Shown here: positions 1 through 28,328 of the stretch, piece after piece | How the letters are laid out: each line of letters begins with the position of its first letter | Position numbering within the stretch: position 1 is the stretch's first letter | Virus record (IMG/VR): IMGVR_UViG_3300021225_000101 | Span: 1 to 28,328 of that record | DNA: 28,328 nucleotides | Direction: 5' to 3' (one strand) | DNA from: a virus | The notes under the pieces: generated by a model | Database searches by the model: none | What the model was told of the DNA's origin: nothing | Seen by the model: the letters and a program-made list of their open reading frames with translations, nothing else | Made by a program: the position numbers and the translations under genes

Positions 1-77
1 CGCTCGATCTCCGCGACGATGTAGTCGCACCCGTGGTCAAAGCCCTTGATGTATTCGCTCATGGTGGTCTCGCTCAT
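1..77 (-). CDS. Partial small phage protein, cut by the window edge
   Basis: Only the first 25 codons are inside the window. The product begins MSETTMSEYIKGFDHG and then runs off the left edge. The ATG at 77 overlaps the TGA of the upstream gene in an ATGA junction, which is the standard coupling in this operon and favours this start over the second in-frame ATG at 62. The visible part resembles short hydrophilic phage proteins of unknown role with a YxxGFxxGxxY-like pattern. No function can be assigned. It is the last visible gene of the leftward operon that starts near 1.76 kb. Confidence 0.6.
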   Translation of the reverse strand, partial: MSETTMSEYIKGFDHGCDYIVAEIE

Positions 78-514
78 GGTTGGTAAAGTGTTGAATATCC
101 CGTGTCAGTCACGGCCCACACCACCGCATCTTTGCGCTGGTTCGTTTTGCGTCTGTTGCCTGTGTCGTACACCAGCCCCTTGTCCATCAGGGACACCCGG
201 CATGGTCGGTATGAATTGCCCTGCATTCCCAAAATGTTTTGCGCCTCCTCGTCGGTAAGTCCACTAGGGTATTGCGACAGCCGGGCCAGCACCGTGCGCG
301 TCATAGTCCCGAACTTGGGTGCTATGGCCCCAGCGGCGGCCCTAGAGGTGTCGCTGTGCGCTTGGTGGGGCGGTAGGTGCCCAGACCCCTTATGGCGGCC
401 CAGATCGGCTTCTATGAGCGCGATGCAGGTCTTGATGGAGTCTTCGACAAACATATCATGCGTGCGGATGGTTTTCAACTCCTCGAGCACGCGAGTCATT
501 GTGCGTTTGCTCAT
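74..514 (-). CDS. Winged-helix-like phage protein, possible DNA-binding regulator
   Basis: 146 aa. The N-terminal half (about residues 1-60) is helical and hydrophilic. Residues about 70-140 read like a winged helix: TVLARLSQYPSGLTDEEAQ, then a serine/arginine-rich turn, then LMDKGLVYDTG, and a predicted wing ending in AVVWAVTDTG. This MarR/DprA-like pattern often marks small phage proteins that sense or repeat a helix-turn-helix fold; DNA binding is inferred, not shown. The start at 514 overlaps the TGA of the upstream gene (ATGA), and its own stop overlaps the next start. It is co-transcribed with small unknown genes, so a role in host take-over or gene control is possible but unproven. Confidence 0.75.
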   Translation of the reverse strand: MSKRTMTRVLEELKTIRTHDMFVEDSIKTCIALIEADLGRHKGSGHLPPHQAHSDTSRAAAGAIAPKFGTMTRTVLARLSQYPSGLTDEEAQNILGMQGNSYRPCRVSLMDKGLVYDTGNRRKTNQRKDAVVWAVTDTGYSTLYQP

Positions 515-696
515 ACCGTTTCACGCGCCTCTCTGCGACCTCTTTCGACAAGGTAGCGGGCCTCGGTTCGGTCTTCAATCGTTTCGGCCTCCAGCAGGGT
601 TCTGATGGCCTGCGCGGCGGCCTGCCCGGCCTCGTGGCTGGTGGCCTTCTCGTAACGATAGCCAAGGTTGATGTAGTCTGCTTGTGCGTGTTTCAT
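511..696 (-). CDS. Small hypothetical phage protein
   Basis: 61 aa, charged and helical (many Glu, Arg and Ala), with no signal peptide, membrane segment or known motif. The stop overlaps the following gene's ATG as ATGA at 511-514. The start at 696 is preceded by a purine-rich GAGGGGG at a usable ribosome-binding distance, placed between the previous stop (706-708) and this ATG. A second frame over the same bases gives an arginine-rich protein without a fitting start, so this frame is chosen. Function unknown. Confidence 0.65.
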   Translation of the reverse strand: MKHAQADYINLGYRYEKATSHEAGQAAAQAIRTLLEAETIEDRTEARYLVERGRREARETV

Positions 697-705
697 GTTG
701 CCCCC

Positions 706-1041
706 TCAGTATTTTTCAACGATCAGTTTGAGCATTTCGCCCACCTCTTTCGAGATGTCCGTGAATGCCTCCAGCACATCTTCATGTTGCGCGGCCTGAT
801 CATCTGGCGCGGCATAGTCACCTTGGATCAGGATGCGGTCACCAGCCCAGCGGCCAATCATTGGATGCTCAGGGAAGTCGCCACCTCCACGGCCATTGCT
901 GTTTGCCAATAACGCGAACAGCGCGGTGCTGGTGCTACCGATGTGGCCCACCTGCTCGTACAACTTGAGACCGTTGTCAATACGGTGTGGGTGAATGCGT
1001 TCTTTTTTGTCTAGGTTGTAGACCTCGTGATACTGTCCCAT
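706..1041 (-). CDS. Conserved phage hypothetical protein of the MGQY...NLDKKE type
   Basis: 111 aa. The start MGQYHEVYNLDKKERIHPHR followed by a DNGLKL segment and a stretch near STALFALLANSNG matches a small protein family I recognise from many phages (typical opening: GQYY..NLDK.E...PH..GDGLKL). No activity has been assigned to that family to my knowledge. The middle contains HPMIGRWAGDRILIQGDY and the end is helical. The start is supported by AAGGAG eight bases upstream, within a GCGAAGGAGCGAATC leader that recurs before other genes here. There are 16 bases between it and the preceding gene. Confidence 0.8.
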   Translation of the reverse strand: MGQYHEVYNLDKKERIHPHRIDNGLKLYEQVGHIGSTSTALFALLANSNGRGGGDFPEHPMIGRWAGDRILIQGDYAAPDDQAAQHEDVLEAFTDISKEVGEMLKLIVEKY

Positions 1042-1057
1042 GATTCGCTCCTTCGCT

Positions 1058-1213
1058 TTAAAGTGAAAATGTAAATTCGTTGGCCCGCAAGAACTCTCGC
1101 TGGGTCTCTGATGCCAGCACCCATGACATTGGGTACTTGGTGATGAATGCCTGCAACCGACGACGGTTTGTTGGTGTTGGCAGGCGGCGGTAGGTGTTGA
1201 TTAGTTTTCTCAT
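1058..1213 (-). CDS. Small basic hypothetical protein
   Basis: 51 aa from the ATG at 1213, beginning MRKLINTYRR. The longer open frame upstream is not used because this ATG overlaps the TGA of the 57-aa gene before it (ATGA at 1210-1213). The N-terminal half is rich in Arg and Pro (RRLPTPTNRRRLQAFITKYP); the C-terminal half is mixed. No known domain is visible. It may be a nucleic-acid or host-target binding peptide, but that is only suggested by charge. Confidence 0.6.
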   Translation of the reverse strand: MRKLINTYRRLPTPTNRRRLQAFITKYPMSWVLASETQREFLRANEFTFSL

Positions 1214-1383
1214 GCTGTGATCACTCCCTCGTTGATGAGGTGCTGGGCTGTGCGGCCAAACCAGCCTTGCAGTTTCCACACGATGCCAGTGTCAACAAGA
1301 TATTGCCACGCCTCAATGACCTCATCTTGCGACTCTGCGGCCCAAAATCCCTCGGCAATTGCCACTGCTGTAAAGTTGTCCAT
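1210..1383 (-). CDS. Small conserved phage protein with an AWQYL...LQGWFGR motif
   Basis: 57 aa, obtained by translating the minus strand. It begins MDNFTAVAIAEGFWAAES and contains EAWQYLVDTGIVWKLQGWFG followed by a RTAQHLI end. This tryptophan-rich pattern is a very common small phage protein whose role is unknown. The start has a strong AAGGAG ribosome-binding site in the leader GCGAAGGAGAGCGAATC. The stop is coupled to the following gene by an ATGA overlap. I am confident that it is a real gene because of the family pattern and the fit into the operon. Confidence 0.85.
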   Translation of the reverse strand: MDNFTAVAIAEGFWAAESQDEVIEAWQYLVDTGIVWKLQGWFGRTAQHLINEGVITA

Positions 1384-1425
1384 GATTCGCTCTCCTTCGC
1401 TGTAGCCCCGAAGGGGCTGGGTTGA

Positions 1426-1710
1426 TTAACGGCTGGTGACCTTGACGCTGAACACGGCGGTGGTCTTTGTGAACTTGGCGTAGGCATCTGCGCCAAACTC
1501 TTTGATGAATGCGTCCTTGTCGAACACAGAACGGTTTGTCTCGGTGTAGGTGGCTTTGAACAACGCGCCTTCGACAACCTTAGCGCCGCCCTTGCTGGCG
1601 CTGTCCTTGATGTCGTCCTTGATCTTGTCAGCCTGCTTGGTGAGGTCTGCAATTTGTGCCAACAAAGCACCGAGAGTGTCTACGCTGTTGATGTTGAGAT
1701 CGTTGTTCAT
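1426..1710 (-). CDS. Conserved phage hypothetical protein, first gene of the left sub-operon
   Basis: 94 aa. Residues about 5-40 form a likely coiled coil (LGALLAQIADLTKQADKIKD). After it comes a KATYTETNRSVFDKDAFIKE segment and a closing AYAKFTKTTAVFSVKV. I recognise this layout (short coiled coil plus a beta-rich end) from many small phage proteins, but none with a proven activity. The ATG at 1710 has AAGGAA upstream within a GTGAAGGAAACAGCGAA leader. It follows the promoter at 1765-1792 directly, so it should be the first product of this transcript. Confidence 0.8.
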   Translation of the reverse strand: MNNDLNINSVDTLGALLAQIADLTKQADKIKDDIKDSASKGGAKVVEGALFKATYTETNRSVFDKDAFIKEFGADAYAKFTKTTAVFSVKVTSR

Positions 1711-1764
1711 TTCGCTGTTTCCTTCACTGTATCGACTGTGCGGTATTGCTGTGTCGATGTCTGT

Positions 1765-1792
1765 AGTTTAACACCACCTTAAACCTTGTCAA
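1765..1792 (-). promoter_or_regulatory. Sigma-70 type promoter for the genes below 1710
   Basis: On the minus strand, a perfect TTGACA (-35, positions 1792-1787) is followed by a 16-base spacer and TAAACT (-10, 1770-1765; 4 of 6 consensus bases). It lies in the 103-base gap between the gene ending at 1814 and the ATG at 1710, the largest gap in the left block. It should start a sub-operon running off the left edge. Confidence 0.6.
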
Positions 1793-1813
1793 CAACTTTT
1801 TTCAAATTATTTT

Positions 1814-2116
1814 CTAGGTAGTTTCCCTAGTCTCGATTCCCAACAACTCCAGCGTGTCCTTCAGCAGGTCTAACTCGTCATACCCGTAGTGTTTGGGGAA
1901 CCCCTTCGTACCAAGGCCGTGGACGCCCGTCTTGCCCCTGTGGTGCTCTGGGCATAGCGGTATGACCGTCATGTGGCTAGAACGCCCCCAGCCCCCCGCC
2001 AATCGCCTTGGATGGTGCAACTCGGCAGGCGTGCCGGGGTAGCCCATCCTGCGGCAGACGGCACAACCCAACTCGGCCACCGCGCTCATGTGTTTTTTCT
2101 CTTTGAGTGTTGTCAT
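1814..2116 (-). CDS. Ref-like RecA-dependent nuclease (HNH family)
   Basis: 100 aa. The product has a zinc-type pair C18/C21 (CAVC), then AELHHPRR (H34, H35), SSHMTVIPLCPEHHRG (H49, C55, H58, H59) and GVHGLGTKGF (H66). This order of HH, PLC..HH and HGLG matches the P1 Ref / recombination-enhancement nuclease family, which cuts DNA at RecA-formed D-loops with an HNH-like fold. The length fits the core domain without the disordered N-terminus of P1 Ref. The start at 2116 overlaps the upstream stop (ATGA); a second ATG at residue 10 is possible. Together with RusA and the exonuclease it makes up a DNA recombination set. Confidence 0.8.
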   Translation of the reverse strand: MTTLKEKKHMSAVAELGCAVCRRMGYPGTPAELHHPRRLAGGWGRSSHMTVIPLCPEHHRGKTGVHGLGTKGFPKHYGYDELDLLKDTLELLGIETRETT

Positions 2117-2367
2117 TTGTTTTCAATCTGTGGTTGTGGCAATTTGTCAATGAAGGCTTGGCCGAAGCGCACGCTGTCAGTGTCGTGAATGATTTCATCG
2201 GTCAGCATTGCCTCTTCTACATCGCCGTGGCAATACACGCGAAACCGCTTTGCCATAACGATGTTGTCGTACATCGACTCGACGCGCTCCACTGGCTTGT
2301 TGCATATCGCGCAGATTGGCACATCGTGCAAGGCAACCTCATACTTGTTCAGTGCTGAAATTTTCAT
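2113..2367 (-). CDS. Hypothetical phage protein with a CxxC pair
   Basis: 84 aa starting MKISALNKYEVALHDV. It has a CAIC pair at about residues 19-22 and a single later Cys-His (YCHGD), which could make a small zinc knuckle, though the spacing is not one I can name. The C-terminal half is acidic and helical. The start is coupled to the preceding zinc-ribbon gene (ATGA at 2364-2367) and the stop to the Ref-like gene. Function unknown. Confidence 0.7.
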   Translation of the reverse strand: MKISALNKYEVALHDVPICAICNKPVERVESMYDNIVMAKRFRVYCHGDVEEAMLTDEIIHDTDSVRFGQAFIDKLPQPQIENK

Positions 2368-2510
2368 TGCTTACCCTTTGTAAATCCTGCTCGGTTCTTG
2401 AGGTCGTGACAGGTCTGGCATCGCCACATCTTGCGGCCATCGCTGGTGCGCACCTGCTTGACTGCTGGTTGCAGGCGACACACCTGACACGTCTTTGGCT
2501 TTTCAGTCGT
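2364..2510 (-). CDS. Small zinc-ribbon protein with no canonical start codon
   Basis: Translation of the minus strand gives up to 48 aa with CQVC (residues 8-11) and CQTCH (31-35) separated by RTSDGRKMWR, a four-cysteine zinc ribbon typical of tiny phage proteins. The frame ends at 2364 in an ATGA overlap with the next gene, which supports that it is translated. The start is a problem: the frame is closed by a stop just upstream and has no ATG or TTG before the first Cys. The best-placed codon is ACG at 2510-2508 (ACG ACT GAA AAG), in the overlap with the previous stop; GTG at 2483 would drop the first Cys. Either a non-standard start or a changed ATG is likely. Confidence 0.55.
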   Translation of the reverse strand, partial: TTEKPKTCQVCRLQPAVKQVRTSDGRKMWRCQTCHDLKNRAGFTKGKQ

Positions 2511-2865
2511 TGGTTTCTTTTTTCAATCTTTCGTAGCGTGCACCAGCATCAAAGCCAGCAAGGTATGCGCGTCGCTCGACCCAATACTGCTCTGGCCTAT
2601 GGCTGTGATCCCACTCATCAAACGACTCGATGTTGGTACGCATGGCAAGTATTTGCCGCTTGCGCCAACCCTCTGCATCCTTCTGCTTGCGCTCTATCTC
2701 ATCGAACGCCTCATCCTCTGGTGTCTTCATGCATATGCTCCACATTGAATAAATTAAAAAAACAAAACCAAGCGCGGCCACCCAGTGTGTGTGCATTGCC
2801 CACCCATCAAGCAACACAAGGAACCACCCCGTTGCGTGCATGACGGTTGCTTGATAGCCGTTCAC
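2503..2865 (-). CDS. Hypothetical protein with an N-terminal membrane segment
   Basis: 120 aa from a GTG at 2865, chosen because it overlaps the upstream TGA as GTGA. Residues about 10-45 are hydrophobic, with the clearest membrane span at HWVAALGFVFLIYSMWSI; the region before it (WFLVLLDGW) may be a second short span. Residues 46-120 are soluble and charged (EIERKQKDAEGWRKRQ, and YLAGFDAGARYERLKKE). An internal Met at residue 46 could start a separate soluble product; the sequence cannot decide between one protein and two. Unknown function; the membrane anchor suggests action at the host inner membrane. Confidence 0.6.
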   Translation of the reverse strand: MNGYQATVMHATGWFLVLLDGWAMHTHWVAALGFVFLIYSMWSICMKTPEDEAFDEIERKQKDAEGWRKRQILAMRTNIESFDEWDHSHRPEQYWVERRAYLAGFDAGARYERLKKETND

Positions 2866-3194
2866 ATCGTCACCTTGCCTTCGGCCCTGTTGTTGGCCTG
2901 CTCAGTTCGCCATATTTCGACGCGCAACTCTGCCGCCGTGATGTCCCACTTTAACTTTTCTTCGATCTCCACCGCCGCCTTCAGGCCCTCAAGCAACTGC
3001 ACCATCTCTGGGTGTGCATATGCCTCGCGCTCCTGCGCACCGATGGCGGTCTCCATGCTTCGCTTCATCAAGATGCCCTTGAGGCTCTTGCGATATTGCT
3101 CGATATAAGTTCTCTCTGCCTTCGCCTTCGCAAACAGCGCGGCGTGCTTCAAGATGTAGTCAACTGCTTTATGGGGGTCTCTCTCTTCGCTCAT
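2862..3194 (-). CDS. Conserved phage hypothetical protein (helical, AYAHPE...WRTEQANNR type)
   Basis: 110 aa, almost entirely helical. It has EQYRKSLKGILM, then EREAYAHPEMVQLLEGLKAA and a C-terminal EIWRTEQANNRAEGK. I recognise this pattern from many phage replication regions, where it sits near RusA and helicase genes, but no activity is established. The ATG at 3194 has GAGGAG upstream (at the stop of the 39-aa gene before it). The stop is shared with the GTG of the next gene. A role close to DNA replication or recombination is inferred only from location. Confidence 0.75.
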   Translation of the reverse strand: MSEERDPHKAVDYILKHAALFAKAKAERTYIEQYRKSLKGILMKRSMETAIGAQEREAYAHPEMVQLLEGLKAAVEIEEKLKWDITAAELRVEIWRTEQANNRAEGKVTM

Positions 3195-3197
3195 GCT

Positions 3198-3317
3198 TCA
3201 CTCCTCTGGTGGACGACTGCACATCCAAAAAAACCAAACCAAAATAATTGCGCACAACCAGCACAACACGCCAGTCAGTGCCATCACTGTCCAAAAAATA
3301 TTTAAGAGGTCAGTCAT
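3198..3317 (-). CDS. 39-aa single-span membrane peptide
   Basis: Direct translation gives MTDLLNIFWTVMALTGVLCW, a strongly hydrophobic middle (LCAIILVWFFWM) and a short CSRPPEE tail. It is one long membrane span of about 26 residues with a small N-terminus and an acidic C-terminus. The ATG at 3317 lies inside the end of the previous gene (8-base overlap), and its stop is just before the ribosome-binding site of the 110-aa gene. The length is too short for routine gene callers. No known family; membrane peptides of this kind may affect host physiology or superinfection, but this is a guess. Confidence 0.6.
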   Translation of the reverse strand: MTDLLNIFWTVMALTGVLCWLCAIILVWFFWMCSRPPEE

Positions 3318-3480
3318 CGTCACCTCCGCAAATACGATCCTTCTGCGCCATCATGGCCTCAGCCTGCTCATATGCGTGGTAAGCAATGTCCTCAACTCGT
3401 GCGTTCCTTGGCGCTGTCTGCATCAGTGAATGCATCGCAACCAACGCCAACACATCAATCCAATCTGGTTCTGTTTTCAT
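3310..3480 (-). CDS. Small hypothetical phage protein
   Basis: 56 aa from the ATG at 3480 (start MKTEPDWIDVLALVAMHSLM). The longer open frame is not used because this ATG overlaps the RusA stop as ATGA. The sequence is a compact helical protein with ARVEDIAYHAYEQAEAMMAQ and an acidic GGDDD end. I recognise similar short proteins next to resolvases in phages but know of no function. Confidence 0.65.
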   Translation of the reverse strand: MKTEPDWIDVLALVAMHSLMQTAPRNARVEDIAYHAYEQAEAMMAQKDRICGGDDD

Positions 3481-3821
3481 ACTTCGCTCACTTTCACTTT
3501 CAACATTCCGCCGATGTTGTCGGCCCAATAAATTCGCAGGTCAACGATGTTGCTATCGTCCTCCCAAACATTTGCGTGGGTGCACCCATCGAGCACAGCC
3601 TTCAACAAATTGTCTAAATCGCGCCGCCTTTTATCTGGCCGCCACGCCTCGATCTCGACACGCATCTTGCCGCTGTATTGCATAGCGCAGTCTTGCTTTT
3701 CCACTTGCTCGGCCACCGACTTGCGATACTCGCGCCCCTTGGCTGAAATGATCATCCGGCCATTGAAGGTGCGCCAGTAGGTGTTGACCGATGGCGGCCA
3801 AGGCAATGTGATCTCAATCAT
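3477..3821 (-). CDS. rusA: RusA-type Holliday-junction resolvase
   Basis: 114 aa, close to the usual RusA length (about 120). It starts MIEITLPWPPSVNTYWR, the signature N-terminal strand with the PPSxNxYWR motif, and has the catalytic block RPDKRRRDLDNLLKAVLD (D68, D70, N71, K74, D78) followed by WEDDSNI (D88, D89). The acidic residues match the metal-binding aspartates of E. coli RusA. The enzyme cuts four-way junctions as a dimer and probably resolves recombination or replication intermediates before packaging. The start overlaps the previous gene by 8 bases. Its closest partners in this window are the Ref-like nuclease and the exonuclease at 8.2 kb. Confidence 0.95.
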   Translation of the reverse strand: MIEITLPWPPSVNTYWRTFNGRMIISAKGREYRKSVAEQVEKQDCAMQYSGKMRVEIEAWRPDKRRRDLDNLLKAVLDGCTHANVWEDDSNIVDLRIYWADNIGGMLKVKVSEV

Positions 3822-4047
3822 CGCGGTTTACCTGACGCTTGATTAGGTTGAAGGTCTCGTGATATGTGAACTCCACTACCTGATTGAGCATTGCCTCGAA
3901 CTGCGCTGGCGTAAACATGAACAGGCGACCAACCATTGGCGGGAACTCTTCCACTGCTGGATAAGTCACCTCCACTTGTTGACCATAGTCATTCACCAAG
4001 TCGTTTTGCGTGATCTGCTCAAAAATTCTTTTGTGTTTCAACATCAT
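3814..4047 (-). CDS. Small hypothetical phage protein
   Basis: 77 aa, with two adjacent Met codons (4047 or 4044 as start). The ATG at 4047 overlaps the upstream TGA, so 4047 is preferred. The middle contains the AVEEFPPMVGRLFMFTPAQF stretch and the end is helical (QVVEFTYHETFNLIKRQ). I see no domain that I can name. It sits directly before rusA, overlapping it by 8 bases, so the two are probably co-translated. Confidence 0.65.
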   Translation of the reverse strand: MMLKHKRIFEQITQNDLVNDYGQQVEVTYPAVEEFPPMVGRLFMFTPAQFEAMLNQVVEFTYHETFNLIKRQVNRDD

Positions 4048-4331
4048 TGCCTCTGTGCTGGAATACGGTTCAGGATGTCATTGGCAAGGGGTGAGTTGAA
4101 GTTCTCATCATCCTCTTTGCCAGCCAGTTTGGCCTCATAGGCATAAGCCATCTCTGCGCACGCTTGGCGCTCGATGAAAATGGCCTGCTTCGTGGTTTGT
4201 ATAGCCACAGCCATGATCTCGGCCTTGGCCTGCGCCAGCGCCTCCTCAAACTCCCGTGCAGTGAATAACTGTTGACCAGTGCCCTGCGCAAAAAACTTCT
4301 TTTGAAAATCTGTCAATTCAACTTTGCTCAT
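4044..4331 (-). CDS. Hypothetical helical phage protein
   Basis: 95 aa from the ATG at 4331, beginning MSKVELTDFQKKFFAQ. The ATG forms an ATGA overlap with the upstream stop; a GTG two codons earlier is less likely. The protein is long helical and alanine-rich (REFEEALAQAKAEIMAVAIQ), then acidic (KEDDENF) with a NDILNRIPAQRQ end. It contains no known motif. Function unknown. Confidence 0.7.
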   Translation of the reverse strand: MSKVELTDFQKKFFAQGTGQQLFTAREFEEALAQAKAEIMAVAIQTTKQAIFIERQACAEMAYAYEAKLAGKEDDENFNSPLANDILNRIPAQRQ

Positions 4332-4570
4332 TTCCACTCTCCTTGGTTACCTCGGTTACCTTTAGACCATTGGTCTCTAACATCTTTTTCAAGGTTCGAT
4401 TCGGGATGAAGTTCGTTCCACCCTTTAATCCACCTCCCACTGTTATTACTGTAGCCATTGAGCCAACGGTATGCACTATCACGATCTTTAATGCGCATCT
4501 TGATGACCTCCCGAACGAGACAACGGTACATATGCTCACGGACTCCAACGGCTTCTTCCTCGGCATTCAA
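4328..4570 (-). CDS. Hypothetical phage protein with a TTG start
   Basis: 80 aa, read from a TTG at 4570 that overlaps the helicase stop as TTGA, with GGAGGGAG at a good distance upstream. The sequence includes YRCLVREVIKMRIKDRDSAY and RWLNGYSNNSGRWIKGWNEL, a Trp- and Arg-rich pattern that looks like a real folded protein. The ATG-starting competing frame at 4566 gives a low-complexity Gly/Val product and breaks the ATGA chain, so it is rejected. Function unknown; it may assist the helicase that precedes it. Confidence 0.65.
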   Translation of the reverse strand: MNAEEEAVGVREHMYRCLVREVIKMRIKDRDSAYRWLNGYSNNSGRWIKGWNELHPESNLEKDVRDQWSKGNRGNQGEWK

Positions 4571-5565
4571 AATCTCCCTCCGTTATCAAAAGCCATCGGC
4601 ACGCTGTCAGCGTTCTCGACAAACTGTTGGCTGTCTTTGTGATACCAAAGGTGATACCACTCTTCGGCTTCACCATTGCGTTGCTTCTCGCACATCAACA
4701 TTGCATCTGGTGTCTTGATGTCGACCATCTTGCCCTGCTGTGCATCGTGCTCTTTTTTCTTGTTGCGCCACATGAGCAAAACATTGTCAACTTGGTCAGC
4801 AATCGCGCCCGTGCCCTTGATGTCGTTTTTGTTCGGCATCATCTCTTCATTCGCCAACTTGCGAATGTGATGGATCAAATGCACATGGATGTTGTGGTCA
4901 CGCGCCAGCGCGGTAATGGCATCAACAAAAGCCTTCTGTGCGTTGTAGTCGTCTTCACCAGACACACACTTCATCAATGAGTCAATGAAGACATGAGTCA
5001 CACCCAACTCGAGTGCGCAGTAGCGGGCCATCGCAATCACCTGCATCGCTGAGGTTGTGCCCTGCTGGTCATACAGCCACAGGTTGTCACCACAGAAGTC
5101 ATCAAAGCGCTCTGCTATGCGACCGATGTACCGCTCCTTGTCCATGTAGCGTGGCTTGCTGATGTCCTCGCCAGCGAACTGACGCATCATGCGGTACAGC
5201 GTGCGCTTGGGCTTCATCTCAAACGACGCGATGCAAATGCGTTGCTTTTGCTTGATCAGACCCAGCGCCACTTGACCTGTGATCATGGACTTGCCGCCAC
5301 CGTTAGAGCCAGCGTACAGCGTGACTTCACCGGGGCGATAGTTGAAACTGTGAACCGACTTGGCCCACGGCATACTCGAGACCTGCTCGACCTTGGGGTT
5401 GACCACATCGTCGATGATCTCGGCGAGGTAATCTTTTGCAACCCGCACCTTCAGGTGCACATCACTGGGTTCGTAGTATTGGTCGACATCAAAGTCGTCA
5501 GGGCCAAACTCTCGGCTCTGGCGTGACTCGTCGAGTCGTTGTGCTATTTGCTCGAGGTCAGACAT
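4567..5565 (-). CDS. Replicative DNA helicase, DnaB / T7 gp4 helicase-domain type
   Basis: 332 aa. After a non-conserved N-terminus (1-70) comes a RecA-like motor: Walker A GSNGGGKS at 86-93, a SFEM motif with Glu117, Walker B HVFIDS at 191-196, then VHLIHHIRK (228-236) and KGTGAIADQVDNVLLMWRN (250-268), the usual DnaB/Twinkle end with an arginine-bearing EKQRNGE loop. It is about 120-140 residues shorter than DnaB because the N-terminal DnaB domain is missing. It should form a hexamer that unwinds DNA at the phage fork. The primase-like gene lies directly upstream (8-base overlap) as a separate protein, in contrast to T7 gp4 where the two are fused. Confidence 0.93.
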   Translation of the reverse strand: MSDLEQIAQRLDESRQSREFGPDDFDVDQYYEPSDVHLKVRVAKDYLAEIIDDVVNPKVEQVSSMPWAKSVHSFNYRPGEVTLYAGSNGGGKSMITGQVALGLIKQKQRICIASFEMKPKRTLYRMMRQFAGEDISKPRYMDKERYIGRIAERFDDFCGDNLWLYDQQGTTSAMQVIAMARYCALELGVTHVFIDSLMKCVSGEDDYNAQKAFVDAITALARDHNIHVHLIHHIRKLANEEMMPNKNDIKGTGAIADQVDNVLLMWRNKKKEHDAQQGKMVDIKTPDAMLMCEKQRNGEAEEWYHLWYHKDSQQFVENADSVPMAFDNGGRF

Positions 5566-5968
5566 TGGCGTACCTCGCCGCTTCTTGAATTCGTTCTGCC
5601 GCTTTTTTCATTCTCTGTAAATCCTTCTCGCTGAGTTGTTTGCCTTTGCTCATGTCACTTGCGCCGATGGAAACCACTAAGGATTCAAAGGCAATGACCC
5701 GCAACAGGTCTGTGGCATAGAACGCAGGCTTTACCGCTTTTTTGTTTTCGCCGTTGTCAGGGAACAAGTCGGACATATCCATGCCCACCGCGCCTAACAC
5801 ATCGTGCACCGAGCACCCACCAAAGCAATGGAGCAAGATGCGACCGTCTTCGACCTGACGCACCGCCAACGATGGCGACTTGTCCTGATGCGCAGGGCAG
5901 GCGGCTGTCCACGAACCTTTGCGACCCTTGACCTTGGTCAGGGAATTCAAAAGCCGCTCAAGGCTCAT
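5558..5968 (-). CDS. Stand-alone CHC2 zinc-ribbon primase-like protein
   Basis: 136 aa from the ATG at 5968, which overlaps the upstream stop as ATGA. Residues about 20-70 are a primase zinc-binding domain: WTAACPAHQDKSPSLAV, then GRILLHCFGGCSVHDVLGA with the C..H...C..C ligand set. It lacks the TOPRIM catalytic domain found in DnaG and T7 gp4. The C-terminal part (about 80-136) is helical and ends with KDLQRMKKAAERIQEAARY, a tail I recognise from phage proteins with the same zinc domain. It probably helps the downstream helicase to recognise primer sites; true primase activity would need another protein, not seen in this window. Confidence 0.85.
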   Translation of the reverse strand: MSLERLLNSLTKVKGRKGSWTAACPAHQDKSPSLAVRQVEDGRILLHCFGGCSVHDVLGAVGMDMSDLFPDNGENKKAVKPAFYATDLLRVIAFESLVVSIGASDMSKGKQLSEKDLQRMKKAAERIQEAARYANV

Positions 5969-6615
5969 ACGCCCCTCCTGAACGGGTTGACTGGCTCGTC
6001 GCCGTCTTCCCATCGGCGCTGGTTGATGTAGGTCTGTGGGGCTGGCTCAAAGCCGTCTGTCCACTGCTTGGTGGACTTCATGCCCGTCACATGAGCAATG
6101 ATCTGGTCGGCCACCTTGTCCAGCCCGCCAGACACCCACTTCTTCTCGCAGGTGGCTTTGGCTACCTTGCGTGGTGACTTGGGCCAAACTTCCCAGAATT
6201 CATTGAATCGAGTCGACTTGGTCGACGATATATCTTTCTTCTGTTCTGTATCTGTTCTGTTCTGTTTGGGGGGGCTTAATGGTTCTTCTTTAGAAACCTC
6301 AATGGTTTTAGGTCTGCCGCCCAATTTTGCTGACCGACGGTTAAGTTCAACGCGAACATTGTAGGCCGCGATCTCTTTGTCGGCGCGGGTGTTGACCCAG
6401 CCATCGGCAGTCTTATCGAAAAACTCTTCGAGGACTGGGCGAACCACATCCTCGTCAAGTCGTATGCGTCGAGCCACCAACACCGTGTCCAGTGGTAGTG
6501 GCTTTTCGCCCATGTAGTACCAATCCAGCAAGCGACGGTATGCCAAGTCCTCGGCATCGTCCAAATGCATGGTGTGTGAGATGTAGTCGCCTATGTGGAA
6601 TTTGTACCAAATCAT
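5965..6615 (-). CDS. DUF1376-type phage replication protein
   Basis: 216 aa. Residues 1-75 show the DUF1376/YdaU pattern: WYKFHIGDYISHTMHLDDAE, DLAYRRLLDWYYM and PLPLDTVLVARRIRL. A polar linker (about 95-130, Lys/Ser/Thr/Gln-rich) leads to a second part FNEFWEVWPKSPRKVAKATC and a WTDGFEPAPQTYINQRRW end, which is the usual C-terminal part of phage replication-initiation proteins. The family is thought to recognise the phage origin and recruit the helicase; this is inferred from context. It is the second gene of the leftward early operon, coupled to the Cro-like gene (ATGA), and is followed by the zinc-ribbon protein and the helicase. Confidence 0.85.
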   Translation of the reverse strand: MIWYKFHIGDYISHTMHLDDAEDLAYRRLLDWYYMGEKPLPLDTVLVARRIRLDEDVVRPVLEEFFDKTADGWVNTRADKEIAAYNVRVELNRRSAKLGGRPKTIEVSKEEPLSPPKQNRTDTEQKKDISSTKSTRFNEFWEVWPKSPRKVAKATCEKKWVSGGLDKVADQIIAHVTGMKSTKQWTDGFEPAPQTYINQRRWEDGDEPVNPFRRGV

Positions 6616-6824
6616 TTCGCTGTCTTTCCAAAAATGTCGGGCCGCAAATCAGCCCTCTTCACTTTCCTGCCTGTGTTGATTTCAATGTCGCGGGCCAGTT
6701 CAGGACTAGGCAGTTGTCGCCCCGAGATGACCAGCGATAGCCAAGTCTTGCTGATGCCCAACTTGCGGGCCAACTCGATCTTGGCACCCCTTGGTTTGCC
6801 TTCAAAAAACTCCATCAATGTCAT
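6612..6824 (-). CDS. Cro-like helix-turn-helix transcription regulator
   Basis: 70 aa from the ATG at 6824, chosen because AAGGAGGA lies six bases upstream. Residues 14-36 form a helix-turn-helix: KIELARKLGISKTWLSLVIS followed by GRQLPSPELA, and it closes with ADLRPDIFG, an ending typical of Cro/YdaS-type proteins. It should bind operators in the gap at 6825-6942 and so control both its own operon and the rightward one. No partner repressor (CI) or integrase is visible in the window, so a Cro-like switch in a lytic phage is as likely as a lysogeny switch. Confidence 0.88.
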   Translation of the reverse strand: MTLMEFFEGKPRGAKIELARKLGISKTWLSLVISGRQLPSPELARDIEINTGRKVKRADLRPDIFGKTAK

Positions 6825-6849
6825 GTAAACTCCTCCTTGAGTTAACGCC

Positions 6850-6877
6850 ATCTTACACCAAAAAAATATTTGCGCAA
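6850..6877 (-). promoter_or_regulatory. Candidate leftward early promoter
   Basis: Minus-strand TTGCGC (-35, 6877-6872; 3 of 6) and TAAGAT (-10, 6855-6850; 4 of 6) are 16 bases apart and lie 26 bases before the ATG of the Cro-like gene. The -35 is weak, so activation or control by a regulator is plausible. Confidence 0.4.
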
Positions 6878-6883
6878 GGGGTG

Positions 6884-6912
6884 TTGTATGTTGGAATTAA
6901 ACATGGTACAGT
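6884..6912 (+). promoter_or_regulatory. Candidate rightward early promoter
   Basis: Plus-strand TTGTAT (6884-6889; 3 of 6 -35 bases), a 17-base spacer and TACAGT (6907-6912; 4 of 6 -10 bases). It would start transcription near 6919, ahead of the gene at 6943. The match is weak, and it is proposed mainly because a promoter must lie in this divergent gap. Confidence 0.35.
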
Positions 6913-6942
6913 TGGGTCAGTTTAACTCTACAGCGAACAACT

Positions 6943-7134
6943 ATGCACAGCGAAGACGAAATGCACCAACTTATGTTGGAAAGAATGCAACGACTAGAAG
7001 AGGCCCTTACCAAGGCTGAGGCTGGTCGTGCTACCGGGGAAGACTGGGACATCATCCGCTACGAATGCGGACTGCCCAAGAAGCCCACAACCACAGTGAA
7101 GTTAGAAACCATCTCAATTGCAAGGAGCGAATAA
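6943..7134 (+). CDS. Small acidic hypothetical phage protein
   Basis: 63 aa. The N-terminal half is an acidic coiled-coil-like helix (QLMLERMQRLEEALTKAEAG) followed by GEDWDIIRYECGLPKK, a pattern I recognise from many small phage proteins next to SSB-like genes. No function is known. No strong ribosome-binding site precedes the ATG at 6943; the in-frame ATG at 6961 is an alternative. The TAA overlaps the next ATG (TAATG at 7132-7136), which supports the reading frame. Confidence 0.75.
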   Translation: MHSEDEMHQLMLERMQRLEEALTKAEAGRATGEDWDIIRYECGLPKKPTTTVKLETISIARSE

Positions 7135-7790
7135 TGGGATTGACAGTGAAAGCATCAGGAGGCTCGTCCTCATTTAAACCCGTCCCGCCGGGAATGCATC
7201 TAGCACGATGCTACCGAGTCGTAGACATGGGCACACAGACCACCACTTGGAAGGGCACATCAAAGCAACAGCCAAAAGTTATGTTGCAGTTTGAAGTGCA
7301 CAGCGAGGACGCCGATGGCAATCCGCTGGTGACCGACAAGGGTGAGCCAATGTCAATCAGCAAGAACTTCACCGCAAGCCTCGCCGAAAAGGCAGTCCTG
7401 CGTCAAGAACTTGAGAACTGGCGCTCCCGTGCGTTTACCGCCGACGAACTCAATGGGTTCCAACTCAAGAATGTTCTGGGCGCGTGGGCCATGTTGTCTG
7501 TCGTCAAAGAGCAAGGCAACGACGGCAATGAGTACACCAACATTTCCAGCATCAACCCTGTGTCGTCGCAAATCAAGAAGGCTGGCCTTCCTGAGCCGCA
7601 CAACGAGTTGAAGATTTTCGACCTCGAGAATCCCGACATGGAAATGTTCGAGACCTTCGGCAACAAACTGAAAGAAAAAATTCAGGGCACGCCAGAGTGG
7701 AAAGACCGTCAAGGCACGCAGTACGCCAAAGAGCAGAGTGCATCTGCCAACAGCGGCTTTGACGATATGTCGGACGACATCCCGTTCTAA
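7134..7790 (+). CDS. Phage single-stranded DNA-binding-like protein
   Basis: 218 aa from the ATG at 7134, with AAGGAG upstream in CAAGGAGCGAATA. Residues about 15-150 read as an OB-like beta-rich core (GMHLARCYRVVDMGTQ, KVMLQFEVHSED, MSISKNFTASL, LGAWAMLSVVKEQ). The C-terminus is acidic and ends FDDMSDDIPF, closely matching the DDIPF tip through which bacterial SSB binds partner proteins. It is likely to cover single strands at the fork and recruit replication or recombination enzymes. It is unlike E. coli SSB in the core, so the assignment rests on the tail, the length and the neighbouring exonuclease. It lies second in the rightward operon. Confidence 0.75.
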   Translation: MGLTVKASGGSSSFKPVPPGMHLARCYRVVDMGTQTTTWKGTSKQQPKVMLQFEVHSEDADGNPLVTDKGEPMSISKNFTASLAEKAVLRQELENWRSRAFTADELNGFQLKNVLGAWAMLSVVKEQGNDGNEYTNISSINPVSSQIKKAGLPEPHNELKIFDLENPDMEMFETFGNKLKEKIQGTPEWKDRQGTQYAKEQSASANSGFDDMSDDIPF

Positions 7791-7807
7791 AACAAAGGAG
7801 AGTGGCA

Positions 7808-7975
7808 ATGGAAGATTTACTACCAATCGCATTGGTCGTCTGGGTCTTTGCGTCGTGGATCACGCACATCGTGGTCTGTCTTAAAACGGCCTCTTGGGGC
7901 TTTCTGGTTGCTGGTGCTTTGCTCTTCCCCATCGCGTGGATTCATGGCACTGGCGTGTGGTTTGGTTGGTTTTAA
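7808..7975 (+). CDS. 55-aa conserved phage membrane protein
   Basis: Direct translation from the ATG at 7808 (AAAGGAGAG eight bases upstream) gives MEDLLPIALVVWVFASWITH, then IVVCLKTASWGFLVAGALLF and a PIAWIHGTGVWFGWF end. It has two hydrophobic spans with a short polar turn (CLKTASWG). The IAHIVVC-like opening and the IHGTGVWFGWF ending are a pattern I recognise from many phage membrane peptides of unknown role. It lies between the SSB-like gene and the coiled-coil gene. It is too short for many gene callers, but the family pattern and ribosome-binding site make it convincing. Confidence 0.8.
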   Translation: MEDLLPIALVVWVFASWITHIVVCLKTASWGFLVAGALLFPIAWIHGTGVWFGWF

Positions 7976-7984
7976 GGACACATC

Positions 7985-8230
7985 ATGTTTATTTCAAACA
8001 CAGAACGCATTCAACTTAGAAAAGACATCGAGGCACTGAGCAAAATTGTCGGTGACTTGAACGCTGAAATTTTGTATTTGAGTGCCAAAGTCAAAGTGCT
8101 TGAGGGCAAAAAAGCCAAGCCAAAAAAGCAAATGACCGAGGCTCAACGCGCCAAACAACGCGAGTACGCAAAACGCTATCAAGCAAAAAAACGAATGGAG
8201 AAGAAAAATGGTAACAGTCTCAGCGCCTAG
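7985..8230 (+). CDS. Coiled-coil protein with a basic tail
   Basis: 81 aa. Residues 1-40 form a strong coiled coil (RIQLRKDIEALSKIVGDLNA, EILYLSAKVKVLEGKK). Residues 41-81 are very basic (KKAKPKKQMTEAQRAKQREY, AKRYQAKKRMEKK), suggesting nucleic-acid contact. TTAAGGAC lies about eight bases before the ATG at 7985. It overlaps the exonuclease start by 23 bases, so the two are likely co-translated. The combination fits a small DNA-binding accessory protein, but no family is recognised. Confidence 0.75.
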   Translation: MFISNTERIQLRKDIEALSKIVGDLNAEILYLSAKVKVLEGKKAKPKKQMTEAQRAKQREYAKRYQAKKRMEKKNGNSLSA

Positions 8231-9008
8231 AGCCAGCGAGAGCAATCACTGGTACACCCGCGATGGTGTGCCGCAGTACACCGTAGAAGCCGCAAAGGGG
8301 GGCCAGCGTGCCACTACCCTTCGTGACGCACGCAAGTTAAACTTGGTGCCCAGCGTTACTACGGTTTTAAATGTCGCCGCAAAACCCGCCCTGCTTGCTT
8401 GGATGCAACAACAGGTGCTGTATGCGGCGCTAACCCTTCCACGCCGCCCCGACGAACCTGAAAAGGAATACATAGACCGAATCATCAACGATTCCAAAGA
8501 ACAGGGTCGCTCGGCGGCGGATGCTGGAACTGACATCCATGCATCCATTCAAGGACACTATGAAAACAATCCAACAGGAAAACACCACGAGAGTGTTACA
8601 GCCTGTGTGCAGTCAATCAAAGACCACTTTGGAGACCACGACTGGGTCTCAGAGCGTGCATTCGCACATGAAGCGGGTTTTGGAGGTAAGTGCGATCTAT
8701 TTGTGCCTGTCACCTCTAACTGGCAGACCACTCACGACCCCGACTTCCACGGAATCGTTGTCGACATCAAGACCAAAGAATTCACCGACCCAGCAAAGGT
8801 CGACGCCTACGACGAGCACCTTATGCAACTCGCGGCATATCGAGTTGGTATAGGCATTCCCAAGGCACGATGCGCCAATGTGTTCGTGTCTCGCAATGTC
8901 CCCGGCTTAGTCGTTGTCAAAGAATGGCAGGCCGATGACTTGGATCGCGGCTGGGGAATGTTCATGCATCTCCTGTCGTTCTGGCAAATGAAAAATCAAC
9001 ACCAATGA
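8208..9008 (+). CDS. PD-(D/E)XK exonuclease (phage recombination type)
   Basis: 266 aa. A nuclease core is visible: AGTDIHASIQGH (107-118, with H111), EAGFGGKCDLFV (155-166, catalytic D163), GIVVDIKTKEF (182-192; D186, K188) and HLMQLAAYRVG (204-214, Q207). The order H..., GGKxDL, VxDIKT, QLxAY is that of the RecB-like / Cas4-like / phage exonuclease superfamily. It probably degrades duplex DNA 5'-3' or processes ends to make single strands for the SSB-like protein two genes upstream. The ATG at 8208 has GGAGAAG upstream. No annealing protein of the Beta, Erf or RecT type was recognised in this window. Confidence 0.88.
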   Translation: MVTVSAPRASESNHWYTRDGVPQYTVEAAKGGQRATTLRDARKLNLVPSVTTVLNVAAKPALLAWMQQQVLYAALTLPRRPDEPEKEYIDRIINDSKEQGRSAADAGTDIHASIQGHYENNPTGKHHESVTACVQSIKDHFGDHDWVSERAFAHEAGFGGKCDLFVPVTSNWQTTHDPDFHGIVVDIKTKEFTDPAKVDAYDEHLMQLAAYRVGIGIPKARCANVFVSRNVPGLVVVKEWQADDLDRGWGMFMHLLSFWQMKNQHQ

Positions 9009-9015
9009 GGTAACC

Positions 9016-9237
9016 ATGCTTAGTGAAGAACTGGTCAAACAAATCTTTTTCTATTGCGACATCCACGAGCCAAACGCCGTTGTTGCTGACGATGTGGACA
9101 TCGTGCAGTTTGCGCATAAGATTGAAGCCATTGTGCGGATCGAGGCGGCAAGACAAGAGCACCAACGGTGCGTCGAGATTGTCAGTCAGTTGAACCGCGA
9201 AGTCGCAAAGGCACTCAACAATGTAAGGCCCGAGTAA
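9016..9237 (+). CDS. Small hypothetical phage protein
   Basis: 73 aa, acidic N-terminal half (NAVVADDVDIVQFAHKIEAI) and a helical second half (RIEAARQEHQRCVEIVSQLN). GAGG precedes the ATG, and the stop overlaps the next start (TAATG at 9235-9239). No known domain. It follows the exonuclease with a 7-base gap. Confidence 0.7.
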   Translation: MLSEELVKQIFFYCDIHEPNAVVADDVDIVQFAHKIEAIVRIEAARQEHQRCVEIVSQLNREVAKALNNVRPE

Positions 9238-9422
9238 TGAACATAGACCTCATCAGACACCTTGCTCAACAGTACGAAGATGGGAACCGTAGCACCGAAG
9301 CGGTTATGGCTCACGCCTGCCTCGAGTCCTACGAGCAGGGTTTTGATGATGGGGTCTGTGAAGCAGAGCGGCGCATGGAGCAGACCCAATTGCTCCTCAT
9401 GTTTACCGCAGGCAACGCATAA
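9237..9422 (+). CDS. Small hypothetical phage protein, last gene of the rightward operon
   Basis: 61 aa from the ATG at 9237, supported by the TAATG overlap with the previous stop; the longer open frame upstream is not used. The sequence (MNIDLIRHLAQQYEDGNRST and ESYEQGFDDGVCEAERRMEQ) is helical and acidic and has a YExGFxDG motif seen in many short phage proteins. Its TAA lies at the edge of the terminator for the opposite strand. Confidence 0.7.
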   Translation: MNIDLIRHLAQQYEDGNRSTEAVMAHACLESYEQGFDDGVCEAERRMEQTQLLLMFTAGNA

Positions 9423-9446
9423 AAAAAGCCCCCGGTGAGGGGGGCT
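9421..9446 (-). terminator. Intrinsic terminator of the leftward late operon
   Basis: On the minus strand the sequence reads AGCCCCC, a 6-base loop, GGGGGCT, then seven T. The 7-bp GC-rich stem and T-tract form a classical rho-independent terminator, 34 bases after the last late gene. On the plus strand there is no T-run, so rightward transcripts are not stopped by the usual mechanism here. Confidence 0.9.
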
Positions 9447-9479
9447 AAGAAGGAGAGTGGCAACTGCTCCTCAAGTGAA

Positions 9480-11315
9480 TTATGGGGTAGATTCCTTGGC
9501 CGCTTCTTCTTGAAGCGCTTTGTATCCCTGATAAAGGCCCATCCCCACCGTGCCGATAGTGCCAGCGCCTTTGACTCGGGCTGTCTTTGGCCCCATCGCA
9601 GGAACCATTGCCGCCGCACCTGTCACCGTTTGAGCCGTCGCGCCCGTGGCTTGAGCCAGCGCCTGCAACAACTCGGGACTGCGGTCACCAGCCTGCCAGC
9701 GTTTGATCAGTTCGGCCACAGGAATGTTTGCCAGAGTATTGGCACCCGTAGCGGTCTCGTATCCACCTAACGCGCCCAAACCACCTTTAACGATGGTTGG
9801 AGCCTTTGCGGTTTTGACGCCCGTCACTTCCATTGGTCGAGCCAACGGGCCGGGGGCGGTCTTCGCGGCAGTGCGACCAGCCAGTAAATCAGCCTCAGCG
9901 GCGGCTTGTCGATCTGCGGCAGTCTCTGCGGCAGTTTGCGCACGAGTTACGCCTTGGGTTTTTGCACGCTGGGCTTGAGTCAGGGCCGTTTGGGCTTGGC
10001 TTTGACGCTGTGCCGCAAGGGCACGCTCGTTCTTCAGCCGTTGCATCTCTTGTTGTTGGGCCAGACGCTCCTGCGCGGCTTTGTCATCTGCCATGCGTTG
10101 TTCGAGTTCGGCCTGCGCTTGACGCTCACCAGCAAGGTCAGGGCTGACCATCACACCAGAAGGTGTCGAGCCACTGATGCCCTCAGTCAGGGCAAACGCC
10201 TTGCGAGGGTCAACGACGCCCTGCTGGCCGAGAGCCTGCAAGGTCTGCTGTTGCTGGGCCGCATTGCGGGCAATCTGCGAGGTGCGCTCGTTGTAGGTCG
10301 TCTGACGGGCGCGGCCAGTCACATCATCCACGGTCGTGCCCTGAATGGCTCGGGTGTGCTGATCTGCCGAAGGTTGGTTCGGGTCAGTGATGATCAAAGG
10401 GGCCGTGGTAGCCGCAGGAGCGGCCTGTGGGGCGCTTGGAGCGGCAGGTGCAGGGGTAGGTGGTACCTTGGCCTTTTGGGCCAGCGTGGCGGCCTGTAAT
10501 TCCTGCTCTGCCTGTTGCAATAGCATCTGAGACCTTTTGTACTCAGCCTCAAGTGTGGCAAGGTCTGTACCGCCAGCAATTGGCATTGCGCTGTTCATGC
10601 GCTGATCCAGACGCTGGGCGGCAATGTCTGCGCGGGTGCGTGCCTTGGTGGCCGCATCTTCCAACTTGGTAAGATCGGGAGCCTTGGCGGGCATCGATGG
10701 TGCAAAGGGAACTTGACCCAGCGTAGTAGATGCCGCACCAGTGGCCGCCGCTGTCAGGGGATCAATCACCTCTTTAGCCTGACCCTCGGTCGTTGTGGTG
10801 TCGCCAGTTTCACCGCGCTCTTCGCGCTCTTGTCGAATCTGCTCGGCCTGCGTAGGCGGACGCACGGTATCAATCTTCTCAGGGTCGGTGTAAAAGCCAG
10901 CCGTGAGTTGGTGTGCACCGCGAATCGCGTTCTCGTAATTCTCGTCTTCAGCGTAAGCGCCTTTGACACCTGTGCGCAAACCCTCGGCATACTTTGAGAT
11001 GTCTGCGCCAGCATTCAGAGCGTTGGGATACAGGCGGCGCATCATGTGCGCGTAGTAGTCGCCAAACGCTTCTGGGCTTTCAAAGTTCACATACTTGTCT
11101 TTGGACTTGGTCTTGTTGTCCGTGGCCTGCGTGCCTGTGCCAGAGAAGTCTTTGATGTTGCCAAAGTTGAAGTGGCCCGGAACCTTGCGGCCATAGTCGG
11201 ACTCCATGCCCCACTGAGCCAAAAGCACAGAGGGGGCAATACCAGTTTGCCTGCTCACCTGTACAGCGATTGGGCCGTACTCTTCGGTGAACATCTTTAC
11301 ATGGTCATTAGCCAT
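9480..11315 (-). CDS. Virion-associated glucosaminidase / ejection protein
   Basis: 611 aa. Residues about 5-150 are a FlgJ/GH73-like N-acetylglucosaminidase domain: GIAPSVLLAQWGMESDYG (likely catalytic Glu38), HFNFGNIK (49-55), then ESPEAFGDYYAHMMRR. The rest is low complexity: Thr- and Glu-rich linker, coiled-coil Gln/Ala/Arg region (about 230-460) and a Gly/Ala-rich C-terminal part with hydrophobic stretches (VTGAAAMVPAMG; GTIGTVGMGLYQGYKAL). This matches phage internal proteins that locally open the cell wall during DNA entry, as T7 gp16 does with a different lysozyme. It is the last gene of the late operon before the terminator; GGGGAG precedes the ATG at 11315. Confidence 0.85.
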   Translation of the reverse strand: MANDHVKMFTEEYGPIAVQVSRQTGIAPSVLLAQWGMESDYGRKVPGHFNFGNIKDFSGTGTQATDNKTKSKDKYVNFESPEAFGDYYAHMMRRLYPNALNAGADISKYAEGLRTGVKGAYAEDENYENAIRGAHQLTAGFYTDPEKIDTVRPPTQAEQIRQEREERGETGDTTTTEGQAKEVIDPLTAAATGAASTTLGQVPFAPSMPAKAPDLTKLEDAATKARTRADIAAQRLDQRMNSAMPIAGGTDLATLEAEYKRSQMLLQQAEQELQAATLAQKAKVPPTPAPAAPSAPQAAPAATTAPLIITDPNQPSADQHTRAIQGTTVDDVTGRARQTTYNERTSQIARNAAQQQQTLQALGQQGVVDPRKAFALTEGISGSTPSGVMVSPDLAGERQAQAELEQRMADDKAAQERLAQQQEMQRLKNERALAAQRQSQAQTALTQAQRAKTQGVTRAQTAAETAADRQAAAEADLLAGRTAAKTAPGPLARPMEVTGVKTAKAPTIVKGGLGALGGYETATGANTLANIPVAELIKRWQAGDRSPELLQALAQATGATAQTVTGAAAMVPAMGPKTARVKGAGTIGTVGMGLYQGYKALQEEAAKESTP

Positions 11316-11316
11316 T

Positions 11317-13092
11317 TCACTCCCCTTCGCGCTTCTTGCGGATCACGCCAGTTTTAGGGTCTCGAATGTAGCCGGGAGGCACAGACGAATCAGTTGGAGG
11401 CAAAGGCTTGGCCGGGGCCGCAGGTGCGGCTGGAGGCGCGGCGTTTGGAGATGCGGGAGCCGCTGGTGCAGTAGACGCCTTGGGGCGCTTCTTGAGCAAC
11501 TCAGCATTGTTCTCGCGGATGTTTTTGAGCACATCAGAATACTCGGACTTGAGTTCTTTGTATTCGTTGGAGTGCAGGAATTCATCGTAGGACTTGCCAG
11601 TCTTGCGATAGTCAAGCCATGCACCGTATGCTTTGTCGTCAAACTTAGAACGCTCGATGAGCAACTCAGACTTGAGTCGAATGACGACATCGCTGTCGCT
11701 TGGCATTGCACCGAGTTCGGCGGCCAGTTGGCTTTCCTTCTCGGTGATCTGACCTTGACCTTGCATTGTCTTGCGGAACTGGATGTTGAGTTGCGCGGCA
11801 GATTGAGCAAACATTTGCAAGGTGTCGATCTGTGCGTCGGTGAGACCTTGCTTCTTGAGTTCGTTGACAGGCAAACTGATAGAGCCGCCGGGGGTTTGAA
11901 TACCAGCGCCCAATGCACGCATGACCACATCTTTGGTTTTACCAGTGTTCAACAGCCGGAATACTTCAGGATTTGTCTTGGCATATGTGATCATGTCGTT
12001 GGCCGTTTGCTGATTGTCAAACGCAACAGACGCACGGTTTTTCAACTGCTCGGCAGACTTCTCTGAGGACTCTGCACGAGTCTTCTCAGTTTGGGTCAGG
12101 CGCTCTTTTTCTTGAGCCGCTTCGGCTTCCGTCTTAGGCTTCTCATACTCGATCTGGCCTTGCGCATTCTTGCGGCCAGTAGGTGTGATCATGCCGTTCT
12201 GGGCCATGAAGCGAATCAGAATTTGCTCGTCGCCAGTCGTTGCCGCTTGACGCGCCGCCTCAAAGAATCCATCGGCCACCTCAGTGCGCACCTTGACTTT
12301 CTTGTCGCTGTACGGAATTGTGACTTCAGTGAAGCCAGCATCAGCGGCTTTCTTAGCCTCGACCTCAGCCTTCTGGAGGTTGAACAAAAACTTCTCTGTG
12401 TCTGGGTCACCGATCTGCTGACCAGCGATCAACTCGCGGCGACCGATAGGTGCAAAGCCTGTAACCGTTGTAGGCAAGCCGGGACGACTTGTCAGGGGTG
12501 CACCACCGCCAACGGGGGCAGTGATACCACCGGGCATCGCGCCACCAGCAGGCATACCGCCAGCAGGAGCCTGCGAAGGCATGGGAGCGCCGCCCATTGG
12601 GCCGCCTAAGTTCTGAAGCATTGCAGAGCCAGCCAACTTCTGACGCAACGCTTGTTGCTTCATCATGAGGTCTAGGTTTTGCGTGTCCATCTGTTGCTGG
12701 CGCTCGTTCTCGCCCAGCGTGGCTTTATGGAATTCACCCATGCCTTGGCCGAGTGATTCAATAAAACTACCAGTCTTGGTGGGTTGCGCCAAGCCAACGC
12801 CCAGCGCCATAAAGCGGGGATCGTAGGGCAACTGCTGGCGCTTCGCCAAAGACTCTTGCATCTTCTGAATCTGGGCGTCCAACTGCATACGCCCCTTGTT
12901 CAGGTTCGTGATCTCTTTGTTGACATCAAACGGCTCGTCCTGCGCAGTTACTTGTTCAGCCGCAATGCGATCAGCATCAGCCGCCTGATCTGTTTTTGCA
13001 GGAGGTTTGGCCGCAGGCAAAGCGGCAGGCTTTGCTTGAGGTGGTTGAGAGACTTGGTTCAAGCCTCCCTGTGGCTGTTGTTGTGCAATCAT
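11317..13092 (-). CDS. Large internal virion protein (Gln/Ala/Pro-rich)
   Basis: 591 aa. The first 60 residues and the last 60 are Pro/Ala-rich and disordered. Residues 65-105 (LNKGRMQLDAQIQKMQESLA) form a coiled coil, followed by MALGVGLAQPTKTGSFIESL, a glycine-rich segment like those in podovirus ejection proteins. A Gly/Met/Pro-rich stretch (GGPMGGAPMPSQAPAGGMPA) and a long helical region with DKAYGAWLDYRKTGKSYDEF come later. No enzyme motif was found. Its place between the 337-aa protein and the glucosaminidase suggests that it is part of the internal core or ejection apparatus. Confidence 0.75.
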   Translation of the reverse strand: MIAQQQPQGGLNQVSQPPQAKPAALPAAKPPAKTDQAADADRIAAEQVTAQDEPFDVNKEITNLNKGRMQLDAQIQKMQESLAKRQQLPYDPRFMALGVGLAQPTKTGSFIESLGQGMGEFHKATLGENERQQQMDTQNLDLMMKQQALRQKLAGSAMLQNLGGPMGGAPMPSQAPAGGMPAGGAMPGGITAPVGGGAPLTSRPGLPTTVTGFAPIGRRELIAGQQIGDPDTEKFLFNLQKAEVEAKKAADAGFTEVTIPYSDKKVKVRTEVADGFFEAARQAATTGDEQILIRFMAQNGMITPTGRKNAQGQIEYEKPKTEAEAAQEKERLTQTEKTRAESSEKSAEQLKNRASVAFDNQQTANDMITYAKTNPEVFRLLNTGKTKDVVMRALGAGIQTPGGSISLPVNELKKQGLTDAQIDTLQMFAQSAAQLNIQFRKTMQGQGQITEKESQLAAELGAMPSDSDVVIRLKSELLIERSKFDDKAYGAWLDYRKTGKSYDEFLHSNEYKELKSEYSDVLKNIRENNAELLKKRPKASTAPAAPASPNAAPPAAPAAPAKPLPPTDSSVPPGYIRDPKTGVIRKKREGE

Positions 13093-13095
13093 TTT

Positions 13096-14109
13096 TTACC
13101 CCACCAAGTAGCCGTGTTCGTTGTAATAGTTCCCTTGACCATCATGGTACGCCGCGCCAGCAGGCATGACATCTTCTACATCGCCTCCGTCGGCCATCAA
13201 CACAGCGCCGCCATCTGCTTTGGTTGCAACAGGTTTCCCTGCTTGCATTGCAGTGTTTGCGGCATTCTGAACCGATGTTGGATCGCCAGAATACAGCGAG
13301 TACAGGATCGAGCCAAGCGAACCGATTTGAGCCAGAGGGCTGACACCAAACTGACCTTGCTGGCCGGGGGCCACGGTTTGCTGAATTGATCCCATTGGAA
13401 CCATGCCTTGAGGCAACAACTTGGCATAGTTCTGCGCCGCAATCATTGGGTAGTCCAATGCCTTCTGGCCTAAGTCCTGCTGTTTTGCTCCGAGGTTGTA
13501 CAGCGCGTTCAGGCCACCAGTGCCCGTTTGGAACTGCTCTTGACCCAACTGAGTCAAGCCTTGGCCTGCGGACAATTGACGCGCTAGATCGGTTTGAGCG
13601 GCCTTTGTAGCCGTGTCGTAGCCGCCGCTAAGGGCTTGGTATTGCTTGCCCAGCAAATCGGCTTGGATGTCGCGCAAAGTGTTGCCAGTGATCTGCTGTT
13701 GACGGCGTGATCCAAATTGACCAGAGCCAACAGCCGCGCCACCCAAGGCGGGCAAAACATTTTCTTGGACATTACGCTGTGTCAAACGCCCCATCTCGTC
13801 CACAACAGCAGACTGGTAAGGGTTCATGTAGCCTTGAACAATCTCAGGGGCCGCTGTACCACCAGCACCTGTCAGCATCTGACTGGCTTGACCTAGTGAG
13901 CCAGTGCCAGAGAAGGCCAGATTAGGAGCCATCTGGAAGGCTTGCTGTTGCAACGGGCTAAAGCCAGCCACGCCTCCTTGCTGGACGGCGCTCTGACCAA
14001 GGTTTGCAATGTCTTGGAGGTAATTCGTGTAGAACTCGGGGGCGGTCTCCTGCTTCTGTACCGTAGTGGTTACATCAGGTAACGCCGCTCCTTGAAATAG
14101 ATCAGCCAT
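13096..14109 (-). CDS. Internal virion / DNA-ejection-like protein
   Basis: 337 aa. It has VAGFSPLQQQAFQMAPN, QGYMNPYQSAVVDEMGR and GAAVGSGQFGSRRQQQ, a set of motifs I recognise from structural proteins of many podovirus and marine phage genomes, where they occur in putative DNA-transfer proteins. The centre is Gln/Gly-rich and helical. The C-terminus is KADGGAVLMADGGDVEDV plus a short YHDGQGNYYNEHGYLVG tail, which resembles tail ends of other late genes. The ATG at 14109 overlaps the previous gene by 8 bases. The exact function is not known; a membrane or ejection role is inferred from the family. Confidence 0.8.
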   Translation of the reverse strand: MADLFQGAALPDVTTTVQKQETAPEFYTNYLQDIANLGQSAVQQGGVAGFSPLQQQAFQMAPNLAFSGTGSLGQASQMLTGAGGTAAPEIVQGYMNPYQSAVVDEMGRLTQRNVQENVLPALGGAAVGSGQFGSRRQQQITGNTLRDIQADLLGKQYQALSGGYDTATKAAQTDLARQLSAGQGLTQLGQEQFQTGTGGLNALYNLGAKQQDLGQKALDYPMIAAQNYAKLLPQGMVPMGSIQQTVAPGQQGQFGVSPLAQIGSLGSILYSLYSGDPTSVQNAANTAMQAGKPVATKADGGAVLMADGGDVEDVMPAGAAYHDGQGNYYNEHGYLVG

Positions 14110-17100
14110 TCATAGCCTCCTTGAGATAGTTCAAAGGTGATTTAGCCTTTGGTGGTATTTTACCGAGGGGGGCGCTTCTTTTGTGAGCGCGAACCTCCTC
14201 GCGGAATTTGTCAAGAACTTTTGCGCCAGCCTTGTTTGAGCCGTTGCCAAGCATGGAGACCAACTCGGCATCCATCACATACTCGCCATCGGCCAGCCAC
14301 GCTGGGATGTCGTCAGATTGACCATCACCAGCACCGTTTACAGCAGAGCCTTGACGGAAGTCGACACGGTTGTCGATCACTGGGTTGGTGTGATGGCTGT
14401 GCACGGTGTGAGCCTGCGACAGGCCACCCTTCTTCATGCCTTGAGCCAAGCCAAGACTTTCAGCGGGATCAATCACACGACCAAAGGTGTAGTGAGTCGT
14501 TGGGCCACCTGCGGCCATTGCTGGTTCTTCAGCCACCTCATTGGCGTTCTCTTCAGGTGTCTCGGTGTCATCCAAGTAGTTGCCGTATTGATCTACAGCC
14601 GCGCCGTTTTCGTCGGTGTAGTCGGTCATCTCGGGTTCGTTGAGCCAGCCTGAAATGCCGAGGTCAGAATACAGACGCTCGTCAGGTGTCTCGTCGCCGT
14701 AGTCTTCAGCATAGTCTTGATACGACACGATAGGGCTACCAGTGCCTGTGCGGCCACCAGTCATGCCGGGGCCAAAGTCAGTGGTGCGAGGATTGATCGC
14801 AGTCAGTGCAGAGATGTCCACGGGCTGTGATGGGCCAGCAGAACTGCTGTCGCCTGCTTGGCTCATCAACGATGAAAGCAAAGCGCCGATTGCGCCACCA
14901 GCAAGGCCGGGGTTCTCGGTAATGTAATTTTTCAGTTGATCCAAAATGCCAGTTTGGTCTGGTGTGTTTTGAGTTGGGTTTACTCGCTCATTCAGCGTTG
15001 CAAAACTTGGGCGATTGCCACCACCAGCAGATGTCACAGGGCCAACAACACGGCCACCACCAACAGGAATCACATTCCCGCTTGGGTCATAGACAGTCAT
15101 GTTGCCATAGCCATCGGTGACGATGGTATTACCCTCTTCGTCAACAGTGGTCTGGTAACCGTCAGTTGTACCAGCAATATTGCCATCGGCATCTACAGTG
15201 ATCGTGCTACCGTCATCAAATGTTTGGATGTATGAGCCATCATCAAAGTATTGAATGCCGGGTGTAGGAGAGAAGTCAGAAGTAATGTCGGATTCAGGCA
15301 AAGATGCCGAACGCAGATAGGTGTTGCCCACTGGATTGCTATTGCCAGTCAGCGTGTAACCAGTCATGGTCGGATCATCAAACTCGCCGTAGTTGTAATC
15401 AACATTCTGCCAAGGCTGAACTTCTTCTGTGGTGTCTGAATAGTCCACGGTATCTCCATCAGCAAAGCGCGGTAAACCGCCTTTTGTTTTGTGATGAATA
15501 GAGCCGCCACGCTTTGCTTCGGGAGGCTCTTCATCGTCAGTTGTGTAATCTGTTTCGTCGGTGTTGTCCGCGACGGTGTAATCTGTGTTGTCGGTTGTGT
15601 CTTCGCCTTCAAGAGACCAAGAACCATCGTCAGCCATGTTCCAGACTTCACCAGTATCTGGGTCTGTCCAAGTGTTGTCGGCGGTATCCGTGCTTGTGTC
15701 GTCGCCGCCTTCCATTGACCAAGTGCCGTCTTCAGCCAAATTCCAAACCGCGCCTGTATCAGGGTCAGTCCAAGTCGACGCATCAGCAGTTGTCTCATCA
15801 GCGTTCGGGTCGTAGATCAACTCACCAGTGGGATCGTAGTATTCGCCGTTCTCGCCCACGGCATACATCAAGTCACCGCTGGCACCGTAGATGTTGCCTT
15901 CGTCATCTTGGAAGTAGCCTTCACCAAGGTCAGTCATGGTGGAAGTGTCGCCAGTCAAACTGCGAGTTGTTCCGCCAGTGGTGTCTTCCCCAGTGTCTTC
16001 GCCTTGAGCCAATGTGTCAGCCGCAGGGCCTTCATAGCCAATCAGTTGGCCGTCAGCAGAGTAGGTCGAGATGTTGCCGTCAGCATCAGTGACGGTATAG
16101 GTTCCATCTTCTCCAATCACAGCGTCATCAGGAGGGCCGTTTGCAAGTTCCTCTGCTTTGACGCGATCTAATTCCGCCTGAACTTCTTCGTCAGTCAGGG
16201 TTGGATTTTGTGCCTCAATCTCTGCTTTTTTGGCCGCATCATCTTTTGCTGTTTTAGCCGCCGCCGCGCCCGCAGGGGTTGACTTTGGAGTTACCTTGGC
16301 AGTGCCGCCAGTAGGAATGCCAGTAGGTCGAGTTGTCGTTGTCTTTGTGCCGCCAGTTGGAACTCCAGTTGGCTTGGTCACGGTTGTGCCACCAGTAGTC
16401 GTTTTGCCACCAGTAGTTGTCTTGCCGCCACCCAACACTTTACCCAAGAGCGCACCAGCGCCAGCACCTGCAATCGTCTTAGCGATAGGGTTGTTCAAGA
16501 TGCTGGTCAACTTGCTACCAGTCGTTGTTTTTGGCGTAGTAGTTGTTGTTTTTGTCGTAGGGCTTGTAATTGGCTTCACAGGTGAAGTCGGTGTCTTAGC
16601 CGTTGGCGTTGTAATAGGCTTGACAGGCGCTTTAGGCGTAGTAGGAGTCTTAGGCGTTGTAGGCGTCTTTGTACTCGTAATAGGCTTTACAGGCGATGCA
16701 GGCGTTTTAGTCGTGCTTGTAATTGGTTTGACAGCAGAAGTTTTTACCGCGCTCGATGCAGGTTTTACAGTGGCCGCAGTCTTGGTTGATGTAGTCTTAG
16801 GTGCGACAGGCTTGACCACAGAAGTGGCTGGCTTTGATACAGCAGAAGTAATTGGAGCCGTAGGCTTTGTCGCCATGCCTGAAGGCGCAACTGGACGAGT
16901 CGCAGGCGATGTAACAGGGCCAACAGGGCGAGGAGCCGCTTGCGTTCCGCCAGCAGGGCGAACAACAGAAGTCACCGCCTGATTGATTGGGGTTCTTTGC
17001 TGACCGCGAATGTTGTCAAACCCACCACGGTCACCACCAAAACCAATATCCAAAGCACGGGGCTGGAATTGCTGGCGCGGAGCGTTACGCATCACCGAAC

Positions 17101-17155
17101 TGATGGTTCGGACGGGCGTCCTAGTTTCCATTGGGTTGCGAACTGTTCTTGCCAT
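14102..17155 (-). CDS. Giant low-complexity virion protein with tandem repeats
   Basis: 1017 aa. Residues 1-215 are Pro/Thr/Lys/Ser-rich with four VKPIT repeats (142-198). Residues about 220-245 form a glycine-zipper-like hydrophobic patch (IAKTIAGAGAGALLGKVLGG). Residues about 340-620 are acidic and full of DGN/DGS turns and two WTDPDTG repeats (461-483, 495-517). The C-terminal ~80 residues carry GQSDDIPAWLADGEYVMDAE plus a Gly-Asn-Gly-Ser segment and AGAKVLDKFREEVRAHKR, a conserved module found in many podovirus structural proteins (SDxIPAxLSDGEFVM type). No enzyme motif. Probably an internal or tail-linked protein that acts in genome entry. Confidence 0.8.
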   Translation of the reverse strand: MARTVRNPMETRTPVRTISSVMRNAPRQQFQPRALDIGFGGDRGGFDNIRGQQRTPINQAVTSVVRPAGGTQAAPRPVGPVTSPATRPVAPSGMATKPTAPITSAVSKPATSVVKPVAPKTTSTKTAATVKPASSAVKTSAVKPITSTTKTPASPVKPITSTKTPTTPKTPTTPKAPVKPITTPTAKTPTSPVKPITSPTTKTTTTTPKTTTGSKLTSILNNPIAKTIAGAGAGALLGKVLGGGKTTTGGKTTTGGTTVTKPTGVPTGGTKTTTTRPTGIPTGGTAKVTPKSTPAGAAAAKTAKDDAAKKAEIEAQNPTLTDEEVQAELDRVKAEELANGPPDDAVIGEDGTYTVTDADGNISTYSADGQLIGYEGPAADTLAQGEDTGEDTTGGTTRSLTGDTSTMTDLGEGYFQDDEGNIYGASGDLMYAVGENGEYYDPTGELIYDPNADETTADASTWTDPDTGAVWNLAEDGTWSMEGGDDTSTDTADNTWTDPDTGEVWNMADDGSWSLEGEDTTDNTDYTVADNTDETDYTTDDEEPPEAKRGGSIHHKTKGGLPRFADGDTVDYSDTTEEVQPWQNVDYNYGEFDDPTMTGYTLTGNSNPVGNTYLRSASLPESDITSDFSPTPGIQYFDDGSYIQTFDDGSTITVDADGNIAGTTDGYQTTVDEEGNTIVTDGYGNMTVYDPSGNVIPVGGGRVVGPVTSAGGGNRPSFATLNERVNPTQNTPDQTGILDQLKNYITENPGLAGGAIGALLSSLMSQAGDSSSAGPSQPVDISALTAINPRTTDFGPGMTGGRTGTGSPIVSYQDYAEDYGDETPDERLYSDLGISGWLNEPEMTDYTDENGAAVDQYGNYLDDTETPEENANEVAEEPAMAAGGPTTHYTFGRVIDPAESLGLAQGMKKGGLSQAHTVHSHHTNPVIDNRVDFRQGSAVNGAGDGQSDDIPAWLADGEYVMDAELVSMLGNGSNKAGAKVLDKFREEVRAHKRSAPLGKIPPKAKSPLNYLKEAMNG
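15605..15775 (-). repeat. Two-copy WTDPDTG repeat in the 1017-aa protein
   Basis: Residues 461-483 and 495-517 share TWTDPDTGxVWNxAxDGxWS with conserved Trp, Asp and Gly, 34 residues apart. The acidic linkers (GGDDTSTDTADN and the following EDTTDN) differ in sequence. The repeats look like small beta-hairpin units and have likely arisen by duplication. Confidence 0.8.
16520..16843 (-). repeat. Pro/Thr/Lys-rich coding repeats
   Basis: Within the 1017-aa gene (residues about 105-212) the units VKPITS, VKPITS, VKPITT and VKPITS recur with TxTTPK linkers. The DNA shows the repeat as GGCTTGACAG- and AGGCGT-like blocks. It looks like a disordered, positively charged spacer that changes length by slippage; it is a protein repeat, not a CRISPR or transposon. 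Confidence 0.75.
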
Positions 17156-17158
17156 AAT

Positions 17159-18976
17159 TTATCCCGGTTTCTTTGCTTTGTTCAAAATTGATGTCAGGGT
17201 TGCCATGTTTGAAACTGGAGTTAATTTAGTTACATCCATTTTCGCAGAAGGCATGACAGGAGACACTGTTTTCTTTGCCACAGGAATCAACTTGCTCACA
17301 TCCATTTGAATTGGAGGTCTAGTTGGTTTTGCCGAGGCAACCTTCATGGCGGCCAATTGAGCCGCTGTAGGCTGTGCCCTTACTGGAGCCTTGGCAGAAG
17401 TCATTGGCTTGGTCAGACCTTTGGTCAACGCAGTTTTTGCCTGCCCCTTGATCACGGAAGTCAATTTATTCACAAGAGCCGTAGTTCCTGCGCCTGCGGC
17501 TCCAGCGGCCCCAGCAGTTGCTGTTGCGTCTTTTGCCGCACCCTTGGTTGTGTCTTCACCTTCGGTTTGCGCTTTTTCTTCGCCAATTGTTGAGAGCACA
17601 TCTGAGCCACCACCAGAGGTCGTGTCAGTTGCGGCAGTTGTTCCAGTGGTGTCACCAGCCGCCGCGACCTGATTCAAGCCACCAGTTGTAGTAGTTGTGA
17701 CAGGCAGTTCGCTATCAGTCGTGGTGGTTGCCGCAGTGGTTCCACCAGTTGTGGTATCAGCAGTAGAAGTTCCGCCCACAATGTCATCAATTGTTCTGTC
17801 AACATCTTTTTCACCAGTCAGAGTTGTTGCGGCAGTTGTGTCGCCAGCCTTGGTGGTGTCAGCCTCAGTGTCAGTGCTCAAAACTTGATTCAACCCACCA
17901 GTTGTGGTCAGGTCTTCGTTCTTCGCATCGTTTTCGGCCACCGCAGACAAGCCACCTTCAGTCGAACCAGTCTTGGTAACGCCCTCTTGATCTTCGCCAG
18001 TAATGGAGTCATCAACACCAGAAGATTTTGTGAAGTCAGAGACAGCGTTTGCACCTTGATTGATGACCTCACCAATACCAAGATTGAGCAGGCCAGTAGT
18101 TGCATCTTTGCCAGTCACCACGCTATTGGTCACGCTAGATGCGGCCTTGCCCACAAGGTCAGACCCAGTCTCGTCCGCCACTTCGCTACCAACAACTTTG
18201 CCCAAGGTTGAGCCAGCAAGGCTGGTTAGATTGATGTCGCCAGTGGTCACCAATTGTTTTGCGGCATTCGATGCAACATTACCAGCCAAAGTAGAGCCAG
18301 TCACATCGGCAACTTCAGCACCAAGGAAACCAGTGCCAAAAGACAAGCCAGTATTCAGCAGAGCCTTTTCAAAGTCGCCGCCATTCGTCGCAGTGTTCAC
18401 TGCAACTTGACCTGCAAGTTTTTGCAAAGTTGAATCAGCGCCGGGGGCCAATGTCTCGCCAATAGTCTGCACAATATTTTGTGCGCCAGAGGACAGGGTG
18501 TTCCATGCGTTTGAGAGGCTTTCGGTCGCGGTGCTTGCAACCTCGGTCAATGTGCTGGTTTCAACAGCGCCAGCAGTGGCAGAGGACACAGCCTCAGCAA
18601 CCGTTGCGCCTTCAGCAGTCAGTGATGCCGCAGTAGTTGCCTCAGCGACTGTAGCGCCAGCCTCAATAACAGTAGCGGCGGCGGCAGTCTCTGCGCTGGC
18701 AACAGCCGTAACGGTTCCAGTTGCTTCAAGCACAGCGGCTCCAGCCTCAACAGCCTCGGCGGCTCCAGCGACTTCTAGCGCCCCGACAACGCCAGCCTCG
18801 GCGGCCAAAGCGCCAAGTGCATACGGCGCGGCAATCGCGGCCACAATGAGTAACGGGTTTTCTGCCACGGTGTCAATGACCTTTTCGGCAACATTCACAA
18901 CCTCTTCAAGTACATCACCAACAGCGTCGACGACATCTTCGACGACATTGACAATTGCGCGGACTACAGCGGACAT
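17159..18976 (-). CDS. Large Ala/Thr/Val-rich virion protein
   Basis: 605 aa. Residues 1-45 are helical and Val-rich (VVRAIVNVVEDVVDAVGDVL), then a very Ala/Thr/Val-rich region to about 180. Residues about 200-320 contain near-repeats such as LAGNVASNAAKQLVTTGDI and DLVGKAASSVTNSVVTGKDA, followed by Thr/Gly/Asp-rich disordered sequence and a final basic part (KTALTKGLTKPMTSAKAP; MDVSKLIPVAKKTVS). No enzyme motif was found. The start at 18976 is a TAATG overlap with the GNAT-like gene. It probably belongs to the ejection apparatus with the next four genes. The hydrophobic helices could contact the membrane, and so could be a target for modification by the upstream cassette. Confidence 0.75.
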   Translation of the reverse strand: MSAVVRAIVNVVEDVVDAVGDVLEEVVNVAEKVIDTVAENPLLIVAAIAAPYALGALAAEAGVVGALEVAGAAEAVEAGAAVLEATGTVTAVASAETAAAATVIEAGATVAEATTAASLTAEGATVAEAVSSATAGAVETSTLTEVASTATESLSNAWNTLSSGAQNIVQTIGETLAPGADSTLQKLAGQVAVNTATNGGDFEKALLNTGLSFGTGFLGAEVADVTGSTLAGNVASNAAKQLVTTGDINLTSLAGSTLGKVVGSEVADETGSDLVGKAASSVTNSVVTGKDATTGLLNLGIGEVINQGANAVSDFTKSSGVDDSITGEDQEGVTKTGSTEGGLSAVAENDAKNEDLTTTGGLNQVLSTDTEADTTKAGDTTAATTLTGEKDVDRTIDDIVGGTSTADTTTGGTTAATTTTDSELPVTTTTTGGLNQVAAAGDTTGTTAATDTTSGGGSDVLSTIGEEKAQTEGEDTTKGAAKDATATAGAAGAAGAGTTALVNKLTSVIKGQAKTALTKGLTKPMTSAKAPVRAQPTAAQLAAMKVASAKPTRPPIQMDVSKLIPVAKKTVSPVMPSAKMDVTKLTPVSNMATLTSILNKAKKPG

Positions 18977-19425
18977 TATTTGTGCTCCCTTGCTGGGCCA
19001 AGTTGCAAGGTGACCTGCATTCCACCGTCTTCAGTCTTTTGGGCCACATAGCCCATTTTTTCACGCACAGGATTGCGTGAGATAACCTTGAAGATTCCAA
19101 GAAGACTTGTATCATTGAATTGGGTCACCACTACATCAAAGCCAACTTTGTATGCGGCGTCAGCAAATACTCGACCGCTCTCAATAAAGTTGCGTGGTAC
19201 ATCAGCATTCAGGGCGCGGAAATAACCGTAGCCGGGGTATTTGGTTTTGTGCACCACAAAAATGGTATTGCCGTGTTGCATCTTCCAAACATTGGGCATA
19301 CTGAATTCAATGGTCAGCATCTCCTTGACCTCTTTAAAAGGTCTGCCCACCTTGGTGTTGGCGGCGGCGATACCAATGATCTCCTCGCTCGTCAACTTCC
19401 GCTGTTTGCTGTCTACCATTTCCAT
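18976..19425 (-). CDS. T7 gp13 / GNAT-like protein beside the ketosynthase
   Basis: 149 aa. The core shows HGNTIFVVHK (51-60), a helix (RVFADAAYKVG, 85-95), the strand DVVVTQ (97-102), FNDTSLLGIFKVIS (103-116) and MGYVAQKTEDGG (124-135). The order strand, helix, strand with NxxS, then GYxxxxxxxGG is GNAT-like, and is like T7 gp13, a small internal virion protein with the same fold. I see no clear acetyl-CoA-binding loop (Q/RxxGxG/A). The ATG at 19425 directly follows the ketosynthase stop (TAA then ATG), with AAGGGA upstream. An acyltransferase or an inactive structural relative are both possible; the first would fit the acyl-carrier gene two genes upstream. Confidence 0.6.
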   Translation of the reverse strand: MEMVDSKQRKLTSEEIIGIAAANTKVGRPFKEVKEMLTIEFSMPNVWKMQHGNTIFVVHKTKYPGYGYFRALNADVPRNFIESGRVFADAAYKVGFDVVVTQFNDTSLLGIFKVISRNPVREKMGYVAQKTEDGGMQVTLQLGPAREHK

Positions 19426-20535
19426 TTACATTCCCTTCAGTATCGCGGCGGAGTAGATATTTCCCATGCCAGCCGCCAAACTGAGAATAAGCCCATCAGG
19501 CGGGCTTACTGGTTCCGACAGGAAAACCTTATCGGTTTCTGTACGGTTTTCAATGGCAGGCACAACGCCTTTTTTAATGTCATCCAACAGCAAAAGGGTC
19601 TCCAAAAGACCACTCGCGCCCATCGTATGACCGATTTTTTGTTTGTATGAGGTGGCGACAAACTCTTTCAGCGTGTTTTCCAACGCTGTTTTCTCCGCCA
19701 GATTGTTAGATTGTGTCCCAGTTCCGTGTGTTTTGACAATAGAAATCTGGTCTGGAATGACATCAGAAACGGCCATAGCGCCTTCAATTGCCTTGACGAA
19801 GCCTTCGCCATCTTCACACTGTCCAATTGCGTTTGTGGACGATTCTGACGCGCTGTAGGCACCAATCAGTTTGGCGCGGGGATAGATGTCTGACTTTTCA
19901 ATGACTCGGTCGGAATCAAACACCGCAAAAGCGGCCCCTTGACCGACATGGAAGCCGTAATTCTTGCTGTCAAACGCAGAAGGCAAAAAGCCAGCCTCCT
20001 CCTCTTTGGCAGATAAGGTAGCCCGTGCTTCTCCAAAGAACTCTAGCACAGCATCTGACACGCCGTCCTCAACCGTGAGCACAATTACCCGGTCAAATTT
20101 GTAGAACTTGATCAGCGTTTGGACATCCATTAAGGTTTTCAAACTGCTGGCACAAGCCGATGAATCTGTCACCACATGGTCGCAAGCGCCACAGGCTTGC
20201 GCGATCCTGCCAGCGTAGACCTGAGTCAGCGTGAAGGGCAAGAACTTGTATTGGTAGGTCAGGCGGGTGTTGTAGGGGCGCTGGCTGATGCCTGCAAAGT
20301 GAGCATTACCGCCAGCAAGGATAAATGCAGTCTTGCCCACAGGGTTCTCGCGCAGGTGCTTCATCAACTCAGGATCAAGCACTTTTTCGGCTACTTTATG
20401 GGGGGCATAGAAAAGCCCACTTTTGGAGCGGGCGTAGGTGTCAGGGAACCAATTTACCCTTTGAGGGTAGACGATGTCGTCGAATAACTCGACATTTGTT
20501 GTGGAGGCTGTTCGGTAGTGGGTCAAGTAGATCAT
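19426..20535 (-). CDS. Beta-ketoacyl-ACP synthase (FabF/KAS-type condensing enzyme)
   Basis: 369 aa. All three catalytic residues are present: Cys128 in TDSSACASSL, His270 in VKTHGTGTQSN, and His303 in KIGHTMGASG. This Cys-His-His set is that of condensing KAS I/II and polyketide ketosynthases (not KAS III, which has His-Asn). FabF of E. coli has about 413 aa, with Cys163, so roughly 35 residues are missing before the catalytic Cys and the N-terminal start has no usual VVVTGxG opening. The end (LAAGMGNIYSAAILKG) differs from the usual GFGGTN. It should join acyl and malonyl groups on ACP by decarboxylation. It is coupled to ACP by an ATGA overlap at 20532-20535. No ketoreductase, dehydratase or acyltransferase genes are nearby. 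Confidence 0.92.
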   Translation of the reverse strand: MIYLTHYRTASTTNVELFDDIVYPQRVNWFPDTYARSKSGLFYAPHKVAEKVLDPELMKHLRENPVGKTAFILAGGNAHFAGISQRPYNTRLTYQYKFLPFTLTQVYAGRIAQACGACDHVVTDSSACASSLKTLMDVQTLIKFYKFDRVIVLTVEDGVSDAVLEFFGEARATLSAKEEEAGFLPSAFDSKNYGFHVGQGAAFAVFDSDRVIEKSDIYPRAKLIGAYSASESSTNAIGQCEDGEGFVKAIEGAMAVSDVIPDQISIVKTHGTGTQSNNLAEKTALENTLKEFVATSYKQKIGHTMGASGLLETLLLLDDIKKGVVPAIENRTETDKVFLSEPVSPPDGLILSLAAGMGNIYSAAILKGM

Positions 20536-20819
20536 TTGATCTGCTCCTTGGCCTTCTCCACTGACTCTGGCTCGGTTGTCTTGTTTGCCATCATCAGGTC
20601 ATAAACCTCTTGCACAGTGGTAGGGTGCCAGCCTTTTGTCTCGTCATTGTCTGGGATGCCGTAGAGTTCACACAGATACATCATCATCACCAAGCCATCG
20701 AGGCTGTCAAGCCCAAGGTCGGCCATCTTCTCTTCCATCGCCGTGGCTGGCGTAAAAGACATATGCACAGGCTTTGCAACCTTTGCCACCATGTTGAAGA
20801 GTTCAATGAAGTCGATCAT
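20532..20819 (-). CDS. Acyl carrier protein
   Basis: 95 aa from the ATG at 20819, which overlaps the previous stop as ATGA; the longer open frame is not used. The site for the phosphopantetheine arm is Ser39 in LGLDSLDGLVMMM, with the canonical D-S-L and the helix II pattern DSLDGLVMMMYLCELYGIP. Helix I (FIELFNMVAKVA) and the late helix (TTVQEVYDLMMANK) also fit. The final ~15 residues form an extra charged tail. It needs a phosphopantetheinyl transferase; none is in the window, so the host AcpS is the likely supplier. Its only clear partner in the window is the ketosynthase downstream. Confidence 0.9.
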   Translation of the reverse strand: MIDFIELFNMVAKVAKPVHMSFTPATAMEEKMADLGLDSLDGLVMMMYLCELYGIPDNDETKGWHPTTVQEVYDLMMANKTTEPESVEKAKEQIK

Positions 20820-21076
20820 CCCACTCGTGCCTCTGTTGGTTGATTTATAGCGCCAACAATTGCTTGCGCCCAATCCTGCCAATTATCAAACACATATGGG
20901 CCGGGAATGCCTTCGTTCACAAAAACATCAATTGCCTTTAAACCAGCCGCCCACTCTTTCCAGTTCTCTTCCCCGGCTGGGATGGATAACTGCTGGCCTG
21001 CATACGCCTCGCACATGAGCGATGCCCATGAGTCCCAAGTGTGGAAGCGAGGATCGTAAACAAGCGCCAGTGCCAT
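20816..21076 (-). CDS. Small tryptophan-rich hypothetical protein
   Basis: 86 aa from the ATG at 21076, chosen because the GGAAG ribosome-binding site precedes it and it starts directly after the hub gene's stop; the longer frame overlaps the hub gene more. It has ALVYDPRFHTWDSWASLMCE, EENWKEWAAGLKAIDVFVNE and YVFDNWQDWAQAIVGAINQP, with six Trp. It is acidic and helical. The stop overlaps the ACP start (ATGA). No known family; it may be a tail or assembly protein, or a partner of the acyl cassette. Confidence 0.7.
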   Translation of the reverse strand: MALALVYDPRFHTWDSWASLMCEAYAGQQLSIPAGEENWKEWAAGLKAIDVFVNEGIPGPYVFDNWQDWAQAIVGAINQPTEARVG

Positions 21077-21077
21077 A

Positions 21078-22910
21078 TTAACTTCCGTAAGGGCGTACAT
21101 CGCCCACATTGGCACTCAGCAAGACTCTACCCATCTGGTAGTCGCCATCCTGAACATTGCTGGTAAAGCGCAAACGCAATTCGCGTCGCTGTTCGCGCAT
21201 ATCAATCTTGCCCGTATTGGGGCTAAACACATAAGGCGTGGAGGTTACATCTGTGCCTTGAGCAAACGGCCTACCAGTCACTTGCAAACTCATGTCGCCA
21301 GACTGAATGAAGTCAGGTTCAACACGCTCAAGATGCAACCAGAAGTTTTCTCCAACACCGCCTTGAGGAACTTGCGGAGATTGGCTCGGGCCACCGCCAA
21401 CCCATCCAAGGTCAGAGGTCTCAAAGTAAGACTCAATCGCATCAATGTTCTGGCCGTTGATTGCGTTTGTTCCAATTTCGTGTTGCCACAAAGTGATGCG
21501 GCCAGCAGTCGTATTGAATGTGGCCGTGACGGTTCCAGACGCTGTAGCATCTTCACTTAGCGTGACCGTGTAATAACCAGCAGTCGCACTAGGTGCAATT
21601 GCAATGATCAAAGAGTTGTCAGCGATACCTGTGCCAATGACCAATTGACCCAATGAAATTTGGTTGGTAACAGGAACTTCAATTGCTGGGTTCCCGCTGA
21701 CCGTTGTCACCGTTGCAGAAAAAATCTCTTCTTGAGTTGATAGGTCTGTTCCAGCATTGATGGGGTACTTGAACACTTGAGAGAAATATCCAGCAGTGCG
21801 ACGAGCACCAAGAGCCTGTCCACCGTCATACCAACAGTTCTCGCGGATGTTGTAGATCACGCAATCGTTGCACTCTTCGCTGTCGCCAGAAGGGAAGAAC
21901 CACCAAATCTCGCCAAAGCGAGGAACCTTTTGTGCCCACACTTTTTGACGCTGTGCATAGTTCAGATTGTCAAAGAAGTAGTTCTGGTTCATGGTGTTTG
22001 GAATTTCCTTCACAACACCGTTGTAGAGCAAGAAGCGGTCAACGCCACACCAGTAGTAGATGCCGTCATACTCAATGACAGACTGCGACGACAAGATAGA
22101 CGACTGGCTGGAAATAATGTCATACCGCCAGTAAAAAGTCTGAGGCGTGCCACCCACCGTAATTGTGGTGGGGTTGTATGAAACTCGGATCAATGAGTCC
22201 AAAGACCAGAACAATCCAGATGGAGCGTTTGAACCGCCTCGAACTGGCAAGCCTTTGACAATTTTGGTTGATGCCACATTGGTCTCATTGGCATCTGCGC
22301 CGTTCCAGTTGTATGGATCGCCAGCGGCTGAATTCTTGATCAGGCCGTTATCTCCATACACAAACACATACGGGTGCAAAACAACCACGCCGCCAGAAAC
22401 TTCAATTGGGTCTCCAGTAGGCGTTGGGCCAGCAGAGTCTGTGAGTTGGGCCATCGTTGTGCCGTTGATGTCACCAGCCAATACTGGGGTCACAACAGTT
22501 TGGTCAATCTCAGCCAAATTCTGTCCGGGATGGGCAAGCAACAATTGATTGCCAGAGCCTTGTGAATCAAACAAAGAATCAAACTGCCACAGATTCAAAT
22601 CTGAAGGCGTGAAGTTTGATAGCGTAAATTCGCTCACGCCAGCACCAACACCGTTGTTGTCAATGTTGATGACTTCAAGGCCATTGTTGTAGCCGTTGAA
22701 AATCTGGTTGATGCCGTCTACAGAGTTGACATAGATGCCTCGAGAATATCCCAACGCATCATTTGTAATTGAGCGGTAGCCCCAAATCTTGCGAGGACGA
22801 CCACGCTGGAATCTAACCCAGCGGCCATCCGTATAAAAGTTTTTGTCAAAGACAGTGCCGTCCCGCTGTACACCGGGAAGGGTGTCAATCGAAAAAACTT
22901 TTTTTGTCAC
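21078..22910 (-). CDS. P22 gp10-like tail hub / DNA-stabilisation protein
   Basis: 610 aa, GTG start at 22910 (GTGA overlap with the previous gene). The N-terminal KVFSIDTLPGVQRDGTVFDK, GRWVRFQRGRPRKIWGYRS and WSLDSLIRVSYNPTT are typical of P22 gp10-like hub proteins, which form a beta-propeller hexamer that closes the portal channel and carries the tail needle or fibres. Residues about 388-465 look like an inserted beta domain (EEIFSATVTTVSGNPAIEVP up to ATASGTVTATFNTTAG), unlike the propeller around it. The C-terminus has ELRLRFTSNVQDGDYQMGRV. It is among the key pieces of evidence for a podovirus. Confidence 0.85.
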   Translation of the reverse strand: MTKKVFSIDTLPGVQRDGTVFDKNFYTDGRWVRFQRGRPRKIWGYRSITNDALGYSRGIYVNSVDGINQIFNGYNNGLEVINIDNNGVGAGVSEFTLSNFTPSDLNLWQFDSLFDSQGSGNQLLLAHPGQNLAEIDQTVVTPVLAGDINGTTMAQLTDSAGPTPTGDPIEVSGGVVVLHPYVFVYGDNGLIKNSAAGDPYNWNGADANETNVASTKIVKGLPVRGGSNAPSGLFWSLDSLIRVSYNPTTITVGGTPQTFYWRYDIISSQSSILSSQSVIEYDGIYYWCGVDRFLLYNGVVKEIPNTMNQNYFFDNLNYAQRQKVWAQKVPRFGEIWWFFPSGDSEECNDCVIYNIRENCWYDGGQALGARRTAGYFSQVFKYPINAGTDLSTQEEIFSATVTTVSGNPAIEVPVTNQISLGQLVIGTGIADNSLIIAIAPSATAGYYTVTLSEDATASGTVTATFNTTAGRITLWQHEIGTNAINGQNIDAIESYFETSDLGWVGGGPSQSPQVPQGGVGENFWLHLERVEPDFIQSGDMSLQVTGRPFAQGTDVTSTPYVFSPNTGKIDMREQRRELRLRFTSNVQDGDYQMGRVLLSANVGDVRPYGS

Positions 22911-24145
22911 GAGAATACCCCGCCAGAAACGCCACCAGTGAAGTTGCCAGTGCCAACAATTGCCAGCCCAGTGGCAGACAATGTGGAACGCAACACTCCA
23001 AGAACAGCAATGTTGAACTCACCCGATGCCGCATGGTAGATACCAGTTGTTGGCTCAGACGCAAAGTTCAAAGATGGGTTGGACACAGTGCCGTTAAGCA
23101 AACTGATCGCAGAAGAACCAGCCAACACCGTGTTGGCGTTGAGCAAGTTCACAGAGTCACAAATCAGCGTCGCTTGGTTACCTGCGGCAATTGTGGCCGT
23201 GGATGCACCACCTACGCCCGTGCTAACTGTGAGTGTGTATGAGCCTGCTGTCGTCGCGTTTTGCACATAGTAAACCTGCACAGTCTGCGGAACGATGATG
23301 GTCACATTACCAGTCAGCGTGCCCGTGTACTTCTGGATCACATTTGATGCCTCTGCGGCGGTCAATGTGTAGGTTCCATTGGTCACATTTTTGGTCAACT
23401 GTGTGAAGTTGAACTGTGTCGATTTACCCAAGCCAACCGTATAAAAAGTTGATCCGCTACAAACAATGATGGCCGAATCGGAAGGCTGGAAGATGATCGT
23501 AGATGAGCCGTTGATAGTGTCACCACCAGAACCAGCCACAGTCAAAGCGCCCGTACCGCCGTTACGCAAGAACATGAACCAGTTGTCGCCAAGGGTTGAT
23601 GCGCTTGAAAGAGTCAAAGTGCCAGCGCCACCAGTCCACACATAGGTGTTTGAGCGGTCAGACGATAGCGCAGTGTAATTGGATGAGAAGGTCGTAACAG
23701 GCTGAGACTGGTTCAGAGTCTGGCCGATAGCCAGCAAGCCATATCCAGCCAGCGTAGCGGCATCTGCGCCAGAAGAGCCAATACCAAAAGCAATGATGCC
23801 CCAAGTGCCATAGACATCAGGATTTTCAGTGATATAGATGTACTGCGCTTCGCCTGCGGCCACAGTCACAATCGTGTTCTGGCCCGTGAAGTCATAGACC
23901 GTGAAGTCGTTTACGCCGACATTTCGGATCAGGGCGTCTTGACCAACAGAGGCTTGGTTGGCAGGAGGCATCCACAACTGCGCATTGTTGGTGGCAGTGA
24001 CCTCCATGATGCGTGCGGCGGCATCGTTGGTTGCAGTGCCGTTAATAGGCCACTCCAACTGCAAATCCGCACTTAGCGTGATGGCACGATAAGAGACATC
24101 CGTTGGTTGGACGACATTACCAGTAAAAGGGCTGTTGTAACTCAT
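22907..24145 (-). CDS. Tail fibre-like beta-rich structural protein
   Basis: 412 aa from the ATG at 24145 (TAATG with the adaptor gene). It is rich in Thr, Ser, Gly, Ala and Val with many short strands: SADLQLEWPINGTATNDAAA, AQYIYITENPDVYGTWGIIA, NGTYTLTAAEASNVIQKYTG and the conserved ending NPSLNFASEPTTGIYHAASG followed by VLGVLRSTLSATGLAIVGTG. The ending is one I recognise from tail fibre proteins of several phages. It probably forms trimeric fibres on the virion near the hub. No catalytic motif was seen. Confidence 0.75.
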   Translation of the reverse strand: MSYNSPFTGNVVQPTDVSYRAITLSADLQLEWPINGTATNDAAARIMEVTATNNAQLWMPPANQASVGQDALIRNVGVNDFTVYDFTGQNTIVTVAAGEAQYIYITENPDVYGTWGIIAFGIGSSGADAATLAGYGLLAIGQTLNQSQPVTTFSSNYTALSSDRSNTYVWTGGAGTLTLSSASTLGDNWFMFLRNGGTGALTVAGSGGDTINGSSTIIFQPSDSAIIVCSGSTFYTVGLGKSTQFNFTQLTKNVTNGTYTLTAAEASNVIQKYTGTLTGNVTIIVPQTVQVYYVQNATTAGSYTLTVSTGVGGASTATIAAGNQATLICDSVNLLNANTVLAGSSAISLLNGTVSNPSLNFASEPTTGIYHAASGEFNIAVLGVLRSTLSATGLAIVGTGNFTGGVSGGVFS

Positions 24146-24780
24146 TATGAATCCACCGCTACGGCTTGACGATCAGCAGTTCTCAGTTTGTCTTCGGCCA
24201 TCAAGGTCTGCATGATCAGGTCATAGTTTTGTTGCCACATGGGCATACGCTCATCGTTCTTGAGGAACGGCATAGCCTGCAACAAAGACCCGTACAGCAA
24301 CGCTTGGGGCGCGTAGATCGTGAACCAATTCGTCTGGTTGGAAGAATCCAAAGGTTGGATGCGCTCGTAATACAGCACCTCAAAGGTGTAGTCTGTATCA
24401 GGAGTTGGGGCAACCAGCCAGTGGGTGTAGTCGTAGTCCGCAAAATAAGCGGGCGTACCAGTCTTGGTCGCATCGGGCCAATACTCACGAAGGTACTCGT
24501 ACTTGCGCAACAGCACGGGTTGGCGAACGCCAGCCACAGTAATGTTGAACGAAACCGTTTTGTGCCAGCGGGCAGGCTTGTCAATGACCGCTTGGTTGGA
24601 AACCATTGTGGATTCCTGAACGGTTAAGTTGCCAAGGAATTTGATCTGGCTGGCGATAATTTGCTCGGCCAGCATGATGAAGAGAGGGATTTTCTCGAGC
24701 GTGGCGGTGTCAGTACGCTCCAGATAGGACTGGATGTTTTCGACCAAGGAGTCATAAGTCATTACCGATGCGGTCGTCAT
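24145..24780 (-). CDS. Phage adaptor (tail-completion) protein
   Basis: 211 aa, starting MTTASVMTYDSLVENIQSYL, followed by PLFIMLAEQIIASQIKFLGN and the beta-rich VIDKPARWHKTVSFNI, YEYLREYWPDATKTGTPAYF, YFADYDYTHWLVAPTPDTDY and VLYYERIQPLDSSNQTNWFT. This is the typical layout of the podovirus adaptor family (T7 gp11 / P22 gp4 like in role) that binds under the portal. GGGGAA precedes the ATG. It lies directly downstream of the lysis genes and upstream of the fibre and hub genes. Confidence 0.85.
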   Translation of the reverse strand: MTTASVMTYDSLVENIQSYLERTDTATLEKIPLFIMLAEQIIASQIKFLGNLTVQESTMVSNQAVIDKPARWHKTVSFNITVAGVRQPVLLRKYEYLREYWPDATKTGTPAYFADYDYTHWLVAPTPDTDYTFEVLYYERIQPLDSSNQTNWFTIYAPQALLYGSLLQAMPFLKNDERMPMWQQNYDLIMQTLMAEDKLRTADRQAVAVDS

Positions 24781-24789
24781 TTGTTCCCC

Positions 24790-25131
24790 TTATCCGACAT
24801 TACGCTCAAAATGCGGGCAATCAACCAAAGATTTAAAGTTGCCTCCCCAGCGGTTTTTAGGGTGCAAAGATTCCCAAAATGTACCCAGCGGAGCAAGTGT
24901 GCTCTTGTCCCATATTATCTGCCCATCCTTAAAGAAATTCAAGTCGATGGCGCACCTTTTCAGGTGATTGGAATTAAGGGTCTTTGAGCGCCCAGTTTGT
25001 ACATAAATGGCTTGCTGTTCGGCTGTTCTGAACAGTTCGCCGCCAGTAACCACAAAGCCTTGCTCTGTAGCGTATTGAATTAGTTTGCAGGCATCAAGCA
25101 AAAATGCCGCTTGTTCTTGGCTGAGACTCAT
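24790..25131 (-). CDS. M15-family (VanY/L-alanyl-D-glutamate) peptidase, endolysin
   Basis: 113 aa. The zinc-site motif SNHLKRCAIDLNFF gives His56 and Asp63 with the usual HxxxxxxD spacing, and PHFE gives His107, with Asp104 as probable catalytic acid. GELFRTAEQQAIYVQTG and NRWGGNFKSLVDCPHFE match the M15_4 endolysin pattern. It is a small single-domain enzyme, without a signal peptide or cell-wall binding part, and should cut the peptide stem of peptidoglycan once the holin lets it through. The ATG is in an ATGA overlap with the holin gene. Confidence 0.9.
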   Translation of the reverse strand: MSLSQEQAAFLLDACKLIQYATEQGFVVTGGELFRTAEQQAIYVQTGRSKTLNSNHLKRCAIDLNFFKDGQIIWDKSTLAPLGTFWESLHPKNRWGGNFKSLVDCPHFERNVG

Positions 25132-25661
25132 TGAGAACCCCCAGCCATCTTGTTGATGGTTTCATCTTTCTCCCTGGAGCCACGGGTTGTGCCAAACTCA
25201 AAGGAGTAGATGTTGTCCAAGTAGCCAAGGAAACGCCCCAAAACAAGCGTAAAAATGCCTTTGACATACTCGTTTATGCCTTGGTCTTTCCAGACAATCC
25301 AGACCAATCCAGCAACCGCCATGACCGCCAAAAAGAACATAAGGTTGGCTCGGCTATTGACCGCTCCACGCTTGATGAACTCAGCATCACGAACACGGGC
25401 GCTGTCGCGGTCTTTGGACTCTTCCTTGAAGGTCTCAAGTTCTTGTCGAGCCTTTTCAATGCTTAACTCAATCAACCGCTCTTCGTGGTCAAACTGCGCT
25501 TGGCGCAACTTGGCAATGTCTTCTGGGCTTGGGTTATCAGGGATGTCTACCCCAAGCGTGTCCTCAACAACCTGCTTGCCCTTTGCTTGGATGGCAGATG
25601 ACAAAAGACCCAAGCCGTTTGAGGCAAGGGTCGTGAGGAGGGAGGCAAGTATTGGAATCAA
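25128..25661 (-). CDS. Holin-like three-span membrane protein
   Basis: 177 aa from a TTG at 25661 that overlaps the upstream TGA (TTGA). It has a hydrophobic N-terminus (IPILASLLTTLASNGLGLLS), a long charged coiled coil (residues 50-100), then two spans: ANLMFFLAVMAVAGLVWIVW and IFTLVLGRFLGYLDNIYSF. This arrangement matches the 3TM holin family named for gene-transfer-agent release. It should open the inner membrane for the endolysin that follows. The lack of an ATG may keep expression low. Confidence 0.8.
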   Translation of the reverse strand: MIPILASLLTTLASNGLGLLSSAIQAKGKQVVEDTLGVDIPDNPSPEDIAKLRQAQFDHEERLIELSIEKARQELETFKEESKDRDSARVRDAEFIKRGAVNSRANLMFFLAVMAVAGLVWIVWKDQGINEYVKGIFTLVLGRFLGYLDNIYSFEFGTTRGSREKDETINKMAGGSQ

Positions 25662-25873
25662 AATCCAAACACCTTTTTGACAAACTCAGCCGCCACGCCC
25701 GGCCCCATCAGCACCGCCAAGATCAGTACATACAAGAGGTACTCAATCTTGGTCATGCGCTTGGAGCCATCGTCAAACCGCGCTTGGATACCCTCGTATC
25801 TCTGAGCGCAGATCGCTTCGTGGACACTCAGTCGCTTGTCAGTTTCAGTGGCAAGTTCGTGAGTGGCTTCCAT
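25658..25873 (-). CDS. XhlA-like single-span membrane protein
   Basis: 71 aa. The N-terminal 40 residues form a helix (TETDKRLSVHEAICAQRYEG, IQARFDDGSKRM); then IEYLLYVLILAVLMGPGVAA is a membrane span, with a short basic end. This resembles the XhlA/hemolysin family often found beside holins. The start at 25873 overlaps the previous stop (TAATG). It is likely to assist lysis, but other roles, such as a spanin-like partner, are possible. Confidence 0.7.
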   Translation of the reverse strand: MEATHELATETDKRLSVHEAICAQRYEGIQARFDDGSKRMTKIEYLLYVLILAVLMGPGVAAEFVKKVFGF

Positions 25874-26031
25874 TATTCAGCGGCTTTCTGTTCCTCTGCT
25901 GGAGGCTGGAGTTGACTCTTGGCTTCGTTCTGCAAGCCGTCAATAAGTTGGAAAACTTCCTGATATGGGCGTGTACCGAGGTAGCCCATCACAGCGTTGA
26001 CAAGTTGAGTTGAAAGGGTGATTTTTTCCAT
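25873..26031 (-). CDS. 52-aa hypothetical protein, first gene of the lysis cassette
   Basis: Direct translation from the ATG at 26031 (AAAGGA eight bases upstream) gives MEKITLSTQLVNAVMGYLGT, then RPYQEVFQLIDGLQNEAKSQ and a Pro/Glu-rich tail. The MGYLGTRPYQEV pattern with VFxLI is one I recognise from small proteins in phage lysis regions. It has no membrane span. The stop overlaps the next start. Function unknown. Confidence 0.7.
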   Translation of the reverse strand: MEKITLSTQLVNAVMGYLGTRPYQEVFQLIDGLQNEAKSQLQPPAEEQKAAE

Positions 26032-26041
26032 TTTTTATCCT

Positions 26042-26518
26042 TTAAGGGGTTGAAGTAGTTGCCGTGTCAGCAGAGTTGTCTGCTGGCGCGTCTATGATAA
26101 CTTCAGCAACGGCTGGAGTCACTACCTCAACCACAGAAGGTTCAACTGGAACTTCAACAACAGGCTCTGGAATTGGACGCAATTCGCCCTTATCCCAAGC
26201 GCCAGTCTCTTGGTTCCAAGAGTAAAAGTATTCATCCACAGGCATGGGGATTGGAGGCTCCCAAAGCCAAGAGGTCGTGTTCAGAACCCAGTTGTCAAAT
26301 GGCTTGGGCGCAATGAACACATCGTTCACCTCGTCATAGGTAAAGCCAATGCCAGCGTAGTTGCCACGCAATGGACGACCTTCTGGGTGCTGGTTGCCAA
26401 GAGTGTTGTAGGAGGTCTGAATCCAGCCGTGGCCTACAGCGCCAGTGTCAATGAAATCTTGTTCAGCAACGATGACTTGGGTAACGATGCCGTTTTCTAC
26501 TTTTGCAAAATGACTCAT
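26042..26518 (-). CDS. Conserved phage structural protein (MSHFAKVENG type)
   Basis: 158 aa, beginning MSHFAKVENGIVTQVIVAEQ, then GWIQTSYNTLGNQHPEGRPL, RGNYAGIGFTYDEVNDVFIA and SWLWEPPIPMP. This is a conserved small protein of many marine and freshwater phages and is usually placed by tail fibre genes. The C-terminal 40 residues (Pro/Val/Glu-rich, ending in TATTSTP) are disordered. AAGGAA precedes the ATG. It may be a tail fibre attachment or a chaperone; the role is not established. Confidence 0.8.
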   Translation of the reverse strand: MSHFAKVENGIVTQVIVAEQDFIDTGAVGHGWIQTSYNTLGNQHPEGRPLRGNYAGIGFTYDEVNDVFIAPKPFDNWVLNTTSWLWEPPIPMPVDEYFYSWNQETGAWDKGELRPIPEPVVEVPVEPSVVEVVTPAVAEVIIDAPADNSADTATTSTP

Positions 26519-26527
26519 GTGTTTTCC

Positions 26528-27607
26528 TTATCGTGCGTTTGCGTATTTAAATGGGTTTTCGGCGAATGCCATGTAAATGTAGACTGAAGCATTTTCATTG
26601 CTACTTCCGTTTGTTGTCCTTGCCTTAAATCCATTGCTTAGAAGATCGTAATTGTTTTGTGATGAATTGCCTATGCTTGACCCATTTTCTGCTTCCGTCA
26701 AATTTGGTGCAAGTTTATTGTTGGCCTCGTTGGATGTGTTCCTAGAGGTGTCCAAAATAAGCCAGTTTGCAGATGCCGCACTTGTTCCACTTATTGCTTT
26801 CACCAAAAGAAAAGCGGGTCTGAATCCTGTGTAAACAAACGGGCCGTCCGCGCTACCGTTTCCTGTGTACTGACCAAACTTGCTATATCCAGCAACTTCA
26901 GCCCAACAATAGGCAATATAGTTGTCGCCGTTTTGATAGTTTGCGGCAGTCGCTGTGCTTCCAACATAAAAAACTGTGCTAGTTGGAACTTGCCACCAAA
27001 CCGTTGAATATGAGCCTTTTGCTCCAGTGTTATTTAAAATCAAATATTCGTCGGAAGTAAATCCTGTAAACCAAATATTCCAATTAAGTGCAGATGTCTT
27101 ATCTTTTACAAAAACAACTGAAGGAGCAACACCCAAACCGTGACCAATAGAGCGATTGGCTGAACCGTTTGCAGTCCAAGTAACAACTGAAAAACCATAA
27201 GTTGTATTTGCACTTACGGATGATGTAATTGTTCCTGCTGTATTAGTGACAGAAGAACCACTTCCAGCATTCCATGTCCAACCAACATAGGTGGTGCCAG
27301 ATTGATTTGTGCCGCCAGTACCAGACGCCTTTACTTGAAAGTATGTGCTTGCCAAGGCAGAAATCTGATCATTCAAAGTTCCTTGAGCGTCTGACGCATT
27401 TGTCGCCAAATAATTTGGCAGTGTTAACCCGGTCGATGTAAGGCGGTGGTAAAAAGAGCCGTCACTTCTAGCCTTTACCCAAGTCAAATCTGGGTAAAAA
27501 GTTGTGGTGATATTTTGCGTTGTGTTGCTACTTGCCGCTCCATTGCCTGTGTAAGTTATAGCACTGAATGCGGTTCGTCCATTTGGAACTGCGTATGTTG
27601 TTGGCAT
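26528..27607 (-). CDS. Tail fibre / receptor-binding protein
   Basis: 359 aa, beta-rich and full of Ser, Thr, Asn and Gly. It includes AFSAITYTGNGAASSNTTQN, FYPDLTWVKARSDGSFYHRL, SIGHGLGVAPSVVFVKDKTS and the ending ENASVYIYMAFAENPFKYAN. That ending and the repeated GNGS.DGPFVYTGFRPAFLLVK segment are typical of a phage tail fibre family. It is likely to bind a surface sugar or protein of the host. AAGGAAC precedes the ATG. Its base composition is more AT-rich than the other late genes. Confidence 0.8.
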   Translation of the reverse strand: MPTTYAVPNGRTAFSAITYTGNGAASSNTTQNITTTFYPDLTWVKARSDGSFYHRLTSTGLTLPNYLATNASDAQGTLNDQISALASTYFQVKASGTGGTNQSGTTYVGWTWNAGSGSSVTNTAGTITSSVSANTTYGFSVVTWTANGSANRSIGHGLGVAPSVVFVKDKTSALNWNIWFTGFTSDEYLILNNTGAKGSYSTVWWQVPTSTVFYVGSTATAANYQNGDNYIAYCWAEVAGYSKFGQYTGNGSADGPFVYTGFRPAFLLVKAISGTSAASANWLILDTSRNTSNEANNKLAPNLTEAENGSSIGNSSQNNYDLLSNGFKARTTNGSSNENASVYIYMAFAENPFKYANAR

Positions 27608-27616
27608 GGTTGTTCC

Positions 27617-28328
27617 TTATAGGTTGTAAGCGTTCAAAGCGACATAGCCACTTGGAGGGGTGTACTTAAATGGTTGCTGACCATAGTTAATTGTCCATGT
27701 ATTGATTTGCATGGAAAGAGCAGGGAAATATGTTCCTGTTGATGCAGGAGTTATTCCTGTTATCTGAGCAACACCATTTTTATAAAAACTCAATTGATTA
27801 GCACTGGCATCATAAGCAACACCGATTACATCGCCTGTTGTATAAGTTGCAGGAGTTCCTGTTCCACCTGATATTGGGCCGTAAATGGTTGAATTTGCCG
27901 CGTAACCGACACTACCTGTTGTAGTTCCTAAATAACTTAAATCCCAAGTAGCCAATGCAATTCCAATCATTGGCGCACTACCGCTTATGCTTGACAAAAT
28001 TCCTTCAAAATACCATTTGCCAGATGTCATAGCCATAGTGCTACGAATACCACAATTCGTTATAGAGCCATAGACTGTTAAATTCGCATCTGAAGTAGTA
28101 ACACTACTATTCTTGTCAAGAGGATTCAACACAGCATAGTTAGACACAGTCGCACTTGTCAGCGTTGGTGCATCACCAAGGTAGTCAAGGGTTGTTCCAA
28201 ACGCACCAGAGATGCCTGATGGTGTCCAGTTGTTGCCTGCTGGGCTTTGGTCATTGAAGATGCCCCAACCGAATGGATAGGTCTGACCAGTTGATACGCC
28301 ACCAGTGTTGGTGATGGAATATGCGTTT
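27617..28328 (-). CDS. Partial tail fibre with a C-terminal SPRY-like domain
   Basis: The reading frame is open through the window edge with no stop, so this is the C-terminal part of a longer gene; the GTG at 28147 is not the true start. Visible residues include GQTYPFGWGIFNDQSPAGNN upstream of 28147, then SGKWYFEGILSSISGSAPMI, IGVAYDASANQLSFYKNGVA and FKYTPPSGYVALN. The SGKWYFE, GxxIGVAYD and SFYKNG motifs mark a SPRY-type beta-sandwich, common in phage fibres as a ligand-binding head. It precedes the other fibre gene by 9 bases. Confidence 0.85.
   Translation of the reverse strand, partial: NAYSITNTGGVSTGQTYPFGWGIFNDQSPAGNNWTPSGISGAFGTTLDYLGDAPTLTSATVSNYAVLNPLDKNSSVTTSDANLTVYGSITNCGIRSTMAMTSGKWYFEGILSSISGSAPMIGIALATWDLSYLGTTTGSVGYAANSTIYGPISGGTGTPATYTTGDVIGVAYDASANQLSFYKNGVAQITGITPASTGTYFPALSMQINTWTINYGQQPFKYTPPSGYVALNAYNL

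Follow-up and report, generated by a model that had tools for sequence, protein, structure and literature searches.

Hundreds of uncultured aquatic phages bear an intact β-ketoacyl-acyl carrier protein synthase (KS) that is tightly paired with an acyl carrier protein (ACP) of its own, usually beside DNA-ejection genes. Judging from the sequences, this pairing suggests that infecting phages make acyl chains or lengthen them. Our preferred reading, to which we give a probability of about one-half, is that the ACP-KS pair serves as an auxiliary condensing module, dependent on enzymes of the host, and gives the phage a chain-elongation step of its own.

The window (i.e., the whole stretch of DNA analyzed, 28,328 nucleotides) corresponds to positions 1 to 28,328 of IMG/VR record IMGVR_UViG_3300021225_000101, and the cassette genes and the two virion genes flanking them are all located on the minus strand. 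Upstream of the cassette lies the gene for a nozzle/stabilization-type virion protein (21078-22910; phrog_3287, E 2.5e-21), which gave matches to the proteins at the nozzle position in MW202545 and in Caulobacter phages. It is followed by a Trp-rich 86-aa open reading frame (ORF; 20816-21076), by the gene for the 95-aa ACP (20532-20819), in which Ser39 of the motif GLDSLD is the predicted phosphopantetheine site, and by the gene for the 369-aa KS (19426-20535), assigned to the FabF/KAS I-II class by Pfam matches, an AlphaFold model, and active-site residues. Next come the genes for a 149-aa GNAT-fold protein (18976-19425; AlphaFold model with PDB and BFVD matches), the positional counterpart of T7 gp13, and for a 605-aa protein (17159-18976), predicted to be an internal virion or ejection protein from its position before ejection-type genes. 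ATGA stop/start overlaps join the 86-aa gene to the ACP gene (20816-20819) and the ACP gene to the KS gene (20532-20535), and the corresponding -4 overlap was present in 75 of 81 and 79 of 82 loci, respectively. The KS-GNAT junction reads TAA-ATG, and the GNAT gene and the 605-aa gene share one base (TAATG). An earlier note on this DNA, made from the sequence alone, had described these genes with their coordinates, the carrier serine, Cys128, His270, and His303 of the KS, both ATGA overlaps, the TAA-ATG junction, and the overlap of the GNAT gene with the start of the 605-aa gene, and all of these were found as it described them.

The ketosynthase assignment was borne out by a profile search, as the earlier note had proposed; the KS matched the two β-ketoacyl synthase profiles of Pfam (Ketoacyl-synt_C, 8.6e-16; ketoacyl-synt, 1.8e-9), and in PHROGs it matched phrog_35856 (E 2.4e-42). 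The AlphaFold model (pLDDT 92, pTM 0.93) has a thiolase-type KS fold, and its best PDB matches by Foldseek were FabF and type II polyketide ketosynthases (E ~1e-22, TM ~0.8). Residues C128, H270, K298, H303, and E312 were invariant in 28 diverse members, and the catalytic Cys/His/His residues were kept in all 164 distinct KS sequences pooled from six IMG/VR scans, including two pattern misses that were confirmed by eye. Among curated NCBIfam families, the nearest neighbor was FabF (TIGR03150), followed by AmcF (NF058662; E 2.6e-27); the score against the FabF equivalog TIGR03150 was 102.7 bits, below its cut-off of 493.75, which places the KS outside that equivalog. Relative to FabF, the N-terminal half of the KS lacks about 40 residues. 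Our own comparison also revealed the motif HGTGTxSNN, and AAGMGN at the place of GFGGTN, the usual gate motif of FabF-type ketosynthases. The substrate may therefore differ from that of FabF, which counts against a simple FabF-like role. In its residues and modeled fold the KS conforms to the KAS I/II class, and condensing activity is predicted.

The same check gave a divided result for the ACP. The window ACP alone was weak against PF00550 (E 0.095, under the cut-off), whereas 26 of 38 ACP family members matched this profile (best, 3e-4). Besides, a profile built from the ACP family retrieved solved ACPs (best E 9e-5), and TIGR00517 gave an E of 3e-5 for the ACP with a score far under the TIGR00517 cut-off. 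The carrier motif DS[LM][DE] was present in 161 of 161 ACPs adjoining KS genes. With an ACP-like profile and a DSL phosphopantetheine site, the protein is predicted to be an acyl carrier protein.

KS relatives are encoded by at least 575 IMG/VR contigs (pattern scan, confirmed relatives). Loci were picked by similarity to the KS or the GNAT protein, and a flank had to reach the neighboring gene to count, so the fractions given here hold for this family rather than for phages at large. The ACP gene was directly upstream of the KS gene in all 161 testable loci, and the GNAT gene immediately followed the KS gene in 147 of 156 (~94%); ten KS loci had been flagged as being without it, one of which (L284) ends at a contig edge, leaving nine of 156. 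The dN/dS ratio was ~0.08 for the ACP, KS, and GNAT genes (12 pairs; approximate, as several dS values were near or above 1). The three genes are under strong purifying selection, and conservation and dN/dS together rule out chance ORFs. Among annotated phages, tblastn gave one close KS relative, MW202545 (65%). KS matches in Listeria, Enterococcus, Staphylococcus, and Pseudomonas "phage" records (23-29% identity, unannotated records) were set aside as probable bacterial fabF. A scan of GTDB genomes for cellular relatives gave a single match, and its contig also bears capsid and ejection-type genes.

The 86-aa gene, which the earlier note had joined to the cassette, does not belong there. Its overlap with the ACP gene is real, yet the gene is dispensable to ACP-KS-GNAT loci, being missing from 26 of 63 internal loci having a more divergent KS. 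In Caulobacter phage GB2A (nozzle relative, 42%), the nozzle gene, a homologue of the 86-aa gene (gp066), and an ejection-type gene directly after it stand in that order, and no ACP, KS, or GNAT was found in this phage. With the gene missing at many cassette loci and present in the cassette-less GB2A, we rejected it as a cassette member; by its sequence context it is classed as a virion-block gene outside the ACP-KS unit.

How might such a pair work? The ACP and KS would act as one inseparable condensing unit, in which a decarboxylating FabF-like KS is served by a dedicated carrier. During infection, a host phosphopantetheinyl transferase would activate the phage ACP, host FabD would load malonyl groups, and the KS would join acyl to malonyl units on that carrier; FabG, FabZ, and FabI of the host could then reduce the product, which would pass to host lipid or another acyl acceptor. 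A search of 16 long contigs revealed no phosphopantetheinyl transferase (10 of 14 control genomes gave a match), and no other fatty-acid-synthesis Pfam family, including reductase and dehydratase, was found in the two long genomes scanned. This agrees with the earlier note, which had held that the cassette is not a full fatty-acid pathway, and it means that the ACP has to be activated and charged by host enzymes. In favor of the auxiliary module are the intact catalytic residues and carrier serine, the unbroken pairing, the strong selection, and the occurrence of the pair outside the virion block. On the opposing side, a carrier of the phage's own suggests that the product stays separate from the host pool, and a specialized product fits better than a simple boost. 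A plain metabolic role leaves the siting of the ACP-KS pair beside ejection genes in most lineages unexplained. Because the need for a private carrier hints at a product or acceptor of a separate kind, models of acyl transfer and of a small-molecule product keep real probability.

According to the first of these models, the phage ACP carries an acyl chain built by the KS, and the GNAT protein moves this chain to an ejection protein (e.g., the 605-aa protein), aiding membrane penetration. It draws on the GNAT fold of the 149-aa protein and on the adjoining position of its gene at nearly all testable KS loci. The AlphaFold model of this protein (pLDDT 92) has the topology HH-EEE-H-E-H-EE, with the GNAT order of elements and a reduced first strand; its PDB matches were almost all GNATs but modest (E ~4e-4, TM ~0.55), and its viral matches in BFVD included "Internal virion protein A" and "putative acetyltransferase." No GNAT sequence profile matched it in Pfam, NCBIfam, and PHROGs searches, and no gp13-family profile was matched in Pfam (with 44 members) or PHROGs. 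Thus, the T7 gp13/GNAT-like description in the earlier note stands as to modeled fold and position, which are all that the likeness to T7 gp13 consists of, and fails as to sequence profiles. The suggestion that the protein takes its donor in the manner of HlyC or LuxI gained no support from profiles, and this weighs against acyl transfer: neither profile matched any of the 44 GNAT-like members (Pfam, E up to 1).

The GNAT-like family has near-invariant motifs GNT..F and NAD. At strand 4/helix 3, the Q/RxxGxG/A motif, which forms the pyrophosphate loop of CoA-dependent GNATs, is absent (RALNADVPRNF in the window; consensus, RALNADTARNY). GNATs that use acyl-ACP are not known to have this loop either, so its absence does not discriminate between the models.

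Acyl transfer is also weakened by the fact that the ACP-KS pair and the GNAT gene can occur apart. The nine KS loci without an adjoining GNAT gene represent two lineages, in both of which the pair stands among early or replication genes. In one (L203), relatives of an exonuclease-type gene (8208-9008 in the window) and of the gene at 1426-1710 in the window flank the pair, which is on the strand opposite to the ejection-type genes; in the other (L302 type), the pair is immediately 3' of a SNF2/DEAD helicase gene. The earlier note had held that relatives carrying the pair away from the GNAT gene would count against acyl transfer, and these two lineages are such relatives. A 39.8-kb contig of the L302 type (G019) has the ACP-KS pair at 3714-5101 (plus strand) with replication genes and, some 20 kb off, a GNAT gene at 24800-25297 (minus strand), which follows the nozzle gene directly within the virion block. 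That this phage retains both though they are unlinked speaks for acyl transfer, and no long KS-positive contig without a GNAT gene was seen, so the GNAT protein may yet depend on acyl-ACP.

On the other hand, the GNAT gene persists without the pair. No KS was found anywhere in four contigs (partial genomes) that carry the GNAT gene; the 86-aa and GNAT genes adjoin with nothing between in two of them (L095 and L104), and a DUF4214 protein stands between in the other two (L105 and L107). The GNAT proteins of these four group in a single supported clade (98/91), which nests beside that of the window, as would be expected from a single loss of ACP-KS, and they keep 10 or 11 of the 11 near-invariant columns of the family. 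Relaxation of the GNAT protein after this loss was not borne out; the sole near-invariant change was F112A (three of the four phages), although the stem of L104, L105, and L107 is long (0.37). Besides, in MW202879 (24% in the nozzle protein), which gave no KS match, the nozzle gene is followed by that of a 124-aa "putative acetyltransferase," a GNAT-type gene at the same place. Of the tight three-gene coupling seen by the earlier note, then, the ACP-KS part stood, and the GNAT part held at most loci but not at all of them. The GNAT-like gene probably encodes a gp13-type virion-block protein that usually lies 3' of ACP-KS and is independent of the pair.

Evolutionary distances bear on the same question. 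ACP and KS distances correlated with r of 0.89-0.90, and ACP, KS, and GNAT distances intercorrelated at 0.82-0.89 (65 loci). In the same loci they correlated poorly with those of the 86-aa gene and the nozzle, and the 86-aa gene does not track the ACP. The correlations among these sequences, which fit a module inherited together and fall short of proving physical partnership, extend to the N terminus of the next virion gene, as acyl transfer would have it; however, the GNAT protein tracked that N terminus best (r 0.94; ACP, 0.88; KS, 0.86; 31 loci), more closely than it tracked either the ACP or the KS. Since the GNAT protein tracks the next virion gene better than it tracks the ACP, linkage explains the ACP-GNAT correlation, and we rejected partner coevolution of the two. 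Acylation of a virion protein is possible and is not favored, because GNAT and ACP-KS occur apart; we consider the model unlikely as a whole. Slightly less likely still is the claim that ACP, KS, and GNAT constitute a viral system attaching a KS-built acyl chain to some target, an ejection protein or another, which would be the first phage-encoded one.

It is doubtful that the product of the pair is a specialized small molecule, such as a β-ketoacyl signal or a pyrone, and not fatty acid for membranes. The dedicated, inseparable ACP resembles the logic of type II polyketide synthases (PKS), and both the second rank of AmcF in NCBIfam and the type II PKS ketosynthases among the top Foldseek matches accord with this proposal, but FabF outscores AmcF, and a Pfam scan of two genomes revealed no chain-length-factor, adenylation, cyclase, or tailoring gene.

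We judge it somewhat more doubtful that the pair binds FAS-II enzymes or acyl intermediates of the host and in this way blocks fatty-acid synthesis there or diverts it. Further phage enzymes would then be unnecessary, and the early location in some lineages fits; however, Cys/His/His and Lys are strictly kept, and a binding decoy would need none of them. A structural role for ACP and KS inside the virion is very improbable. It would suit the siting of the pair, which most loci place between the nozzle gene and the ejection genes; however, two lineages have the pair outside the virion block, one clade has lost it, and its catalytic residues are strictly conserved.

Earlier phage ACPs were reported singly, without a partner enzyme that makes function testable. 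The present family offers a complete condensing pair, which strong selection maintains across hundreds of phages. It also comes in natural variants, i.e., with the pair by ejection genes, with the pair among replication genes, or with the pair lost and GNAT kept. These variants correct the notion of a cassette bound to serve the virion, and they make it possible to study whether phages direct the lipid synthesis of the host or produce an acyl compound of their own.

We found no paper describing a KS-ACP phage cassette in the open-access literature; phage ACPs are already known, and the KS-ACP pairing appears to be undescribed there. The phage KS shares with FabF/KAS II (TIGR03150; 4ddo, 1ox0, and 1kas) the fold, the C-H-H residues with Lys and Glu, and the predicted ACP-dependent condensation, although FabF has ~410 aa against 369 and is ~20% identical in structural alignment. 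In phrog_35856, the same KS family by profile, the library gives no function. T7 gp13 and gp13-like GNATs have in common with the GNAT-like protein the fold class and the nozzle-to-ejection position, whereas the Pfam gp13 family is unmatched. AmcF, the cispentacin ketosynthase, carries out a single C2 extension and acts on a dedicated ACP (PMC10698177). It is similar in length to the phage KS, whose score is far under the NF058662 cut-off, and it requires AmcG and a 2-oxoglutaryl-ACP ligase, neither of which was seen as a gene type in the phages scanned; with one KS match and no ligase in two genomes (Pfam), the cassette does not fit a type II PKS of the cispentacin type. A fabG-acpP-fabF set has been reported in three Rhodobacteraceae prophages (PMC8224337), where ACP stands beside a FabF-type KS together with fabG, whereas here fabG is absent and the KS is divergent and phage specific. 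In Alteromonas phage R22Y, an ACP was proposed as an auxiliary metabolic gene, and the auxiliary genes named are those for ACP and a CobS-like protein, with no ketosynthase among them (PMC11705849). ACPs are thus phage encoded in phrog_5934 and in R22Y too, whereas the ACP of the present family is always paired with a KS.

In the GNAT tree, the stem of a clade of phages that lack the acyl carrier protein-ketosynthase (ACP-KS) pair and keep the GNAT gene (L104, L105, and L107) was long, at 0.37 changes per column, and F112A was the sole change on this stem in a near-invariant column. It is possible that the GNAT gene of these phages changed more quickly following ACP-KS loss. In L105 and L107, the slot that ACP-KS occupies elsewhere is filled by a DUF4214 protein (L105, 4063-5001; L107, 4261-5553), which is 312 or 430 amino acids long and carries a GGLNS...KR motif at its C-terminal end.

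At L203, where no GNAT gene adjoins the pair, a methyltransferase-like gene and an asparagine-synthase-like gene (2961-3776) that matches PF00733 at E = 5.8e-12 were found close to the relocated pair. In another relative (L170 in G014, 61.6 kb), a single open reading frame of about 4,000 amino acids (2405-14401) stands amid ejection-type genes.

In public record MW202545.1, the annotated start of the KS gene (L002, 12001-13101) cuts off about 156 bases; the ACP is annotated as hypothetical. The record is labeled Siphoviridae, yet it carries adaptor and nozzle genes of a podovirus-like kind. Elsewhere in the phage collection, KS matches at 23 to 29% (H2 to H16) fell in unannotated Listeria, Enterococcus, Staphylococcus, and Pseudomonas "phage" records and may be bacterial fabF within assemblies.

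The product of the 86-amino-acid gene (window 20816-21076, minus strand) looks like three Trp-rich helical repeats. In the same position, L158 has a 115-amino-acid gene (9361-9708) with a repeat pattern judged similar by eye, and L159 (10530-10766) belongs to the same observation. By profile comparison, Caulobacter phage gp066 is a homologue of the window gene.

Follow-up and report, generated by a model that had tools for sequence, protein, structure and literature searches.

A Predicted GNAT-Fold Protein Linked to an Acyl Carrier Protein and a Beta-Ketoacyl-ACP Synthase among Phage Virion Genes

A stretch of viral DNA of 28,328 nucleotides (IMG/VR record IMGVR_UViG_3300021225_000101, here called the window) encodes a protein with a predicted GNAT fold, GP, whose gene follows directly on those of an acyl carrier protein (ACP) and a beta-ketoacyl-ACP synthase (KAS). 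GP lies directly downstream of KAS in 122/122 distinct loci with room for it, among the loci listed. We think the odds slightly favor GP being a non-catalytic virion-assembly factor of the gp13/gp14 type, with the linked ACP/KAS pair as a separate, optional cassette; we infer the absence of catalysis by GP, its role in assembly and the purpose of the KAS product. In a large group of phage contigs GP is joined to an ACP/KAS pair that is apparently active; the loci that naturally lack the pair act as built-in controls, and the question why a virion operon holds a GNAT fold becomes testable. Were GP purely structural, one would still have to explain why two metabolic genes are so strictly retained among those for the virion.

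Results and Discussion

Gene Order around GP

The features of the window are listed in Table 1. GP is a real gene, with relatives of 45-93% identity in 25 viral contigs (confirmed by tblastn) and further ones from a later scan of related loci. The order of genes is adaptor, 412-aa protein, 610-aa protein, P99, ACP, KAS, GP and the presumed ejection cluster, with ACP and KAS as the only genes between P99 and GP. GP begins immediately past the KAS stop, in agreement with the original prediction, which had placed it directly downstream of the pair, and the COIL gene overlaps GP by one base. An ejection role of the downstream cluster is presumed from its proteins matching phrog_4287 and Glucosaminidase; COIL itself matched neither Pfam nor PHROG at E 0.1. 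A relative of the 610-aa protein in MW202545.1 carries the annotation "phage stabilization protein."

Table 1: Position of GP and neighboring features in the window (coordinates include the stop codon for GP).
Feature	Position	Strand	Remarks
GP, GNAT-fold protein (predicted), 149 aa	18976..19425	-	ATG start; from the ORF, relatives and model
KAS, beta-ketoacyl-ACP synthase, 369 aa	19426..20535	-	Cys-His-His motifs; PF02801 (E 8.6e-16), PF00109 (E 1.8e-9), phrog_35856 (E 2.4e-42)
Acyl carrier protein (ACP), DSL phosphopantetheine site	20532..20819	-	ATG inside longer listed ORF 20532-20882
P99, 86-aa protein, upstream edge of the ACP/KAS slot	20816..21076	-	ATG inside longer ORF 20816-21115
COIL, 605-aa protein, hydrophobic N-terminal part, first gene of presumed ejection cluster	17159..18976	-	
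Putative DNA ejection protein, 337 aa	13096..14109	-	phrog_4287 "DNA ejection protein" (E 0.0014)
611-aa protein, N-terminal peptidoglycan-hydrolase domain, end of presumed ejection cluster	9480..11315	-	PF01832 Glucosaminidase (E 2.4e-12)
610-aa virion structural protein (nozzle/DNA-stabilization type)	21078..22910	-	phrog_3287 (E 2.5e-21)
Head-tail adaptor	24145..24780	-	PF24175 SU10_adaptor (E 4.1e-25)

By motif pattern, the Cys-His-His catalytic motifs of KAS are present in the window protein and in 86/86 relatives covered to more than 95%. ACP matched phrog_5934 "acyl carrier protein" (E 0.0064) and no Pfam family at E 0.1, and its phosphopantetheine serine stands in a DSL motif in the window protein and likewise in 86/86 relatives. 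Judged by these intact motifs, the pair in these contigs is apparently active, and it would form a separate cassette in the same gene run as GP. Fifteen distant KAS matches (23-29% identity) in Listeria, Enterococcus, Staphylococcus, Pseudomonas and faecal "phage" records without annotation were not counted; they are probably host fabF.

The Predicted Fold of GP and Its Missing Motif

The AlphaFold model of GP (mean pLDDT 90.0, pTM 0.83) has the secondary-structure order H-H-E-E-E-H-E-H-E-E. In the VIA comparison it aligned with RimI (2cnm_A) over 124 residues (Z 11.4, rmsd 3.3) and with HP0935 (8iyo_D) over 125 residues (Z 11.4, rmsd 2.8), and nearly all of the 50 VIA matches listed bear acetyl- or acyltransferase titles. 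The fold search on the predicted model confirmed the GNAT fold that had been proposed for GP, and with it the fold superfamily. HlyC- and LuxI-type GNAT relatives use acyl-ACP. They have the general fold in common with GP, and the AHL synthase TofI (3p2h) is among the Foldseek matches listed for it (rank 21, E 2.4e-3, TM 0.43), but GP has no match to their family profiles. Titles of the HlyC or LuxI type are absent among the 50 VIA matches listed, which is not evidence of absence. RNase E matches in the Foldseek list (TM 0.35-0.37) were set aside and not counted as evidence.

GP matched no Pfam or PHROG family at E 0.1, and phmmer against the PDB returned two chance matches only (E 0.24 and 0.87). 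A profile search with 14 members of the GP family listed no acetyltransferase family and no LuxI- or HlyC-type Pfam family at E 1, a listing limited by the HMMER filters, which discard most matches above 0.1.

The canonical acyl-CoA motif of GNAT proteins is the Q/R-x-x-G-x-G/A loop between beta4 and alpha3. GP had been described as lacking an obvious acetyl-CoA motif, and indeed none of the 91 distinct GP proteins (98 proteins less two short ones and five duplicates) has [QR]xxGx[GA] at residues 74-80, the beta4-alpha3 junction; eight of them show a match at another place. Canonical CoA binding has probably been lost in GP. Ten residues are invariant in all 91 proteins, including the eight from loci without ACP/KAS. 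To judge from strand order, the strictly conserved N53, N73 and D75 and the near-strict N79 would be situated at the sheet's cofactor end, and their conservation looks more like that of a ligand site than of scaffolding.

GP could also be a conventional GNAT enzyme, dependent on acetyl-CoA and unrelated to ACP/KAS, whose substrate would be a protein of the virion or of the host. Its closest folds among the matches listed, RimI and HP0935, are protein N-acetyltransferases, and host RNA polymerase is acetylated by a phage GNAT according to the available part of PMC7824862. We nevertheless regard such an enzyme as unlikely, given the want of any acetyltransferase family match among the 14 members at E 1, the loop missing from the junction throughout, and residue 112, which by eye appears to occupy the usual motif-B tyrosine position and is Phe, Ala or Leu.

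Comparison with T7 gp13, P22 gp14 and Other Phages

The T7 gp13 family (PF11090, "probable scaffold protein Gp13"; "internal virion protein A") has a GNAT fold in the model, as GP does: the gp13 model (pLDDT 93) matched 4u5y_A with Z 12.2 and rmsd 2.5 over 127 aligned residues. Against predicted viral structures, the GP model matched two "Internal virion protein A" entries (E 2.7e-4 and 3.2e-3), a name that one record gives to T7 gp13 too. These two matches and one DUF2824 protein are shared by the GP and gp13 models, the DUF2824 match of GP being weak (E 1e-2); A0A8S5SAL7 and A0A0F7LBN1 are viral structure matches common to both.

The sizes are also similar, with 138 aa for T7 gp13 and 151 aa for P22 gp14 against 149 aa for GP. 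In the T7 order 12-13-14-15-16, gene 13 stands directly upstream of the ejection-protein genes, as GP does upstream of its presumed ones, and in the P22 order 4-10-26-14-7-20-16 gp14 lies in a like position, between the tail-needle gene and 7-20-16. Unlike the window, T7 has no ACP/KAS between genes 12 and 13, and P22 has none between genes 26 and 14.

P22 gp14 belongs to DUF2824 (PF11039, E 6.1e-53), a family for which no match was listed at E 1 with the 14 GP family members. GP had no PF11090 match, and hhalign against T7 gp13 gave a probability of 0.1%; direct sequence homology to gp13 was sought by Pfam, PHROG and hhalign, all negative. The label "T7 gp13-like" in the original prediction thus holds for fold and gene position and fails for sequence, and since no sequence-level homology was found, it is fold and position that carry the case for common descent with gp13/gp14. 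T7 gp13 also shows one motif-A-like match at the junction of its beta4 and alpha3 (residue 70), where the GP family has none, so that the two families do not cleanly share the loss of the motif; within the gp13 family, however, the glycine of that match is not a conserved column.

We propose that GP may be the counterpart of T7 gp13, by fold and position, and of P22 gp14, by family and position, and that it may assist the presumed ejection proteins encoded just downstream in folding, loading or assembly.

A GNAT gene beside internal virion proteins and likened to T7 gp13 is already published: in cobaviruses and SIO1 such a gene (pc40) adjoins the internal virion protein genes and is compared with T7 gp13 and virion morphogenesis, according to the available part of PMC6775973. 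That GNAT was recognized by BlastP and InterProScan, whereas GP has no acetyltransferase family match, and in the same part of the paper we found no mention of ACP/KAS. In the literature searched, as far as its text was available, we found this suggestion of a morphogenesis role (PMC6775973) and no explanation for an acetyltransferase fold beside T7- or P22-type ejection genes. SbzI, a GNAT whose structure has also been determined with its carrier-protein partner SbzG (8zt3, 8zt4), occurs among the matches listed for T7 gp13 and is absent among the 50 VIA matches listed for GP.

Linkage of GP with ACP/KAS

The scans for related loci kept the best 80 of 177, the best 80 of 178 and the best 80 of at least 562 candidates, so that locus counts refer to the loci returned. 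As the loci were found through GP or KAS, their frequencies do not stand for those in the population, and phages having lost both genes fall outside the sampling. Merging by identical DNA gave 139 distinct loci, with the window not among them and the T7 and P22 loci (L036, L037, L112-L140, L221) left out by design; nine that end 450 nt or less from KAS were not counted, leaving 130. The pair stands beside GP in 122 of these.

That KAS does not occur without GP rests on the two KAS-led scans, which overlap: GP was present in 74/74 loci with room (of the best 80) and in 73/73 with room (of 77 new loci). The arrangement persists where the surroundings change. In loci L223-L256 (not deduplicated) the P99 and 610-aa proteins of the window are undetectable by tblastn, yet GP is found in 31/34, the three loci without a visible GP ending at KAS; in a MAG contig (L222), too, GP follows KAS directly. 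In 56/89 loci there is a 4-nt overlap between the KAS stop and the nearest start codon of GP. Pairwise distances over 53 loci correlate at 0.86 for GP-KAS and 0.88 for GP-ACP, against 0.57 for GP-P99, but physical linkage can explain the correlation with KAS and ACP because GP-COIL correlates as well (0.90). ACP/KAS would have been inherited as a block with GP and the COIL gene; some GP-bearing lineages lack it.

Loci with GP but without ACP/KAS

The eight loci of the 130 listed that have GP without ACP/KAS rule out a tie without exception; L175 and L176 carry the same GP gene and count as one of the eight. The pair-less L005 has a GP 77% identical to that of the window. P99 is present in 8/8, and the ACP/KAS slot is closed to about 23-73 nt in six and holds another gene in two. 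KAS was found in none of the eight records searched whole (some of them short fragments), with 3/3 controls positive. On the GP tree, the support of which is partial (39/88 inner branches drawn open, long branches), the pair-less label needs three changes, at least two by starred branches.

In a distance regression limited to one GP clade, with non-independent pairs (29 loci for P99 to GP, without L216), GP was more divergent in 6/7 pair-less loci; that of L005 showed no excess (rank 11 of 22). The controls were mixed overall. From adaptor to P99 the pair-less loci were not extreme (ranks 3, 5, 5 and 13 of 14), while L033, L034 and L030 were also low from P99 to COIL (ranks 1, 2 and 2 of 20), as were L033 and L034 from adaptor to COIL (ranks 1 and 2 of 15). 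Together, the linkage in 122/122 loci and the divergence of GP in pair-less loci suggest more than chance neighborhood; the link is real, and stronger than the original prediction knew.

One alternative takes this link as shared ancestry within one phage group and ACP/KAS as auxiliary metabolic cargo in a tolerant late-operon slot. In its favor, the slot is filled by other genes in L028 and L030 (encoding 312 and 430 aa and including a DUF4214-like stretch) and closed in the other six pair-less loci, and roseobacter prophages carry acpP/fabF/fabG in the available part of PMC8224337; those sets resemble the window in being phage-borne ACP and KAS but include fabG, while the window has ACP and KAS only, inside a virion gene run. 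We doubt the cargo explanation, however, as KAS never stands apart from GP in the 122 loci listed, some of them with upstream genes that the proteins of the window do not recognize.

Another alternative is a working unit, in which KAS would make or extend an acyl chain carried by the phage ACP. From there GP, in the manner of HlyC or LuxI, would transfer the chain to a virion protein, whether one of the ejection proteins or another, and so facilitate entry through the membrane; where the pair is missing, acyl-ACP of the host would be used or the modification would have been lost. The unbroken order of KAS and GP, its persistence in L223-L256 and L222, the overlapping codons, the intact KAS and ACP motifs, the distance correlations with KAS and ACP and the TofI match all fit such a unit, as do two residues: F112 is Phe in 83/83 GP proteins from pair-bearing loci and in 4/8 from pair-less ones, and M124 is Met in 82/83 versus 3/8. 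This hint rests on two lineages because the pair-less L005, L176 and L216 keep both residues.

Several results weigh against a working unit. E40, G52, N53, H59, N73, D75, N79, G95 and G143 are all present in the eight pair-less GP proteins, and H59, the likeliest-looking candidate catalytic histidine, is Ile in L035, a phage with ACP/KAS. No LuxI- or HlyC-type Pfam match was listed for the 14 members, TofI is a single entry amid many acetyltransferases, and the GP-COIL correlation is explicable by physical linkage. A shared acylation site was sought in the first 140 residues of COIL and not found: in 87 pair-bearing sequences, conservation of Lys or Cys fell short of 85% in every column. The original prediction had taken GP for an acyl-ACP-dependent transferase and had itself named a pocket conserved in relatives without the pair as evidence against this; the pair-less relatives do keep the same conserved residues. 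The enzyme idea is thereby no more than weakened, because host ACP might still serve a phage that carries none. Of the link that the prediction drew between GP and the ACP pair, linkage is supported and enzymatic dependence is not; an enzymatic partnership of GP with ACP/KAS may exist, but we consider the working unit improbable. We give an equally small chance to ACP, KAS and GP being a phage carrier-protein unit that acylates the ejection apparatus, or builds a small acyl ligand into it, during virion assembly. If that were true, the GNAT fold that precedes the ejection genes of podoviruses would be a remnant or relative of carrier-dependent transferases.

The column of COIL that differs most between the two sets is an Ala near the N-terminus, present in 81/87 pair-bearing and 1/8 pair-less sequences.

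Fold and gene position of GP

GP, the 149-aa protein encoded directly after the acyl carrier protein (ACP) and β-ketoacyl-ACP synthase (KAS) genes of the window, is most likely a gp13/gp14-type assembly factor that has a GNAT fold but lacks the canonical cofactor loop. The ACP/KAS pair is most likely an optional, probably active and tightly linked cassette. The window comprises the entire virus record (28,328 bases), and the features discussed here are collected in the table.

Features of the window and genes found between P99 and GP in two related loci
Feature	Position	Strand	Size	Remarks
GP	18976-19425	minus	149 aa	ORF
KAS	19426-20535	minus		zero gap to GP
ACP	20532-20819	minus		upstream of KAS
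COIL	17159-18976	minus	605 aa	1-base overlap with GP
P99			86 aa	upstream of KAS
Virion protein			610 aa	upstream of KAS
412-aa protein			412 aa	upstream of KAS; weak tail-fibre match
Adaptor				upstream of KAS; SU10-type
Protein downstream of GP				weak "DNA ejection protein" match
Last protein of presumed ejection cluster	9480-11315			Glucosaminidase domain, E 2.4e-12
Slot gene in L028	4063-5001		312 aa	DUF4214-like stretch, E 2.3e-5
Slot gene in L030	4261-5553		430 aa	DUF4214-like stretch, E 3.5e-4, below curated cut-off

At E 0.1, neither Pfam nor PHROGs gave a match for GP, and profile searches with 14 members of its family up to E 1 returned scattered weak matches and nothing more. An AlphaFold model built on an alignment of 24 sequences (mean pLDDT 90, pTM 0.83) was similar in the VIA comparison to RimI (Z 11.4, rmsd 3.3, 124 aligned) and HP0935 (Z 11.4, rmsd 2.8, 125 aligned), and nearly all VIA rows listed carried acetyl- or acyltransferase titles. 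Foldseek agreed, with GNAT rows at modest TM-scores of about 0.43-0.59. The model's matches among predicted viral proteins included two entries named "Internal virion protein A" (E 2.7e-4 and 3.2e-3) and, at a weak E of 1e-2, one DUF2824 protein. The viral matches of a T7 gp13 model (14 sequences, pLDDT 93) included the same two entries and the same DUF2824 protein. With a Z of 12.2 to a GNAT domain, this second model bears out, at the level of models, the original prediction of a GNAT-fold relationship for T7 gp13. By way of the DUF2824 match, and of the membership of P22 gp14 in DUF2824, the same probably holds for the P22 gp14 family. Sequence comparison found no similarity between GP and the T7 gp13 family, and we therefore do not claim membership of GP in PF11090.

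The gene orders of T7 (12, 13, 14, 15, 16) and P22 (4, 10, 26, 14, 7, 20, 16) resemble that of the window in that a GNAT-fold or DUF2824 gene immediately precedes known or presumed ejection genes. In cobaviruses, the available text of PMC6775973 describes a GNAT gene adjoining internal virion proteins and likens it to T7 gp13 and a morphogenesis role. For a T7-like phage, the only main-text occurrence of the gp13 homologue's tag is in the genome table, which leaves the protein out of the list of particle-detected proteins (PMC4517105); such a pattern would be in keeping with an assembly factor that the mature virion lacks or contains in small amounts. Two long proteins with a high content of Thr, Ala and similar residues (1017 and 605 aa; 14102-18976) are encoded after GP in the window, and the presumed ejection cluster ends with a protein that joins a peptidoglycan hydrolase to a possible ejection protein.

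GP with and without ACP/KAS

Related loci came from scans that kept the best 80 of 177, 178 and at least 562 candidates; 267 were listed, 139 of them distinct by DNA. KAS was followed directly by GP in 122 of the 139 distinct loci listed, 9 ended too soon after KAS to show GP, and 8 carried GP without KAS. KAS without GP was found in none of the 122 distinct loci listed with room for it; phages having lost both lie beyond the reach of these searches. In six of the eight pair-less loci no more than about 23-73 nt separated P99 from GP, where the window has ACP/KAS; in the other two (L028 and L030) another gene with a DUF4214-like stretch filled this slot. As these two phages carry a different gene in place of ACP/KAS, the slot may be a site where accessory genes are exchanged. 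Searches of the eight pair-less records in full (longest 56.7 kb, some short fragments; controls 3/3 positive) found no KAS, and no ACP was detected in the eight loci; GP is therefore able to occur where the phage has no ACP/KAS of its own. Mapped on the GP tree, the pair-less state requires three changes, at least two of them forced by well-supported branches.

KAS has at least 562 relatives in IMG/VR; 16 phage records matched, with a close relative in MW202545.1 only (65%). No phage ACP/KAS in a comparable virion-gene setting was found in the literature searched, which covered few subscription journals; the nearest published case, in the available text of PMC8224337, is that of the acpP/fabF/fabG sets of roseobacter prophages. 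The Cys-His-His motifs of KAS and the DSL motif of ACP were intact in 86/86 each, so the pair is probably active, to judge from sequence.

Conserved residues and enzyme motifs

Ten residues (S6, L11, E40, G52, N53, F56, N73, D75, G95 and G143) were identical in all 91 distinct GP proteins, pair-less ones included, and H59 was kept in 90, the exception being a pair-bearing locus (L035). The idea that GP is an acyl-ACP-dependent transferase fails in its strict form under the refuting condition originally attached to it, since pair-less relatives keep the same invariant residues; a host ACP could serve GP, so the idea survives in a looser form. The usual GNAT pyrophosphate loop, Q/R-x-x-G-x-G/A, was absent at GP residues 74-80 from all 91 proteins. 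Unlike GP, T7 gp13 has one match to this motif at its own beta4-alpha3 junction, although the glycine is not conserved in the gp13 family. No LuxI- or HlyC-type family model was among the matches listed up to E 1 for 14 members of the GP family.

Linkage of GP to ACP/KAS

In L223-L256, where the window's P99 and 610-aa proteins were undetectable by tblastn, GP followed KAS in 31 of 34 loci; the remaining three ended at KAS (loci not deduplicated). ACP, KAS and GP were also consecutive in the MAG contig L222, the next protein being COIL-like by eye and missed by tblastn; carrying this set, L222 is probably a phage contig within its Balneolaceae bin. The binned contig (1-12432) also has a 2OG-Fe(II) oxygenase gene at 1585-2283. 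A 4-nt overlap between KAS and GP was seen at 56 of 89 loci.

Across 53 loci, GP distances correlated with those of KAS (0.86), ACP (0.88) and COIL (0.90), versus 0.57 for P99 and 0.53 for the adaptor. These correlations mark the run from ACP through KAS and GP to COIL as a single unit of inheritance, with a possible recombination boundary upstream of ACP, and are compatible with function or physical linkage alike. Within the window's GP clade, GP divergence exceeded the P99-based expectation in six of seven pair-less loci (ranks 0 or 1 of 22), with no excess in L005 and mixed controls for this comparison. F112 was present in 83/83 and M124 in 82/83 pair-bearing phages, and both were changed in two pair-less lineages. 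Throughout the group, COIL kept the hydrophobic pattern of its N-terminal part and had few invariant positions there; a search of this part for a conserved acceptor residue found none. We consider it unlikely that the ejection apparatus undergoes a modification dependent on a carrier protein.

Elsewhere in the window, a 100-aa protein (1814-2116) matched the RecA-dependent nuclease PF16786 (E 2.7e-9), near RusA (3477-3821), a DnaB-like helicase (4567-5565) and a DnaG zinc-ribbon protein (5558-6013).
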